Made by a program: the position numbers and the translations under genes. A stretch of DNA of 64,000 nt. Source: Christiangramia sp. (GTDB lineage: Bacteria > Bacteroidota > Bacteroidia > Flavobacteriales > Flavobacteriaceae). This document shows positions 1 through 64,000 of the stretch, piece by piece (position 1 is the stretch's first letter; each line of letters begins with the position of its first letter). Where the stretch lies: NCBI RefSeq assembly GCF_029937855.1, contig NZ_JAPYPC010000003.1, forward strand, positions 62,001 to 126,000, given 5' to 3'. The notes under the pieces were generated by a model that was not told the DNA's origin, did not search any database, and saw only the letters and a program-made list of their open reading frames with translations.

Positions 1-72
1 ATTTAATAAAATTTTATTAATCTGAAGTGAAAGTAAGAATTAAATCTCTAATTTGAGATTCAAATATTTCAA

Positions 73-1509
73 ATGCGCATATTACTTACCGGTGCCAATG
101 GTTATATTGGAATGAGACTACTTCCTCAATTAATTGAACAGGGTCATGAAGTGATTTGTGCAGTAAGAAACAAGAATAGATTTACTTCCAATGAAGAGTT
201 AAAGGAAAAAGTTGAAATTGTAGAATTAGATTTTCTCGATGATACTTCTGCTCCTGAAAAAATAAAAGATATAGAGGTAGCTTTTTACCTGATACATTCC
301 ATGAGTGCCTCTACCAAAGATTTTGATGAAAAAGAGGCTCAGGCTGCCAAAAACTTCAATAAGATAATGGCTGAAACTTCAGTCAATCAGGTTATTTACC
401 TTAGCGGGATCATTAATGAAGAGGAACTATCAAAACATCTAAAATCCAGAAAAGCGGTAGAAGAAATTCTCTATAAAGGAGATTTTAATTTAACTGTTTT
501 AAGAGCCGCCATTATTGTAGGTTCCGGTAGCTCTTCTTTTGAAATTATACGTGACCTTTGTGAAAAACTCCCTGTTATGGTAACCCCAAAATGGGTGAAA
601 ACAAAATCCCAGCCTATTGCCATTAGAAATATCATACAGTTTCTAACCGGCGTGATAGGTCGGGAAGAATGCTACAATGAATCCTTTGACGTTGGAGGCC
701 CCGATGTTCTCACCTATCAGGAAATGATGGAACAATATGCGGAAGTACGTAAATTGAAGCTTTGGATTGTGGGAGTACCTTTTATGTCTCCTAAATTGAG
801 TTCCTACTGGCTGTATTTTGTGACCTCCACTTCTTACCGACTGGCTCAAAACCTGGTAGACAGCATGTCTGTTGAAGTCATTACCAGAGATACCAGGTTA
901 AAAGAAATTTTAAATATTGATTTGATTTCTTATAAAGAAGCTATTGAAATGGCCTTTTATAAGATAGAACAAAACGAGGTGATCTCCAGTTGGAAGGATT
1001 CTTTAAGCAGTGGTAGATTTAGAAAGGAGCTGAATAAATACGTGCAAATACCCAAATACGGTTGTTTACACGACAAAAAGTCTGTAGAAGTCCAGGATCC
1101 TAAAGAGACTTTGGAACGCATTTGGGCTATTGGGGGGCTCAATGGCTGGTACTATGGAAACTGGCTATGGAAAGTTCGGGGTTACCTAGATAAACTTGCA
1201 GGCGGAGTGGGTCTACGCCGCGGAAGAACCCATCCCAATAAAATTAATGCCGGAGATTCGCTCGACTTCTGGAGGGTATTATTGGCTGATAAAGAAGAAA
1301 GAAGACTTCTCCTCTTTGCCGAAATGAAGGTTCCAGGTGAGGCCTGGCTGGAATTCAAAATAGATGAAGATAATATACTCCATCAAAATGCCACTTTTAG
1401 ACCAAAGGGTCTTTTAGGCCGTGCCTATTGGTATTCTATGTATCCTTTTCATTATTTTATTTTTGAAGGTATGATCAACAAGATTGCGAAGGGAAATAAA
1501 AAGAATTAG
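73..1509 (+). CDS. SDR-family NAD(P)-binding protein with DUF2867-like C-terminus
   Basis: The protein has 478 residues. It starts with a Rossmann fold carrying the nucleotide-binding motif TGANGYIG (residues 6-13), typical of extended or atypical short-chain dehydrogenases. A YLSGI-type strand near residue 108 also fits. The last 150 residues (about 330-475), with stretches such as GGLNGWYYGNWLW and AEMKVPGEAWLEF, resemble DUF2867, usually fused to such SDRs in Bacteroidota. The substrate is unknown; reduction of a quinone, lipid or sugar-like substrate is only a family-level guess. The start ATG at 73 gives a normal N-terminus directly before the glycine motif. The BCCT transporter follows 24 bases later on the same strand, so co-transcription is likely. 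The 72 bases upstream contain a small inverted repeat (AATCTC/GAGATT, 43-60). Confidence 0.85.
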   Translation: MRILLTGANGYIGMRLLPQLIEQGHEVICAVRNKNRFTSNEELKEKVEIVELDFLDDTSAPEKIKDIEVAFYLIHSMSASTKDFDEKEAQAAKNFNKIMAETSVNQVIYLSGIINEEELSKHLKSRKAVEEILYKGDFNLTVLRAAIIVGSGSSSFEIIRDLCEKLPVMVTPKWVKTKSQPIAIRNIIQFLTGVIGREECYNESFDVGGPDVLTYQEMMEQYAEVRKLKLWIVGVPFMSPKLSSYWLYFVTSTSYRLAQNLVDSMSVEVITRDTRLKEILNIDLISYKEAIEMAFYKIEQNEVISSWKDSLSSGRFRKELNKYVQIPKYGCLHDKKSVEVQDPKETLERIWAIGGLNGWYYGNWLWKVRGYLDKLAGGVGLRRGRTHPNKINAGDSLDFWRVLLADKEERRLLLFAEMKVPGEAWLEFKIDEDNILHQNATFRPKGLLGRAYWYSMYPFHYFIFEGMINKIAKGNKKN

Positions 1510-1533
1510 TTTTATAGGTAAGAACTAATCAAG

Positions 1534-3036
1534 TTGAAGCAATCTTCCAATACTATTCTTAAAAATTATTCCTTTTCGGTTTCTGCCGCTATATTAATAT
1601 GTAGCTCGGTGCTCATATTCCTCTTCACAGATGAATTTTATAGCGGTATTGAGCTGATATCCATTCGGGTAAGGGAATACTTCGGAATATTTTATTTATG
1701 GCTGGGACTGGGCTGTGTGCTTTTTCTACTCTTTATCGCCCTATCCAAATTTGGAAAGATTAGATTGGGAAATTCACCGCCCGATTTTGACCGACAATCC
1801 TGGATTGCCATGTTGTATTCCGCAGGTATGGGCGCAGGAATATTACTAAGAGCGGTACAGGAACCTGTATTCATGTTTCTAAATCCACCAATTGAATCAG
1901 GAGAGAAGGCTGAAATTATTTCTTTAGAATACACTTTTTATCAATGGGGATTTACCGCATGGGCCTTCTACGGCTTATTTGCACTGGTAATAGGCTATTC
2001 CATTTTTGTGGAAAAAACCGATGTTCGCTTAAGCTCCGGTTTTCTAATTTTTAGAAAATATCGTTTACTTTCTCCGTCCATTGACATCTTAACAATTTTA
2101 ACCACGGTTATTGGCCTGGTTGCAGCAATAGGTCTAGGAACAACCCAAATTGAAGGTGGCCTGAGTCATTTGGAATCGCGGGAACCTGGATCATTATGGC
2201 AAAATATGGTGCTGGTATTGTTAATTTGTTCACTTGCTTTTATGTCGGCCTGGGCAGGAGTAAATAAAGGCATTAAAAGAATATCGAACTGGAATATTTA
2301 TGTAGCTCTGGTGCTTATGCTTTTCGTATTCTTCACCGGAAATATTGCTGAAATCATCACCAATTTTTTCAATGCTCTCTATCGCTACCTGGTAGATTTT
2401 ATTCCTTTAAGCCTCGCGTTGGGAAATTATGATCCGGGAAAACAGTTTTTAACCGACTGGACTTATTATTATTGGGCATTCTGGCTCGCATGGGCTCCTT
2501 TTACAGGAATATTCATCGCCCGCATCTCGAAAGGCAGAACGCTACGTGAAATGATTTTAGGGGTTTTATTGATCCCTTCTTTGGGAAGCTTTTTTTGGTT
2601 CAGTGTTTTTGGCACCTCAGCCTTTAACCTGATTAAAAGTTGGCAGAACTATTCTAATGAATTCGGGAATGTATTTACTTCTATGTTTGTTTTCTTTGAA
2701 GCTTATCCCGCTCCTGTGGTTACAAGCCTGATCGTGATCGTCCTGCTCATCAGTTTTCTGGTGACATCTGTAGATTCAGCAATTTTTGTTCTTAGTATGT
2801 TTACCGATCATGGAGAGCAGGAACCTAAAAAGAAACACCGCCTTATTTGGGCGGTATTAATCCTTATATTTTGCGAGGCGATAATTGTGCTTGGGCAGGT
2901 TAAACCAGATTCAAACGTATTGACCGCCATGCAAAAATTTCTAATTATTAGCTCTCTACCTTTTGCATTTTTGAGCGTATTGATCATTTTGCTTTTTAGC
3001 CTTAAATTGTTCAGGAGGCATTCTGAAAAAGTTTAA
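1534..3036 (+). CDS. BCCT-family transporter (betaine/choline/carnitine type)
   Basis: A 500-residue polytopic membrane protein with about 12 hydrophobic segments, the usual topology of the BCCT family. The family signature region is visible around residues 310-335 (YYYWAFWLAWAPFTGIFIAR followed by ISKGRTLRE). The glycine-rich stretch SAGMGAGILLRAVQEP (about residue 92) corresponds to the conserved TM3 segment, but with LRAVQEP where many members have W-x-V-x-EP. It probably imports a quaternary ammonium compatible solute by Na+ or H+ symport; the exact substrate cannot be read. The start is a TTG at 1534, chosen because no upstream in-frame start fits the 24-base gap after the SDR gene. Its 3' end overlaps the convergent deiminase-family gene by 4 bases. 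Confidence 0.88.
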   Translation: MKQSSNTILKNYSFSVSAAILICSSVLIFLFTDEFYSGIELISIRVREYFGIFYLWLGLGCVLFLLFIALSKFGKIRLGNSPPDFDRQSWIAMLYSAGMGAGILLRAVQEPVFMFLNPPIESGEKAEIISLEYTFYQWGFTAWAFYGLFALVIGYSIFVEKTDVRLSSGFLIFRKYRLLSPSIDILTILTTVIGLVAAIGLGTTQIEGGLSHLESREPGSLWQNMVLVLLICSLAFMSAWAGVNKGIKRISNWNIYVALVLMLFVFFTGNIAEIITNFFNALYRYLVDFIPLSLALGNYDPGKQFLTDWTYYYWAFWLAWAPFTGIFIARISKGRTLREMILGVLLIPSLGSFFWFSVFGTSAFNLIKSWQNYSNEFGNVFTSMFVFFEAYPAPVVTSLIVIVLLISFLVTSVDSAIFVLSMFTDHGEQEPKKKHRLIWAVLILIFCEAIIVLGQVKPDSNVLTAMQKFLIISSLPFAFLSVLIILLFSLKLFRRHSEKV

Positions 3037-3959
3037 GCTTTAGGCAAAAACACCTCCGCCATCATACACCTGGCACTTCCACCGCCGCAGGTTTCTATTC
3101 TTTGTATTTCTGAACTTAAAATTTCGCAATGCTTTTCAATCCTGGCAGTCTGATCCTCAGACAAGCTTCTGTGGGCCCTGGCACTCATCACCAGGTATTT
3201 TTTACCTTCTGCACCCTGCACCTGAAGCATATTTCCAGCAAACTCATGCATTTGTTCTTCACTGATAGAAATGATCTCCTTCCCATCCATTTTTAAATGC
3301 TTTACTACATTTTTTCGTTCCTTTTTATCATCAATAGTATCAAGACAGATCACAACAAATTCTTCTGCCACGCACATCATTACATTGGTGTGATAAATAG
3401 GTAATCTCTTGCTGCCCACACTTTGGTAGGCATTAAAGATAACCGGCGTAAATTCAAAATCCTCACAAAATTCAATTAACAAATCTTCATCTGCTCTTGG
3501 AGAGATTGCACAATAGGCTTTTTGATGCTCTCTATCTAGAATAAGACTTCCGGTGCCTTCAAGAAAAACATCATCTTCTTCGGCTATCGTATAATCCACA
3601 ATATCGGTTATCTTAAACCCGGCTTCTTCCAGCACTGAAAAATATTCGAGCCGTCGTTCTTTTCTTCGGTTTGCTGCAAACATAGGATAAAGGGCGATTT
3701 GCCCGTCTTCATGGAAAGAGACCCAGTTATTCGGAAAAATGGAATCTGGGGTATTATCTTCCAAAATATCATCTACTACAATTACATTGACCCCGACTTT
3801 TCTAAGTTTAGTGACAAAATCATCAAATTCTTTTGCCGCCCAGGTATTCAAATCTGGATCTTGCAGGTTTTTCTGAAAATAATTGTTTACTGCAGTTTCT
3901 TCATTCATTCTGAAACCAACAGGTCTTACCATCAATATCGTATCTGTAATCTGCTTCAT
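3033..3959 (-). CDS. ctlX: Arginine-deiminase-superfamily hydrolase, CtlX-like
   Basis: 308 residues with a guanidino-group-modifying fold: SIFPNNWVSFH (about residue 93), ALYPMFAANRRKERR (about 109), EGTGSLILDR (about 154), YHTNVMM with the likely catalytic His (about 197), and the C-terminal nucleophile in CGGGSARCMM (Cys298). This arrangement matches the COG4874 / CtlX group, described as acting on citrulline or related ureido/guanidino compounds. Substrate choice between citrulline, arginine and methylated arginine cannot be settled from sequence. It lies 9 bases downstream of another superfamily member (3969-4880), so the two probably form one operon for arginine or citrulline breakdown. 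The start ATG at 3959 is followed directly by the conserved N-terminal strand (ITDTILMVRPVGF). Confidence 0.82.
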   Translation of the reverse strand: MKQITDTILMVRPVGFRMNEETAVNNYFQKNLQDPDLNTWAAKEFDDFVTKLRKVGVNVIVVDDILEDNTPDSIFPNNWVSFHEDGQIALYPMFAANRRKERRLEYFSVLEEAGFKITDIVDYTIAEEDDVFLEGTGSLILDREHQKAYCAISPRADEDLLIEFCEDFEFTPVIFNAYQSVGSKRLPIYHTNVMMCVAEEFVVICLDTIDDKKERKNVVKHLKMDGKEIISISEEQMHEFAGNMLQVQGAEGKKYLVMSARAHRSLSEDQTARIEKHCEILSSEIQRIETCGGGSARCMMAEVFLPKA

Positions 3960-3968
3960 TTTAATAAT

Positions 3969-4880
3969 TTAATCCCTAATTAAAGGTAAAGTGGAACAAC
4001 GTAACAATCCTTCCTGCTTTGAAATTTCAGCATAAGGAACCTCCTCTACGGTGATTCCCTGTTCTCTCAGCCAACTATTCAATCTGAAAAAGCCCTTTTC
4101 TGAAATCACCACATCTTCCGAAATAGAAAATATATTGGAATTCATTTCATACATCTCATCACGAGTAATCTCATAAATATTTTCTTTTCCGAAGAAATTC
4201 ACCAGCCAATTATATTCATCTTCAATTAAAAAGCCTTCTTTATAAAGAATTGCCTTATTTTTTCCTACCGGCTGGAAACAACAATCTAAGTGCAGGGCAT
4301 TGTCTTTAGCTACCGAATTTGATTTTTTTAAACTAAAAGAAATTACTTTTTTATCTGGAAATTCTTTCTCCAAGGCTTCTACCGCCTGCCAGTTTGTTCT
4401 GGCGGTTATATAGTCTTTATAATCTTCCCCTTTATAAGTACCCACGAAAATATAATCGCCTATAGGCATTACATCACCTCCTTCTATATGGGCTTCTTCA
4501 GGTAAATTGATAACCTTTTCAGGAGCTATTTGCTTTACCACATGCTCAATAGCTTCTATTTCCTGATCACGATCTGGCAATATATTGGATTTAACAAATT
4601 TATCGTCGATTACAAAAGCAATATCTCGTGTAAAGATCTGGTTGTAATCTTCAATGACTTTGGGCCTATATACTTTTACATCATACTTTTCCAGGACAGC
4701 TGCCACTGCTTCCATTTCTTTCACCATATCCTCCTCTTTGGGATAGGTACCGGCCTTAATATGCTCCTGTGATTTTGGATCATAAGCTTCTTCCAAAGTA
4801 GGAATTGGCCCGTTACTTTTTGCGGTTCCGAGCACTACTGCCCTTAATCGTGAAGTTTCATTATTTATATGCAATTTCAT
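3969..4880 (-). CDS. Amidinotransferase / arginine deiminase-DDAH family protein
   Basis: 303 residues. Motifs of the pentein fold are EDYNQIFTRDIAFV (about residue 82), HIEGGDVMPIGDYIF (about 132, substrate Asp/Glu-Gly-Gly), LHLDCCFQPV (about 196, catalytic His) and the C-terminal GLLRCSTLPLIRD (Cys295 as nucleophile). These place it with dimethylarginine dimethylaminohydrolases and arginine deiminases; the product would be citrulline with ammonia or dimethylamine. It is followed after 9 bases by the CtlX-like gene. A TATATTTG element lies 14 bases before its ATG, and the terminator of gltA sits just upstream, so this pair starts its own transcript. The exact substrate is not determined. Confidence 0.83.
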   Translation of the reverse strand: MKLHINNETSRLRAVVLGTAKSNGPIPTLEEAYDPKSQEHIKAGTYPKEEDMVKEMEAVAAVLEKYDVKVYRPKVIEDYNQIFTRDIAFVIDDKFVKSNILPDRDQEIEAIEHVVKQIAPEKVINLPEEAHIEGGDVMPIGDYIFVGTYKGEDYKDYITARTNWQAVEALEKEFPDKKVISFSLKKSNSVAKDNALHLDCCFQPVGKNKAILYKEGFLIEDEYNWLVNFFGKENIYEITRDEMYEMNSNIFSISEDVVISEKGFFRLNSWLREQGITVEEVPYAEISKQEGLLRCSTLPLIRD

Positions 4881-4894
4881 TGCTAAAATTTTGA

Positions 4895-4902
4895 CAAATA
4901 TA
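4895..4902 (-). promoter_or_regulatory. Promoter -7 element (TATATTTG) for the deiminase-family pair
   Basis: Read on the minus strand this is TATATTTG, an exact match to the Bacteroidota -7 consensus TAnnTTTG, 14 bases upstream of the ATG at 4880. The -33 region falls inside the gltA terminator and has no clear TTG, so only the -7 part is supported. Confidence 0.55.
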
Positions 4903-4933
4903 AAAAAGCTCCATCCTATGATGAAGCTTTTTT
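4902..4933 (-). terminator. Rho-independent terminator downstream of gltA
   Basis: 14-base arms (4902-4915 and 4920-4933) flank a 4-base loop, with A and T runs on both sides. The only non-Watson-Crick pair is a G-U wobble when transcribed from the minus strand but a C-A mismatch on the plus strand, so it fits termination of gltA transcripts. Confidence 0.8.
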
Positions 4934-4964
4934 TATGAATTCATTTCAGAATAATAAATGATTA

Positions 4965-6248
4965 TTATCTGCTACCAAGTGGTTTAAAGTCTCTGTGATT
5001 TTCACCGATATAAATCTGACGTGGACGACCAATTGGTTCTTTTCTCAATCTCATTTCTCTCCACTGAGCAATCCAACCGGGAAGTCTACCTAAAGCAAAC
5101 ATTACGGTAAACATATCTACGGGGATACCAAGCGCTCGATAAATAATGCCTGAATAGAAATCTACATTGGGATATAATTTTCTTTTCACGAAATAATCAT
5201 CCTCCAAAGCCTCTTTCTCCAGTCCTTTAGCAATATCAAGTACAGGATCTTCAACTCCTAATTGGCCAAGCACCTCATCGGCAGATTTTTTAATGATCTT
5301 GGCTCTTGGATCAAAGTTTTTATAAACACGGTGTCCAAAGCCCATCAAACGGAAAGGATCCTCTTTATCCTTCGCTTTCTGCATAAACTTGTGCGTATCT
5401 CCACCATCTTCTTTAATTCCCTCAAGCATTTCAATCACTGCCTGGTTAGCTCCACCGTGAAGCGGACCCCAAAGTGCAGAGATACCGGCTGAAAGAGAGG
5501 CAAATAAACCGGCATGTGAAGAACCTACCATTCTTACCGTTGAAGTAGAACAGTTTTGTTCGTGATCTGCATGAAGGATCAATAATTTATCAAGTGCATC
5601 GATCACTGCCTTGTCAACATTGTAGGTCTTATTTGGCTTCTCAAACATCATCTTATGTAGGTTTTCTACATATCCAAGATCTTCATCGCCATAATTTAGC
5701 GGAAGACTATTTTTCTTCCTTAGAGTCCATGCAGCAAGTACCGGGAATTTTCCCAGGATTTTGACTATTGCCTTGTACATATCATCTTCTGAAGAAACGT
5801 CTACAGAAGATGGATTGAAGGCTATCAAAGCACTTGTTAACGAAGAAAGCACTCCCATGGGATGAGCTGATTTAGGAAATCCATCAAGGATCTTTTTCAT
5901 CTCTTCATCAACATGAGACTGCTCTTTAATATCATTGGTAAATTTCTCCAGTTGTTGCTTGTTAGGCAACTCCCCAAAAATTAAAAGATAAGCAACTTCC
6001 AGAAAATCTGCTTTTTCAGCAAGGTCTTCAATGGCGTAGCCACGATATCTTAAAATACCTTTTTCACCGTCTAAAAAAGTGATCGCACTCTCGCAGCTAC
6101 CAGTATTCTTAAATCCAGGGTCTAACGTGATAATTCCTGCTTCTCCACGCAGTTTTTTAATATCTACCCCTATTTCATCTTCGGTTCCCACGGTAACGGG
6201 AAACTCATATTTCTTTCCGTCAAATTCGAGTGTCGCTGTTTTAGACAT
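4965..6248 (-). CDS. gltA: Citrate synthase
   Basis: 427 residues, the length of type I bacterial citrate synthases. Catalytic residues are recognisable: His in GPLHGGANQ (about 263), His in GFGHRVYKNFDPR (about 305) and Asp in VDFYSG (about 362), plus the HADHEQNCSTSTVR helix. It condenses oxaloacetate and acetyl-CoA at the entry of the TCA cycle in the cytoplasm. The N-terminal small strand region (MSKTATLEFDGKKYEFPV) is typical for hexameric Gram-negative enzymes. A strong terminator follows the stop. The 269-base upstream gap contains a weak -7-like TAATTTAG. In many Flavobacteriaceae gltA lies next to eno; here glgA is placed between them. Confidence 0.98.
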   Translation of the reverse strand: MSKTATLEFDGKKYEFPVTVGTEDEIGVDIKKLRGEAGIITLDPGFKNTGSCESAITFLDGEKGILRYRGYAIEDLAEKADFLEVAYLLIFGELPNKQQLEKFTNDIKEQSHVDEEMKKILDGFPKSAHPMGVLSSLTSALIAFNPSSVDVSSEDDMYKAIVKILGKFPVLAAWTLRKKNSLPLNYGDEDLGYVENLHKMMFEKPNKTYNVDKAVIDALDKLLILHADHEQNCSTSTVRMVGSSHAGLFASLSAGISALWGPLHGGANQAVIEMLEGIKEDGGDTHKFMQKAKDKEDPFRLMGFGHRVYKNFDPRAKIIKKSADEVLGQLGVEDPVLDIAKGLEKEALEDDYFVKRKLYPNVDFYSGIIYRALGIPVDMFTVMFALGRLPGWIAQWREMRLRKEPIGRPRQIYIGENHRDFKPLGSR

Positions 6249-6517
6249 ATTTTATATAGTTCTTTTTAGATTAATTTTTTAAGGATTGCTAAATTACGAA
6301 ATTTAGTGTTAAAATAATTTTAAGCTGAGTAACGAAATTTCACAAATAGCGCTATTTTATTCAGTTTTCGTGAATTTTAACTATACCTAAGCAAAAACTT
6401 GGGCTTGTTTTAATAATAAAGCCTTTAATATGGAAAAAATAAAGCTTTCAATATTTAATTTCTATCCAGAAATAGACCTCATCATTTGCTTTTAAACCGA
6501 TTTAAGGTTTCTCTAAA

Positions 6518-8059
6518 TTATTTTTGATACAATTCTTTATAATATCTATCTACAGATTTTTCCCAGGTAAATCTCTGCTTTTTGGCATTACCACATATTT
6601 TTTTCCATTGTTTTTTATCTTCAAAGAAAAGATCTACGGTTTCTGAAAAGACCTTAATAAAATTCTCTGTCTTTTCATTAGTGGTTTTTCCTTCAAAACT
6701 AAAACCCGTTTTTCCGTGTATTACGGTATCCTTTAATCCACCGGTATGATTCACCAGGCAAGGCTGCCCGTTTCGCATGGCCAGCATCTGGCTGATTCCG
6801 CAAGGCTCAAACTGGCTAGGCATTAAATAAAGATTGGAATCCTGGTATAACATATCGATAATACTATCTGATTGTGCATTTATAAAAATAAAATTCTTAT
6901 GCTTATAACTAGCCTCCCTGAAGATAGATTCATACTCTGGTGCGCCGGTTCCTAATAAAATATAGACACCATTTACCTTCGTAAGTTTTTCCATTAAACC
7001 GGGTAGTAAATCTGGATTCTCCCTGAAAAAAAAGAATTTTTGTTCGGTTAACCTGGCTACACTGGAACAGATAAAGTCTGGTTTTTTCTCCTGCCAACGG
7101 GTTATCTTTTCACCTGTATGCGCCATATAATGGGCTTTATAATCCTTCTTTTCTTCCTGAAGCCATCTGAATAATCTACGAGCACATTGCCTTAGTAGTA
7201 TTCCTTTTTCAACCGCGTCGATGTTCGAGTAATTCGCTCCATTTAAAATTCCGAATAAACGTTTTTCTTTTTCAGCTTTCTGAAGGTCTTCTTCCAGTCC
7301 CTCTCCTCCAATAAAATGTGGCGGATTGCTGGGTTTCTGAATGTCTTCTTTATAAGATGGAGAAACGGTATGAACGGCATCAGCCAATCTAATTCCTACC
7401 GCCATTAAATTTATACAATCAGGATAGCGATGATCGTAAAGCAGTTCCCGGTTATATTCAATATCTGGAAAAAAAGCATCAACCGAAGAGAAATTATTAC
7501 TGAAGGGTCTTATCCCCTGGATTGCCAAATTATGAATGGAATAAATAAATCTTATTTTTTTTAGCGCTTGAAACCTGGGATTAAATTCCCTCAAGAATAA
7601 GAGCATGCTGGTATGCCAGTCATGCAAATGTATAACCTCTATACTTCCAAAAATATTTTCCCTGATAGCCGCAGCGACTCCTGTACAAAAAAGCGAAAAA
7701 ACATTCGCATCTGTATAGAAAGGTTGTTCCGGATCATTAAAATAAATATGGGCAATATCCCCAGCTTTGATATCGGGATGATGAAGCACATAATGTTTGA
7801 CACCGGGAATATCTTTTTTGCCGGCCACTTTATAAATTTCCGCATTATGGGGAACTCCCCGAAACACAAAATTTACATCAGCTAGCTTTTCTGCCCCCGC
7901 CGTATGCAACCTGGAATAGGAAGGAGTGATTACATGTACCGCATCACCTTTGGCTGCGATCTGTCTTGGAACATCCCGAACAACATCGCCCATTCCTCCG
8001 GCTTTACAGCGAGGAATTCCGTCATTTTCCGCAGCTACAAATAAAAAATTGGTCTTCAA
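6518..8059 (-). CDS. glgA: Glycogen/starch synthase (GT5)
   Basis: 513 residues. The ADP-glucose-binding motif of GT5 enzymes appears as KAGGMGD (residues 19-25, usual form KTGGL), and the C-terminal retaining-transferase motif as FEPCG (about 415) followed by NHTGGLKDTV. It transfers glucose from ADP-glucose to the growing alpha-1,4-glucan. The N-terminus MKTNFLFVAAENDGIPRCKA fits the family, supporting the ATG at 8059. No glgB, glgC or phosphorylase gene is next to it in the window, so the rest of glycogen metabolism must be encoded elsewhere. Many Bacteroidota have a shorter non-classical GlgA; this one has the classical two-domain length. Confidence 0.9.
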   Translation of the reverse strand: MKTNFLFVAAENDGIPRCKAGGMGDVVRDVPRQIAAKGDAVHVITPSYSRLHTAGAEKLADVNFVFRGVPHNAEIYKVAGKKDIPGVKHYVLHHPDIKAGDIAHIYFNDPEQPFYTDANVFSLFCTGVAAAIRENIFGSIEVIHLHDWHTSMLLFLREFNPRFQALKKIRFIYSIHNLAIQGIRPFSNNFSSVDAFFPDIEYNRELLYDHRYPDCINLMAVGIRLADAVHTVSPSYKEDIQKPSNPPHFIGGEGLEEDLQKAEKEKRLFGILNGANYSNIDAVEKGILLRQCARRLFRWLQEEKKDYKAHYMAHTGEKITRWQEKKPDFICSSVARLTEQKFFFFRENPDLLPGLMEKLTKVNGVYILLGTGAPEYESIFREASYKHKNFIFINAQSDSIIDMLYQDSNLYLMPSQFEPCGISQMLAMRNGQPCLVNHTGGLKDTVIHGKTGFSFEGKTTNEKTENFIKVFSETVDLFFEDKKQWKKICGNAKKQRFTWEKSVDRYYKELYQK

Positions 8060-8163
8060 GATAGATGGATTGATTAATTATCTGAATTTAATAATTAAGA
8101 AATCGCTCTCGCAACTTAATTAATTAAATGATTGTTAATATAATGCATAAATTTATTAGGATT

Positions 8164-8195
8164 AAACAAAAAAGCCCCTTCTTTCAAAGAGGCTT
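8164..8195 (-). terminator. Terminator downstream of eno
   Basis: Arms 8172-8180 and 8187-8195 pair over 9 positions around a 6-base loop; on the minus strand the single non-canonical pair is G-U and the stem is followed by a T run (8171 down to 8164). It lies 22 bases after the enolase stop. Confidence 0.75.
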
Positions 8196-8216
8196 AATAA
8201 TTAATAGCACTTAAAA

Positions 8217-9515
<1,299 letters not shown>

Positions 9516-9653
9516 TTAATTAGTTAGTTGAACAAGCTGCAAGATACAAATACGAAGGCAAAAAAGCGACTGAAGCCTTTAGTTTTAAAGCATTTATAGG
9601 AAAATAATCCACTAAAACGTTTTCGGTGAATTTAAAAATCTTATTCCTTTATT

Positions 9654-10307
9654 TCAGAAAATATCGAAATATGCACGTAGAGTTAACCCGATTCCGTCTT
9701 TACTACCCGCGCTATATTTTTTTGAAGTTTCTCTAAAATCAAGATTATCGAAGGCTTCTTCGGAATCTAAAGTAGAATAAGTTATTAAAACGCTAAATGT
9801 AATTCTATCGAGGTCAAAGAGATTTCCCTGCACTCCTGCTGAAAAATTCCAGAAATTGATGTTCTGCGAATTATTTATATCTTCTGTAAGCAGATAAGAA
9901 TTATTTTCCGCATTGAAAAATCGTTTAAAAGTGCGAATATTACCCACGTTATATTCAGGTAGAATTACTAAGGCAGCTTCTTCATTTCCGAAGATCAGTT
10001 TAGGACCAATTGAAAAAACAAAAGATTTAAACCGTGAGTCGAATTTCCCTATTCCTACAGGAGGATTTGGGTCAAAATTTAAAATTTCCAGTTCATTTGG
10101 CGAACCTGTGTAATATTTAAGACCTATTTCCGGAGCTAAAAATTTGTACTGAAATAGTTCTGCTCCGGCTTCAAAACTACCATATACATTACTCTCAAAT
10201 CCTTTATCATATATTCCCTGGAGACCGGCATATATTTTTGGCTGAAACTGGGATTGTGCAGAACCAAAAATTAATAGTACAATGAACAACAAATATAAAT
10301 TCTTCAT
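9654..10307 (-). CDS. Secreted outer-membrane-type protein of unknown function
   Basis: 217 residues with a clear signal peptide (MKNLYLLFIVLLIFGSAQSQ, cleavage near residue 19-20). The rest alternates short polar turns with aromatic or hydrophobic strands and ends in an aromatic residue (AYFDIF), as in small beta-barrel outer-membrane proteins. No catalytic motif is recognised. It starts 4 bases after the stop of the 10312-10836 gene, which has a similar architecture, so the two are probably co-transcribed and may be paralogous or partners. Confidence 0.7.
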   Translation of the reverse strand: MKNLYLLFIVLLIFGSAQSQFQPKIYAGLQGIYDKGFESNVYGSFEAGAELFQYKFLAPEIGLKYYTGSPNELEILNFDPNPPVGIGKFDSRFKSFVFSIGPKLIFGNEEAALVILPEYNVGNIRTFKRFFNAENNSYLLTEDINNSQNINFWNFSAGVQGNLFDLDRITFSVLITYSTLDSEEAFDNLDFRETSKKYSAGSKDGIGLTLRAYFDIF

Positions 10308-10311
10308 TGTT

Positions 10312-10836
10312 TTATTTTCCTATTTTCCATCCCAGTTGGAATCCAAACAATGGCCTAAAATAAGTGTCACCCGAATCGTTAAAACCCATTCCTAACCCAA
10401 GGTTCAGGTTCAATTTAAATCCACTGTTGTAAACTCTCTGTAATCCCCAGGCCGGCCCCACAAAAGCACCATAATTATTATCATATTCCAGATCTCCTAT
10501 AATGGGATTTCCACTATTTATAGAGGCTACACCCGCTATATAATTCGCCGAATTTTCGGAAATTTTCCTGCCCTTATCTGCCCTTTTTTCAAAATTATAA
10601 TAATAACGGTATTGGCCTTCCAAACCGGGATAAACACCATAGGCCTCCCCAAAGGTCGCAGAATACTGGTAAGTAAAACCAACACCTAAATTCAAATCTA
10701 TGGTGGAACGGCTGGAAATGGATGCTTCGTATTCAACGGAGGGAGCTAGAAAGTTTAATGAAAACTGACTATTTGTTTGCTGGGCAGTTGAAGTAATTCC
10801 TGAAAAGAGGAAAATTAGAAAAAGGAAATTCTTCAT
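10312..10836 (-). CDS. Secreted outer-membrane-type protein of unknown function
   Basis: 174 residues with an N-terminal signal peptide (MKNFLFLIFLFSGITSTAQ, cleavage after about residue 19). The mature part has alternating-strand patterns (STIDLNLGVGFTYQYS, FKLNLNLGLGMGF) and a C-terminal strand ending in GWKIGK, consistent with a small beta-barrel. No family was recognised. It precedes the 217-residue gene by 4 bases. The MITE-like repeat at 10911-11050 lies 74 bases upstream and separates it from carA. Confidence 0.65.
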   Translation of the reverse strand: MKNFLFLIFLFSGITSTAQQTNSQFSLNFLAPSVEYEASISSRSTIDLNLGVGFTYQYSATFGEAYGVYPGLEGQYRYYYNFEKRADKGRKISENSANYIAGVASINSGNPIIGDLEYDNNYGAFVGPAWGLQRVYNSGFKLNLNLGLGMGFNDSGDTYFRPLFGFQLGWKIGK

Positions 10837-10910
10837 TAAAAAGATTTGATGATCAAATCTAGACTTATTTCATATAATACCAAACTTTTTTTATCTCTAA
10901 GAGTAATAAA

Positions 10911-11050
10911 AAAGAGGCTATCTAGAAAGTCCTTATTTCGTCCAGCTGAACTTGATTCAGCTACTAATTGATATTGATTTTCAATTAGTTTAAATCCTAA
11001 AATAAATTCAGAAGGACGTTTTTTTTTTTGACTTTCTAGACAGCCTCTTT
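10911..11050. repeat. MITE-like element with 21-bp terminal inverted repeats
   Basis: The arms at 10911-10931 and 11030-11050 are inverted copies matching at 20 of 21 positions, beginning AAAGAGGCT and containing TCTAGAAAGTC. Nested inside are a second inverted pair (CGTCC 10939-10943 / GGACG 11014-11018), a hairpin CTAATTGA/TCAATTAG and a run of T. No coding capacity is present. The end sequence resembles terminal repeats of insertion sequences common in Bacteroidota, so it is probably a non-autonomous element or IS remnant. On the minus strand the distal arm is followed by TTTTTT, so it can also act as a carA terminator. Confidence 0.7.
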
Positions 11051-11070
11051 CAAAAATTAATATTATAAGA

Positions 11071-12183
11071 CTAAGCTTTTACCGACTTAATCCTGTCTAT
11101 AAATTCATCAAATAAATAGCTGGCATCATGCGGTCCGGGACTTGCTTCCGGGTGATACTGCACTGAAAATACATTCTTATTCTTCATGGCTAGCCCTCCA
11201 ACAGTTCCGTCGTTAAGACAAACGTGAGTCACTTCAACATCTTGATGAGCCTGCGTTTCTTCAATATCTACAGAGAAACCATGGTTTTGAGAAGTAATTT
11301 CGCCTTTACCTGTCACCATATTCTTCACAGGGTGGTTTATACCCCTATGTCCATGGTGCATTTTATAAGTTTTAATACCGTTTGCTAAGGCAATAATCTG
11401 ATGTCCTAAACAAATCCCGAATAAAGGATGATCCTTTTCAATGATGGTTTTAGTTACATTTATCGCACTTTCTAAAGGCTGTGGGTCCCCAGGCCCATTC
11501 GAAAGAAAGTAGCCGTCAGGATTCCATGCTTTCATATCTTCATAAGTAGCGTCGTAGGGAAAAACCTTGATATAAGCATCCCTCTCAGAAAGGTTTCTAA
11601 GAATATTGGTTTTAATTCCAACATCTAAAGCAGCGATCTTATAAGTAGCATTCTCATTTCCGAAATAGTACGCTTCTTTGGTTGAAACTTTTGAAGCAAG
11701 TTCCAATCCATTCATATCCGGTACTTCCGCTAACTGCTTTTTTAGACCCTCAATATTAGAGACATCTGTAGAAATAATAGCATTCATTGCTCCATTTTCA
11801 CGAATATAGGTTACCAGAGCCCTGGTATCCACATCAGATATGGCAAAAATGTTATTCTTATCCAGAAAATCCTCTAGTGTTTTGTCAGCTGCAGGTCTAG
11901 ATTCTGTATAACTAAAATTTTTACAGATTAAACCTGCGATCTTAGCACCATCCGATTCATTTTCATTTTCATTGGTACCATAATTACCAATATGTGCATT
12001 GGTAGTCACCATTAACTGTCCGAAGTAGGAAGGATCTGTAAATATTTCCTGGTAACCGGTCATTCCGGTATTAAAACAAACCTCTCCAGAAGCATTTCCT
12101 TCTTTATTTCCAACTGATTTGCCATAGAAGATTGTGCCGTCTTCTAATAAAATAATTGCTTTTCTTTTAGCCTGATATTTCAT
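11071..12183 (-). CDS. carA: Carbamoyl-phosphate synthase small subunit (glutaminase)
   Basis: 370 residues. The N-terminal CPSase small-subunit domain (LEDGTIFYGKSVG, FNTGMTGYQEIFTDPSY) is followed by a class I glutamine amidotransferase domain with the nucleophile in GICLGHQI (Cys about 257) and His-Glu in YHPEASPGP (about 345). It supplies ammonia from glutamine to CarB for pyrimidine and arginine synthesis. No carB is in the window. The start at 12183 follows the stop of the 12186-12881 gene by 2 bases, suggesting coupled expression. carA downstream of rplQ is a common flavobacterial order. Confidence 0.97.
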   Translation of the reverse strand: MKYQAKRKAIILLEDGTIFYGKSVGNKEGNASGEVCFNTGMTGYQEIFTDPSYFGQLMVTTNAHIGNYGTNENENESDGAKIAGLICKNFSYTESRPAADKTLEDFLDKNNIFAISDVDTRALVTYIRENGAMNAIISTDVSNIEGLKKQLAEVPDMNGLELASKVSTKEAYYFGNENATYKIAALDVGIKTNILRNLSERDAYIKVFPYDATYEDMKAWNPDGYFLSNGPGDPQPLESAINVTKTIIEKDHPLFGICLGHQIIALANGIKTYKMHHGHRGINHPVKNMVTGKGEITSQNHGFSVDIEETQAHQDVEVTHVCLNDGTVGGLAMKNKNVFSVQYHPEASPGPHDASYLFDEFIDRIKSVKA

Positions 12184-12185
12184 AG

Positions 12186-12881
12186 TTATTTTATAGTGGT
12201 ATAATATTGAAAAATTTTCTTAATGTCTAATTCCTTCTTATAGGACAAATCATTTTTCTTCACAAAATGCCTGATAAAATCACTTTTTGAATCAAAGAAG
12301 TTTAGAATCTCTCTTTTTCTTAAATTAATTTGTTTTAAATTCCCATAATTGCCTAGAGAGCTATAATAATTTAATTCCTTTTCTATTTTATCAGGAAAAT
12401 CATATCTGCCAGTGATAAGGTTAAGCTCAGCTTCCTTAATTTTCGTTTGATAATTTTTAACCAGGATTACATCCCCCTGCTCAAAAATGATTTCCGAAAA
12501 AACAGCCTTAGACCCAGGTATTTTAATAGGTTTAAATAATCGATTATTTATAGACAAACTATCGATTGTAGAAGAATTTATAGAAAATACGGAATCTTTG
12601 GAAAGTCTTATTTCAAGAAGTTCCTTTTTAAGATTATAATTAAATGATCTTAATTTTACCGCCTTCCTGTTTGTATAAAGAATAGCATAATTATCCCAAT
12701 CTTCAAATAAATAAAAGGTGCCATCTATGTTTTTATTAAAGGACTGAATAGTTGGAGTCTGCCCTAAAGATGAGTTAGCCAAATAGGAGTTAACGTCAAT
12801 TGCATTTGTTTCTGGTTTCTCCTGAGCTAATACAGGAATGACCGGAATCAAATACAAAACAAATATTAAAATATTTTTCAT
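12186..12881 (-). CDS. Secreted protein of unknown function between rplQ and carA
   Basis: 231 residues with a signal peptide (MKNILIFVLYLIPVIPVLAQ, cleavage after about residue 20). The mature part is rich in Asn, Ser, Lys and short strands, with no recognised motif and no Cys. It sits after the superoperon terminator and ends 2 bases before carA. The 87-base upstream gap is mostly terminator sequence, so a promoter is not obvious. The gene interrupts an otherwise expected rplQ-carA neighbourhood and is probably lineage-specific. No function is proposed. Confidence 0.7.
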   Translation of the reverse strand: MKNILIFVLYLIPVIPVLAQEKPETNAIDVNSYLANSSLGQTPTIQSFNKNIDGTFYLFEDWDNYAILYTNRKAVKLRSFNYNLKKELLEIRLSKDSVFSINSSTIDSLSINNRLFKPIKIPGSKAVFSEIIFEQGDVILVKNYQTKIKEAELNLITGRYDFPDKIEKELNYYSSLGNYGNLKQINLRKREILNFFDSKSDFIRHFVKKNDLSYKKELDIKKIFQYYTTIK

Positions 12882-12901
12882 AACATATATTTTTAATTAA
12901 T

Positions 12902-12940
12902 GTATAAAAAAAAGGATAAACTATTAAAGCTTATCCTTTT
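12902..12940 (-). terminator. Terminator at the end of the ribosomal superoperon
   Basis: Perfect 10-base arms AAAAGGATAA (12910-12919) and TTATCCTTTT (12931-12940) with an 11-base loop. On the minus strand the stem is followed by further T residues. It lies 28 bases downstream of the rplQ stop. Confidence 0.8.
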
Positions 12941-12968
12941 AAAATTTAGGTTATAAAAAGAATCATTT

Positions 12969-13514
12969 CTACTCTTCTTTTTTATCATCCTTTTTTTCTT
13001 CAGCCTTTGGCTCTTCAGCTTTAGGCGTTTCTTTTTTAGTCTCTTCAACAGAAGCCTCTTTTGGTTGTGCTGTTGAAGCTGTATCTTCAGTCTTCTTCTT
13101 ACCAGCACGACGAGTAGATTTCTTCTTCTTAGTCTTCTCACCTACATTGTAAGTTTCATTGAAGTCTACTAATTCTACTAGCGCCATTTCTGCAGCATCT
13201 CCAAGACGACTACCAAGTTTAATAACTCTGGTATATCCTCCCGGACGGTCTCCTACTTTAGGAGCTACTTCACGAAAAAGTTCGCTTACCGCTTCTTTGC
13301 TTCGAAGTTTACTAAACACGATACGTCTGTTATGAGTAGTATCTTCTTTAGACTTTGTTACTAACGGCTCAACAAATACCTTTAAGGCTTTTGCCTTAGC
13401 TACAGTAGTATTGATTCGTTTGTGCTCAATTAGGGAACATGCCATATTCGCAAGCATTGCCTTACGATGTGCAGTTTTTCTACCTAAGTGATTTATTTTT
13501 TTTCCGTGTCTCAT
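12969..13514 (-). CDS. rplQ: 50S ribosomal protein L17 with charged C-terminal tail
   Basis: 181 residues. Residues 1 to about 120 are canonical L17 ([20 protein letters not shown] at the start, [17 protein letters not shown] near the end of the fold). Residues from about 130 onward form a Lys/Glu/Ala-rich tail ([20 protein letters not shown] and similar) that E. coli L17 (127 residues) lacks but that is seen in other Bacteroidota. L17 lies near the exit-tunnel face of the large subunit. It is the last gene of the superoperon, 96 bases after rpoA, and a terminator follows. Confidence 0.96.
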
Positions 13515-13610
13515 GACATTTTTTGTTTCATCATCTTGCTGCGACCCTTTATGGGGAGCAAAATATGATGGTTATTATATTATAGATTTGGACTGATGTT
13601 ATAAAAACAA

Positions 13611-14603
13611 CTAGTCTTTATCAAGTTTATATTTAGAAAGGTCCATTCCAAAGTTTAAACCTTTGTTGCTAACAAGCTCTTCCAATTCAGTAAGTGATTT
13701 TTTACCGAAGTTTCTGAATTTCATAAGATCGTTCTTATTGTAAGAAACAAGGTCTCCAAGCGTATCAACTTCTGCAGCCTTAAGACAGTTTAAAGCTCTT
13801 ACTGAAAGATCCAGATCTACCAACTTCGTTTTAAGAAGTTGTCTCATGTGAAGGGACTCTTCATCATAAGTTTCAGTTTGAGCGATCTCATCAGCCTCCA
13901 AGGTAATTCTCTCATCAGAGAATAACATGAAATGGTGAATAAGAGTCTTCGCTGCTTCAGTTAAAGCATCTTTTGGATGAATAGAACCGTCACTGATGAT
14001 TTCAAACACCAGTTTTTCATAGTCAGTCTTCTGTTCTACACGAAAGTTCTCGATGCTATATTTTACATTCTTTATAGGAGTGTAAATAGAATCTACAAAA
14101 ATGGTCCCTAAAGGAGCATTGGCTTTCTTGTTTTCTTCAGCCGGAACATAACCTCTACCCTTTTCGATAGTAACCTCCATGTTCAGGCTTACTTTCTTAT
14201 CCATGTGGCAAATTACCTGATCTGGGTTAAGAACCTGGAATCCTGAAATGAATTTCTGGAAGTGACCGGCAGTTAACTGCTCTTCTCCTGAAACTGAAAT
14301 GGTAACCGATTCGTTATCGATCTCATCGATTTGCCTTTTAAACCTTACTTGCTTAAGGTTAAGAATAATTTCAGTTACGTCTTCCACTACACCTGCGATG
14401 GTAGAGAATTCGTGATCTACCCCTTCAATTCTTACTGAAGTGATCGCGAAACCTTCCAAAGAAGATAAAAGCACTCGTCTTAAAGCGTTACCAACAGTTA
14501 ATCCATAACCAGGCTCCAAAGGGCGAAATTCAAATTTCCCTTCGAAATCTGTTGAATCAATCATTATAACTTTATCGGGCTTCTGAAAATTTAGTATTGC
14601 CAT
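13611..14603 (-). CDS. rpoA: RNA polymerase alpha subunit
   Basis: 330 residues. The N-terminal dimerisation domain (residues 1 to about 230) contains [20 protein letters not shown], the alpha-alpha contact helix; the C-terminal domain (about 250-330) contains the two helix-hairpin-helix segments including [15 protein letters not shown]. Alpha nucleates core RNA polymerase assembly and its C-terminal domain contacts UP elements and activators. It follows rpsD by 22 bases in the alpha-operon order rpmJ-rpsM-rpsK-rpsD-rpoA-rplQ. Confidence 0.98.
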
Positions 14604-14625
14604 ATTTCGACTTCTGTGTGAATTA

Positions 14626-15231
14626 TTATTTCGAATATAATTCGACTATAAATTGCTCGTTAATGTTTTCAGGAATCTGAACTCTTCCAGGAACAGATAC
14701 GAAAGTTCCTTCTTTCTTTTCTGAATTCCATGAAATCCATTCGTAAACACTGCTGTTATTTGATAATGATTCCTGAACCACAGCAAGTGATTTAGATTTT
14801 TCTCTAACACCAACAACATCACCAGCCTTTAGGTGGTAAGAAGGGATGTTTACCAATTCTCCGTTAACAGTGATATGACGGTGACCAACTAATTGACGGG
14901 CAGCTCTTCTTGATGGAGCAACTCCCATACGGTACACTACATTATCTAAACGAGACTCGCAAAGTTGAAGAAGTACCTCACCGGTAATTCCCTGTGCACG
15001 AGTCGCTTTTTCAAACATGTTGCGGAATTGACGCTCAAGAATACCATAGGTATACTTGGCTTTTTGCTTCTCCATTAACTGGATAGCGTATTCAGATTTT
15101 TTTCCACGACGACGGTTATTACCGTGCTGTCCTGGAGGATAATTTCTTTTTTCGAAAGATTTGTCGTCTCCAAAAATAGCTTCACCGAATTTACGGGCTA
15201 TTTTAGTTTTTGGACCTGTATATCTTGCCAT
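14626..15231 (-). CDS. rpsD: 30S ribosomal protein S4
   Basis: 201 residues. The N-terminus ([20 protein letters not shown]) lacks the zinc-binding cysteines found in the C+ form, and the S4 RNA-binding domain ([36 protein letters not shown]) is intact at about 90-150. S4 binds 16S rRNA early in 30S assembly and in other bacteria autoregulates the alpha operon. It lies 83 bases downstream of rpsK, a gap that could hold a regulatory leader although no defined structure was found. Confidence 0.97.
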
Positions 15232-15314
15232 TACTATAGTTGTTTTAGAAAGGGATTATGAATTAAGGCATTAGTCCTTCGATAATCTAATTCCTCTCCT
15301 ATTAATTAAATTTA

Positions 15315-15716
15315 TTAAACTCTACGTCTTTTAGGTGGACGACAACCATTGTGTGGAAGCGGAGTGATATCAATGATCTCTGTCACTTCTATCCCATTGT
15401 TATGGATAGATCTAATTGCAGATTCCCTACCGTTTCCTGGACCTTTTACATACACCTTTACTTTACGCATTCCAGCTTCATGTGCTACTTTCGACGCATC
15501 TTCAGCCGCTAGCTGCGCAGCATAAGGAGTATTCTTTTTAGATCCTCTAAAGCCCATCTTACCTGCAGACGACCATGCTACCACATCTCCCTTTTTATTG
15601 GTAAGGGAAATAATGATGTTGTTGAAAGAGGCAGTTACGTGTGCTTCACCGTTAGATTCAACGATTACTTTACGTTTTTTCTGAGTTTTAGCTTTTGGAT
15701 TTGCTTTCTTTGCCAT
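15315..15716 (-). CDS. rpsK: 30S ribosomal protein S11
   Basis: 133 residues. Typical S11 features are [20 protein letters not shown], the [20 protein letters not shown] loop and the C-terminal [17 protein letters not shown] tail that contacts the platform of the 30S subunit. It follows rpsM by 8 bases, so the two are almost certainly translated from one transcript. Length and ends agree with the family. Confidence 0.97.
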
Positions 15717-15724
15717 ACTACTTA

Positions 15725-16099
15725 CTATTTAGTTGCTTTCTTCTTGTTGGCAACTGTTTTTCTTCTACCTTTTCTGGTTCTTGAATTGTTCTTAGTTCTT
15801 TGGCCTCTTAAAGGAAGTCCAGCCCTGTGGCGAATTCCTCTATAGCAACCAATGTCCATAAGACGCTTAATGCTCAATTGAACCTCAGTACGTAATTCTC
15901 CTTCGATTGTAAATTGACCAACAGCTTCACGGATCTTACCAATCTCGTCATCGTCCCAATCTGAAACTTTCTTACTCTCGTCTACTTTAGCCTGTGCAAG
16001 TATCTCCTGAGCCCTGCTTTTGCCAATTCCGAAGATATAGGTCAATGCTATAACCCCTCGCTTTTGTTTAGGTATATCTACCCCTGCAATTCTTGCCAT
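15725..16099 (-). CDS. rpsM: 30S ribosomal protein S13
   Basis: 124 residues beginning [20 protein letters not shown], with the helix-two-turn-helix region ([16 protein letters not shown]) and the C-terminal basic extension ([20 protein letters not shown]) that reaches the P-site tRNA. It forms part of the 30S head and bridges to the 50S subunit. It starts 2 bases after the rpmJ stop. Confidence 0.97.
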
Positions 16100-16101
16100 A
16101 A

Positions 16102-16218
16102 TTAGCCTTGTCTTTGTTTAAATCTAGGATTCTTTTTGTTAATTACGTAAAGGCGCCCTTTTCTGCGTACTATCTTGCAGTCGGCACTTCTCTTTTTTAT
16201 TGATGCTCTTACTTTCAT
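16102..16218 (-). CDS. rpmJ: 50S ribosomal protein L36, zinc-ligand-poor form
   Basis: A 38-codon gene read directly from the minus strand, from ATG at 16216-16218 to TAA at 16102-16104. It begins [19 protein letters not shown] and ends NPRFKQRQG, which is diagnostic for L36. Zinc-type L36 carries three Cys and a His as metal ligands; only the Cys at position 14 is left here, the expected first ligand being Ser11. It should therefore be a zinc-independent L36. It is the first gene of the alpha-type block, 115 bases after infA, and has a good promoter element upstream. Confidence 0.95.
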
Positions 16219-16293
16219 CTTATCTCTTTTTTATTCACTGGCAGAGTTTTACTCATTCAGTGAAATTTTAGCCGTCATAAATTTTTCAGAGTG

Positions 16294-16301
16294 CAAAAGT
16301 A
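16294..16301 (-). promoter_or_regulatory. Internal promoter -7 element (TACTTTTG) before rpmJ
   Basis: TACTTTTG on the minus strand is an exact TAnnTTTG match in the 115-base gap between infA and rpmJ, 75 bases before the rpmJ start. The upstream -33 position carries TTT rather than TTG, 22 bases away. It suggests that rpmJ-rpsM-rpsK-rpsD-rpoA-rplQ can be transcribed independently of the upstream S10/spc genes. Confidence 0.6.
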
Positions 16302-16333
16302 TAAAAAATTTATAAAAGGCTGAAAATTACTTT

Positions 16334-16549
16334 TTAGTATCTGTAAGTTATTCGAGCCTTCGTTAAATCGTAAGGACTCATTTCCAGTTTTACCTTATCA
16401 CCAGGAAGCAATTTTATGTAATGCATACGCATTTTCCCGGAGATGTGGGCAGTCACTACGTGACCATTCTCCAATTCTACACGAAACATCGCATTAGACA
16501 ATGCTTCAATAATAGTTCCGTCCTGTTCAATTGGTGGTTGTTTTGCCAT
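16334..16549 (-). CDS. infA: Translation initiation factor IF-1
   Basis: 71 residues forming one S1-like OB fold: [40 protein letters not shown] and [22 protein letters not shown]-1 occupies the 30S A site during initiation. It starts 3 bases after secY; adk and map, often found between these genes in other phyla, are absent. Confidence 0.97.
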
Positions 16550-16552
16550 AAT

Positions 16553-17890
16553 TTAAGCTACTGCTTTTCTGTTTTTACCTGTTTTCATTAATCCGTCATA
16601 GTGCCTATTCAGCAGATAAGAATTTACCTGTTGCATAGTATCTATTGCAACTCCAACCATAATTAAAAGCGAGGTACCCCCAAAGAATAACGCCCAGTTC
16701 TGTTGTACACCCAACAGTTGAACTACTATTGCAGGGAACACTGCAATAAGCGCCAGGAATATAGATCCCGGCAGGGTTATTTGGGACATAATACGATCTA
16801 GATATTCAGAAGTCTCACTTCCGGGACGAATCCCAGGAATAAAACCACCACTTCTCTTAAGATCATCAGCCATTTTATTTGTTGGAACTGTGATCGCAGT
16901 ATAGAAATATGTAAATATAATAATCAATAAAGCGAACACAAGATTATACCAAAATCCGAAAATATTCTGAAAGGCTGCCGTAACACCCTGGGCTGTGTCT
17001 GAGTCTGAAAGACCTGCAACAGCTACAGGAATAAACATAATCGCTTGGGCGAAAATGATAGGCATTACTCCAGAAGCATTTAATTTTAATGGAATATATT
17101 GTCTAGATCCGAAAACATTCTTTTCATATCCACCTGAGGCAGATCTTCTGGCATACTGAACCGGAATTTGGCGCACTGCCATAACCAGCATCACTGAAGC
17201 CATGATAATAGCAAACCAAATAACTAATTCAATTAATATCATCACCAGACCACCATTCGATTCAAATACTCTTGAAGCGAATTCCTGAATAAAGGCTTGT
17301 GGTAAAGTGGCAATAATACCAACCATAATCAATAATGAAATACCGTTACCAATACCTTTATCTGTAATCTTTTCACCGAGCCACATCGCAAATATGGTAC
17401 CTGTAGTAAGGATAATTACAGATGACACCACAAATGTGATATTATCACCCAACATAAACGCTTCTGATGGAAGTGTAGCAAAAAGATTATAAATATAACC
17501 AGGGCCCTGTACCAGGGTAATCGCTATCGTTAACCAACGTGTGATTTGATTGATCTTCTTACGTCCACTCTCTCCTTCTTTCTGTAGTTTTTGCAGATAA
17601 GGAATCGCAATTCCCATCAGCTGAACCACAATCGAAGCAGAAATGTAAGGCATAATACCCAATGCAAAAACAGAGGCATTAGAAAACGCCCCACCTGTAA
17701 AAGCATTAAGCAAACCTAATAAACCACTATCTGTTTGGTTTGCAAGATTTGAAAGCTGTGCGGCATCAATTCCCGGAAGCACTACCTGTGCACCGAAACG
17801 ATATACCAAAAGCAAACCGAGGGTAACTAAAATTCTATTTTTTAGCTCCTCGATTTTCCAAATATTTTTAATCGTATTGATGAATTTCAT
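16553..17890 (-). CDS. secY: Preprotein translocase subunit SecY
   Basis: 445 residues with ten predicted membrane segments. It begins MKFINTIKNIWKIEELKNRI, followed by the plug region, and has the cytoplasmic loop RYYIPLKLN-type segment (here GSRQYIPLKLNASGVMPIIF, about residue 265) and KRSGGFIPGIRPGSET at about 343. It forms the protein-conducting channel of the Sec pathway with SecE and SecG, which are not in the window. It follows rplO by 11 bases, as in most spc operons. Confidence 0.98.
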   Translation of the reverse strand: MKFINTIKNIWKIEELKNRILVTLGLLLVYRFGAQVVLPGIDAAQLSNLANQTDSGLLGLLNAFTGGAFSNASVFALGIMPYISASIVVQLMGIAIPYLQKLQKEGESGRKKINQITRWLTIAITLVQGPGYIYNLFATLPSEAFMLGDNITFVVSSVIILTTGTIFAMWLGEKITDKGIGNGISLLIMVGIIATLPQAFIQEFASRVFESNGGLVMILIELVIWFAIIMASVMLVMAVRQIPVQYARRSASGGYEKNVFGSRQYIPLKLNASGVMPIIFAQAIMFIPVAVAGLSDSDTAQGVTAAFQNIFGFWYNLVFALLIIIFTYFYTAITVPTNKMADDLKRSGGFIPGIRPGSETSEYLDRIMSQITLPGSIFLALIAVFPAIVVQLLGVQQNWALFFGGTSLLIMVGVAIDTMQQVNSYLLNRHYDGLMKTGKNRKAVA

Positions 17891-17901
17891 TTGATTATCT
17901 A

Positions 17902-18354
17902 TTATAAAGTAACAACTTCACCTCCGGCAGCTTCAATAGCTTCTTTCGCTGAGGCCGTAAATTTATGAACAGATATTTTCAACTTTGCCTTTAATTCACC
18001 TCTACCTAATATCTTAACAAGCTCGTTTCTTCCGGCAAGACCGTTTTCAACCAGCACGTCCATATCAACTGTATCCTTAATTCTTCCTTCGTCTACCAGA
18101 TTCTGAAGAGTATCAAGGTTGATCCCCTGGTACACTTTACGGTTTCTGTTAGTGAATCCAAATTTAGGAACACGTCTTTGAAGTGGCATTTGCCCACCTT
18201 CAAAACCAATCTTTTTAGAATAACCAGAACGTGATTTGGCTCCTTTGTGACCTCTGGTAGCGGTTCCGCCTTTACCAGATCCTTCACCACGACCAATACG
18301 CTTGCTATTTTTTCTAACTGAACCTTCTGCAGGTTTTAAGTTACTTAAATCCAT
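17902..18354 (-). CDS. rplO: 50S ribosomal protein L15
   Basis: 150 residues. The N-terminus MDLSNLKPAEGSVRKNSKRI leads into the Gly/Arg-rich extended segment (GRGEGSGKGGTATRGHKGAK) that threads into 23S rRNA, and the C-terminal domain contains EAAGGEVV. It follows rpmD by 9 bases. A late 50S assembly protein. Confidence 0.97.
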   Translation of the reverse strand: MDLSNLKPAEGSVRKNSKRIGRGEGSGKGGTATRGHKGAKSRSGYSKKIGFEGGQMPLQRRVPKFGFTNRNRKVYQGINLDTLQNLVDEGRIKDTVDMDVLVENGLAGRNELVKILGRGELKAKLKISVHKFTASAKEAIEAAGGEVVTL

Positions 18355-18363
18355 GAGAGATTA

Positions 18364-18546
18364 TTATTTTGTTTCTTCAACAGAAACTAAGTGTTTAACT
18401 TTATTTACCATACCAAGGATGTTTGGCGTATCGTCATGCTCAACCGTCTGCCCGATCTTCTTTAGTCCTAATGACTCAAGAACAAGCTTTTGATTCTTCG
18501 TGCGGTTGATGGCACTTTTTACTTTTGTGACTTTTATCTTTCCCAT
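18364..18546 (-). CDS. rpmD: 50S ribosomal protein L30
   Basis: 60 residues. The ATG at 18544-18546 is chosen because [20 protein letters not shown] is the normal L30 N-terminus; a longer open frame to 18618 would overlap rpsE and add a non-homologous 24-residue extension. The core [20 protein letters not shown] matches the family. It starts 13 bases after the rpsE stop. Confidence 0.95.
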
Positions 18547-18559
18547 CTTATTCCTTGAT

Positions 18560-19084
18560 TTATCCTTTAAAAACCTTTTCCAATGAAACACCTCTCTGTT
18601 TCGCAACAGTTTCAGCACTTCTTAATTGCAGTAAGGCATCAAAAGTAGCTTTTACAACATTGTGAGGGTTCGAAGATCCCTGGTTCTTAGAAAGTACATC
18701 ATGCACTCCTACAGATTCCAATACCGCACGAATCGCACCACCGGCAATAATACCGGTACCGGCAGCAGCTGGAAGCAACATTACTCTTGCTCCTCCGTAC
18801 TTACCTTTTTGTTCGTGAGGTAAAGTTCCTTTATGTAAAGGAATGCGTACCAGATTTTTCTTAGCGTCTTCTACTGCCTTAGAAATAGCGTCTGCAACTT
18901 CCTTGGATTTACCCAGTCCCTGTCCTACAACACCATTTTCATCTCCAACTACAACAATAGCAGAAAATCCAAATGCTCTACCACCTTTTGTAACCTTAGT
19001 AACACGTTGTACTCCAACCAAACGATCTTTTAATTCAAGACCTCCTGGTTTTACATGTTCTACGTTTTTATAATCTTGATACAT
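18560..19084 (-). CDS. rpsE: 30S ribosomal protein S5
   Basis: 174 residues with the N-terminal double-stranded RNA-binding domain ([40 protein letters not shown]) and the C-terminal domain ([34 protein letters not shown]). S5 is important for 30S accuracy and helicase activity at the mRNA entry. It follows rplR by 5 bases. Confidence 0.97.
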
Positions 19085-19089
19085 ATTTT

Positions 19090-19446
19090 CTAGAATTTTA
19101 GTCCGCCTTCGCGAGCACCCTCTGCTAATGATTTAACTCTACCGTGATATAAATATCCTCCTCTATCGAAAGAAATAGTATCTATTCCGGCTTTTTTCGC
19201 CTTTTCTGCAATAGCTTTTCCTACCATTACAGCCTGCTCTTTTCTATCTGCAGAAGCAGAAGCGATATCCTTATCTCTTGAAGAAGCCGATGCTAAGGTC
19301 TTGCCTTCCACGTCGTCTATAATCTGAGCATAAATTTCTCTATTGCTTCTAAAAACAGATAATCTAGGACGGCTTGTTGTTCCAACGATATCCTTACGGA
19401 TACGTTTTCTAATTTTATTTCTTCTATCTAATTTTGATAATGCCAT
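19090..19446 (-). CDS. rplR: 50S ribosomal protein L18
   Basis: 118 residues. Conserved parts are [40 protein letters not shown] and the C-terminal [20 protein letters not shown]. It binds 5S rRNA together with L5. It lies 12 bases after rplF. Confidence 0.97.
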
Positions 19447-19458
19447 AACTAAACTTTA

Positions 19459-20001
19459 TTAAGCTGATTTACCTGCTTTTCTTCTCAATTGCTCTCCTAC
19501 AAACTTGATACCTTTTCCTTTGTAAGGTTCTGGCGCTCTGAATGAACGGATCTTTGCTGCAACCTGTCCTACAAGTTGTTTGTCATGAGAAGTAAGCTTC
19601 ACGATAGGATTCTTACCTTTTTCTGATATAGTCTCCACCTTCACTTCGGGAGCCAAATCTAGTACAATATTATGGGAATAACCAACAGCAAGATCTAACT
19701 TGTTCCCCTGGTTGCTAGCACGGTAACCTACACCCACTAATTCTAGTGATTTGGTATATCCGTTTGTAACCCCTTCAATCATATTGTTAATCAAAGCACG
19801 GTAAAGACCATGTTTTGCTTTCTGATCACTTTTTTCTGAAGATCGCTCAAAGGTAATTACGTTATCTTCGATTTTTACATCGATATCTTTAACTTCCTGT
19901 TTAAGCTCTCCCAATTTTCCTTTTACCGTTACAACTCCATCTTTGTGATCTACTGTCACACCTTCTGGGATTGTAACTGGGTTTTTACCTATTCTTGACA
20001 T
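19459..20001 (-). CDS. rplF: 50S ribosomal protein L6
   Basis: 180 residues with two L6 alpha-beta repeats. It starts MSRIGKNPVTIPEGVTVDHK and carries the C-terminal L6 signature PEPYKGKGIKFVGEQLRRKA at about 157-176. L6 is near the sarcin-ricin and GTPase-associated region. It follows rpsH by 19 bases. Confidence 0.97.
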   Translation of the reverse strand: MSRIGKNPVTIPEGVTVDHKDGVVTVKGKLGELKQEVKDIDVKIEDNVITFERSSEKSDQKAKHGLYRALINNMIEGVTNGYTKSLELVGVGYRASNQGNKLDLAVGYSHNIVLDLAPEVKVETISEKGKNPIVKLTSHDKQLVGQVAAKIRSFRAPEPYKGKGIKFVGEQLRRKAGKSA

Positions 20002-20020
20002 TTCTTTAGTCTTTTAAGTA

Positions 20021-20419
20021 TTAGTATACGTAGCACAATACCTCGCCACCAACTTTATTTGCTTTTGCCTGCTTTCCTGTCATCACTCCGTGAGACGTAG
20101 AAACAATAGCGATACCAAGACCATTAAGGATTCTTGGAATTTCAGTTGAGCCAGCGTATTTACGCAAACCAGGTTTACTTATTCTTTGAATTTTCTTAAT
20201 TACCGGCTCTTTAGTAAGTTTATCATACTTAAGAGCGATTTTGATAGTTCCCTGAGCGGTAGTATCTTCAAATTTGTAACTAAGAATATATCCTTGATCG
20301 AATAATATCTTTGTGATCTCTTTTTTAACATTGGATGCAGGAATTTCCACTACTCTGTGGTTTGCAGCATTTGCATTCCTGATTCTTGTTAAGTAATCTG
20401 CAATAGGATCTGTATTCAT
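20021..20419 (-). CDS. rpsH: 30S ribosomal protein S8
   Basis: 132 residues: MNTDPIADYLTRIRNANAAN at the start and the RNA-binding C-terminal signature GIAIVSTSHGVMTGKQAKAN at about 102-121. S8 organises the central domain of 16S rRNA and in E. coli represses the spc operon. It lies 57 bases after rpsN, a longer gap than most in this block. Confidence 0.97.
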   Translation of the reverse strand: MNTDPIADYLTRIRNANAANHRVVEIPASNVKKEITKILFDQGYILSYKFEDTTAQGTIKIALKYDKLTKEPVIKKIQRISKPGLRKYAGSTEIPRILNGLGIAIVSTSHGVMTGKQAKANKVGGEVLCYVY

Positions 20420-20476
20420 TTATATTTATTTGCGGATGTGGTTTTCATTAGTTCGAACCTTCATCCAATTTATAAT

Positions 20477-20746
20477 TTACCAGCTTGCTTTCTTAACTCC
20501 TGGGATAAGACCCTGATTAGCCATTTCTCTAAACATTACACGAGAAAGACCAAATTGTCTCATATAGCCTTTAGGTCTACCTGTTAATTTACATCTGTTA
20601 TGTAAACGAACCGGAGAAGAGTTCTTTGGTAATTTCTGAAGGCCTTCCCAATCACCAGCTTCTTTTAAAGCGGCTCTTTTTTCAGCATACTTCTTTACCA
20701 ATTTCTGTCTTTTTACCTCACGGGCTTTCATTGATTCTTTAGCCAT
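20477..20746 (-). CDS. rpsN: 30S ribosomal protein S14, zinc-independent type
   Basis: 89 residues, beginning [20 protein letters not shown]. This is the longer C- form without the paired CxxC motifs; the only Cys is in [20 protein letters not shown]. It contacts the 30S head near the decoding region. It starts 2 bases after the rplE stop. Confidence 0.97.
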
Positions 20747-20748
20747 AA

Positions 20749-21300
20749 TTAGTTCTTTTTAAAAGGTAATCCTAATTCAGTTAACAATGCTTTTGCTTCC
20801 TTATCGGTTTCAGCAGTCGTAACAAAAGTGATATCCATACCAGCAATTCTGTTTACTGCATCAATATCGATCTCAGGAAAAATGATCTGCTCAGTGATCC
20901 CCAAGTTATAATTACCTCTACCATCAAATCCATTAGATTTGATACCGTTGAAATCACGTACACGTGGTAATGCACTAGTGATTAGTCTGTCTAAGAATTC
21001 ATACATTCTATATCCACGTAAAGTAACTTTAGCACCAATTGGCATTCCTTTACGAAGTTTAAACGATGCAACATCCTTCTTTGAAATAGTAGAAACAGCC
21101 TTTTGACCACTAATAGCGGTAAGTTCGTCTACAGCATGATCGATAAGTTTCTTATCTGCCACTGCTCCACCAACTCCACGGCTAATTACTATTTTTGTAA
21201 GTTTTGGCACCTCCATAATATTGGAGTAGCTGAATTCTTCCTTAAGAGCATTTTTCACTCTCTCGTTATATTCCTGTCTAAGTCTTGGTACGTATGCCAT
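20749..21300 (-). CDS. rplE: 50S ribosomal protein L5
   Basis: 183 residues. Recognised from [20 protein letters not shown], the central signature ([20 protein letters not shown]) and [21 protein letters not shown]5 anchors 5S rRNA and touches the P-site tRNA. It is 2 bases downstream of rplX. Confidence 0.97.
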
Positions 21301-21302
21301 AA

Positions 21303-21614
21303 CTAAATTACTTCATTAGATTTTTTGGAAAATCTCACCTTCTTACCATCTTCTTCTCTATAACCAACCCTTGTGGTTTCACCATTCTTATCGATTAGTG
21401 AAAGATTAGAAATATGGATAGGAGCTTCTTTCTCCTTAATTCCACCTTGTGGATTAGAAGCACTTGGCTTCTCATGCTTAGAGATCATATTAACCCCTTC
21501 CACAATGGCTTTATTCTTTTCAATAAGTACCTTCTGCACTTTACCTTCCTGACCTTTATGGTCTCCGGCAATTACACGAACGGTATCTCCTGATTTTATT
21601 TTAAGCTTTGTCAT
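21303..21614 (-). CDS. rplX: 50S ribosomal protein L24
   Basis: 103 residues with the KOW motif at the N-terminus ([20 protein letters not shown]). A first-assembling protein at the 5' end of 23S rRNA near the tunnel exit. It lies 12 bases after rplN. Confidence 0.97.
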
Positions 21615-21626
21615 TTTCTTAATGTA

Positions 21627-21995
21627 TTAAAGCACCTCTGGTGCCAATGATACAATTTTCATGAATTGCTTATCACGAAGTTCACGGGCTACAGGTCCAA
21701 ATACACGGGTTCCGCGCATTTCTCCCTGAGGACCTAACAACACACAAGCGTTATCATCAAAACGAATGTAAGATCCGTCTGGTCTACGAACTTCTTTCCT
21801 GGTACGAACAACAACTGCTGTTGAAACTGCACCCTTCTTGATATTTCCGTTAGGTGTAGCTTCTTTTACACTGACAACTATTTTGTCTCCAACAGATGCG
21901 TATCTTTTCTTTGTACCTCCTAATACACGGATAGCTAAAACTTCTTTAGCTCCGGTATTATCTGCTACTTTTAGTCTGGACTCTTGTTGTACCAT
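21627..21995 (-). CDS. rplN: 50S ribosomal protein L14
   Basis: 122 residues, the family's usual length. It begins [20 protein letters not shown] and has [20 protein letters not shown] and [21 protein letters not shown]14 forms an intersubunit bridge with 16S rRNA and is the RsfS docking site. It follows rpsQ by 3 bases. Confidence 0.97.
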
Positions 21996-21998
21996 GGT

Positions 21999-22256
21999 TT
22001 ATTTAGCTCTTTCAATTATTTCTACTAGTCTCCAAGTCTTGGATTTACTTAAAGGTCGTGTTTCCATGATCTTTACAGTATCACCTTCGTTGCAGTCGTT
22101 ATTTTCGTCGTGTGCTACGTATTTTTTCGTTTTCAAAACGAATTTTCCATACATAGGATGTTTTACTTTTTTCACTTCAGAAACCACAATGGATTTCTGC
22201 ATTTTGTTACTTGTAACAACTCCTACACGCTCTTTTCTTAAGTTTCTTTTTTCCAT
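21999..22256 (-). CDS. rpsQ: 30S ribosomal protein S17
   Basis: 85 residues with an OB fold: [40 protein letters not shown] and [21 protein letters not shown] primary 16S rRNA 5'-domain binder. It lies 18 bases after rpmC. Confidence 0.97.
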
Positions 22257-22274
22257 CTTTCAGCAGAATAACAA

Positions 22275-22466
22275 TTATTGTTGTTCTCTTTTAGTTAACT
22301 CTGTAGCTAGTCTCGCCACATCTCTTCTTACAGTTCTTAACTGTATTGGATTTTCTAAAGGCGAAACAGCATGAGCCATTTTTAAATCTGAATAAGCTTT
22401 TCGAGATTTACCAAGCTCTTCTTGCAATTCTGCAACAGACAATTCTTTTACTTCTGATTGTTTCAT
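22275..22466 (-). CDS. rpmC: 50S ribosomal protein L29
   Basis: 63 residues folding as two helices: MKQSEVKELSVAELQEELGK and the C-terminal RTVRRDVARLATELTKREQQ. Located at the tunnel exit near L23. It follows rplP by 10 bases. Confidence 0.96.
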   Translation of the reverse strand: MKQSEVKELSVAELQEELGKSRKAYSDLKMAHAVSPLENPIQLRTVRRDVARLATELTKREQQ

Positions 22467-22476
22467 AATTCCAATA

Positions 22477-22896
22477 TTATTCTTGATAATCTCTAGCTAC
22501 AACAAATTTTGTTCTTACAGGAAGTTTCTGTGCTGCAAGACGCAATGCCTCTTTAGCCGTTGCCATTGGTACACCACCAATTTCAAACATGATTCTTCCC
22601 GGCTTTACTACAGCTGCCCAATATTCTACGGCACCTTTACCTTTACCCATACGTACTTCAAGAGGTTTCTTTGTAATAGGCTTGTCTGGGAAAATTTTGA
22701 TCCAGATAGAACCTTCTCTCTTCATATAACGGGTAGCGGCGATACGCGCTGCTTCTATTTGACGTGCAGTAACAAAGCTGGAATCCATAGATTTGATTCC
22801 AAAAGTACCGTTAGAAAGTCTATGTCCTCTTTGAGACAAGCCCTTCATTCGGCCTTTTTGTTGCTTACGGTATTTTGTTCTTTTAGGTTGTAACAT
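22477..22896 (-). CDS. rplP: 50S ribosomal protein L16
   Basis: 139 residues: [20 protein letters not shown], the [20 protein letters not shown] loop and a C-terminal helix. L16 positions the A-site tRNA at the peptidyl-transferase centre. It follows rpsC by 20 bases. Confidence 0.97.
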
Positions 22897-22916
22897 TTTT
22901 TCTTTCCTTTAAAAAA

Positions 22917-23636
22917 TTACTTTCTACGACGTGATTTATTTCCACCTCGTCCGGCACCGGATTTTTTACCCTGGTTCTTTGCAAGACCCACAAGAGGCGA
23001 AAGCTCTCTTTTTCCGTATACCTCACCTTTCATGATCCATACTTTAACACCCAATCTACCATAGGTAGTATGTGCTTCAACTAAAGCATAGTCAATATCA
23101 GCCCTAAAAGTAGACAATGGAATTCTACCATCCTTGTATGATTCTGAACGTGCCATCTCAGCACCGTTTAGACGTCCGGAGATCTCAATTTTGATTCCTT
23201 CAGCGTTCATCCTCATTGCAGCCGCGATAGCCATTTTAATTGCACGACGGTAAGAGATACGATTCTCAATTTGTCTGGCAACACTTGCACCCACCAGGTG
23301 AGCATCAAGTTCTGGCCTCTTAATCTCAAAGATGTTGATTTGAACTTCCTTGTCGGTAATCTTTTTAAGCTCTTCCTTAAGCTTGTCTACCTCCTGACCG
23401 CCTTTCCCGATAATGATACCAGGTCTTGCAGTGGTGATAGTAACGGTTACAAGCTTAAGCGTGCGCTCGATGATTACACGCGATACACTCGCTTTTGAAA
23501 GACGAGCATGGATATACTTTCTAATCTTATCGTCTTCGGCTAACTTATCGCCGTAGTCATTACCTCCGTACCAGTTGGATTCCCAACCTCTGATGATACC
23601 AAGGCGATTCCCGATTGGATTTGTTTTTTGTCCCAT
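22917..23636 (-). CDS. rpsC: 30S ribosomal protein S3
   Basis: 239 residues. A type II KH domain includes [20 protein letters not shown] at about 75-95, and the C-terminal S3 domain carries [20 protein letters not shown] and [20 protein letters not shown]. The last 20 residues are Gly/Lys/Arg-rich ([16 protein letters not shown]). It lines the mRNA entry tunnel. It follows rplV by 8 bases. Confidence 0.97.
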
Positions 23637-23644
23637 ACTATCTC

Positions 23645-24052
23645 TTAGCTTTGTGTATTATTGTTTGCTCCAAGCACTAATGTAACGTGGTTGGATCTTT
23701 TTCTAATTCGGTGTGCACGACCCTGTGGAGCTGGACGAAGTCTTTTTAACATACTTCCTCCGTCTACACGAATCTCTTTCACAAATAATTCAGCTTCTTC
23801 AAGATTTGCATCTTCATTTTTAGCCTGCCAGTTAGCAATTGCTGAAAGCAATAACTTCTCCAGTCTAATAGAAGATTCCTTCTTACTGAATTTTAGAATA
23901 TGAAGCGCTTTTTCTACTTTTTCACCTCTTACTAAATCCGCCATAAGACGCATTTTTCTAGGCGAAGTAGGGCAGTTATTTAACTTTGCAAAAGCTACCT
24001 GTTTCTTGGCTTCTTTTATTTGCTCTGCTCTTTCTCTTTTACGAACTCCCAT
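23645..24052 (-). CDS. rplV: 50S ribosomal protein L22
   Basis: 135 residues, longer than the E. coli protein by an N-terminal extension rich in Lys and Glu ([18 protein letters not shown]). The core has [20 protein letters not shown] and the tunnel-lining beta-hairpin followed by [17 protein letters not shown]. It lies 8 bases after rpsS. The ATG at 24052 is kept because no later start fits the family core better. Confidence 0.95.
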
Positions 24053-24060
24053 AGCTTCAA

Positions 24061-24339
24061 TTATTTTCTACCTTTATTTTTTGCACCAGCGTGTCCTCTG
24101 AAGGAACGTGTTGGTGAAAATTCTCCTAGTTTATGACCTACCATATTTTCAGTTACATATACAGGAACAAATTGTTTTCCGTTATGTACTGCGATGGTTT
24201 GTCCTACGAAATCTGGAGTAATCATAGAAGCTCTAGACCAGGTTTTGATCACGGCTTTCTTTCCTGACTCAACATTTTGAGCCACTTTTTGTTCCAGTTT
24301 GTAATGAACGAAAGGTCCTTTTTTTAATGAACGTGCCAT
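24061..24339 (-). CDS. rpsS: 30S ribosomal protein S19
   Basis: 92 residues: [40 protein letters not shown] and the signature [21 protein letters not shown]19 is in the 30S head, paired with S13. It follows rplB by 3 bases. Confidence 0.97.
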
Positions 24340-24342
24340 ATC

Positions 24343-25182
24343 TTATTTTTTCTTTCTAGTCTTTCTACGTTCTACAATATATCTATTACTCGCTTTTGTT
24401 CTTGAGCGGGTCTTGAATCCTTTAGCAGGAAGACCTTTTCTAGAACGTGGGTGACCACCTGAAGCTCTACCTTCACCACCACCCATTGGGTGATCTACAG
24501 GGTTCATCGCTACTGGTCTTGTTCTTGGACGTATACCCAACCATCTGCTTCTACCGGCTTTACCACCGACCATTAACTGATGATCACTGTTAGAAACAGC
24601 TCCTATTGTTGCCATACACAAAGCAAGAACCCTACGAATCTCACCTGAAGGCAATTTAATAGTAGCATACTTCCCTTCCCTTGCCAATAATTGAGCAAAA
24701 GCACCAGCACTACGTGCCATTACAGCACCCTGTCCAGGTCTAAGCTCTATACAGGAAATAACAGTACCAAGAGGAATGTTTGCCAACGGCATTGCATTCC
24801 CAATTTCAGGAGTTCCAGCATCATTACTAGAAGTAACATTCTGCCCTACCTGAAGCCCGTTTTGAGCAATAATATACCTTTTCTCACCATCCTGATAATT
24901 CAATAATGCGATAAAGGCCGTTCTGTTTGGATCGTATTCTATACTAGCGACAGTTGCAGGAATTCCCTGCTTGTCACGTTTAAAATCGATAATTCGGTAA
25001 CGTTTTTTATGACCACCACCTTTGTAGCGCATGGTCATCTTACCCTGACTGTTTCTACCACCTGATTTTTTTATCGGCGCCAATAGGCTTTTCTCCGGCT
25101 TATCAGTAGTAATGGCGTCATACCCATTAACTACTCTAAAACGCTGACCAGGTGTAATTGGTTTTAATTTTCTAACTGACAT
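24343..25182 (-). CDS. rplB: 50S ribosomal protein L2
   Basis: 279 residues. The family's OB/SH3-like domains are followed by the C-terminal signature with the peptidyl-transferase-proximal His in [20 protein letters not shown] (about 222-241). It begins [20 protein letters not shown]. It is essential for subunit association. It follows rplW by 9 bases. Confidence 0.98.
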
Positions 25183-25191
25183 TCTTTAATC

Positions 25192-25482
25192 TTAAAGATT
25201 ACTATATAAATCAATAGTTTCACCTTCCGCCACCTGTACTACTGCTTTTTTATAAGCATTAGTTTTACCAGTGATCATACCAGATTTTGTGAATTTGGTA
25301 TTACGATCTGGACGGACATTCATAGTTCGAACTTTAGTAACAGACACGCCATAAGCAGATTCGATCGCGTCTTTGATCTGAATCTTATTTGCCTTGTTAC
25401 TTACCACAAAAGTGAAGCGATTGTTCATCTCGCTATCTGCGGTAGCTTTTTCTGTAATAACAGGTTTTATCAAGATGCTCAT
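25192..25482 (-). CDS. rplW: 50S ribosomal protein L23
   Basis: 96 residues: MSILIKPVITEKATADSEMN and the RNA-binding segment KANKIQIKDAIESAYGVSVT plus VRTMNVRPDRNTKF. It is the docking site for trigger factor and SRP at the tunnel exit. It follows rplD by 9 bases. Confidence 0.97.
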   Translation of the reverse strand: MSILIKPVITEKATADSEMNNRFTFVVSNKANKIQIKDAIESAYGVSVTKVRTMNVRPDRNTKFTKSGMITGKTNAYKKAVVQVAEGETIDLYSNL

Positions 25483-25491
25483 AACGGTTTA

Positions 25492-26118
25492 TTAACTTAA
25501 TTTCGACTCAATTCCTTCTAAAGAACCTTCTAAAAAGACAATGTTTTTCGCATTAAGTATTTTATAAGTACTTAATTCTGAACTACTTATCACTTCAGAG
25601 GTTTTTAAATTGCGCGACGACAAATATACATTTTTATTTGAGTCACCCAACACTATTAGAGATTTCTTACTTTCAACACCCAGAGCCTTAAGAACTTCGA
25701 TGAAGTTTTTGGTCTTTGGAGTATCAAATGAAAAATCTTCCACTACCATAATTGCCTTATCATTTGCTTTGATAGAAAGCGCAGATTTTCTTGCAAGACG
25801 CTTAAGGTTTTTGTTTAATTTAAAACCGTAATTTCTTGGTCTTGGCCCAAAAACACGTCCACCACCTTTAAAGATGGGAGACTTGATACTACCTGCTCTT
25901 GCAGTACCAGTACCTTTTTGTTTTTTGATCTTACGAGTAGAACCCGCAATTTCTGCTCTTTCTTTAGCTTTATGAGTTCCCTGACGCTGGTTAGCCAAGT
26001 ATTGTTTAACATCTAGATAAACAGCATGGTCATTAGGCTCTATAGCGAAAACAGCATCAGAAAGCTTTGCTTTTCTGCCTGTTTCTTTTCCTTTTATATC
26101 TAAAACTGCTATTTCCAT
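25492..26118 (-). CDS. rplD: 50S ribosomal protein L4
   Basis: 208 residues. The extended tunnel loop is recognisable in [20 protein letters not shown] followed by [20 protein letters not shown] (about 55-95). In E. coli L4 represses the S10 operon through a leader hairpin; whether it does so here, at the hairpins between rpsJ and rplC, is unknown. The start codon overlaps the rplC stop by 1 base. Confidence 0.97.
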
Positions 26119-26729
26119 TACTTACTAATGATTACGTATGAGTTTTTAGATCCTGGCACACATCCTTTTACTACTAAAAGATTCTTGTCTGCTACTACCT
26201 TTAAAACTCTCAGGTTTTCAACTTTAACTCTCTCGCCACCCATTCTACCGGCCATCTTCATTCCTTTGAAAACTCTCGCAGGATAAGACGCTGCACCAAT
26301 AGAACCAGGAGCTCTTAATCTGTTGTGCTGACCGTGAGTGGCCTGTCCAACTCCTCCAAACCCGTGTCTCTTAACAACACCCTGGAAACCTTTACCTTTA
26401 GATGTACCTGCGATATCCACAAATTCACCTTCCTTGAAATGCTCCACGGTAACAGAGTCACCTAATTTGTAATCTTCATTATAACCCTGGAATTCAACGA
26501 CTTTACGTTTTGCAACGGTTCCTGCTTTTTTAGCATGCCCTTCAGCAGCTTTACTTACAGTCTTTTTGTCATCGAAACCAAGTTGAAGTGCTTCATACCC
26601 GTCAACCTCTTTGGTTCTGACTTGGGTAACCACGCATGGTCCAGCCTGTATCACGGTACATGGGATATTTTTCCCATTCTCGTCGAAGATGCTGGTCATG
26701 CCGATCTTTTTTCCTATTAACCCAGACAT
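26118..26729 (-). CDS. rplC: 50S ribosomal protein L3
   Basis: 203 residues: [20 protein letters not shown] at the start and the long loop [20 protein letters not shown] approaching the peptidyl-transferase centre. It is one of the earliest 50S assembly proteins. Unlike most S10 operons, it is separated from rpsJ by 144 bases that contain two hairpins. Confidence 0.97.
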
Positions 26730-26764
26730 ATTTAATTAATTATTAATTGTTTACTTATTTAAAA

Positions 26765-26862
26765 ACTAAGGGCTGAAAAACACATTCAGCCCTGAATTGT
26801 ATTTTTCACCGTTTTTCCTTTGCGAAACGCGCCGGACATGTAACCGCGTACCGAAGTACGTG
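26765..26862 (-). promoter_or_regulatory. Paired hairpins in the rpsJ-rplC gap, possible attenuator
   Basis: Transcribed on the minus strand, the first hairpin is CGTAC-TTCG-GTACG (26847-26860), a UUCG-capped stem directly after rpsJ. The second is a perfect 9-base stem AGGGCTGAA/TTCAGCCCT (26769-26777 with 26785-26793, 7-base loop), followed by TTAGTTTTT. The second looks like an intrinsic terminator or attenuator, and its position before rplC-rplD recalls L4-controlled leaders, but no sequence homology to a known class is claimed. Confidence 0.55.
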
Positions 26863-26873
26863 GAACTGTTTTA

Positions 26874-27179
26874 TCACACCTTGATCTCTACTTCTACCCC
26901 ACTTGGCAATTCAAGCTTCATCAACGCATCGATCGTTTTTGAAGAAGAGCTATAGATATCAAGCAATCTCTTATAAGAGCTTAACTCGAACTGCTCTCTG
27001 GATTTCTTGTTCACGTGAGGTGAACGAAGAACAGTAAAGATTTTTTTGTTTGTTGGTAACGGAATTGGACCGGTAACAACAGCTCCCGTAGTCTTTACGG
27101 TTTTTACGATTTTTTCAGCAGACTTGTCTACCAGGTTATGATCGTAAGATTTTAGTTTTATTCTGATTTTTTGACTCAT
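26874..27179 (-). CDS. rpsJ: 30S ribosomal protein S10
   Basis: 101 residues: [20 protein letters not shown], then [20 protein letters not shown] and the C-terminal [16 protein letters not shown]10 (NusE) is a 30S head protein and also a transcription antitermination factor. It lies directly after fusA (10 bases); no tuf gene is between them, which is usual for Bacteroidota. Confidence 0.98.
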
Positions 27180-27189
27180 TTCCTTAAGA

Positions 27190-29301
27190 TTATTCGTTTG
27201 CTGCTCCTTTAGCTGCTTTGATCACTTCTTCAGAAATATTAGAAGGAGTTTCAGCGTAATGAGAGAATTCCATAGTTGAAGTTGCTCTACCAGATGAAAG
27301 TGTTCTTAATGTAGTTACATAACCGAACATTTCAGAAAGTGGCACTTCAGCTTTGATTACTTTCGCTCCAGATCTGTCTGACATATTGTTTACCTGACCT
27401 CTTCTTCTATTAAGGTCACCAACGATATCACCCATATTTTCTTCCGGAGTAACAACTTCTACCTTCATGATTGGCTCAAGGATAACAGCTCCTGCTTTTT
27501 TAGCAGCATCTTTATATCCCATTTTAGCAGCCAATTCAAAAGAAAGCTGATCTGAATCCACAGGGTGGAAAGATCCATCCTTTAATTCAACCTTTAAGCT
27601 GTCCATTGTAAATCCTGCAAGAGGACCATTCTTCATAGCTTCTTTGAAACCTTTCTCTACAGATGGAACAAATTCCTTAGGAATACGTCCACCTTTTATA
27701 GAGTCTATAAACTGAAGACCAGTTCCTTCAAAGTCTTCATCTACAGGCCCCATTTCAAAGATAATATCAGCAAACTTACCACGACCACCAGACTGTTTCT
27801 TATAAACTTCTCTATGATCTGCATTTCTTGTAATAGTTTCCTTGTACTCTACCTGAGGCTCACCAACATTCACTTCAACTTTAAACTCACGCTTCATACG
27901 ATCAATAATGATCTCAAGGTGAAGCTCACCCATACCAGAAATAATAGTCTGACCTGAGTTCTCATCAGTTTTAACCGTAAAAGTAGGATCTTCTTCAGCT
28001 AACTTACCAAGAGCCATTCCCATTTTCTCAACATCTGCCTTAGTTTTCGGCTCTACTGCAATACCGATTACCGGTGCAGGGAAAGACATAGATTCTAATA
28101 CGATTGGACTCTTAAGATCTGTAAGAGTATCTCCAGTCTTAATGTCTTTAAAACCTACAGCAGCTCCAATATCTCCAGCTTCAATGCTATCAATAGGCTC
28201 TTGCTTATTAGAATGCATTTGGTAAATCCTTGAGATACGCTCTTTTTTACCAGAACGAACGTTTAAAACGTAAGAACCAGCATCAAGAGTACCTGAATAA
28301 GCACGGAAGAATGCCAAACGACCTACGAAAGGATCGGTAGCAATTTTAAACGCAAGCGCAGCAAATGGAGAATCCACATTTGGCTTACGGCTTTCTTCTT
28401 CACCAGTTTCAGGGTTAGTTCCAACGATAGCCTCAACATCTACTGGAGATGGAAGGTAACGCATCACAGCGTCTAGCATCGCCTGAACACCTTTATTTTT
28501 AAATGCAGAACCACACATCATAGGGATGATAGACATATCTATGGTTGCAGCTCTTAAAGCAGCGATGATCTCATCTTCAGTAATAGAACTTTCGTCCTCG
28601 AAGAATTTCTCCATCAATGCCTCATCATATTCCGCAACAGCTTCTACAAGCTCTGCTCTATATTTGTTTACATCAGCTTCTAATTCAGCAGGAATATCAA
28701 TAGTATCATAGGTCATCCCATGATCTTCGTCATTCCAGATAATCGCTTTCTTAGAAATAAGATCAACCACACCTTTAAAGTCGATTTCATCACCGATTGG
28801 CACCTGAAGAGGCACCGGATTACCACCAAGCATTTCTTTTACCTGGCGACATACATTAAAGAAATCTGCCCCCTGACGGTCCATTTTGTTAACGAACCCT
28901 AAACGTGGAACCCTATATTTATCAGCCTGTCTCCAAACAGTTTCAGACTGAGGCTCTACCCCGTCTACTGCAGAAAACAATGCCACCACACCATCAAGCA
29001 CACGTAATGAGCGCTCTACCTCTACGGTAAAATCAACGTGACCTGGAGTGTCTATAATATTAACTGTAAATTCCTGATCGCGGTACATCCACTTACAGTG
29101 TGTAGCTGCAGAAGTAATCGTAATACCACGTTCCTGCTCTTGCTCCATCCAGTCCATAGTGGCAGCACCATCATGAACTTCACCAATTTTATGACTTATA
29201 CCTGTATAATAAAGGATACGCTCAGTAGTTGTAGTTTTACCCGCATCAATATGAGCTGCAATTCCGATATTTCTAGTAAATTTTAAATCTCTTTGTGCCA
29301 T
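27190..29301 (-). CDS. fusA: Translation elongation factor G
   Basis: 703 residues. The GTPase motifs are [15 protein letters not shown] (G1, about 16-30), the switch [10 protein letters not shown] (about 84) and NKMD (about 138-141). Domain II, III, IV (including a loop near [11 protein letters not shown]) and V follow in order. It drives translocation of tRNA and mRNA on the ribosome. It sits 6 bases after rpsG in the str-operon order rpsL-rpsG-fusA. Confidence 0.98.
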
Positions 29302-29307
29302 GTTGTT

Positions 29308-29784
29308 TTAGAATCTAAAGTGAGAGAATGCTTTGTTAGCTTCAGCCATCTTATGAGTATCTACTCTTTTCTTAACAGCAGCTCCTTCTTCTTTCGCAGC
29401 AGCAAGAACTTCAGCGGCCAATTTAGCAGCCATAGATTTCTCATTTCTCTTACGCGCGAAGCTAATTAACCACTTCATAGCAGTAGACACCTTACGGTCT
29501 GGTCTTATCTGCATTGGGATTTGAAAAGTTGCACCTCCAACACGTCTACTCCTCACTTCTACGTGAGGCATTACGTTAGAAAGAGCATCTTTCCATATTT
29601 CTAATCCAGATTTCTCTTCGTCTTGTTTCTTTTCTTCTACAATTGCAATAGCATCATAGAAAATTTTAAAGGCAACCGATTTCTTACCATCCCACATCAT
29701 CATGTTCACAAAACGTGTAACAAGCTGATCATTAAATTTTGGATCTGGTAAAAGAGGTCGTTTTTTCGCCTGTCTTTTTCTCAT
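29308..29784 (-). CDS. rpsG: 30S ribosomal protein S7
   Basis: 158 residues: [40 protein letters not shown] and [21 protein letters not shown]7 nucleates assembly of the 30S head and contacts the E site. It follows rpsL by 23 bases. Confidence 0.98.
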
Positions 29785-29807
29785 TTCTTTACATTAAAAG
29801 TTTTTAA

Positions 29808-30182
29808 TTACTTCTTAGGGCGTTTAGCTCCGTATTTAGATCTACGCTGAGTTCTACCTTCAACACCGGCAGTATCTAGCGCACCACGTACAATGTGATA
29901 TCTAACACCAGGCAAATCTTTTACCCTTCCACCTCTAACCAATACTATCGAGTGCTCTTGTAGATTGTGTCCTTCTCCCGGAATGTAGGCATTCACCTCT
30001 TTTCCGTTAGTCAACCTTACCCTGGCAACTTTTCTCATAGCCGAGTTTGGTTTCTTAGGAGTTGTTGTGTACACACGTGTACAAACACCTCTCCTTTGAG
30101 GGCACGAATCCAAAGCAGCCGATTTACTCTTCTTGGTTATTTTGGCTCTTCCTTTTCGTACTAATTGTGAAATTGTTGGCAT
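29808..30182 (-). CDS. rpsL: 30S ribosomal protein S12
   Basis: 124 residues: [20 protein letters not shown], the decoding-site segment [18 protein letters not shown] (wild-type-like Lys in KKPNS) and [20 protein letters not shown]. It is the first gene of the 32-gene superoperon; a strong promoter lies 56-86 bases upstream. Confidence 0.98.
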
Positions 30183-30237
30183 AATTTCCTATACACTAAT
30201 TATTAATAAAATTTACTCCCTGTTTTTTTAGGGTCTG

Positions 30238-30268
30238 CAAAGGTAGAAATAAAAAAAGATAATTCAAA
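30238..30268 (-). promoter_or_regulatory. Consensus promoter of the ribosomal superoperon
   Basis: On the minus strand: TTTG (30265-30268) as -33, a 19-base spacer, then TACCTTTG (30238-30245), an exact TAnnTTTG -7 box. Both the boxes and the spacing fit the Bacteroidota housekeeping consensus. Transcription should start a few bases downstream, leaving a leader of about 50 bases before the rpsL ATG at 30182. Confidence 0.85.
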
Positions 30269-30440
30269 TAATATCCCATTTATTTAATTTAGAATTCTTT
30301 AAAAGCCTTCATTTATAATAAATAATAAAATTGAGACTTAACATTCATTTCAAAAAGAAATTTATAAGCAGAACCTTACCACCACTCAACAACCACTTGT
30401 TCCCTTTTTACTACAAATGTTAAAATGACATCGGTTTATC

Positions 30441-30471
30441 TTGTTTTATTAACTTTTAATTAGCATTTTTG
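30441..30471 (+). promoter_or_regulatory. Promoter of SusC1
   Basis: TTG (30441-30443), 20-base spacer, CATTTTTG (30464-30471), a 7/8 match to TAnnTTTG. Seven bases later comes TAATTCAAA, the same start-of-leader element found before the other two SusC genes. Confidence 0.7.
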
Positions 30472-30497
30472 ACGAGATTAATTCAAATTATGTTAAA

Positions 30498-33400
30498 ATG
30501 AAAGTTAAATTACGTAGTATTTTAACGCTTATATTGGCGTTGGTTGTGCAAATTAGTTTTGCCCAACAAAAAACTATCACCGGAACGGTATCAGGCGAAG
30601 ACGGTCTTCCTCTGCCCGGTGTAAATGTGCTTAAAAAAGGTACATCTACCGGAACACAAACCGACTTTGATGGTAATTACTCTATTGAAGCTGCAGAAGG
30701 AGATATTCTTGTCTTTTCATTCTTAGGAATGGAGTCTCAGGAATATACTGTTGGCTCTGTGAATATTGTAGATGTAACCATGACTACCGATGCTGCATCC
30801 CTGGATGAAGTTGTGGTAGTGGCTTACGGAACCTCCAGCCTCGAAGCTTTTACAGGTTCTGCCAGCGTTATTGGCTCTGAAGAGCTCGCTTCGCGAAATG
30901 TTACTTCACCTATTGCAGCAATAGAAGGTAAAGCAACGGGTGTTCAATTCACCTCACCGACTGGACCAGGTGAATCACCGGGAATAGTAATACGAGGTGT
31001 AGGAACGTTAAACGGAGACACTGATCCTTTATATATAGTAGACGGGATGCAATTTGAAGGGAGTTTAAGTTCCATTAACCAGGAAGATATTGCTTCTTTT
31101 ACAATCCTTAAAGATGCAGCATCAACTTCTTTATACGGTTCAAGAGCTGCTAATGGTGTTGTGATCATTACAACAAAATCAGGATCTAAAGGGGAAATTA
31201 AAATGAGTGTTTCAGCTCAATCTGGCTTAGTTAGTAATGGTATTCCACGATACGACCAGGTTTCGCCAGGAGAGTATTATGAAGTAATGTGGGAAGCTCT
31301 TAAAAATTCCAGTGCAGGTAACGGTGATCCTGAATTTGCCAGTGCCAATATTTACAATCAATTAGGATATAACCCTTTTAATGTTCCTAATGATGAAATT
31401 GTAGGCGTTAACGGTCAATTAAACCCAAATGCAGAGGTTATTTACCAGAGCTTAGATTGGTTTGATGAACTTCAGCAAACGGGATTGAGAACAAATTATA
31501 ATATGAATGTTTCTGCCGGTGGTGAAGATCACACCGTATTTTTCTCTGCATCATATTTAGACGAAGAGAGCTATGTAGTCACATCTGGTTTTGATCGTTT
31601 GACTGCAAGATTAAATGGGGAATTTGATGTAAGTGACAAAATCACAATTGGAGGTAGCGCAAATATTACCATTTCTGAAGCAGTTGGACCTAGTTCTGCA
31701 GGAACAGGAAGTATTGTAAATCCTTTTAGTTTCGCTCAGGGTATTGGTTCTATTTATCCAGTATTCGTAAATGATTTACAAGGAAATATTGTGACAGATG
31801 ATTTTGGTAATCCGGTTTTTGACAACGGTGAAGGCTTCTCTGAATTTAATATTGGATCACGCCCAATTAACCAGGGTCGTCACGCACTTCAGGAATTACT
31901 ATTAAATAATGAAAGAGATAGAGATAACACCTATGGCTTTAGATTTTTTGGAGAGCTTGAAGTGTTTGAAGGTCTAAATTTCAGAATGAACTACGGTAGA
32001 GATATCAATGAACTTTTTGAAAGAGAATATGAAAATGCTATTATCGGGGATGCCCAGCCAGACGGAAGACTTAGTGAGGATCGTGCTCGAAGAGAAGTAG
32101 AAAACTTCAATCAGCTCCTTACTTATTCAAACAGCTTCGGCAACCACAACCTAGACTTTACAGCCGGGCATGAAAGTTTTGAAAGATCTTTTTCAAATCT
32201 TTCAGGTTTAGCTACCGTTCAGGCAGCGAATGGAATCTTTGAATTTGCAAACTTCTCGAACATTGTAGATTTAGATGGCGCCACTTTCGATAAGGCTATT
32301 GAAGGTTATTTCTTTAGAGCTAATTATAATTTTGATAATAAATACTACTTAAGTGGTTCAGTAAGACGTGATGGATCATCTGTCTTTAATGCTGATAAAC
32401 GATGGGGAACTTTTTATTCTGTGGGCGGATCCTGGAGAATAGATCAGGAAAACTTTATGAATGAAGTTTCTTTTATCGATAAATTCAAGCTGAGAGCTTC
32501 TTACGGAGAAGTAGGTAATGATGATCTTTTAGATAGCTATTTATCTCAGGCTAGATTTTCCATTACTTCAAATGCCGCAAGACCCGCAATATTATTTACA
32601 GATATTGGAAATACAAACTTACAATGGGAAACAATTGAAAGCTTTGATATTGCGCTTGAATTTGGATTATTCAATAACTTCTTAGATGGTTCAATTGAAT
32701 ATTACAAGAAAAATTCAAGCGACCTTCTTTACAATTTACCAATTGCCCTAAGTAACGGTCTAAATGAAGTACCTGTTAATCTTGGAGATATGTACAATTC
32801 GGGCTGGGAATTTGCTGTAACCGGTCACTTGATGAACAGGAATGACTTTTTCTGGGACCTAACGTTACAGGCTTCCACATTTAAAAATGAAATCACCTCT
32901 TTACCTGATCCATTCATTAACGGATCCAAAAGATGGGCTGAAGGAAGGTCAAGATTTGACTTCTTCCTATTAAGAACAGCTGGAGTAGATCCAGAGAATG
33001 GTGACCAATTATTCTTTGTATACGAGCAGGATGAAAATGGAGAAAGCGTACCTGTTAGAAATGCCGACGGCAGCATTCAGACTACTAACAACTGGCAGGA
33101 AACTGAAAGAGCTTATACGGGAGATTCTTCCATTCCAGATCTTCTCGGCTCTGTAGCAAATAGCTTCAGATATAAAGGATTTAATTTAGATTTCCTGATT
33201 ACTTATGGTATTGGCGGTAGTGTTCTTGACAATGCTTACGCTGGTTTAATGCACAGTGGCTCTTACGGTAGCTCTCTTCATCCTGACATTCTGAATGCGT
33301 GGAGACAACCCGGCGACATCACAGATGTACCAAGACTGGAAAATGGTAATCCTAATTTAGTTCGTACGCAATCAGACAGATTTATAACCGATGCTTCCTT

Positions 33401-33620
33401 CTGGTCACTAAAAAACGTTAATTTAGGATACAATTTTGATGATAACACAACAGAAGCTCTTGGTTTGGATGATCTTAGAATTTCGATCACAGGCGAAAAT
33501 TTATATATTAACAGTGAAAGAAAAGGATTAGATCCGCAATACAATTTAGCGGGAACAGCGCCTGGAGATGATTTCTCTCCAGCAAGAATAATTTCGCTAG
33601 GCCTAAACCTATCCTTCTAA
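30498..33620 (+). CDS. SusC/RagA-type TonB-dependent outer-membrane receptor
   Basis: 1040 residues. It has a signal peptide (about 1-22, ending ISFAQ), a carboxypeptidase-regulatory-like beta-sandwich (GLPLPGVNVLKKGTSTGTQT, about 37-56), a TonB-box-like LDEVVVVAYG (about 102-111), a plug with IVDGMQFEG and LYGSRAANGVVIITTKSG (about 228), and a 22-strand barrel ending LGLNLSF. SusC proteins import oligosaccharides or peptides with a lid-forming SusD partner, here encoded 18 bases downstream. No glycoside hydrolase or regulator gene is nearby, so the cargo cannot be assigned. Of the three SusC proteins here this is the most divergent in its plug region. Confidence 0.94.
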   Translation: MKVKLRSILTLILALVVQISFAQQKTITGTVSGEDGLPLPGVNVLKKGTSTGTQTDFDGNYSIEAAEGDILVFSFLGMESQEYTVGSVNIVDVTMTTDAASLDEVVVVAYGTSSLEAFTGSASVIGSEELASRNVTSPIAAIEGKATGVQFTSPTGPGESPGIVIRGVGTLNGDTDPLYIVDGMQFEGSLSSINQEDIASFTILKDAASTSLYGSRAANGVVIITTKSGSKGEIKMSVSAQSGLVSNGIPRYDQVSPGEYYEVMWEALKNSSAGNGDPEFASANIYNQLGYNPFNVPNDEIVGVNGQLNPNAEVIYQSLDWFDELQQTGLRTNYNMNVSAGGEDHTVFFSASYLDEESYVVTSGFDRLTARLNGEFDVSDKITIGGSANITISEAVGPSSAGTGSIVNPFSFAQGIGSIYPVFVNDLQGNIVTDDFGNPVFDNGEGFSEFNIGSRPINQGRHALQELLLNNERDRDNTYGFRFFGELEVFEGLNFRMNYGRDINELFEREYENAIIGDAQPDGRLSEDRARREVENFNQLLTYSNSFGNHNLDFTAGHESFERSFSNLSGLATVQAANGIFEFANFSNIVDLDGATFDKAIEGYFFRANYNFDNKYYLSGSVRRDGSSVFNADKRWGTFYSVGGSWRIDQENFMNEVSFIDKFKLRASYGEVGNDDLLDSYLSQARFSITSNAARPAILFTDIGNTNLQWETIESFDIALEFGLFNNFLDGSIEYYKKNSSDLLYNLPIALSNGLNEVPVNLGDMYNSGWEFAVTGHLMNRNDFFWDLTLQASTFKNEITSLPDPFINGSKRWAEGRSRFDFFLLRTAGVDPENGDQLFFVYEQDENGESVPVRNADGSIQTTNNWQETERAYTGDSSIPDLLGSVANSFRYKGFNLDFLITYGIGGSVLDNAYAGLMHSGSYGSSLHPDILNAWRQPGDITDVPRLENGNPNLVRTQSDRFITDASFWSLKNVNLGYNFDDNTTEALGLDDLRISITGENLYINSERKGLDPQYNLAGTAPGDDFSPARIISLGLNLSF

Positions 33621-33638
33621 TAATAAAAAAATTATACT

Positions 33639-35288
33639 ATGTCATATAAAATAAAATACCTCTTATTGATATTTCTTTCGATATCAATAACCTCGTGCGA
33701 GGAGGAATTTCTAGAAAGAAGACCCACAGATGCTATTTCGGCAGCAGATGCCCTGGCAAATGAAGATAATATGCAACTCATATTAGATGGGATACATCGT
33801 GGCCTGTATTCCCAGTCCCAAACTGTATTCCCAGGTGGAAATACTGCAAGAGCCAATAACCATTATTGGGTGCCTCTAGGTGATAATTTGACTGGTGACC
33901 TGATTCATTCTGCAAATGCAAACAATTTATCCTGGCGTTCTGCAATGCAATGGAATGAACACACCCAACCAACTTCCCTAACAACGGAACTTTTATGGTA
34001 CCACCGTTACAATATCATTCTACATGCAAATTTGCTTATAAATGAGATTGAAAGCGGATCTTTAACAGAAACAGCGAGACTTAGACATATCTTAGGTCAG
34101 GCATACGCCTATAGAGCGTATGCATACTTATCATTAGTGCAGCACTATGGAAGAGGCTATTTAATCGGTGACCCGGCTTCTGACCCTGGGGTTCCAATTT
34201 TATTCTCATCAGAAACTCCATTTACCAGTCAGCCACGATCCACTGTACAGGAAGTTTATAACCAGATTGGGTCAGATTTAGAGGCTGCGCTTAGCGCATT
34301 TGAAGGTAGTGAGGGTCCGTCAGTGGGTGGTCCAGCTGCAAAGGCACAGTTAAGTGTTGATGTTGCTCAGGGCCTTAAGGCTCGTTGGGCACTTTCTAAA
34401 GGAGATTGGGCTACAGCAGCAGAAGCCGCTGCGAAAGCAAGAGAAGGCTATGCATTATTAGGTGAAGATGAATGGAAATCAGGCTTCAATTCTAATGAAC
34501 TTTCAGAAGTAATATGGGGAAGCAATGTGATTGCTGCCGAGACCACCTTTTTCAGATCTTATTTCTACCTGGCCAGCAATACATTTAATGGAAGCCAGAT
34601 TAGAAATAATCCGAAGATAGCAGACCGCAGAATGGTTGACGCTATACCAGAAACAGACTATAGAAAAGATGTCTTTTTACCAGATGCACCAAATTCAAAT
34701 ACTTCTGCAGCGAATGGCAACGGTGGATGGGAGAACAACACCAACCCCTTATACACCACAGAAGAAGAGTTTGATGCAGCTATAGCTGAAATAAAAAGCA
34801 CCTATGGCTTAGTATCAGGACATAATACCCATCCTTACATGCATTTTAAATTAAAGCAGGCAAATCCTGGATCAATAGATCCCGATGATGTTATATATAT
34901 GAGAGCTTCAGAAATGTATTTGATTGAAGCGGAAGCAAAATTAATGATGGGAGATCTCGCAGGGGCTAAAGAAGCATTAAAGCCATTAGCAGAAGCAAGA
35001 GATGAAGAATGGAGTGCAGATGAATTCAATTCAGAAGAATCTTTCTTTGAACACCTAAAATTTCAATGGAGATTAGAAATGTATGCTGAAGGCTTCGGTT
35101 ATACTAACCATATTAGATGGGATGAGGGCATAGACCACGCTGCGAACGGAGGTTCCGGAGCATCTGAAGTTCTTTACCAGGGAGCATTTCAAATGGATAA
35201 GCCTTCTGTAAATGATGACTGGATTTTTAAAATCCCACAGGCAGAAATAAATGCCAACCCAAACTTAGGACCGTCTGATCAAAATTAG
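33639..35288 (+). CDS. SusD/RagB-family surface lipoprotein
   Basis: 549 residues. Lipoprotein signal with lipobox SITSC (Cys20) followed by EEEFLERRPTDAIS, typical of canonical SusD proteins. TPR-like helices are visible (RLRHILGQAYAYRAYAYLSL, about 148), and the C-terminal SusD segment has YLIEAEAKLMMGD and WRLEMYAEGF. It caps the SusC1 barrel and binds the substrate at the cell surface. It ends with an ideal terminator 27 bases after the stop, so SusC1-SusD1 form a two-gene operon. Confidence 0.93.
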   Translation: MSYKIKYLLLIFLSISITSCEEEFLERRPTDAISAADALANEDNMQLILDGIHRGLYSQSQTVFPGGNTARANNHYWVPLGDNLTGDLIHSANANNLSWRSAMQWNEHTQPTSLTTELLWYHRYNIILHANLLINEIESGSLTETARLRHILGQAYAYRAYAYLSLVQHYGRGYLIGDPASDPGVPILFSSETPFTSQPRSTVQEVYNQIGSDLEAALSAFEGSEGPSVGGPAAKAQLSVDVAQGLKARWALSKGDWATAAEAAAKAREGYALLGEDEWKSGFNSNELSEVIWGSNVIAAETTFFRSYFYLASNTFNGSQIRNNPKIADRRMVDAIPETDYRKDVFLPDAPNSNTSAANGNGGWENNTNPLYTTEEEFDAAIAEIKSTYGLVSGHNTHPYMHFKLKQANPGSIDPDDVIYMRASEMYLIEAEAKLMMGDLAGAKEALKPLAEARDEEWSADEFNSEESFFEHLKFQWRLEMYAEGFGYTNHIRWDEGIDHAANGGSGASEVLYQGAFQMDKPSVNDDWIFKIPQAEINANPNLGPSDQN

Positions 35289-35307
35289 ACTTGCTGATTT
35301 TTGATTC

Positions 35308-35350
35308 AAAAAAAGTCTCCAACTTCCCCAAGTTGGAGACTTTTTTATTT
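35308..35350 (+). terminator. Terminator after SusC1-SusD1
   Basis: A perfect 11-base stem GTCTCCAACTT (35315-35325) / AAGTTGGAGAC (35330-35340) with a CCCC loop, preceded by an A run and followed by TTTTTTATTTT. Because of the A run on the 5' side it may also work in the opposite direction. Confidence 0.9.
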
Positions 35351-35501
35351 TAGCATTTTTATTGAATTTTTCAAAAAGATCGATTTACAACTTCACAGAA
35401 TGAAATATAAACCTTAATTCCAAAGAATATCCACAATAATTTAACACTAAAATAATGGTATAATAAAGATTAACTCCACTTAAACATTTAGAAGTGTACG
35501 C

Positions 35502-35532
35502 TTGTTTAATCAAGCATTTATTAGCAAATTTG
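35502..35532 (+). promoter_or_regulatory. Promoter of SusC2
   Basis: TTG (35502-35504), 20-base spacer, CAAATTTG (35525-35532), followed after 8 bases by TAATTCAAAC (35541-35550). The ATG is at 35561. Confidence 0.7.
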
Positions 35533-35560
35533 GCGTCGGCTAATTCAAACAAATTTAAAA

Positions 35561-38500
35561 ATGAAAACAAAATTTAGTAGTATTTTAACGCTATTACTGG
35601 CGTTTGTGGTGCAAATAACCTTTGCACAAGGACAAACGATTACCGGTACGGTGACCGATGAAAATGGTCTGCCACTACCCGGTGTCAATGTTCTAATTAA
35701 AGGAACTTCTAGTGGTACCCAAACAAATTTCGATGGTGTTTATTCCATTGAGGCCGCAAAGGGAGATGTATTGGTATTCTCTTTCGTGGGACTAGAAACG
35801 TCAGAAGTAACTGTAGCAAACAGCAACACTATAGATGTTGTAATGAAAGCTGATGCAGCGACTCTTGATGAAGTAGTTGTGACAGCGCTTGGTATCTCTC
35901 GTGAAAAAAAATCCCTTGGGTATGCTACCCAGGAAGTATCGGGAGAAGAAGTTAATACTGCCAAAGAAGGTAACTTTGTAAATTCTCTTTCTGGTAAAAT
36001 CTCCGGTTTAGATGTTAAAAAGAGTTCTTCTCTTGGTGGTTCTTCTAACGTAGTAATTCGTGGTTATTCTTCTATTACTGGAAACAACCAGGCGTTATTT
36101 GTAATTGATGGAGTGCCGGTTAACAACTCTACTTTTAACACTGGATCGCAATCTGGTGGGGGCGGTGGATATGATTACGGTAATGCCGCTTCAGACATTA
36201 ACCCTGATGACATTAAAAGTGTAAATGTACTAAAAGGTGCAGCAGCAACCGCTCTGTACGGTTCACGTGCAGCAAATGGTGCTATTATAATTACTACAAA
36301 AGATGGCTCTAAAACAAAGGGTATTGGAGTAACAATCAATACAACTGTGAATGTAGGTAATTATGATCCAGACACTTTTGCTAAATATCAGAAAGAATAC
36401 GGGCAGGGGTACGGTCCTTATTACGGATCAGGCCCTGGAAATGGCTTTCTTTCTGGAGATATCAATGGCGATGGAAATGCAGACCTTGTAGTTCCTACTA
36501 CAGAAGATGCTTCTTATGGTAGTGCTTTTGATCCAAACCTTATGGTTTATGGATGGGAGTCTTTCTACCCGGAATTAGATACTTATCAGCAGGCTTCACC
36601 CTGGACTGCTGGTGCTAACGATCCATCTTATATTTTTCAAACTTCTTATACCGATATTGAAAACGTAGCACTATCTGTGGGAGGCGAAAGCGGATCTTCG
36701 AGACTTAGTTATACAAGATTTAACCAGACAGGTATCATGCCTAATTCTGAGATCAATAGAAATACATTTGATTTCTCTGGTACTTTAAATCTTACAGATA
36801 AGTTAACTGCTACTGCTAAAGCCATCTACACAAAAACTGATGGACTTGGTCGTTATGGTACTGGTTACGACGCTGAAAACCTGATGACAAACTTCCGCCA
36901 ATGGTGGGCTGTAAATGTAGACCTTGCAGCTCAAGAAAGAGCTTACGAGCAAACTGGAAGAAACATCACCTGGAATCCATTTGGTGCTGATAATACAAAT
37001 CCAATCTATTGGGACAACCCCTATTTTACACGTTTCGAAAACTACAACAATGACACAAGAAACAGATTGTTTGGTTACGCGACTTTAGGTTATGAATTCA
37101 CAGATTGGTTTGATATCCAAACCCGCGTCTCTGTAGATACCTACGATCAAATTCGTGAAGAAAGAAACAATGTAGGTAGTGTTGATCTTTCTAGATATTA
37201 TAGAAACAACATTAACTTTACTGAATTTAACTATGATTTGTTCTTGAACTTTGATGAGGATTTTGGTGATTTTGGTGTGAATAGTACTTTAGGTGCTAAC
37301 TATCGTCAGACTAAATTAAACTCAATCACAGCTTCAACCAATGGGGGCCTAACTTTAGAAGGCCTTTATACCTTAAGCAACTCTGTTTCCCCTATCCAAT
37401 TCCCAACGGAATCTGAACAGGATATAAGAGTATTAGGTCTATTTGGAACTGCTAGTATTGATTATGATAACACATTCTTCATTGAAGGATCTTTAAGAAG
37501 AGATACATTCTCTACTCTTCCTGATGGCGACAACTCTTTTAACTATCCTGCGATTTCGACAAGCATTATCTTCTCGAATTTATTTGATAGTACAGCTTTA
37601 ACCTACGGTAAGATCCGTGCAGGTTATGGTGAAGTAGGTAACGGTGCAAACGCATACCAATTACAAAATACCTTTAATGCAATTACCGGATTCGGTGGTA
37701 CAGCATTATACTCTAACCCGGCGAGTTCTAAAAATCCTAATCTTACTGAAGAACGTACAAATGAATTAGAAATTGGTCTTGAAACGAGCTGGTTTAGTGG
37801 TCGTTTTGGTTTTGATGCCTCTATCTACAAAAAAGAGACTGAAAACCAGATTATTCCGGTAACTATTTCTCCTGCCGCTGGATTTACAAGTAGTGTTGTA
37901 AATTCTGGTGTTGTAGAGCAGAAAGGTCTCGAATTGAATGTTTTTGGTTCTCCAATTAGAACTGATAATTTCGAATGGAAAATCAACGGTAATTTCGCAA
38001 CTTATGAAAGTGAAGTAACCAAGTTATTCCAGGATTCTCAAAACTTACTTGTAAACTCTTTCTTTGGAGTTACATTAAACGCCGCCCTTGGAGAGCCCTA
38101 CGGTGTAATAAAAGGTACAGATTACCAGTATGTAAACGGTGAAAGACTGGTACTTGAAAATGGCCTTTATGCCAAGACTGCTAATAGAGATAATATTATT
38201 GGAGATATTAACCCAGATTTTAAAGCAGGTATCCAAAACGTATTCTCTTATAAAAACTGGGACTTTAGTTTCCTTATTGACATTCAGGAAGGTGGAAGTA
38301 TTTTCACTGGTGACCTTTACTTTGGTATGGCTACTGGACTTTACCCTGAAACTGCCGGTCTTAACGAGTTAGGTAACCCTAAGAGAAATCCTGTTACAGA
38401 CGGACCAGATAGTGGTGGTATCATTCTTGATGGTGTGCAGGCAGATGGTTCTGTGAACGATGTTAGAGCAGATATGTCTACATATGCTAACCCACTTGGT

Positions 38501-38782
38501 AGATATGGTAATGCACCAGATGCACAGTTCGTTTACGATGCATCTTACGTAAAATTAAGAGAGGCGACTCTTTCTTATTCTTTACCCTCTAAAGCTATAG
38601 ATAACCTGCCTTTTACAGCAGTTAAGCTTACTGCAACGGGGAGGAACCTTTGGATAATAGATAAAGATCTTCCTTATGCAGATCCAGAAGATTCCTTTGG
38701 TGCTGGTAATGTGCAAGGTTTCCAAATTGGTGCATACCCTGCTGTAAAAGAATACGGATTAAACGTTCAATTACAATTCTAA
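35561..38782 (+). CDS. SusC/RagA-type TonB-dependent receptor with an EF-hand-like insert
   Basis: 1073 residues. Signal peptide about 1-22 (ending TFAQ), regulatory beta-sandwich (GLPLPGVNVLIKGTSSGTQT), TonB-box-like LDEVVVTALG, plug with VIDGVPVNNS and LYGSRAANGAIIITT, then the barrel. Near residue 304 it contains GDINGDGNADLVV, which fits a calcium-binding DxNxDGxxD loop as in dockerins and FG-GAP repeats and is not a general SusC feature. It is paired with the SusD-like gene 14 bases downstream. Its first 70 codons are very similar to those of the third SusC, suggesting gene duplication. Substrate unknown. Confidence 0.94.
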   Translation: MKTKFSSILTLLLAFVVQITFAQGQTITGTVTDENGLPLPGVNVLIKGTSSGTQTNFDGVYSIEAAKGDVLVFSFVGLETSEVTVANSNTIDVVMKADAATLDEVVVTALGISREKKSLGYATQEVSGEEVNTAKEGNFVNSLSGKISGLDVKKSSSLGGSSNVVIRGYSSITGNNQALFVIDGVPVNNSTFNTGSQSGGGGGYDYGNAASDINPDDIKSVNVLKGAAATALYGSRAANGAIIITTKDGSKTKGIGVTINTTVNVGNYDPDTFAKYQKEYGQGYGPYYGSGPGNGFLSGDINGDGNADLVVPTTEDASYGSAFDPNLMVYGWESFYPELDTYQQASPWTAGANDPSYIFQTSYTDIENVALSVGGESGSSRLSYTRFNQTGIMPNSEINRNTFDFSGTLNLTDKLTATAKAIYTKTDGLGRYGTGYDAENLMTNFRQWWAVNVDLAAQERAYEQTGRNITWNPFGADNTNPIYWDNPYFTRFENYNNDTRNRLFGYATLGYEFTDWFDIQTRVSVDTYDQIREERNNVGSVDLSRYYRNNINFTEFNYDLFLNFDEDFGDFGVNSTLGANYRQTKLNSITASTNGGLTLEGLYTLSNSVSPIQFPTESEQDIRVLGLFGTASIDYDNTFFIEGSLRRDTFSTLPDGDNSFNYPAISTSIIFSNLFDSTALTYGKIRAGYGEVGNGANAYQLQNTFNAITGFGGTALYSNPASSKNPNLTEERTNELEIGLETSWFSGRFGFDASIYKKETENQIIPVTISPAAGFTSSVVNSGVVEQKGLELNVFGSPIRTDNFEWKINGNFATYESEVTKLFQDSQNLLVNSFFGVTLNAALGEPYGVIKGTDYQYVNGERLVLENGLYAKTANRDNIIGDINPDFKAGIQNVFSYKNWDFSFLIDIQEGGSIFTGDLYFGMATGLYPETAGLNELGNPKRNPVTDGPDSGGIILDGVQADGSVNDVRADMSTYANPLGRYGNAPDAQFVYDASYVKLREATLSYSLPSKAIDNLPFTAVKLTATGRNLWIIDKDLPYADPEDSFGAGNVQGFQIGAYPAVKEYGLNVQLQF

Positions 38783-38796
38783 AACAAAACAGAATA

Positions 38797-40233
38797 ATGA
38801 AAAAATTATTAATTTTTAGCCTGTTTATCGGATTTGCTGTTACAAGCTGTACAGACGATATTACCGATTACAATCAGGATCCAAAAAGTCCGGCAGAAGT
38901 ACCGGCAGCCACAACTTTCTCGAATGCTGAGAAAAACCTGGGCGATTTGATGACTGAAGTTAATTCAGGAAGAAACCTGCTAAAACTTTGGACACAACAT
39001 TGGACAGAAACTACATATAACGATGAAGCCAACTACCAAATTATAGGTCGTGATCCTTCAGATGGATTTTGGGTAAGAATTTATACTAATATTCTTCAGG
39101 ATCTACAATCTTCACGTGAAGCTATTGCTGCAGATGACTTCCTTGCTGATGATGTAAAAGCTAATCAATTAGCTATTATTGATGTTCTGGAAGTATATTC
39201 TTATCAAACATTGGTGGATCTTAATGGGGACGTACCTTATTCAGAAGCAAATATGGTAAATGAAACATTTACCCCTGCTTATGATGATGCTTTCACTATC
39301 TATAAAGATCTTATCTCCAGAATCTCTTCAGATATAGAAACTCTTTCTAATGGAGGAGCTTCCTGGGGATCTGCAGATATTTATTACGGTGGAGACACTG
39401 CTAAGTGGGCTAAGTTCGCAGCTTCTTTGAAATTACGCCTTGGTATGCGTCTTGCCGATTTTGATGAAACTTTAGCATCTACTACAGTTAATGAAGCTTT
39501 TAATGCTGGCGTTATGACATCTTCAGATGATAGTGCCATAATCAACTATGAAGGTTCTGCTCCTAATACCAACCCTATCTACAATTTATTTGTATTGAAC
39601 AACAGATTTGGTGATTATGTAGCTGGGGAAACTTCAGTAGAATACTTGAAATCTGTTAATGACCCGCGTATTGATGATTTCTTCACAACTACTGCGGATG
39701 GAGAATATGTAGGTGGACCAATTGGAGGCAATAATTCTTACGCAAATTACTCTCACATTTCTGAAGATATTGTATTCGAACCAACTTATGAAGGGGCAAT
39801 TTTCCAGTATTTTGAAGTTGAGTTTTTCTTAGCCGAAGCTATTGAGAGAGGATTTATCTCTGGAGATGCCCAGGAGCATTATGAGGCTGCTGTAACAGCT
39901 AATATTCTTTACTATAATGGCACTGAAGAGGAAGCTTCTACATACCTCTCTCAAGATGGTGTTGCTTACAATTCTTCAAACTGGGAAGAATTAATCGGTA
40001 CTCAAAAATGGATTGCTCTTTTCAACCGTGGATTCGAAGGCTGGACAGAATGGAGAAGATTAGACTATCCTGATTTCCTTGTGAATTCAGAATTATCTGA
40101 TCAGCCAGTTCCACTTAGAATTTTCTATCCTACAAATGAAATTGCTTTGAATGAGGAAAACTACAGAGCTGCTGTTCAAAACATTGGTGGTACTGATGAT
40201 CTTTATACAAAGATATTCTGGGATGTCCAGTAA
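38797..40233 (+). CDS. SusD-like (SusD-like_2 type) nutrient-binding lipoprotein
   Basis: 478 residues. Lipobox AVTSC (Cys18) followed by TDDITDYNQDPKSPAEVP, an N-terminus characteristic of the second SusD subgroup (SusD-like_2, PF12771-type) rather than of classical SusD. Further markers are LVDLNGDVPYSEA (about 145) and the C-terminal WRRLDYPDF and RIFYPTNEIALNEENY. It is the extracellular partner of SusC2. A terminator follows the stop by 27 bases. Confidence 0.92.
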   Translation: MKKLLIFSLFIGFAVTSCTDDITDYNQDPKSPAEVPAATTFSNAEKNLGDLMTEVNSGRNLLKLWTQHWTETTYNDEANYQIIGRDPSDGFWVRIYTNILQDLQSSREAIAADDFLADDVKANQLAIIDVLEVYSYQTLVDLNGDVPYSEANMVNETFTPAYDDAFTIYKDLISRISSDIETLSNGGASWGSADIYYGGDTAKWAKFAASLKLRLGMRLADFDETLASTTVNEAFNAGVMTSSDDSAIINYEGSAPNTNPIYNLFVLNNRFGDYVAGETSVEYLKSVNDPRIDDFFTTTADGEYVGGPIGGNNSYANYSHISEDIVFEPTYEGAIFQYFEVEFFLAEAIERGFISGDAQEHYEAAVTANILYYNGTEEEASTYLSQDGVAYNSSNWEELIGTQKWIALFNRGFEGWTEWRRLDYPDFLVNSELSDQPVPLRIFYPTNEIALNEENYRAAVQNIGGTDDLYTKIFWDVQ

Positions 40234-40260
40234 ATCGGTATTAATTGATTAAATATTATA

Positions 40261-40287
40261 AACCACCCTTCTGGGTGGTTTTTTTTT
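40261..40287 (+). terminator. Terminator after SusC2-SusD2
   Basis: Perfect 8-base stem AACCACCC (40261-40268) / GGGTGGTT (40273-40280) with a TTCT loop, followed by seven more T residues. Confidence 0.92.
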
Positions 40288-40408
40288 GCTTAAAATTTAA
40301 GTTCAATAAATTCCATCTTTAAGGTAACTTAAGTATAGCTTTACATCAGGCTATTCAACCAATTATCGAAATATCTACCGAATCCTAATTTATTTAACAT
40401 TTTTTATA

Positions 40409-40438
40409 TTGACTATTAAGTGTTTTTTGGCATTTTTG
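40409..40438 (+). promoter_or_regulatory. Promoter of SusC3
   Basis: TTG (40409-40411), 19-base spacer, CATTTTTG (40431-40438), followed after 8 bases by TAATTCAAAC. The ATG is at 40468. Confidence 0.7.
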
Positions 40439-40467
40439 ATATTGGTTAATTCAAACAACTATAAACT

Positions 40468-43400
40468 ATGAAAGTAAAATTTACTAGTATTCTAACGCTA
40501 TTACTGGCGTTTGTGGTGCAACTTAGCTTTGCACAAGAACAAACGGTATCCGGGACAGTGACAGACAGTGATGGTCTGCCACTACCTGGAGTCAACGTTT
40601 TAATTCAAGGTACCAATACGGGTACTCAAACTGATTTCGATGGAAATTACTCCATTAATGCCGAAGAAGGCCAGGTTTTGGTATTCTCTTTCGTGGGATT
40701 ACAAACCACCGAAGTTCCAGTGGGATCTTCAAATCAAATTGATGTTACCATGCAAGGTGACGCCGCTCAACTCGAAGAAGTAGTTGTGACTGCATTAGGT
40801 GTAAGAGCTACACCGCGCTCTGTAACTTATGCCGTCGAGGGTGTAACATCTGAAGAAATTGAGAATACAGGAGAAACCAACCTGGTGAATTCACTTTCTT
40901 CTAAAGCGGCAGGGGTAAATGTGACCAGTGCTTCTGGTTCAGTAGGATCTTCATCCAATATTAGAATTAGGGGTAATACCTCGATCAACAGATCAAACAG
41001 TCCACTTTTTATTGTGGATGGAGTACCGATTGATAACTCCAGTACAGGAAATGGAGTTGGAGATGTAGATCAATCTAACAGAGCAATAGATATCAACCAG
41101 AACGATATTGCTTCAATTGATATCCTTAAAGGTACAGCAGCACAAACATTATATGGATTACGAGCTGCGAATGGAGTAGTTATCATCACTACTAAAAAAG
41201 GAATATCTGGAGCTCCTTCAGTAAGTGTATCTTCAACGATCCAATTTAGTGAAGTAAATCAATTACCAGATTTACAGCGAGAATATGCACAAGGTAGACC
41301 AGTTGGTGGAGAACCAACCTACAGAGGGCCTGAAACAGGTGAAGGCTTTAGCTGGGGCCCAAGAATATCTTCCTTGGAATATGATGGGGATACTTCTTAC
41401 CCATATAGCAGATTTGGAAGGTTAGTACCTCAAGGTGAAGGGAATGGGATGCCTGCAATGAGTTTTGATCACACTGACTTCTTCGTAACAGGTGTGTTAA
41501 ACGAACAAAATGTATCTGTAAGAGGTGGTTCTGAAAATGTAAAATACTATATCTCTGGAGGAAAATTAAACCAGACAGGAGTTGCGCCAAAAGAGGAATT
41601 TGATAGGAGATCTTTTAGAGGTGATATAAGCGCGACACTTACAGATAATCTAGAAGTATCTGCAAGCGGAAACTATGTAACTTCAGGCGGTCGTCGTGTT
41701 CAAAGAGGATCTAACGTTTCCGGTATTATGCTGGGTCTTTTAAGGTCCACACCCACATTCGACAATGGGAATGGCCTAAGCGGAAGAAGTGCTGCAGATA
41801 CTCCAAGTACATATCAGTTACCTGACGGAAGACAAAGAAGCTACCGAGGTGGCATCTATGACAACCCTTATTGGACGGTAGCTAAAAACCCATCAACTGA
41901 TGATGTTAAACGTTTTATTGGTAGATTATCTTTTGAGTACAAGCCTTTTGACTGGGCAACAGTACAGGGTACCTATGGTTATGATCAGTATTCGGATGTT
42001 AGAAAACAAGGGGTTGATATAAACAGTGCTGGAAATCCACAAGGTCAGGTTTACGATTCGAATATTTTTAGTGAAGATATCAATACGCAATTGCTAATGC
42101 TTTTTGATAGAAACATTTCTGAAAATATCACCTTTAATGGTATCATTGGGTATGATGGATTTAAAACAGAAAGCCTTTTGCGTGATGTACTTGGAAATGG
42201 ACTAACTATCCCAGGTTTCTTCAATGTTTCTAATACAGCAAGTCAGGCAACTTCTGAAAGTTTATTAAACAGAAGACATCTGGATGCCTTTCTTTCGGAA
42301 GCGAAATTTGGAATTAACGAAACTCTTTTCGTAAATGCAGCTTTTAGAAATGACTGGTCTTCTACCCTTCCAGAAGATGATAATAGCTTTGAATCTTACA
42401 GTTTAGGTGCATCTTTCATTTTTACAGAATTATGGGATAATGGATTTATGGATTATGGAAAACTTAGAGGTTCGTATGGTAAGACTGGTAATGATGCACC
42501 AGCTTTTGGTACCATCACCTATTATAATGCTGCAGAATCTGGCGGAGATGGATTTATAGATGAGAATCAATTCCCCATCTTTTCTACAGTTGCATTTGAA
42601 AGATCTGAGCAACAGGGTAACCCAAATATCCGTCCCGAAGTAACCAAGGAATTTGAAGTGGGTGCAGAATTCAGATTTTTGGATTCAAGAGTAAAGTTAG
42701 ACGTTACTTATTATGACAAAGAAACTACCGATCAAATTATAGCAGTTGATCAACCAGCTGTTACCGGTTTTACTTCAAGAATTGTAAATGCTGGAGTAAT
42801 ATCTAACAAAGGATGGGAAGCCCTACTAAGCCTTAAACCGATCCAATCTGAAAATTTCAATTGGGATATCGATGCCAACTTTTCAACTTATGAGAATATT
42901 GTAGAAGAATTAGCTGAAGATGTAGAATCCATTTTTCTTGCGGGTTTCACCTCAACCTCTTCAAGGGTTATTGCTGGAGAACCCTATGGAGCTATTTTTG
43001 GATCAAGATTTGCTAGAAACGAAAATGGAGAAGTATTAATAGGTGATAATGGATTCCCACTAGTGGACCCAGAAGATGGTGTAATTGGTGACCCGACCCC
43101 AGATTTCAATATGGGTATTAGAAACACATTCTCTTATAAAAACTTTTCTCTTACTGCTTTACTTGATATACGTGAAGGGGGAGATATTTGGTGTGGTACT
43201 TGCGGAATCATAGATTACTTTGGTACGTCCCAGAAAACAGCAGATCAACGGGAAATCACAGATTTTGTTTTTGAAGGTGTTAATGCCAATACCGGGGAAA
43301 CAAATACTCAACAGGTTGCACTAGCTGATCCAGACAACGGCCTTGGCTCGTATAGATGGGTACGTTACGGATTTGGGGGAGTTTCAGAAGATTATATATT

Positions 43401-43647
43401 TGACTCATCCTGGGTTAGATTAAGGGAAACTTCTTTAAGTTATAGGTTACCCGGAGCTCTTCTTGACAACTCTTTTCTTTCAGGTGGATCTATTACAGCC
43501 TCTGCGAGAAATTTATTTGTAATTACTGATTATCCAGGGATTGATCCAGAAACAAATTTAACAGGAGCATCCAATGGAATTGGCCTGGATTATTTCAACC
43601 AGCCAAATACAAAAAGTTATGCTTTAACGGTGAAACTTAATTTTTAA
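40468..43647 (+). CDS. SusC/RagA-type TonB-dependent receptor
   Basis: 1059 residues. Signal peptide about 1-22 (LSFAQ), regulatory domain (GLPLPGVNVLIQGTNTGTQT), TonB-box-like LEEVVVTALG, plug with IVDGVPIDNS and LYGLRAANGVVIITTKKG, and a barrel ending ALTVKLNF. The barrel has GGDIWCGTCGIIDYFGTS near residue 906, placing a CxxC pair in an outer-membrane protein segment where I would expect N-G-T in relatives. It is co-transcribed with the SusD-like gene 12 bases downstream. Substrate unknown. Confidence 0.94.
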   Translation: MKVKFTSILTLLLAFVVQLSFAQEQTVSGTVTDSDGLPLPGVNVLIQGTNTGTQTDFDGNYSINAEEGQVLVFSFVGLQTTEVPVGSSNQIDVTMQGDAAQLEEVVVTALGVRATPRSVTYAVEGVTSEEIENTGETNLVNSLSSKAAGVNVTSASGSVGSSSNIRIRGNTSINRSNSPLFIVDGVPIDNSSTGNGVGDVDQSNRAIDINQNDIASIDILKGTAAQTLYGLRAANGVVIITTKKGISGAPSVSVSSTIQFSEVNQLPDLQREYAQGRPVGGEPTYRGPETGEGFSWGPRISSLEYDGDTSYPYSRFGRLVPQGEGNGMPAMSFDHTDFFVTGVLNEQNVSVRGGSENVKYYISGGKLNQTGVAPKEEFDRRSFRGDISATLTDNLEVSASGNYVTSGGRRVQRGSNVSGIMLGLLRSTPTFDNGNGLSGRSAADTPSTYQLPDGRQRSYRGGIYDNPYWTVAKNPSTDDVKRFIGRLSFEYKPFDWATVQGTYGYDQYSDVRKQGVDINSAGNPQGQVYDSNIFSEDINTQLLMLFDRNISENITFNGIIGYDGFKTESLLRDVLGNGLTIPGFFNVSNTASQATSESLLNRRHLDAFLSEAKFGINETLFVNAAFRNDWSSTLPEDDNSFESYSLGASFIFTELWDNGFMDYGKLRGSYGKTGNDAPAFGTITYYNAAESGGDGFIDENQFPIFSTVAFERSEQQGNPNIRPEVTKEFEVGAEFRFLDSRVKLDVTYYDKETTDQIIAVDQPAVTGFTSRIVNAGVISNKGWEALLSLKPIQSENFNWDIDANFSTYENIVEELAEDVESIFLAGFTSTSSRVIAGEPYGAIFGSRFARNENGEVLIGDNGFPLVDPEDGVIGDPTPDFNMGIRNTFSYKNFSLTALLDIREGGDIWCGTCGIIDYFGTSQKTADQREITDFVFEGVNANTGETNTQQVALADPDNGLGSYRWVRYGFGGVSEDYIFDSSWVRLRETSLSYRLPGALLDNSFLSGGSITASARNLFVITDYPGIDPETNLTGASNGIGLDYFNQPNTKSYALTVKLNF

Positions 43648-43659
43648 TTAAAGGACAAT

Positions 43660-45039
43660 ATGAAATATTATAAAATACCAGCAGTTTTTTTCACAGTTCT
43701 ATTCAGTATGTCGTTACTGGTTTCCTGTGAATATGATGACGTAAACCAGGATCCTACAAGGCCTGGTGGAGATAGCGTTCCATTAGTAGCTATTGTTCCA
43801 GCCATGCAAACACAAACACACCGAAATATTGGTGCCGTATTAGGCAGGTATGGAGGAATAATTATGCAGCAATGGCAGGGATTCGATGCGCAGCAATTAC
43901 AATATACTTCTTACGTAATTGGAGAAAATGATACCAATAATCCATGGGATTTTGGCTTATATACTGGATCAATGAGAGATGCGGCAGATATCATCGAGAG
44001 AGCAACCCTTACAGACGCACCTAACACCCGCGGTTTAGCTAAGATCTATATGGCTATAAACCTGGGGATTGCGACCAATGTATGGGGGGATGTTCCTTAT
44101 TCAGAAGCTTTCCAGGGAGATGAAAACCTTTCTCCCAAATATGATGATCAGGAAGAGCTTTACGGTGTATTACAAACATTACTTTCAGAAGCTATAACTG
44201 ATTTAGAAGCTGACGATCCAGCAGGAATTCAGGGCGATTTGATTGGTGGAAGTAATGAACAGTGGATAGCCACTGCACACGCTTTAAAAGCTCGGTTTTT
44301 TATTCAGCAAACCAGCGTGAAGAGCGACGCAGCGCAACAGGCTCTGGCAGAGGCTCAAATGGCTTTTGAGGGTAATGCTAATCAACTGGACTTTATATGG
44401 GAAAACACACAAAATGGTGGACATCCACTTGCTTTGTTTGGGTTCCAGAGACCTAACACCATGATAATTGGAGATTTTTTTGCAGATTTAATGATGGGCG
44501 ATCCTAGAATGGATCTTTACATGACCCCAGACGAAGGAGATCTTTTTCTATACTTCGATGCCGATAACCCTAATCTTTTTTGGGCTCAACTAGATAGTCC
44601 TTCTCCTGTAATCAGTTATTCTGAACTCAAATTTATCGAAGCAGAAGCTCTTGAACGAACTGGTGGAGATGGTAGCGAAGCTCTTGAAGAAGCTATCAGA
44701 GCAAATTTCCAGTATTTAGGTATTTCTGCCAGCGCAACTCAGGATTATATTGATGATCTGGAAGGTTCCAGCATTGAAACAATAATTACAGAAAAATATA
44801 AGGCTCTGTACGGACAGGCTCCAATCCAGGTGTGGAATGATTTCAGAAGAACTGGTTTCCCAGATATCACTCCTAATCCAAATGGAGAGAATGGAAATAA
44901 TCCTTCTGGAATCGTACCTCGAAGACTCTTATACCCTATTTCTGAAAGACAATCCAATCCAGAAGAATACGAGGCGGCAATAGACGCCCAGGGAGGACAT
45001 TTACTAGATGATGATATTTGGGTGTTCCCTAGAAACTAG
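43660..45039 (+). CDS. SusD-like (SusD-like_2 type) nutrient-binding lipoprotein
   Basis: 459 residues. Lipobox LLVSC (Cys23) followed by EYDDVNQDPTRPGGDSVPLV. Same subgroup as the second SusD: TNVWGDVPYSEAFQGD (about 144), the FIEAEALERTGG segment, VWNDFRRTGFPDI and RRLLYPISERQSNPEEY near the end. It caps SusC3. A UUCG-loop terminator lies 38 bases after its stop. Confidence 0.92.
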   Translation: MKYYKIPAVFFTVLFSMSLLVSCEYDDVNQDPTRPGGDSVPLVAIVPAMQTQTHRNIGAVLGRYGGIIMQQWQGFDAQQLQYTSYVIGENDTNNPWDFGLYTGSMRDAADIIERATLTDAPNTRGLAKIYMAINLGIATNVWGDVPYSEAFQGDENLSPKYDDQEELYGVLQTLLSEAITDLEADDPAGIQGDLIGGSNEQWIATAHALKARFFIQQTSVKSDAAQQALAEAQMAFEGNANQLDFIWENTQNGGHPLALFGFQRPNTMIIGDFFADLMMGDPRMDLYMTPDEGDLFLYFDADNPNLFWAQLDSPSPVISYSELKFIEAEALERTGGDGSEALEEAIRANFQYLGISASATQDYIDDLEGSSIETIITEKYKALYGQAPIQVWNDFRRTGFPDITPNPNGENGNNPSGIVPRRLLYPISERQSNPEEYEAAIDAQGGHLLDDDIWVFPRN

Positions 45040-45077
45040 TGGAAATTTAATTAGCCAATTTTTATAATTCTATTTTG

Positions 45078-45108
45078 AAAAGCACTTCCTTCGGGAGGTG
45101 CTTTTTAT
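45078..45108 (+). terminator. Terminator after SusC3-SusD3
   Basis: Stem AGCACTTCC (45081-45089) / GGAGGTGCT (45094-45102) with one T-G wobble and a TTCG tetraloop closed by C-G; flanked by AAA and TTTTATTT. Confidence 0.88.
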
Positions 45109-45122
45109 TTGAATTAAGATTG

Positions 45123-45130
45123 TACCTTTG
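45123..45130 (+). promoter_or_regulatory. Promoter -7 element (TACCTTTG) next to the rlmB start codon
   Basis: Exact TAnnTTTG match ending only 4 bases before the ATG at 45135. With the usual distance from this box to the start point, the transcript would begin at or within a base or two of the ATG, so the mRNA is probably leaderless. No convincing -33 TTG at the right distance. Confidence 0.65.
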
Positions 45131-45134
45131 CCGC

Positions 45135-45887
45135 ATGGAAGAAACCACACGTATATTTGGAATCAGATCAGTTATTGAAGCGATGGAAAGCGGAAAGGAA
45201 CTGGAAAAGATATTTGTTCAAAAAGGACTTTCAGGAGCTTTATTTCAGGAATTGAACAGGCATCTTAAAAAAGCCAATTATAATGTTTCTTATGTTCCGG
45301 TAGAAAAACTGAACAAACTTAGCAAGGGAGGAAATCACCAGGGCGTTGTTGCTAATATTTCACCTATTAATTTTGTAAGCCTTGAGAAACTGGTGGAAGA
45401 TTCTCAAAATAATGAAACCACTCCGCTCTTTATCTTATTGGATGGCTTAACAGATGTTCGTAATTTTGGAGCGATCATTAGAACCGCGGAATGTTGTGGC
45501 GTTACGGGGATCATTATCCAGGAAAAAGGCTCTGCCCCTATTAATGCCGACACAGTAAAAACTTCAGCCGGCGCGGTATTCAATGTTCCTATTTGCAAAG
45601 TAAATCATATTAAAGATGCCGTTTTCCATCTTCAGACGTATGATATCAAATTAGTAGCTGCTACTGAAAAAACTGATGATTTAGTATATGATATAGATCT
45701 TAAGCAACCTGTTGCAATTATAATGGGGGATGAAGCAAAAGGGGTTTCCAATTCTATTATTAAGTCCGCTGATTTTAAAGCTAAATTACCAATGTACGGC
45801 AGCATAGAATCGCTGAATGTTTCGGTAGCCTGTGGTGCTTTTCTTTACGAAGTAATTAGGCAGCGCATCCCCCTAACCCATGCATAG
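45135..45887 (+). CDS. rlmB: 23S rRNA 2'-O-methyltransferase, RlmB/TrmH (SPOUT) family
   Basis: 250 residues from the ATG at 45135; the longer open frame from 45075 starts inside a terminator and is rejected. The N-terminal substrate-binding domain (about 1-80, MEETTRIFGIRSVIEAMESG) is followed by the SPOUT domain: DVRNFGAIIRTAE (motif 1, 107-119), IMGDEAKGVS (motif 2) and SIESLNVSVACGAFLYE (motif 3) forming the knotted SAM site. RlmB methylates G2251 of 23S rRNA; assignment to that site among SPOUT paralogues is by family resemblance only. It is convergent with the rhomboid gene. Confidence 0.85.
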   Translation: MEETTRIFGIRSVIEAMESGKELEKIFVQKGLSGALFQELNRHLKKANYNVSYVPVEKLNKLSKGGNHQGVVANISPINFVSLEKLVEDSQNNETTPLFILLDGLTDVRNFGAIIRTAECCGVTGIIIQEKGSAPINADTVKTSAGAVFNVPICKVNHIKDAVFHLQTYDIKLVAATEKTDDLVYDIDLKQPVAIIMGDEAKGVSNSIIKSADFKAKLPMYGSIESLNVSVACGAFLYEVIRQRIPLTHA

Positions 45888-45904
45888 GTAGATTTGGCAG
45901 GAAT

Positions 45905-46729
45905 TTAATCTTTCTTTTTCGATTTTTTATATATGTAACGATAAGTAATTTTATCATGCCCATCATTTTCTGAATTTCCCGCATCCGCTTCCTCATCCTG
46001 AATTTCATTTGTAGCTATTTTCTCCCCCTCCGGGGGCTGGGGGGATTCAATAAAGTTCCCGTCTTTATTAAAATGCCTCATAAAGAGATCATCTTCTTCG
46101 GAATAGTCTGGTTTTTCCCAATTATATTTAGGCGGTTCAGGAATATTTCTTCTGAAAATAAGGGAAAGCGAAAATCCACTAATTAATCCAGAGAGGTGAC
46201 CTTCCCACGAAATTGTAGGATCTATTGGAGTTACATACCACACCAGTCCCCCATAAATAAAGACAACTATTAGAGATAAGGCCACCAGCCTGTAATGTTT
46301 GGAAAAGACGCCCTTGAAAAACAGAAAGGAAGCGAGCAGGTAGATAATCCCACTGGCGCCAATATGATTGGCCGGCCTGCCAATTAACCATGTAAGAAGC
46401 CCTGTGGAAATAAGTCCTATAAAAAGTATTTTCCAGCTTATAGGTTTATAGAAATAGAAAAGTGCCAGAGATAAAATAAATAATGGAATGGTGTTATTAA
46501 AAAGGTGTTTTATATCTGAATGAATAAAAGGAGAAAAAATGATTCCGCGTAAACCAACAATTTCACCAGGCCTTACTCCAAATGAATTAAAGCTTACACC
46601 AAAACGGACTTCAATCCAGAAAACGATCCAGATAAGGAGCACAAATAAAAGCGGATAACCAATAGTTCCGCTTGTAAAAACAAAAGGTGAGGAAGCTTTC
46701 AAATTTTCTTCAATTTTAATTAACATCAC
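45905..46729 (-). CDS. Rhomboid-family intramembrane serine protease
   Basis: 274 residues with about six membrane segments. The catalytic Ser is in GASG (Ser126) and the catalytic His in WEGHLSG (His178); HLFNNT (about 75-80) supplies the L1/oxyanion region. It cleaves membrane-anchored substrates within the bilayer; the substrate is unknown. The hydrophilic C-terminus (from about 205) is cytoplasmic-looking, acidic, and contains SPQPPEGE encoded by a strikingly GC-rich palindromic stretch (46022-46048), probably an in-frame repeat insertion. The ATG at 46729 is the first plausible start. Confidence 0.87.
   Translation of the reverse strand: MMLIKIEENLKASSPFVFTSGTIGYPLLFVLLIWIVFWIEVRFGVSFNSFGVRPGEIVGLRGIIFSPFIHSDIKHLFNNTIPLFILSLALFYFYKPISWKILFIGLISTGLLTWLIGRPANHIGASGIIYLLASFLFFKGVFSKHYRLVALSLIVVFIYGGLVWYVTPIDPTISWEGHLSGLISGFSLSLIFRRNIPEPPKYNWEKPDYSEEDDLFMRHFNKDGNFIESPQPPEGEKIATNEIQDEEADAGNSENDGHDKITYRYIYKKSKKKD
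46022..46048. repeat. GC-rich repeat-like insertion inside the rhomboid gene
   Basis: About 27 bases dominated by C and G runs (CCCCCTCC GGGGG CTGGGGGG) in an otherwise AT-rich area. It encodes the Pro-rich part of the C-terminal tail and keeps the frame. From memory, similar CCCCTCCGGGGG-type elements occur as dispersed repeats in flavobacterial genomes; no other copy was seen in this window. Confidence 0.5.
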
Positions 46730-46810
46730 TAAAAACAGTATTTGAAATTAAATAGATGCTATTATTGATCTTAAATGAATATATATAATTTTAAGTATAC
46801 TTAAATTAAG

Positions 46811-46924
46811 ATGACTCTACTAATAGATTTAGAAAAATTGATAGAAAATAAAATTAAGGTATTTATTATGCCGGAAAATTTATTAAAACACGCTAAATTT
46901 TGTGGTAAGAACAGAAGAAATTAG
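46811..46924 (+). CDS. Possible small or decayed ORF (37 aa)
   Basis: ATG to TAG, starting MTLLIDLEKLIENKIKVFIM. It directly follows the 14-base palindrome by 6 bases. No homologue recognised; the sequence could equally be chance. A +1 shift at residues 29-31 would extend it by about 20 residues, so it may be a remnant. Confidence 0.15.
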   Translation: MTLLIDLEKLIENKIKVFIMPENLLKHAKFCGKNRRN

Positions 46925-46991
46925 TGAAGGTAATTCTGATCCGAGCGCCAAAAATTAACTTGCAAACGGAATGAATCTTAAGATAACGCTA

Positions 46992-47120
46992 CTAAACCTG
47001 CATTGAATTAAAGCTACTGTATTCTGATAAAAATATCAAAATTTCCCCTTTTGCTTTCACATAAAATTCTACTTCAATTTTACTGTAGAAATCCGGACAT
47101 GATTTACTTGATGTTACCAT
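46992..47120 (-). CDS. Possible small ORF (42 aa)
   Basis: ATG to TAG on the minus strand. It includes SKSCPDFYSKIEVEFYVKAK and lies downstream of peptide gene A in the same direction. Composition is protein-like (alternating charged and hydrophobic residues), but length and lack of motifs leave it doubtful; it may be a gene fragment. Confidence 0.2.
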   Translation of the reverse strand: MVTSSKSCPDFYSKIEVEFYVKAKGEILIFLSEYSSFNSMQV

Positions 47121-47470
47121 GATAGCTAAAATATTTTTTGGTAAGGAAATTTATGAATTGCAAAATTCAGTTGTTACAAAGTTTTACCGCAACACTTTTG
47201 CTTACTATTCATTCGTTACTAGTAAATATTTATAAAACGTAAATTCTAAATAGTTCATTTGTTTTGTCCTTTAATTAGGAAAATGATTTAAAAGATTCGA
47301 GCTATTTATCTACTTATATGATATTGAAATAATACCACTAGATTTTGAAGACAAAGGTTAGCTACTACTTGCAACTTTATTTAAAATTTTTCCTGAAATA
47401 TTATAAAATATCTTCACCTTATAACATCCAAAACACACTGGTGTTTTAATATATTAAATAAAATCTCAAA

Positions 47471-47506
47471 TAAAAGGATAGGATATTATTTTTACTACCC
47501 TATCCT
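47471..47506 (-). terminator. Terminator after peptide gene A
   Basis: Minus-strand stem AGGATAGG / CCTATCCT (47499-47506 with 47475-47482), 16-base loop, then TTTTATTTG. It begins 13 bases after the stop at 47519. Confidence 0.7.
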
Positions 47507-47518
47507 GTTTAACATAGA

Positions 47519-47707
47519 TTAAGCTTCAAAACAAGTTCCATCTAAGCATTTCCACTCTGTAGCATCGAACTGATAGTTAGTGCATGGAGCACAATCACTA
47601 TCCGTTGCACAATAGGAAGGACAGGAAGAAGCTCCTCCATTAATTTTGCCTAATTGTTCAGAAGAAAGCTCCAATACGTTTACGCGACTCAAAATAGTTT
47701 TTAACAT
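47519..47707 (-). CDS. Double-glycine-leader Cys-rich peptide precursor A
   Basis: 62 residues. The leader (residues 1-25, MLKTILSRVNVLELSSEQLG then KINGG) fits the Bacteroidota pattern LSxxxLxxIxGG recognised by C39 peptidases; cleavage is expected after Gly25. The 37-residue core starts ASSCPSYCATDSDCAPC and has six cysteines (29, 33, 39, 42, 54, 59), an even number suited to three disulfides. It has no Ser/Thr-rich ring pattern and no modification enzyme gene nearby. It is transcribed away from the VKOR-fusion gene, whose product probably oxidises it, and shares an upstream motif with peptide gene B. Activity (bacteriocin, signal or other) cannot be read from the sequence. Confidence 0.82.
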   Translation of the reverse strand: MLKTILSRVNVLELSSEQLGKINGGASSCPSYCATDSDCAPCTNYQFDATEWKCLDGTCFEA

Positions 47708-48027
47708 ATTTATAATTTTAATTAATTATTTACCTTGAACATTTTAGAACTAGCAAGGCATTAGTTCATTTAAAAAATAATTAAAAAGCTTCGAATTTAT
47801 TTAAAATATAGTCTCTAATCTAATTATTTCTTTTTTATATTACATACATTAAATTTAATTATTTTTGATAAAATTCCTAATAATTCATTGAAATTAATCA
47901 AGAATTACAAAATTCTATTTACTTTTCGAAAGTAAATAATTGTAAAAATCTTAAGAATATCCAGTTGGTAGATCTGCAATATTTTTCTATCGACATATTT
48001 ATAACCTACAACTAAAAAATAAGACAT
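47708..48027. other. Divergent intergenic region, peptide A / VKOR fusion
   Basis: 320 bases, very AT-rich, without a gene. Near the peptide A side it holds the shared CTTG...AAATGTTCAAG element (47734-47757). No convincing -33/-7 pair was found for the VKOR-fusion gene on the plus strand; AT-richness gives many weak matches. Confidence 0.7.
47734..47757 (-). promoter_or_regulatory. Shared upstream element of peptide gene A
   Basis: The minus strand reads CTTG, 9 variable bases, then AAATGTTCAAG, ending exactly 26 bases before the ATG at 47707. It aligns with the element before peptide gene B at 19 of 24 positions with identical spacing. CTTG/CAAG form an inverted repeat. The TTG followed after 21 bases by TAAATAAT could also be a weak promoter. 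Confidence 0.65.
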
Positions 48028-49593
48028 TTGGAACAATTACTTGAACAATTTTTAATTAAGAACAACTATACTAATTTTGACGAAAATGTAATAAAACTTC
48101 AGTTACAGACTCATCCAAACTATCCAAGTTTTTTATCGATAACCGAAACACTTAACTATTTTAATATTGAAAATCTTGCTGCTAAAATTCCAACTGATTC
48201 TTTGGCAATTTTACCAGACCATTTCTTAAGTTTAATAATTCAAGGCAATACTAAGGAATTAGTTCTTGTTTCTAAGAAAGGACAACAAATTAAGACAAGG
48301 AACGCCAAAGGTGAAAAAAAAACTTTGACCGAAAATGCTTTTATTGCGATTTGGGAAAATTCAATTATTGCAATAGAACCAGGAAGAAAAAAACTGAAAA
48401 AAACAAAAATTAAAATAATCTGGATCTTCCTAATCACCACTATAATATTTGGATTGTTATTTCTTCAAGGAATTTCTTTTATTGAAATTTTCCTGTTGAT
48501 TATGACAAGTGCGGGCATATATCTTGGTTATTTATTAATCAAGGAAAAAATAGGAGAACATTCCCAAGCGGTGTATAATATTTGTAATATCCATCAGAAG
48601 ACAAATTGCAATGAGGTTATAAATTCAAAAGGATCTAAAATTTTTGATTATTTAGACTTGTCTGATTTGACGTTTATCTTTTTTAGTAGTTTAATGTTAT
48701 TCCAGCTTTTTTTTCAATGGAGTTCCTTTTTGAATTTTATATTACTAACATCCATTCCCATAGTATTATATTCAATTTATTATCAAGCAGTAATATTAAA
48801 AAAATGGTGTGTCCTATGTTTGGCTGTTAGCGGTTTACTAATTGTTTTCACCTCGATAGCCATACTAAATTACCCCCTAATTTTCTTAATCATTGATGCA
48901 GTTCAATTTATTTTGATTATTTCTTTAGTTGCTTTTTCATTCACATTTGCCAAAAATCAATATATTATAAGAAAAAAATTATTTTCTGAAAATATTTCTT
49001 TGAGACGTTTTAAAAGAGATCCAGAAATCTTTCAGCATATCTTTTCAAAGGCAAAAGTTTTCGAACGGATATCACCAATACCGAAAGAAATTACTCTTGG
49101 AAACCCAGAAGCATCATTTCAAATAACTGTAGTTACAAACCCTCTTTGTGGATTTTGTAAAACTGCTTTTGAAAACTATCTTAAAATATTAAATACTCAT
49201 CAACAAAATATAAAACTAGTAATCCGTTTTAGTGTTCGCGTAGATAATTTAGAACATCCTTCTACAAAAATCAGCACTCGATTGATTGAGATTTATCATG
49301 AAAAAGGGAATGAAAAATTTATAAAAAGCTATAAGGGTTGGTTTGAAAACAGAAATGTAGTTGAGTGGTTATCATCACATGGCGAACCTAAATTTGATAA
49401 AATAACTTTAAATATTTTGATACAACAAAAAGAGTGGATTCAATCTAACGATTTAAATTATACTCCAGCAACAATAGTTGAAAATAGAATGTTCCCAAAA
49501 AATTACAGTTACGAAGATTTGCCGCATCTGATTAATGATATAACCACAATAGTAGATGGCAAAAATGTACCTGATTTAGCCGAGACAACATGA
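48028..49593 (+). CDS. C39-like / VKOR / thioredoxin fusion, membrane disulfide oxidase
   Basis: 521 residues. Residues about 5-118 resemble a C39 peptidase fold (THPNYPSFLSITETLNYFNI aligns with the GxSLLSLS segment of C39 domains) but lack catalytic Cys and His, so they may only bind leader peptides. Residues about 127-305 form a membrane VKOR domain with loop cysteines Cys186 and Cys194 and the active CxxC WCVLC (Cys261, Cys264). Residues about 350-505 are thioredoxin/DsbA-like with CGFC (Cys374, Cys377) and the cis-Pro segment YTPA (Pro480). It should pass electrons from peptide thiols to quinone, forming disulfides. The start is TTG at 48028; no ATG fits. It is flanked by both peptide genes and followed by the exporter. 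Confidence 0.85.
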   Translation: MEQLLEQFLIKNNYTNFDENVIKLQLQTHPNYPSFLSITETLNYFNIENLAAKIPTDSLAILPDHFLSLIIQGNTKELVLVSKKGQQIKTRNAKGEKKTLTENAFIAIWENSIIAIEPGRKKLKKTKIKIIWIFLITTIIFGLLFLQGISFIEIFLLIMTSAGIYLGYLLIKEKIGEHSQAVYNICNIHQKTNCNEVINSKGSKIFDYLDLSDLTFIFFSSLMLFQLFFQWSSFLNFILLTSIPIVLYSIYYQAVILKKWCVLCLAVSGLLIVFTSIAILNYPLIFLIIDAVQFILIISLVAFSFTFAKNQYIIRKKLFSENISLRRFKRDPEIFQHIFSKAKVFERISPIPKEITLGNPEASFQITVVTNPLCGFCKTAFENYLKILNTHQQNIKLVIRFSVRVDNLEHPSTKISTRLIEIYHEKGNEKFIKSYKGWFENRNVVEWLSSHGEPKFDKITLNILIQQKEWIQSNDLNYTPATIVENRMFPKNYSYEDLPHLINDITTIVDGKNVPDLAETT

Positions 49594-49607
49594 GTAAGGA
49601 CAAAAAT

Positions 49608-49631
49608 CTTGATTGTCCGTAAATGTTCAAG
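49608..49631 (+). promoter_or_regulatory. Shared upstream element of peptide gene B
   Basis: CTTG at 49608-49611 and AAATGTTCAAG at 49621-49631, ending exactly 26 bases before the ATG at 49658, as for peptide gene A. Followed by TATCATAA, a weak -7-like sequence at a 21-base spacing from the TTG. It begins 14 bases after the stop of the VKOR-fusion gene, so gene B probably has its own start of transcription. Confidence 0.65.
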
Positions 49632-49657
49632 ATATCATAAATTTAAAACTTTATATT

Positions 49658-49819
49658 ATGTTAAATGAAATTTTAAACAGCGCAGAGGTGTTAAGTAAAA
49701 ATCAACAAAAATCTATTAGAGGTGGCGGTAACTGCCAGACGTGTTATGACAACAATGGAGGTGCATATAATAATCTAGATCCTGCCTGCGAGGGATGTGG
49801 TTTGCCAGAACCAATGTAG
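49658..49819 (+). CDS. Double-glycine-leader Cys-rich peptide precursor B
   Basis: 53 residues from ATG 49658; an in-frame TTG at 49613 lies inside the shared regulatory element and is rejected. The leader MLNEILNSAEVLSKNQQKSI plus RGG (Gly22-Gly23) is a good match to the Bacteroidota GG-leader consensus (LSKxxxKxIxGG). The core of about 30 residues has four cysteines in two CxxC motifs, CQTC (26, 29) and CEGC (44, 47), separated by an Asn/Gly-rich loop. Two disulfides or a metal site are both possible. The core is unrelated to that of peptide A. A strong terminator follows, before the transporter gene. Confidence 0.78.
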   Translation: MLNEILNSAEVLSKNQQKSIRGGGNCQTCYDNNGGAYNNLDPACEGCGLPEPM

Positions 49820-49870
49820 TTTATTTAATAATTTCCAGACGTATTATATCACGTATGGTACAATAAATTT

Positions 49871-49910
49871 AAAAAGGATTGAAAAAAAAATTTTCAATCC
49901 TTTTTTAGTT
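49871..49910 (+). terminator. Terminator or attenuator between peptide B and the exporter
   Basis: A perfect 15-base stem AAAAAGGATTGAAAA (49871-49885) / TTTTCAATCCTTTTT (49891-49905) with an A5 loop and a T tail. It would allow peptide mRNA to be far more abundant than transporter mRNA. Confidence 0.85.
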
Positions 49911-50001
49911 GTACACCTGCAGAATAATTCAATCTTTACATTAAAGTTTTTTATATTTTACTTAATTTGCCTTTCTAAATATATCCCAATCTTCTCAACT
50001 T

Positions 50002-52194
50002 TTGCTTAAAAATTTCCCATTTTATAAACAACCAGATGCAAAGGACTGCGGCCCTACTTGTCTAAAAATAGTTGCAAAATACTACGGTAAAACAATTTCT
50101 TTGCCAGAGCTTAGACGGTTAAGTGAGACAACTAGGGAAGGAAGTTCTTTATTATCATTGAGCGATACTTCAGAAAAGATTGGTTTTCGTACTCTGGGAG
50201 TCAAACTTTCCACTTCAACTCTTAATGAAGCTACATTACCGTGTATTCTGCATTGGAATAACGATCACTTCGTAGTTCTTTATAAAATAAAAAAAGGAAC
50301 TTATTACATTTCAGATCCAAGCTATGGCTTGATTAGTTATTCGGAGCAAGAATTTATAGATACTTGGATAGGTAAAAATGCCAATACTGAAGATTCTGAA
50401 GGTATCGCATTATTATTGGAGCCCACTCCAAAATTTGAAAATTATAAAACAGACAAAGAAGATATTGATTATGGTTTTGGGTTTTTATTTCAGTATGTTT
50501 TTAGATACAAAAAATTTATAACGCAATTAATCATTGGGTTGCTCGCTGGCAGTCTATTACAAGTAGTTGTTCCTTTTTTAACACAGAGTGTAGTAGATGT
50601 TGGTATTAAAAACCAGGATATTGATTTTGTATATCTAATACTTTTTGCACAAATAGCGCTTTTTATAGGACGGAGTGCCATAGAAGTTATTAGAAGCTGG
50701 ATTCTTTTGCACTTGAGTACACGTATCAACATTTCATTGATCTCAGACTTTTTTATTAAATTGATGAATTTACCAATTGCTTTCTTCGATACTAAAATGA
50801 CCGGTGATATTATGCAACGCATTAATGACCACAAAAGAATTGAGAGCATTCTTACTACTTCGTCACTTACAGTATTATTTTCTACAATGAATTTTTTGGT
50901 TTTTAGTATTGTCTTGGCATACTACAGTTGGTTAATATTTTTTATTTTTTTGTTGGGGAGTATCCTCTATTTTGTCTGGATTTTACTATTTCTCAAGAAA
51001 AGACGAGAACTCGATTATAAAAGATTTTCTCAGGTAAGTGCAGAACAAAGCAAAGTTATTGAATTAATTAACGGAATGCAGGAGATAAAATTGCATAATG
51101 CCGAAAAACAAATGCGGTGGAATTGGGAACATGTTCAAGCTAGGCTTTTTAATATTTCTATAAAAAATTTAGCTCTGGAACAATATCAAAGCGTAGGGTC
51201 ATCTTTAATTAACGAGTTAAAAAATATTATTATAACTATCCTTTCCGCAAAATTGGTGATTGATGGAAATATCACTCTTGGTATGATGTTAGCGATATCT
51301 TATATAGTTGGACAACTTAATTCTCCAATTCAACAATTTATAACTTTTGTAAGGCAGTTACAAGATGCCAGAATTTCTTTGGAGCGTTTGGGTGAGATTC
51401 ATAATAAGGAAGATGAAGATCCTATTGACGCTAAGAAAATAGGTAAACTAGATATCACTAAAAATATAAAATTAGAGGATGTAAGCTTTCGTTATATAGG
51501 TAATAAAGATTTGGTTATAAAAAACTTAAATCTAGAAATACCAGCTAAAAAAATAACTGCTATTGTTGGAGCAAGTGGTAGTGGCAAGACTACTTTAATG
51601 AAACTTTTATTGAACTTCTATAAGCCTAATGAAGGCAAAATTTTAATAGGAAATACTGATTTAGAAATAGTCTCCAACAAGGTATGGCGGAAACATTGTG
51701 GAGTCGTCATGCAAGAAGGATATATTTTTAATAACACTATTGCTCACAATATAGCCGTAGGAGAGGACTATATAAATTACGAACGGCTTGAACACGCTAC
51801 TAAGGTAGCAAATATCACATCATATATCGAATCTCTTCCTTTGAGGTACAATACAAAAATTGGCTTGGAAGGGACAGGACTTAGTACCGGACAAAAACAG
51901 CGTTTGTTAATAGCCAGAGCAGTTTATAAAAATCCTAATTTTTTATTTTTTGATGAAGCTACCTCTGCTTTAGATGCCAATAATGAAAGAACAATTATGG
52001 AAAATCTTAATAGATTTTTTGAAAATAAAACAGTAATTATAATTGCTCACCGTTTAAGTACCGTTAAAAATGCCGATCAGATTGTAGTTTTGGATGATGG
52101 TAAGATTATAGAAAATGGGACACATAAAGAATTAACAGCTCTTAGAGGAAATTATTTCAAACTCGTTAAAAATCAATTGGAACTAGGAAAATAA
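50002..52194 (+). CDS. C39 peptidase-containing ABC exporter (PCAT)
   Basis: 730 residues. The N-terminal C39 peptidase domain (about 1-140) is intact: Cys16 in KDCGPTCLKIVAKYYG, His89 in WNNDHFVVLY and Asp105 in SDPSYG. It is followed by an ABC transmembrane domain (about 165-450, five to six segments) and an ATPase domain with Walker A GASGSGKTT (about 523), signature LSTGQKQR (variant of LSGGQ) and Walker B FLFFDEATSALD. It removes GG leaders and exports the cores across the inner membrane. The start is a TTG at 50002, placing FPFYKQPDAKDCGP at the normal N-terminus. It overlaps the adaptor gene by 1 base (TAATG), so the two are translationally coupled. Confidence 0.93.
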   Translation: MLKNFPFYKQPDAKDCGPTCLKIVAKYYGKTISLPELRRLSETTREGSSLLSLSDTSEKIGFRTLGVKLSTSTLNEATLPCILHWNNDHFVVLYKIKKGTYYISDPSYGLISYSEQEFIDTWIGKNANTEDSEGIALLLEPTPKFENYKTDKEDIDYGFGFLFQYVFRYKKFITQLIIGLLAGSLLQVVVPFLTQSVVDVGIKNQDIDFVYLILFAQIALFIGRSAIEVIRSWILLHLSTRINISLISDFFIKLMNLPIAFFDTKMTGDIMQRINDHKRIESILTTSSLTVLFSTMNFLVFSIVLAYYSWLIFFIFLLGSILYFVWILLFLKKRRELDYKRFSQVSAEQSKVIELINGMQEIKLHNAEKQMRWNWEHVQARLFNISIKNLALEQYQSVGSSLINELKNIIITILSAKLVIDGNITLGMMLAISYIVGQLNSPIQQFITFVRQLQDARISLERLGEIHNKEDEDPIDAKKIGKLDITKNIKLEDVSFRYIGNKDLVIKNLNLEIPAKKITAIVGASGSGKTTLMKLLLNFYKPNEGKILIGNTDLEIVSNKVWRKHCGVVMQEGYIFNNTIAHNIAVGEDYINYERLEHATKVANITSYIESLPLRYNTKIGLEGTGLSTGQKQRLLIARAVYKNPNFLFFDEATSALDANNERTIMENLNRFFENKTVIIIAHRLSTVKNADQIVVLDDGKIIENGTHKELTALRGNYFKLVKNQLELGK

Positions 52195-53480
52195 TGCCAC
52201 AGAGCCGACAACAGTTAAGGAGTGAGGAAGTACAAGATATTCTCACCAAAGTTCCTCATTGGATGATCCAGTGGGGAAATACAATAGTTTTGATATTAAT
52301 CATATTATTTTTCATACTCGCCTGGTTAATAAAATATCCTGATATTATAAGTGCCGAAGCCGTTATTACCTCAAAAACACCTCCACAACGCGAATTTGCA
52401 CGGGTTTCAGGGAAAATGGATACAATATTGGTTGTTGACAAGCAAAAGGTTGTTCAAGGACAGATTATGGCCATGATTGAAAATCCAGCAAATTTGAAGG
52501 ATATTATTTTTTTAAAAAAAATCATTGATTCTTTAAATCTGAACGGTGGTAGAATAAATTTACCTGTTGAGCAATTGCCAATATTGGAATTGGGTGAAGT
52601 CGCTTATGCATATTCTATTTTCGAAAAAGAATACATTGATTATTTACTGAACGAAACATTAGATCCTTATAAAAATAAAATTGCCGCCAATCAATTATCA
52701 GCTTCAGAATTAAAGTTAAGACTCACCAATCTTGAAAACCAAAAGGCGATAACACATGAGACTTTTCAATTTTCGGAAAATGAATTAAAACGACATAAAA
52801 AATTATATGAAAAAGGAGTTATTTCCCTTCAGGAATATGAATCAAAACAGCTAGGTTTTCTGGAAAACAAGAGAAATTTAAAGAATATTGACATTTCTAT
52901 TTCACAGCTTAAACAAACACTTAATGATGCTTATCATACTGAAAAAGAAAATGTGATTAATAATCAGATGGTCGAAACACGATTATTTAAAAACGTTATT
53001 CAATCTCTCAACCAATTAAAAAAAACAATTAAAGATTGGGAACAACTATACCTTTTAAAATCTGACATAGAGGGAGAAGTAAACTTCATGAGCATTTGGA
53101 ATGAAAATCAAACAGTTAGCAAGGGAGATTTGCTATTTACTATTGTCCCAAACAAAATTGAGAATTATTTAGCTAGGATTAAAGCCCCGATTCAAAATAG
53201 TGGAAAAATAAAGTCCGGTCAAGAAGTTAATATTAAACTACTAAACTACCCTGAAACAGAATATGGAGTACTTGAAGGAAAAGTAAAAAACATATCTGCT
53301 ATTCCTAATAGTGAAGGCAGTTATATTGTAAATGTACCATTGGAAAAATCCCTTGTTTCATCGTATAATATAGAAATACCTTTTAAAAACGAAATGACCG
53401 GTACTGCAGAAATAGTTACAGAAGATCTACGTTTGATTGAACGATTTTTTTACCAAGTTAGGGGTATTTTCACCAATTAA
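52194..53480 (+). CDS. HlyD-family membrane fusion protein
   Basis: 428 residues. A short cytoplasmic N-terminus, one membrane segment (about 28-46, GNTIVLILIILFFILAWLI), a periplasmic coiled-coil region (about 150-285, rich in Lys, Glu, Leu, Asn) and two lipoyl-type half-motifs (around 65-95 and 290-330) mark an HlyD/adaptor protein of type I secretion. It links the C39 exporter to an outer-membrane TolC-like channel that is not in the window. The ATG overlaps the exporter stop. It is the last gene of the export unit. Confidence 0.9.
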   Translation: MPQSRQQLRSEEVQDILTKVPHWMIQWGNTIVLILIILFFILAWLIKYPDIISAEAVITSKTPPQREFARVSGKMDTILVVDKQKVVQGQIMAMIENPANLKDIIFLKKIIDSLNLNGGRINLPVEQLPILELGEVAYAYSIFEKEYIDYLLNETLDPYKNKIAANQLSASELKLRLTNLENQKAITHETFQFSENELKRHKKLYEKGVISLQEYESKQLGFLENKRNLKNIDISISQLKQTLNDAYHTEKENVINNQMVETRLFKNVIQSLNQLKKTIKDWEQLYLLKSDIEGEVNFMSIWNENQTVSKGDLLFTIVPNKIENYLARIKAPIQNSGKIKSGQEVNIKLLNYPETEYGVLEGKVKNISAIPNSEGSYIVNVPLEKSLVSSYNIEIPFKNEMTGTAEIVTEDLRLIERFFYQVRGIFTN

Positions 53481-53532
53481 ATCTTTAATTTTTTTTAAAC
53501 AGCAATTGTATAGCCTGTCATTTCTTTTAAAT

Positions 53533-54807
53533 ATGAATCAACCTCTCGCCGAAAGACTGCGCCCAAAAACACTTGAAGATTATTTAAGTCAGCAACATCT
53601 TATTGGCAAAGATGGAGCACTCAAACAACAGATAAAACAGGGAATTATTCCTTCCATGATCTTTTGGGGGCCACCCGGCGTTGGCAAAACAACCTTAGCC
53701 AATATCATAGCTACAGAATCTGGCAGACCCTTTTTTACTCTTAGCGCTATTAGCAGTGGAGTGAAAGATGTTCGGGAGGTTATTGAAAAAGCAAAAAAGA
53801 GTGAAGGCTTATTTACGACAAAAAGTCCTATCCTGTTTATAGACGAGATTCATCGTTTTAGTAAGTCCCAGCAGGATTCACTTTTGGGAGCTGTAGAAAA
53901 AGGTTGGGTCACCTTAATTGGCGCAACCACAGAAAATCCCAGCTTTGAGGTAATCTCAGCATTGTTATCCCGTTGCCAGGTATATATTTTAAAACCATTT
54001 TCTAAAGATGACCTGGTGGCTTTACTGAATAGAGCCATTAAAGAAGATAAGGTAATCGCAGCCAAAAATGTCAGTTTAAAAGAAACCGAAGCACTTTTAA
54101 GACTTAGCGGGGGCGACGCGAGAAAACTGCTGAATATCTTTGAGCTCCTGGTAACTTCTGCTGAAAAAAATGTAGAGATCACTAACGATCTTGTACTTTC
54201 TAAAGTTCAGCAAAATACGGTGCTCTACGATAAGACTGGCGAGCAGCATTACGATATTATTTCAGCTTTTATAAAATCTATAAGAGGTAGTGACCCAAAT
54301 GCAGCTGTGTATTGGCTTGCGAGAATGATCGAGGGCGGTGAAGACGTGAAATTCATCGCGCGTAGATTATTGATTCTTGCTAGTGAAGATATTGGAAATG
54401 CTAACCCAACAGCTTTAGTGATCGCGAACAATTCTTTTCAGGCGGTGAACACAATAGGATATCCTGAAGCGAGGATCATCCTTAGCCAGTGTGTGACATA
54501 CCTTGCGACTTCACCTAAAAGCAATGCCGCTTATATGGCAATTAATGAAGCTCAGAGCCTGGTTAAGAAAACTGGCAACCTTTCTGTTCCCTTAGCCATA
54601 AGAAATGCTCCTACCAAACTCATGAAAGATATCGGCTACGGAAAAGATTATAAGTATGCGCATAACCACGAAGGCAATTTTGTTGCTGCTGAATTTATGC
54701 CAGAAGAAATAAGCAATACAACACTCTACAAGCCCGGAAACAATCAGCGTGAAAATGCACAACGTGAGTTTTTACGAAAAAGATGGCAGAAAAAATATGG
54801 TTACTAG
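53533..54807 (+). CDS. rarA: Replication-associated recombination ATPase RarA (MgsA)
   Basis: 424 residues from the ATG at 53533, where MNQPLAERLRPKTLEDYLSQ matches the family; the longer open frame from 53437 overlaps the adaptor gene and is rejected. AAA+ motifs are Walker A GPPGVGKTT (46-54), Walker B FIDEIHRF (102-109) and the sensor segment IGATTENPSFEV; the C-terminal tetramerisation region contains PEARIILSQCVTYLATSPKS. It acts at stalled replication forks. It converges on the 54804-55694 gene with a 4-base overlap of the stops. It is housekeeping and marks the right edge of the island. Confidence 0.95.
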   Translation: MNQPLAERLRPKTLEDYLSQQHLIGKDGALKQQIKQGIIPSMIFWGPPGVGKTTLANIIATESGRPFFTLSAISSGVKDVREVIEKAKKSEGLFTTKSPILFIDEIHRFSKSQQDSLLGAVEKGWVTLIGATTENPSFEVISALLSRCQVYILKPFSKDDLVALLNRAIKEDKVIAAKNVSLKETEALLRLSGGDARKLLNIFELLVTSAEKNVEITNDLVLSKVQQNTVLYDKTGEQHYDIISAFIKSIRGSDPNAAVYWLARMIEGGEDVKFIARRLLILASEDIGNANPTALVIANNSFQAVNTIGYPEARIILSQCVTYLATSPKSNAAYMAINEAQSLVKKTGNLSVPLAIRNAPTKLMKDIGYGKDYKYAHNHEGNFVAAEFMPEEISNTTLYKPGNNQRENAQREFLRKRWQKKYGY

Positions 54808-55694
54808 TTTTTGAGCTTATAGGTTAAAGAAATTTTCTCATTCTTTTGCCTGTCCAGGTATTCTACGATAAGGTTTCCTGTAACATCAAAATAAGCGACT
54901 CCCTGATTGGTAAGCGAATTATAAATATAGCTTTCCCCTCCGTTTGTTTCTATTAAAATTGCAATAGGCTCTGAAGAATCTTCCTGATATAAACCTAAGC
55001 CCTGATTGGTCTTTTTAAGATTATAAGATTTTCCTGAAAAAAGAAATTCTGAACCGGTCTTAATCTTACGCTCTGCCCTGGCAACTGGTGCAGTGTCTTC
55101 TAATATCTCATTTTCATCTGCTACTGATTCTTCTTCTTCTTCTTCTTCTTCTTCTTCTTCTTCTTCTTCTTCTGCATCAACTTCTACATCTTTTGATGGT
55201 TCCGCCGCAGCGATAGCAGGCACAGCAACTACTTCCACTTCCGGGGTTTTTTCTTGTTCAGCAGATTTAACATACTTATATTCCAGCTCTTCGATAGAAC
55301 TAAATGCATCCCGCAATGCTTCTTGGTAGGCATTCTTAAAATCTTTTTCCCGGCTCCTGCCCTCTTTAGATTCGAATATTACCCTATCATTACAATCCAG
55401 AAGTTTTAAAACCAGTTTAGTTACAAAAAGTCCGGAATTATCCTCAAGTTTCGTTTGCAAACCAAGACAGCGATCTGTATCCAGATCTGAAGGTTTATTT
55501 TCTGTTTTCATGACAGTATTGAATCCATTTTGTTCAAAAAGGAACTTCGTTAAAGAATTCAACCTGTATTTATCCACCTCCTCGGTGAACTGAAAAGTTT
55601 CGGGAATTATAACATATTTATAATTATTGATATCCTGACCGGAAACTTTAATCGCCAACAGTAAGATAAATATACTGGTCAATATTTTTTTCAT
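54804..55694 (-). CDS. Secreted protein of unknown function with a poly-Glu tract
   Basis: 296 residues with a signal peptide (MKKILTSIFILLLAIKVSGQ). The N-terminal domain (about 20-145; YKYVIIPETFQFTEEVDKYR, KLLDCNDRVIFESKEGRSRE) is a type common in flavobacterial periplasmic proteins with no known function. A low-complexity linker follows with 15 consecutive Glu encoded by (GAA)15 (55128-55172), then a C-terminal domain with short beta-strands (GKSYNLKKTNQGLGLY). The trinucleotide tract can change length by slippage without breaking the frame. It is followed upstream on the same strand by the DUF5723-like gene. Confidence 0.72.
   Translation of the reverse strand: MKKILTSIFILLLAIKVSGQDINNYKYVIIPETFQFTEEVDKYRLNSLTKFLFEQNGFNTVMKTENKPSDLDTDRCLGLQTKLEDNSGLFVTKLVLKLLDCNDRVIFESKEGRSREKDFKNAYQEALRDAFSSIEELEYKYVKSAEQEKTPEVEVVAVPAIAAAEPSKDVEVDAEEEEEEEEEEEEEEESVADENEILEDTAPVARAERKIKTGSEFLFSGKSYNLKKTNQGLGLYQEDSSEPIAILIETNGGESYIYNSLTNQGVAYFDVTGNLIVEYLDRQKNEKISLTYKLKN
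55128..55172. repeat. (TTC)15 / (GAA)15 microsatellite
   Basis: Fifteen uninterrupted trinucleotide units inside the coding region of the 296-residue protein, read as GAA codons on the minus strand. No other tract of this length was seen in the window. Confidence 0.95.
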
Positions 55695-55743
55695 TATTTC
55701 TATTTTTTGAGGTTAGGTGCTGGATAAAATCCAACCTATCTTT

Positions 55744-57153
55744 TTACAGGTCTTTAAAAACAAATTGAAAACCTAATTGTAAGGAGGCACTATTGGCCTT
55801 TGCTAAATTAGTATATCCAATAATATCATTAGCTGCAAGATAAATATTAAAATTTTTAAATCGGGAAGTAACCATTGCTCCAAGTTTGGTTAAAGAATAT
55901 TCATCTACCCCGTAAGCCAGGCGAAACCTCATATTATCGTTCACTTTTCTATCCCAGTAAGCGGTTACTCCATAAGTAAGTCCTTTTGGACGATTCACTC
56001 CCGAAACCAGCATTCCAAATAAATTCATAAACCTTGGCCTTTTACTTATTAAATAGTCACACGGCAGTATAGATTTACCTGTTCCGAATTGGAAAGATGC
56101 ATTAAATTTTAAGGGCCGCCAGGTTGTATAGATATTCTCTGTAGTTTCATCCTGAAGGTTCACATCAAGTCTCTCTTCAAATACATCCCAGTAGGGAATG
56201 GCACTTTCGTTCTCATCAAGTTCAGGAAAAAGTGGCTCCAATCCAGTGGTTTGAAAAGAACCAAAATAATTGTAATTCTCCACATCTTTTTGATGAAACA
56301 TAAGCCCTAGATCTCTTATGGAAGCATTTACGGAAAATTGATCTGTTACCCGGTAATTAAATCCAAGATCCAGCCCTAATCCAATATTCTGACCAAAGAA
56401 GGAACGGCTTAAAAGTTCGGCAACTGCTTCATCTACGGTCATATTTGCCTCATTTTTCAAAGAGGCGTACCCAGAGGTGTTCACAACCACATCTACCCCC
56501 GAAACTTCATGCCTGTAAAAGTTGGGACCACCGGGAGTTTGTACTGTTCTAAAGATACCTTCATTGCTAGTACTTTCAGCATTGAATATCCCAGAATATA
56601 ATTTAAATCTTCCCCCAACAGTTAATTTTCTATCAACTTTATAATTAAAACCCGCATGATAAACGGTTAAAATTTCACCGGTGAAATTTACATCTGAAAA
56701 TTCAAAATCCTGATTGATATAATCTGCATTCCCTTCAAATGCGAGCACAGCAGGATCCTTTGGAAAATAGGCGAAAACGTCCAATTCCTGATAAATACCT
56801 GTTGAGAAATAGCCTTTTGCACCCATCTTCCAACCCAGTGAAAGGATTTCCAGTTGTTCATTAATAGAGAAGTAATCCCCTGCGGTAATTGAATTCATCA
56901 CATTACGAACTCTTGCATTCACGTTAGGATCTTCATCTGAAAAAATATCATGAGCAGTAACACCGGTTGAGCCGGCAAATAAATGTATCTGCGAAAAAAA
57001 AGGAACACCAATATGCCGGGTAAAATCTATTCTTGCCCCAGGATTTTGCATGAGGGATTGCGGTAAATCATCTACATTGTAAAGCAATGGTTTATTTTGA
57101 CCAAAACTTAACAACGAGGAAAACAGGAATAAGATTAGAACAATCTTCCGCAT
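55744..57153 (-). CDS. DUF5723-like outer-membrane beta-barrel protein
   Basis: 469 residues from the ATG at 57153. That start places MRKIVLILFLFSSLLSFGQ as signal peptide and leaves a 1-base gap after the preceding stop; an upstream ATG at 57165 would overlap the neighbour. The mature protein starts NKPLLYNVDDLPQSLMQNPG and has repeated amphipathic strands ending in QLGFQFVFKDL, typical of Bacteroidota PorV/FadL-like barrels grouped as DUF5723. Function unknown. It is co-transcribed with the upstream lipoprotein gene (57155-57712). Confidence 0.78.
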   Translation of the reverse strand: MRKIVLILFLFSSLLSFGQNKPLLYNVDDLPQSLMQNPGARIDFTRHIGVPFFSQIHLFAGSTGVTAHDIFSDEDPNVNARVRNVMNSITAGDYFSINEQLEILSLGWKMGAKGYFSTGIYQELDVFAYFPKDPAVLAFEGNADYINQDFEFSDVNFTGEILTVYHAGFNYKVDRKLTVGGRFKLYSGIFNAESTSNEGIFRTVQTPGGPNFYRHEVSGVDVVVNTSGYASLKNEANMTVDEAVAELLSRSFFGQNIGLGLDLGFNYRVTDQFSVNASIRDLGLMFHQKDVENYNYFGSFQTTGLEPLFPELDENESAIPYWDVFEERLDVNLQDETTENIYTTWRPLKFNASFQFGTGKSILPCDYLISKRPRFMNLFGMLVSGVNRPKGLTYGVTAYWDRKVNDNMRFRLAYGVDEYSLTKLGAMVTSRFKNFNIYLAANDIIGYTNLAKANSASLQLGFQFVFKDL

Positions 57154-57154
57154 A

Positions 57155-57712
57155 TTAAAATTCAAACTTGAAAAGCCCTTTTGATGAAAATTCTAATTCT
57201 CCCTCAATATCTTTTCCGTCATCTATCAATTCCAATTCCACAAGCATTTTTATGGATCTCCTAACTTTTCCGATCTCGTTAGTCTCCATTACATGAAGTG
57301 TATCAACAACGGCTATTGAATCTATGGAACCAGGAGGTATATCATAGTTCACAGAAAATTGTGTCCTATCATTTTCCGATAAAAACCTAATCCTACTTTT
57401 TATCAGGTAAGGAAATTTATTTTCGTGCTTGAACCTAAATTCAGCATACATAAGGCCATCCTGGATATAATCGTCATCTAAAAATTCCAGTCTTACCGTA
57501 TCACGGATTATGGGTGTAAAAGCATTTGTCTCTGAATCGAAAAAGTCTATCTCATTTAGTTTATAGAACAACAGGTCTGCTTCAAGATCGGGGGTTAACT
57601 GGATATCCTGCGCCTGCTCAAAATCTACATCCTTAAAACAGGATGTTAGAAGCAGGCCGAAGGCACCTAATAAAGCAGGTATTCTAAATAGTTTAAAACA
57701 AGACACGAACAA
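57155..57712 (-). CDS. Putative lipoprotein of unknown function
   Basis: 185 residues. A hydrophobic N-terminus with lipobox LLTSC (Cys25) followed by FKDVDFEQAQDIQLTPDLEA indicates an outer-membrane lipoprotein. The remainder is beta-rich (TVRLEFLDDDYIQDGLMYAE) with no recognised family. It overlaps neither neighbour but is 1 base from the DUF5723-like gene, so the two may act together at the outer membrane. Confidence 0.72.
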   Translation of the reverse strand: MFVSCFKLFRIPALLGAFGLLLTSCFKDVDFEQAQDIQLTPDLEADLLFYKLNEIDFFDSETNAFTPIIRDTVRLEFLDDDYIQDGLMYAEFRFKHENKFPYLIKSRIRFLSENDRTQFSVNYDIPPGSIDSIAVVDTLHVMETNEIGKVRRSIKMLVELELIDDGKDIEGELEFSSKGLFKFEF

Positions 57713-57749
57713 GGCTTTCTTTGGAAACGAAAATACCTATTCTTTATTA

Positions 57750-58439
57750 TTATAAATAATTTAAGAGTTCTTTTAACTTTTGAATTTGAGGATATTGATT
57801 ATGAGCAGATTGCCCATGAATATCAAGATGAATAACGTGTAAACCGAACTGGTGGGCACCTATAATATCTGCTTCTAGATTATCCCCGATCATTACCGAA
57901 TTAGACCGTTCAGCGCCGCTTTTTTGAATTGCTTTTTCGAAAATGAGAGGATGTGGCTTTTTTACACCGGCATCTTCAGAAGTAGTAATCGTATCAAAAT
58001 ATTCAAGAATAGCTGAATTATGCATTTTTTTTTGTTGTACTTCCTCAAAACCATTCGTGATAATATGTAATTTATAATCCTTTTTCAAATGGTCCAGGAT
58101 CTCGATACTCCCTTCTAATAAATGATTGTTATTGGGAAGATATTCTATATAATTATTAGCGATTAAATTAATAGTGTCATCCTGGGTTTCAAACTTCAGA
58201 CTATCAAAACTGTCCTTTAACCGGCCATAACGCAAAGCTTCTTTTGTCACCGAATTATTCCGGTAAAGCTCCCAATATTTGAAGTTGATGGGCATATAGA
58301 CTTCCAGGAACTCATCTACACTCAATTTAATCTTTTGCTGTTCAAAGACCTCTTTAAAAGCCAGGGCAGAATTACGATCAAAATCCCATAGCGTATGGTC
58401 AAGATCAAAGAACACGTGTTTAATATTATTCAATTTCAT
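57750..58439 (-). CDS. yjjG: HAD-superfamily pyrimidine nucleotidase, YjjG-like
   Basis: 229 residues. HAD motif I is FFDLDHTLWDF (Asp12, Asp14), motif II ITNGFEEVQQ (about 116), motif III Lys in KKPHPLIF (about 160) and motif IV IGDNLEADIIGA (about 185). The ITNG-GF-E pattern is typical of YjjG, a nucleotidase for non-canonical pyrimidine nucleotides; other HAD phosphatase roles remain possible. The start overlaps the end of the 58426-59715 gene by 14 bases. Confidence 0.85.
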   Translation of the reverse strand: MKLNNIKHVFFDLDHTLWDFDRNSALAFKEVFEQQKIKLSVDEFLEVYMPINFKYWELYRNNSVTKEALRYGRLKDSFDSLKFETQDDTINLIANNYIEYLPNNNHLLEGSIEILDHLKKDYKLHIITNGFEEVQQKKMHNSAILEYFDTITTSEDAGVKKPHPLIFEKAIQKSGAERSNSVMIGDNLEADIIGAHQFGLHVIHLDIHGQSAHNQYPQIQKLKELLNYL

Positions 58440-59715
58440 GTATTGTTTTTAACAGAGAATAGTAAAATTTATTATCGGCATAATCTGAAAAGTCATGATT
58501 GCTGAAAACAGCCCGGAACATTCCCCGAACTTCCTTCACCTCAAGGAGCATCCTGGAAATCTCTTCCTTTACTTTTGTTTTAGACATTTCTCCCGCTGCA
58601 TTGGAGTGAAAAACATATGGATGAACCCGTAAAGGTGTAGTTACTTCCATATTTATATCATAAAAAAGATAAGGAGTACAGGTGCCCGCGCGAAAACCGG
58701 GATTTTCAGAATATCCCATAGAATGGTCGTTATTAATTTCCAATTCGGCAAGATTATTATACTGGTCCGGGAGCCTTAAATTGTATTGTGAATTCATGGC
58801 ATGTTCCACAGGACTATGAATAATTTCTTCTAACCTCAATTTTTCTTTTCGAAGACTTTTCACCTCTTCCATAGCATAATAACCCATGAGCAATCCCACT
58901 TTAGCATAATCTGCCACAGATTTAATAACCGCCCTGTGAGGTATCCGGTTATGGCTAATATTGCGATCATAAATAGAAAAATCACTTAGCTGGAACATAA
59001 AAAGCATATAAAGCTTGTGCTCTTTTATCAAATCTATGAGATCTTCAAAAATATCATGAGGATCATCTTTTAATCTTACCCAAACCTGAAGCCTATCCAC
59101 TACCTTTCCGAAGTTAAGTTTAAATGCATCAAACCATAGGCCTATAAAGCTGCGTAAGAAACCTTTATTCCTAAATATATACGTATGGTTGGATTCTATG
59201 ATGGTACCAACCTTAAATTTTCTATCTGTGAAATCAAGATCGGGAAATCGTTCAATTAATATTTCCCTGAATTTGAAAGCCCAGATGTCCACTACGGGTT
59301 TATGCAGAAAACTTTCCTGGTAAGCTAGACTTTCTGCTGCAGGAAATCTTCCCTCTTCATCTTTAACATGGGGAAGATATTCTTCATAGCGGCTAAGCAA
59401 ATAAAAAGAAGCCGCAAAAATGTCGAAGGGTAAACCGCTGGCATCCGGCAAAGGAAAGAAACATACCGTATCGTCCCAGGGCTGTACTTTTATTTCCAGT
59501 TCAGAAAAGCCCTGTTCCATCAAAAGCTCTACCTTTTGAATAAAAAATTCATTTCCTAAAGCCTGTTTTCCATAGGAAAGTTTTGCCCCATCATGAGCAA
59601 TAAATTCTTCAATTTTTGAAGTGAATTTTATTGGGATCCCCAGAATGTGAGTACAAATGTGCTTAAACACATATATAATTCTTGGAGTGACTTTCTGAGT
59701 GTAAATCAATAACAT
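58426..59715 (-). CDS. Polysaccharide-deacetylase-like protein
   Basis: 429 residues, no signal peptide. The N-terminal half (about 1-165; MLLIYTQKVTPRIIYVFKHI, FPLPDASGLPFDIFAASFYL, SRYEEYLPH) matches a conserved Bacteroidota domain of unknown function found before deacetylase-like domains (DUF7033-type). The C-terminal half has HDPHD-like and END-HSMGYSENPGFRAGT segments of a NodB-like fold, but a full metal-binding triad could not be verified by eye. It may act in surface polysaccharide or envelope metabolism. It overlaps yjjG by 14 bases and lies 12 bases after radC. Confidence 0.68.
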   Translation of the reverse strand: MLLIYTQKVTPRIIYVFKHICTHILGIPIKFTSKIEEFIAHDGAKLSYGKQALGNEFFIQKVELLMEQGFSELEIKVQPWDDTVCFFPLPDASGLPFDIFAASFYLLSRYEEYLPHVKDEEGRFPAAESLAYQESFLHKPVVDIWAFKFREILIERFPDLDFTDRKFKVGTIIESNHTYIFRNKGFLRSFIGLWFDAFKLNFGKVVDRLQVWVRLKDDPHDIFEDLIDLIKEHKLYMLFMFQLSDFSIYDRNISHNRIPHRAVIKSVADYAKVGLLMGYYAMEEVKSLRKEKLRLEEIIHSPVEHAMNSQYNLRLPDQYNNLAELEINNDHSMGYSENPGFRAGTCTPYLFYDINMEVTTPLRVHPYVFHSNAAGEMSKTKVKEEISRMLLEVKEVRGMFRAVFSNHDFSDYADNKFYYSLLKTIHEIE

Positions 59716-59727
59716 TAAAAAGCTGTC

Positions 59728-60426
59728 TTAGAGCATACCTTCATCGGCAAAGCTAAGGTAAGATTTTTCGGTTACAATAAGATGGTCAAGAATTTTGATA
59801 TCCAGGCTCTCTGCTGCTAGTTTTAATTTTTTGGTAAGTTGCTTATCTGCTTCACTGGCCTTTAAATTTCCGGAAGGATGATTGTGCACCAAAATTATTG
59901 AAACAGCCCCAACCTCCAAAGCTTTTTTCAATGTAATTCTCACATCAACTAAAGTTCCGGTGATACCACCCTTACTAATTTGAAACTGCTCAATAACCTT
60001 ATTGCTATTATTCAAATAAATAATCCAGAATTCTTCATGCGGAAGTTCCCCAATTACAGGCTGCATAATTTCAAACACCGAATGACTGGAGGAAATTTTC
60101 TTTTGCTCCAGCGCTTCTTCAAGTCTTCTTCTCCTCCCCAATTCAAGGGCTGCGACAATAGAAACCGCTTTTGCAGGCCCAATCCCTTTAAATTTGCATA
60201 ACTGATTTACCGATAATTTTCCTAATTCGCTAATATTATTTTTAGTAGAAGAAAGAATTCGTTTAGATAATTCTACAGCGGTTTCGTTTCTGCTTCCAGA
60301 ACCTATTAAAATCGCGATTAATTCAGAATCGCTTAGACTCAACTTCCCCTTCTGAAGCAGTTTTTCCCTGGGCCGATCGTCTTCAGCCCATTTTTTTATG
60401 CTAAGGTTTATTTTTTCATCGTTCAT
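59728..60426 (-). CDS. radC: RadC-family JAB/MPN-domain protein
   Basis: 232 residues. N-terminal UPF0758 region with a helix-hairpin-helix (CKFKGIGPAKAVSIVAALEL, about 77-96) and a C-terminal JAMM domain with the metal-binding motif HNHPSG (His181, His183) and Asp194 in ASEAD. Called a DNA repair protein by tradition, but its biochemical role is unsettled. It is the chromosomal-length form. It starts 58 bases after the mpl stop. Confidence 0.93.
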   Translation of the reverse strand: MNDEKINLSIKKWAEDDRPREKLLQKGKLSLSDSELIAILIGSGSRNETAVELSKRILSSTKNNISELGKLSVNQLCKFKGIGPAKAVSIVAALELGRRRRLEEALEQKKISSSHSVFEIMQPVIGELPHEEFWIIYLNNSNKVIEQFQISKGGITGTLVDVRITLKKALEVGAVSIILVHNHPSGNLKASEADKQLTKKLKLAAESLDIKILDHLIVTEKSYLSFADEGML

Positions 60427-60484
60427 CTTAAATTAAAGATACACAATGAAATAAGATTGTGATAATAATTATTCAGCTGAAAAT

Positions 60485-61837
60485 TTAGATCATTTTCTTT
60501 AATTCTTCCATTTCCAGTCCGCCATAATTTCCGCTACTCATCAGTAATAATACAGCATTGTTCAGGTCGATATCAGCCAACTCTGCTTTAAATTCTTCTG
60601 AAGTGGTAAAAACCTTCAGGTTTTCCTTCTGAAATGCTTCTTTTATCTGCTCTTCACTTACAGCTTCTAATTTTTTGATGGCTACTGCATCTGGAGAATA
60701 AAAAACCAGCGCCACGTCTGCTTTTTCAAGACTGTTTTTATACTCTTTAAGAAATTCAGCATTCAAACTGCTGTAGGTATACAATTCCAGACAGGCAATC
60801 AATTTCTTATTTGAATATTGTTCTTTCACCGCAGCCGTCGTCGCAGAAACCTTTGAAGGACTATGAGCAAAATCCTTAAATATGACTGAAGAAGATGTTT
60901 CAGCAACTTTTTCCAGGCGTTTTGAAGCTCCTTTAAAAGTAGCGATCGCTTCATAAAAATCATCTTCATCTACTCCCATATGCTGACATATCCACTTCGC
61001 ACCGGCCAGATTATTCAGGTTGTGCTTCCCGAAAATTTCTAAAGGTAATTCTCCCTCAGGAACATCTAAAATGGTATGATTTTCCTCCAAATGATATTCC
61101 GGGGTTTGATAAGGATGCTTTCTGATAGGGTTTTCAGTATTTTCTGCAAGCTTTTTTACAGCGGAATCTTCTTCGTTATACACTAAAATCCCTCCATTTA
61201 CAATAGAATCAATAAATATTTTGAATTGTTCTACATATTTCTCATAGGTAGGAAAAACATTGATATGATCCCATGCAATTCCGCTCAGTAGAGCAATATT
61301 TGGCTGATACAGATGAAATTTTGGTCTTGGATCAATTGCTGAAGATAAATACTCATCCCCTTCTATAACAATAAAATCATTCTCTTCGGTTAAATGGACG
61401 GGATTATCCAGTCCCGCCAGGGCTGCTCCGACCATATAATCTACCTCCTTATCATGATAATTCATTACATGAAGGATCATAGAAGTAATACTGGTTTTTC
61501 CATGCGAACCCCCGATAACAACACGGGTCTTATGCTTTGCCTGTTCATAAAGAAATTCGGGATAAGAATATATCTTCAGACCGAGTTTCCGGGCTTTAAT
61601 TAATTCAGGATTATCTTCTTTGGCATGCATTCCAAGGATCACCGCATCGAGATCTTCAGATATATGATCTTCAGACCATCCAATGTGATCAGGAAAAATA
61701 TCGTACTTTTTTAACCGGGATTTAGAAGGTTCAAAAATAGCATCGTCACTTCCGGAAATTTCGTAGGATTTCTGTTTTAATGCAATAGCAAGGCTATGCA
61801 TGGCACTGCCACCAATAGCGATAAAATGAATTTTCAT
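60485..61837 (-). CDS. mpl: Mpl-type Mur ligase (murein tripeptide recycling)
   Basis: 450 residues in three Mur-ligase domains. The N-terminal Rossmann domain starts MKIHFIAIGGSAMHSLAIAL, the ATP-binding loop is GGSHGKTS (109-116), and the middle domain has WDHINVFPTYEKY (about 190). The GSDDAIFEPS and FKDFAHSPSKV segments are typical of Mpl rather than MurC. Mpl attaches recycled L-Ala-gamma-D-Glu-meso-DAP tripeptide to UDP-MurNAc in the cytoplasm. A TATATTTG box lies 14 bases upstream of the ATG. Confidence 0.9.
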   Translation of the reverse strand: MKIHFIAIGGSAMHSLAIALKQKSYEISGSDDAIFEPSKSRLKKYDIFPDHIGWSEDHISEDLDAVILGMHAKEDNPELIKARKLGLKIYSYPEFLYEQAKHKTRVVIGGSHGKTSITSMILHVMNYHDKEVDYMVGAALAGLDNPVHLTEENDFIVIEGDEYLSSAIDPRPKFHLYQPNIALLSGIAWDHINVFPTYEKYVEQFKIFIDSIVNGGILVYNEEDSAVKKLAENTENPIRKHPYQTPEYHLEENHTILDVPEGELPLEIFGKHNLNNLAGAKWICQHMGVDEDDFYEAIATFKGASKRLEKVAETSSSVIFKDFAHSPSKVSATTAAVKEQYSNKKLIACLELYTYSSLNAEFLKEYKNSLEKADVALVFYSPDAVAIKKLEAVSEEQIKEAFQKENLKVFTTSEEFKAELADIDLNNAVLLLMSSGNYGGLEMEELKKMI

Positions 61838-61851
61838 GGCTTAATTTTATG

Positions 61852-61859
61852 CAAATATA
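61852..61859 (-). promoter_or_regulatory. Promoter -7 element (TATATTTG) of mpl
   Basis: Exact TAnnTTTG on the minus strand, 14 bases before the ATG at 61837 (the same spacing as at 4895-4902). A clear -33 TTG was not found. Confidence 0.55.
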
Positions 61860-61885
61860 GGGGTTTGGCTAAAGTTTCACCTCGC

Positions 61886-62764
61886 TTAGAGCCTCCGAAT
61901 TTTTTGCTTCTCGATCAGGGCTTTATCAAAATCCGGATCAATATTTAATGACTTTTCAATATATGCCAAAGCTTCCTTTTGATTATTTTGGATTCTTTCT
62001 ATCTGAGCAAGTCTAAGATATGCCCAGGCTGGTGACTTAAGATCCTGATATCCAAAATTTTCAATATATTCTTCTAAGAGTTTTTTACCCTCTTTCAAAC
62101 GTATTTCATAGATGGCAGCTGCTTCTCCTAGTTCATATTTTAGATAGTTTCTGGAAAGGAGTTCAGGCTGATTAGCCGCCGTACGAATCGCCTCCTCATA
62201 TTTCTTTTTCGCAAGGTCCCGGTATTCCTGGGTTTTATAGATGTAAGCGTCAGCTAATAATGCATCCACCTCATTTAACCTATCCAAATCTGAAGCATAA
62301 CTTTCAGCAATTGTTTTACTTCCACCAATAATACCAGGCAACTGCATATAAAGCTCCACCAATGCCCGACGGACTTCTTTATGCGTAGGATCGAGCTTGG
62401 CAGCTTTTTTTAGATACTCTTTTATATCTCCCAATAATAAAGCAGCCTGAAATTTAGAACCATAATAAGCTTTCATACCCATAGCTCCTCCAAGCTTAAA
62501 GTTATACATAGCATTTTCAGAATCCATTTCAACAAGTGTTTCGTAATATTCAATGGCTTCATCCCAATTTTTTTCAAAACTGGCAATATCTCCTAAATAT
62601 TCGATGGATTTTGGCTCATCCTCATACTGTAGAAATACTTCCCGGGCTTTTTGAATTTCCCCGTTTTTGAGCATTTTTTCCGCAGAATTCAAACTGGTTT
62701 GCGCCATTGAAATACCAGAAAAAAGGTAAAAAAAGCCGATCAGATACTTAAAATTTGTTAACAT
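61886..62764 (-). CDS. Secreted TPR-repeat protein
   Basis: 292 residues with a signal peptide (MLTNFKYLIGFFYLFSGISMAQ, cleavage after about residue 22). TPR-like helical pairs follow through the sequence: IEYLGDIASFEKNWDEAIEY, YETLVEMDSENAMYNFKLGG, YIYKTQEYRDLAKKKYEEAI and AYLRLAQIERIQNNQKEALA YIEKSL. It is probably a periplasmic or outer-membrane scaffold; the partner is unknown. It lies 48 bases upstream of mpl in the same direction. Confidence 0.8.
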   Translation of the reverse strand: MLTNFKYLIGFFYLFSGISMAQTSLNSAEKMLKNGEIQKAREVFLQYEDEPKSIEYLGDIASFEKNWDEAIEYYETLVEMDSENAMYNFKLGGAMGMKAYYGSKFQAALLLGDIKEYLKKAAKLDPTHKEVRRALVELYMQLPGIIGGSKTIAESYASDLDRLNEVDALLADAYIYKTQEYRDLAKKKYEEAIRTAANQPELLSRNYLKYELGEAAAIYEIRLKEGKKLLEEYIENFGYQDLKSPAWAYLRLAQIERIQNNQKEALAYIEKSLNIDPDFDKALIEKQKIRRL

Positions 62765-62942
62765 AAATATATTTTTTATAAATTTAGCACGCCCAAAGAG
62801 TTGTTATTCAGCAAACTTAAGATAACATCTTAATTAATGTTTCTTAATTTAACTCGGCATATTAAAAATTATTTTAATATTTGTGCAGCTTTTTAATGAG
62901 TTTTAACCGAATACAAATTTTTTGAATTTTAACACCTAGCCT

Positions 62943-64000
62943 ATGCAAAATTTTACTTTAGGGAGGAAAGGACTTAATTGGTTCCTTTTCGCCTTCATTT
63001 TATTTGTTGGCAGCTCGTCCTCTTATGGACAATGTGCCGACGTGAATGATGAGGATGCCGGTACAAATGGCAATCAGCAATCATATTGTTACCTTTCTAC
63101 CATTCAGGATTTATTAGAACAAGGTACAAATGATGGAGATCCAAATAGTGCCCCAGCAAACATTGAAATATATGAAACTGCTGACAGTACTAACGATACA
63201 GATCCTATAGACAGGGACGAACTTCTAACCAATGCCACAACTTACTTTTTCGGGGATTCCACAGATTCAAGTTGTACTAGAGTACCTGTTGAGGTAAGTG
63301 TTGATGCAGGTCCAACACCGCAGAATGAGATAACTGGAGGCAGAGATAGTTTTTCTATTTCTCCGTGCGAATCTGCAGGTTTTACCGCTCAGGAATTAGA
63401 AGACTTATTTACTGCTGATGCAGGTTATGAACTAGAAGTTTATGATATAGAATTTGGCGAAGTCGCTTTGGCGCCAGGAACTACTTTAACACCTGGAGAT
63501 AGTTATTTTGTAGGCCAGGTGGACGATGGCTCTGGTTCCAGATGTCCATCCACAAGAGCTGCAGTTGGCTATGACCCACTTGAATCGCCAGGACCAACCG
63601 CTGATGCTAATCAAACTTATTGCGAAGAAGCAACTGTAGCTGATTTAATGGCTTCAGGAACCGAACCAAATACTCAGGCAATTAGATGGTATAGAAGCCA
63701 GACTTCTAACTCTCCACTTGCAGATGATGTTGAACTTGTTAATGGAGAAGACTATTTTGCAGCGCAGGTTGTAAATGATAGAAACAGTCCGTTCCCTCCA
63801 TGTGAAACAGCATCTGGTGAAAGAACCAGAGTTGTAGTAACAATTATTGAAGGCCCGGATGCTGGAGAAGATAATACAGGCGTGGTTTGTGAGCCTGATG
63901 TAGAAGCTACATTTCCAAGTCTGGATGCTGTAGAAAACTTCTATTTGTCTCTTCTGGATGATGGAGTTCCTACTGACGGAACTTTTGAGCCAACTATAGC
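62943..64000 (+). CDS. Large secreted protein with Ig-like repeats, 3' truncated by window
   Basis: An open frame from ATG 62943 with no stop before the window ends (352 full codons). The signal peptide is MQNFTLGRKGLNWFLFAFIL followed by FVGSSSSYGQ (cleavage near residue 30). The mature part consists of repeats of roughly 85-95 residues, each with a Cys near the start (YCYLSTIQDLL, SPCESAGFTAQELEDLF, TYCEEATVADLM, VVCEPDVEATF) and an aromatic YFxGQ/YFAAQ-type strand before a second Cys. This is the architecture of flavobacterial adhesin-like proteins that often end in a gliding-motility or type IX secretion sorting domain; that end is outside the window. Asp/Thr/Pro-rich composition fits an extracellular protein. 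Confidence 0.85.
   Translation, partial: MQNFTLGRKGLNWFLFAFILFVGSSSSYGQCADVNDEDAGTNGNQQSYCYLSTIQDLLEQGTNDGDPNSAPANIEIYETADSTNDTDPIDRDELLTNATTYFFGDSTDSSCTRVPVEVSVDAGPTPQNEITGGRDSFSISPCESAGFTAQELEDLFTADAGYELEVYDIEFGEVALAPGTTLTPGDSYFVGQVDDGSGSRCPSTRAAVGYDPLESPGPTADANQTYCEEATVADLMASGTEPNTQAIRWYRSQTSNSPLADDVELVNGEDYFAAQVVNDRNSPFPPCETASGERTRVVVTIIEGPDAGEDNTGVVCEPDVEATFPSLDAVENFYLSLLDDGVPTDGTFEPTI

What the first reader, a model, noticed from the sequence alone, without database searches (positions are those of the whole stretch)
47519..53480. Candidate disulfide-peptide export system with a C39-VKOR-thioredoxin oxidase
Five genes form a coherent set: two GG-leader Cys-rich peptides, a fused membrane oxidase (C39-like + VKOR + DsbA-like), a C39 exporter and an HlyD adaptor. 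Seen directly: all catalytic cysteines of VKOR (186/194, 261/264) and thioredoxin (374/377), the intact C39 triad in the exporter, and an even number of Cys in both peptides. Known: C39 exporters cleave GG leaders; VKOR with a thioredoxin partner makes disulfides. Inferred: the peptides are oxidised by this protein and secreted. No lanthionine, graspetide or radical-SAM enzymes are present, so disulfides would be the only modification. Related loci may already be known in other Bacteroidota; I could not check.
Basis: partly seen in the sequence, partly recalled or inferred. Interest (0 to 1): 0.85.

Follow-up and report, generated by a model that had tools for sequence, protein, structure and literature searches.

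The report
Disulfide-peptide island with fused oxidase
A small imported gene island in a Bacteroidota bacterium appears to make short, cysteine-rich exported peptides with its own disulfide-forming enzyme, and several hundred peptides with the same kind of leader sit beside relatives of that enzyme in other Bacteroidota, which suggests a widespread and little-studied peptide family.

Summary
The five genes are real and form a unit. They fill a roughly 6.8 kb, low-GC insert at a site that is empty in 22 of 22 congeners with both neighbours. The 521-aa protein is C39-like + VKOR + DsbA-like; its only cysteines are the six catalytic ones, so its C39 domain is a dead protease. Of 70 named homologous loci with full downstream flank, 66 carry GG-leader Cys-rich peptides; 247 of 268 non-redundant cores have an even Cys count. 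A C39 exporter was found in 24 of 24 sampled genomes with the fusion against 50 of 371 without. Twenty exporter loci from fusion-free genomes gave one such peptide close by, six more further off or on the other strand. Leaders stay alike while cores diverge almost to shuffled level. I read this as leader-guided disulfide formation, then C39 cleavage and export. Unexpectedly, charge bias predicts that this VKOR faces the cytosol, opposite to 25 of 26 other VKORs of the phylum; prediction only. The nearest described system is the bacteroidetocin locus. No chemistry, secretion or activity is shown here; the peptides' role is unknown.

The parts
46737..53518 (.). insert (island) between a rhomboid-like gene and a RarA-type ATPase gene; ends approximate; GC 26-34% against about 34-43% outside
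   Evidence: blastn of 5 congener sites stops at 46735-46736 and resumes at 53519-53532; 22 of 22 congeners with both genes have them 50-57 bp apart by match ends; GC profile of 40-60 kb
47519..47707 (-). GG-leader precursor peptide 1, 25-aa leader + 37-aa core, 6 Cys, divergent from the rest
48028..49593 (+). membrane oxidase, 521 aa: catalytically dead C39-like domain (1-120), extra TM helix (130-146), VKOR (about 148-285), sixth TM helix, DsbA/ScsC-like thioredoxin domain (about 342-509)
   Evidence: Pfam, AlphaFold mean pLDDT 91.5, PDB comparison, Cys positions
49658..49819 (+). GG-leader precursor peptide 2, 23-aa leader + 30-aa core, 4 Cys
50002..52194 (+). C39 peptidase ABC exporter (PCAT), 730 aa, C16/H89/D105 present
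52194..53480 (+). HlyD-type periplasmic adaptor, 428 aa, overlaps the exporter's end by one base

Best explanation
The island encodes a dedicated maturation and export pathway for disulfide-bonded peptides. Precursors carry a GG leader. The fusion protein's dead C39 domain most likely holds the leader (analogy with dead C39 domains of HlyB-type exporters and with RiPP recognition elements; recalled), its DsbA-like domain makes the disulfides in the core, and its VKOR core passes the electrons to a membrane quinone. The C39 exporter then cuts after GG and pumps the core out with the HlyD adaptor and, presumably, an outer-membrane protein encoded elsewhere. Shown here by computation: domain make-up, invariant catalytic Cys, absence of the protease nucleophile, linkage to mostly even-Cys GG peptides and C39 exporters, island insertion. 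Inferred: leader binding, oxidation, order of steps, secretion. On which face of the membrane oxidation occurs is open; charge bias favours the cytosolic face (see novel case).
For: Three domains matched by structure: N-domain to PCAT1/ComA C39 (Z up to 14.0), 148-285 to human VKOR (Z 13.1), 342-509 to ScsC (Z 17.9). All six Cys invariant in alignments of 14 and 55 members, window included. GG peptides with 4 or more Cys downstream on the same strand in 66 of 70 full-flank loci (44 of 48 outside Tenacibaculum); over all 80 loci 131 such peptides lie in the first kb downstream, against 4 in the nine same-strand kb bins upstream. Even Cys in 247 of 268 non-redundant cores (92 of 107 outside Tenacibaculum); 59% expected from a fitted truncated Poisson. 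Exporter in 24 of 24 fusion genomes (window's own included) versus 50 of 371 others, Fisher 1e-19, not corrected for kinship. 19 of 19 genomes whose fusion locus has no exporter nearby have one elsewhere. Control: 20 exporter loci from 19 fusion-free genomes gave one same-strand GG peptide of 4 or more Cys within 6 kb. Leader versus core identity: 0.71 / 0.27 (shuffled cores 0.25) in 16 arrays of 8 or more, all Tenacibaculum; 0.71 / 0.31 (shuffled 0.26) in 23 loci of other genera with 3 or more peptides.
Against: No experiment. 19 of 70 full-flank named loci have no exporter nearby, all outside Tenacibaculum (29 of 48 have one there); 7 of 29 unnamed regions likewise. 4 of 70 have no downstream peptide by the motif, though L137 has GG Cys-rich ORFs upstream. 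21 of 268 cores have odd Cys; three Dokdonia loci only 7; 13 downstream motif ORFs have fewer than 4 Cys and were left out of the parity count. In the control stretches six further GG-motif ORFs with 4 or more Cys lie more than 6 kb away or on the other strand (L150, L151 twice, L153, L160, L161). Genome searches scored only 2 or 3 candidates per genome, so both fusion and exporter may be undercounted. Leader conservation is also needed by the exporter, so it does not by itself show binding by the fusion. Sequence similarity of the N-domain to C39 is weak (hhalign probability 77, E 2e-5). In Parabacteroides and Emticicia plasmid loci the fusion sits with LanC, glycosyltransferases or TlpA-type proteins, so modification there may go beyond disulfides.
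Confidence: 0.78

Rival explanations
1. Same system, but oxidation takes place in the periplasm after export: the fusion faces outward like ordinary VKOR, and the dead C39 domain docks the exporter or something else.
For: Ordinary VKOR/DsbB enzymes act outside the cytosol and disulfides are stable there (recalled); the structural hits of the thioredoxin domain are largely DsbA/ScsC-type proteins, which are periplasmic or extracytoplasmic (location recalled); TlpA-type proteins sit beside some homologues.
Against: Six predicted helices put the C39 domain on the same side as the active site, so it too would have to be outside, where the leader should not be. Positive charges lie on the active-site side. 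I see no signal peptide before the N-domain (no predictor was run).
Confidence: 0.35
2. The fusion acts as a reductase or quality-control enzyme that keeps Cys peptides unpaired until export, with disulfides forming outside by other means.
For: A thioredoxin domain facing the cytosol could in principle reduce (inference); 14 of 55 members hit a disulfide-isomerase domain model weakly.
Against: VKOR cores normally move electrons from thiols to quinone, which drives oxidation (recalled); the partner domain is DsbA/ScsC-like by structure; mostly even Cys numbers fit pairing.
Confidence: 0.07
3. The Cys cores receive another modification (thioether, metal binding) and the fusion is only an accessory.
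For: LanC and glycosyltransferases occur beside a homologue in a Parabacteroides plasmid.
Against: No other long gene lies in this insert. Among ORFs of 110 aa or more in 80 named loci, the only clusters shared by more than 22 loci besides the fusion are exporter and adaptor.
Confidence: 0.08

Closest known systems
Bacteroidetocin loci (proposed class IIf; Coyne et al. 2019, PMC6671954; found passages and the whole of section 7 seen)
   Same: Bacteroidota; GG-leader Cys peptide, dedicated thiol oxidoreductase and C39 ABC exporter in one small locus; no obvious immunity gene; the paper proposes that the oxidoreductase makes the disulfides.
   Different: There a separate five-TM protein and a separate thiol oxidoreductase, and no HlyD among the four genes. 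Here one fused C39-like/VKOR/DsbA protein, an HlyD gene, and in relatives often several dissimilar peptides. I did not compare the proteins themselves.
VKOR-thioredoxin oxidases (Synechococcus type; recalled, and named in PMC12453122, passages seen)
   Same: VKOR core fused to a thioredoxin-fold partner.
   Different: Dead C39 domain and one extra TM helix in front; reversed charge bias.
VKOR of Aeropyrum pernix (Hibender et al. 2017; only its title seen in a reference list; paper not held) and engineered inverted VKOR in E. coli (PMC5471842, one passage)
   Same: VKOR acting, by title or by design, on the cytosolic side; that the archaeal enzyme is inverted is recalled.
   Different: Archaeal or engineered; no C39 domain or GG peptides known to me.
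C39-like domain of HlyB (3zua, 7sgr, 8dck; listed)
   Same: C39 fold retained without protease function, probably for substrate binding (function recalled).
   Different: There fused to an ABC exporter of large RTX proteins; here to an oxidase.
Prochlorosin-type arrays (recalled)
   Same: Conserved leader, variable cores, one enzyme for many.
   Different: Lanthionine chemistry, different leader and enzyme.

Membership tests
VKOR family (PF07884) | Pfam match over cut-off and loop Cys pair plus CxxC | tested here: met
   47.8 bits versus cut-off 27.5; C186/C194 and C261/C264 invariant
VKOR family (PF07884) | active site outside the cytosol (usual, recalled) | tested here: inconclusive
   charge bias is opposite to that of 25 of 26 other VKORs, one tied; prediction only
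C39 peptidase | catalytic Cys | tested here: not met
   fold matches but the window protein has no Cys before 186, none of 55 members has one before position 65, and a stop at 48013 leaves no room upstream
C39 peptidase ABC exporter (gene 50002-52194) | Peptidase_C39 + ABC_membrane + ABC_tran with Cys, His, Asp | tested here: met
Bacteroidetocin (class IIf) | four-gene locus with five-TM protein, peptide, separate thiol oxidoreductase, C39 ABC | tested here: not met
   no separate five-TM or oxidoreductase gene in the insert; definition
Bacteroidetocin (class IIf) | peptide sequence similarity and killing of Bacteroidales | not tested
   no bacteroidetocin sequence was at hand
Class II disulfide bacteriocin | GG leader, small core with an even number of Cys | tested here: met
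   sequence features only
Class II disulfide bacteriocin | antibacterial activity | not testable with these tools
   needs bench work

The most novel reading that the evidence does not exclude
A leader-guided, cytosol-side disulfide pathway in bacteria: an inverted VKOR-DsbA oxidase uses a dead GG-protease domain to capture precursors, folds them by disulfides before export, and hands them to the C39 exporter. One enzyme serves many unrelated cores (up to 20 in one locus, in Tenacibaculum), so this would be a distinct peptide class whose enzyme-installed disulfides are made on the 'wrong' side of the membrane.
Probability: 0.48. Interest if true: 0.9.

Novelty: new variant of a known kind. Interest (0 to 1): 0.72.

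Why it matters
If right, it links a large set of variable Cys-rich peptides in Bacteroidota (375 precursors with 4 or more Cys downstream of the fusion in 80 loci, 242 of them in Tenacibaculum) to a dedicated enzyme, gives a search handle for them, and offers a test of whether bacteria can install disulfides on leader-bearing precursors before export. Such an enzyme, if promiscuous over cores, would also be useful for making disulfide-rich peptides.

Tried and rejected
Considered and rejected: chance cluster (co-occurrence and controls); C39 part of the fusion as a second protease; locus ancestral to the genus (site empty in 22 of 22 congeners with both neighbours; only 1 of 23 congeners has the fusion, on another contig than the site). 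A Bacteroidota-type promoter pattern (recalled consensus) gave 8 hits in the window, none inside the island, against 4.2 expected. No target-site duplication was seen by eye in the printed junctions.

Not done or weak: no repeat, tRNA or RNA-family search; no Pfam scan of the rest of the window; no topology or signal-peptide predictor was at hand; model coordinates were not in the Python box, so the 'same side' argument rests on helix counting. VIA-align rows for the whole model are mostly the thioredoxin domain, so the N-domain was modelled and searched alone. Charge-bias controls: of 30 loci fetched, 28 gave a protein; I left out L179 and L190, which are fusion homologues, leaving 26; L174 and L176 gave none there, but L203, the same gene as L176, was scored apart and is not in the 26; the second CxxC of L193 was dropped. 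The 26 values were typed by hand into. Fusions against the bias or tied: 2 and 8 of 55; 3 and 5 of 31. The 80 named loci are the best 80 of 119, and some genomes give two loci.

Literature on a C39-VKOR peptide system: (open-licence full texts; only the rows listed were seen, at most 30 of up to 750); none found there. PMC4555120 (VKOR phylogeny) and PMC10352776 (Bacteroidales RiPPs) were searched for terms only: the first has no 'C39', 'peptidase' or 'bacteroid', the second no 'VKOR' or 'vitamin K'. Dutton et al. 2008 on disulfide systems was not held, so an earlier mention of the fusion cannot be excluded; plasmid gene tables already label 7 of 8 homologues 'vitamin K epoxide reductase family protein'.
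Full report
What is there. The window holds two GG-leader Cys-rich peptide genes, a 521-aa membrane protein, a C39 ABC exporter and an HlyD-type adaptor. They fill an insert from about 46737 to 53518 between a rhomboid-like gene and a RarA-type ATPase gene (names recalled from the sequences, not scanned). In 22 of 22 other genomes of the genus that have both neighbours these lie 50-57 bp apart by match ends (of 24 genomes searched, one is the window's own and one, 67% complete, gave neither gene). DNA of five congeners aligns up to the two ends. GC is 26-34% inside and about 34-43% outside, over 40-60 kb. One of 23 congeners has a homologue of the fusion, on a different contig from this site. 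So the locus was most likely gained as a unit. The family is probably Flavobacteriaceae: a 'same family' genome shares a contig length with Altibacter.

The fusion protein. An AlphaFold model on 55 aligned sequences has mean pLDDT 91.5. Residues 1-120 match C39 peptidase domains (PCAT1, ComA): Z up to 14.0 with the domain alone, 13.6 for a clean match in the whole model. The match starts at PCAT1 residue 15 to 22 depending on the entry; the catalytic Cys is residue 21 by recall. The window protein has no Cys before 186, an in-frame stop at 48013 leaves no room upstream, and none of 55 aligned members has a Cys before position 65. Sequence profiles agree weakly. Residues 148-285 match human VKOR (Z 13.1) and 342-509 match ScsC (Z 17.9). 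The protein has six Cys only; all six are invariant in alignments of 14 and 55 members. No NCBIfam model is specific to the fusion among those hit: the window protein hits one VKOR model far under its cut-off.

Company it keeps. In a class sample of 395 genomes, 24 have the fusion and the same 24 handles all have a close C39 exporter (E at most 1e-150), against 50 of the other 371 (Fisher, not corrected for kinship; only 2 or 3 candidates per genome were scored, so counts are lower bounds). In 29 unnamed regions around homologues, 22 show the exporter within the stretch, three of them cut at its edge, and 27 show GG-motif ORFs with four or more Cys, in L038 only on the other strand; L037 has one with a variant AG site and L057 none. 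Of 80 named loci (best 80 of 119), 70 have 8 kb or more downstream: 51 have the exporter, 50 also the adaptor, 66 have GG peptides with four or more Cys downstream on the same strand. Outside Tenacibaculum the figures are 29 with exporter and 44 with peptides of 48; inside, 22 and 22 of 22. The 19 genomes without a nearby exporter carry one elsewhere, 19 of 19. Of 375 precursors, 268 cores remain after removing similar ones: 247 even, 21 odd; outside Tenacibaculum 92 and 15. Choosing four or more Cys itself gives 59% even under a fitted Poisson. As a control, 20 exporter loci from 19 genomes without the fusion (the best-scoring of about 50 such genomes; some cut short by contig ends) gave 8 same-strand GG motifs within 6 kb, one with four or more Cys; six more with four or more Cys lay further off or on the other strand. 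The control is centred on the exporter, the test on the fusion, so they are not exactly alike.

Leaders and cores. In 16 arrays of eight or more peptides, all from Tenacibaculum, leaders are on average 71% identical and cores 27%, against 25% for shuffled cores. The largest array has 20 (T. larymnensis, L068). In 23 loci of other genera with three or more peptides the figures are 71%, 31% and 26%. Leader positions -23 to -14 carry 2.0-3.4 bits, beyond the positions -12, -7, -4, -2 and -1 (3.4-4.3 bits) that my motif partly selects for (precursors mostly from Tenacibaculum). Conserved leader plus free core is the pattern expected if shared machinery reads the leader; whether that is the exporter alone or also the dead C39 domain cannot be told from sequence.

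Orientation. Six helices are predicted, so C39 domain, VKOR active site and thioredoxin domain should lie on one side. The extra front helix is strongly hydrophobic in 54 of 55 members. Loops and flanks on the active-site side carry 11.6 K+R on average, the other side 1.1; the active-site side is higher in 55 of 55, but its measured stretches are about twice as long. With the same set of windows placed around the CxxC motif in both groups, fusions average 0.25 / 2.02 / 0.45 K+R (other side, active-site side, other side) and 26 other VKORs of the phylum 2.81 / 0.19 / 1.73. More charge on the active-site side: 45 of 55 fusions (8 tied, 2 against) and 0 of 26 controls (1 tied). A second, overlapping set of fusions gives 23 of 31 (5 tied, 3 against). 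Three other VKORs of the same genome follow the ordinary pattern (L201-L203). By the positive-inside rule (recalled) the fusion should face the cytosol. Inverted VKOR has been used in E. coli (PMC5471842, passage); for Aeropyrum I saw only a title on VKOR topology and two compartments. This is prediction and may be wrong; it would explain why a leader-binding domain is on the same side as the active site.

Mechanism. Most likely: leader captured by the dead C39 domain, core oxidised by the thioredoxin domain, electrons through VKOR to quinone, then cleavage and export by the C39 transporter with HlyD. Shown: anatomy, conservation, linkage. Inferred: every chemical and transport step. The biological role (bacteriocin, signal, other) is unknown; no immunity gene is evident in the insert, and none was obvious for bacteroidetocins either.

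What is known. Bacteroidetocin loci are the nearest described system I found: same logic, different oxidase make-up. So I call this a new variant of a known kind; if the cytosolic orientation and leader guidance hold, it would be more than that.

Noticed in passing
L199 (Parabacteroides distasonis plasmid record NZ_OY725766.1), 6908-14721: Fusion homologue beside a 59-aa Cys-rich small protein with an AG-type site, a DUF4369 protein, a LanC-family protein, two glycosyltransferase-type proteins and a C39 exporter: possibly a more heavily modified peptide.
   Followed up: partly
L200 (Emticicia oligotrophica plasmid pEMTOL02), 2106-15509: Two fusion genes in tandem with three TlpA-type proteins, small ORFs (some Cys-rich), C39 exporter and HlyD.
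   Followed up: partly
L067, L073, L087 (Dokdonia): All motif peptides found there have 7 Cys, unlike the mostly even counts elsewhere.
   Followed up: no
G000 C49 (L201), C71 (L202), C26 (L203), C19 (L204): The window's genome has four further VKOR matches; two lie in ORFs of 513 and 519 aa with other hydrophobic parts, one (C19) is partial at a contig end.
   Followed up: partly
G000 C49:9643-11808 (L167): A second, more distant C39 ABC exporter with one stop counted in its match, near a recombinase-like ORF (recombinase by eye).
   Followed up: partly
L039; matches in G260, G264, G232: Some distant fusion homologues are split or have stops counted inside the match.
   Followed up: no
window 46737-47518: The left 0.8 kb of the insert is AT-rich and shows no ORF over 42 aa in the list.
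   Followed up: no
window 54804-55694: Predicted protein with a long run of Glu.
   Followed up: no
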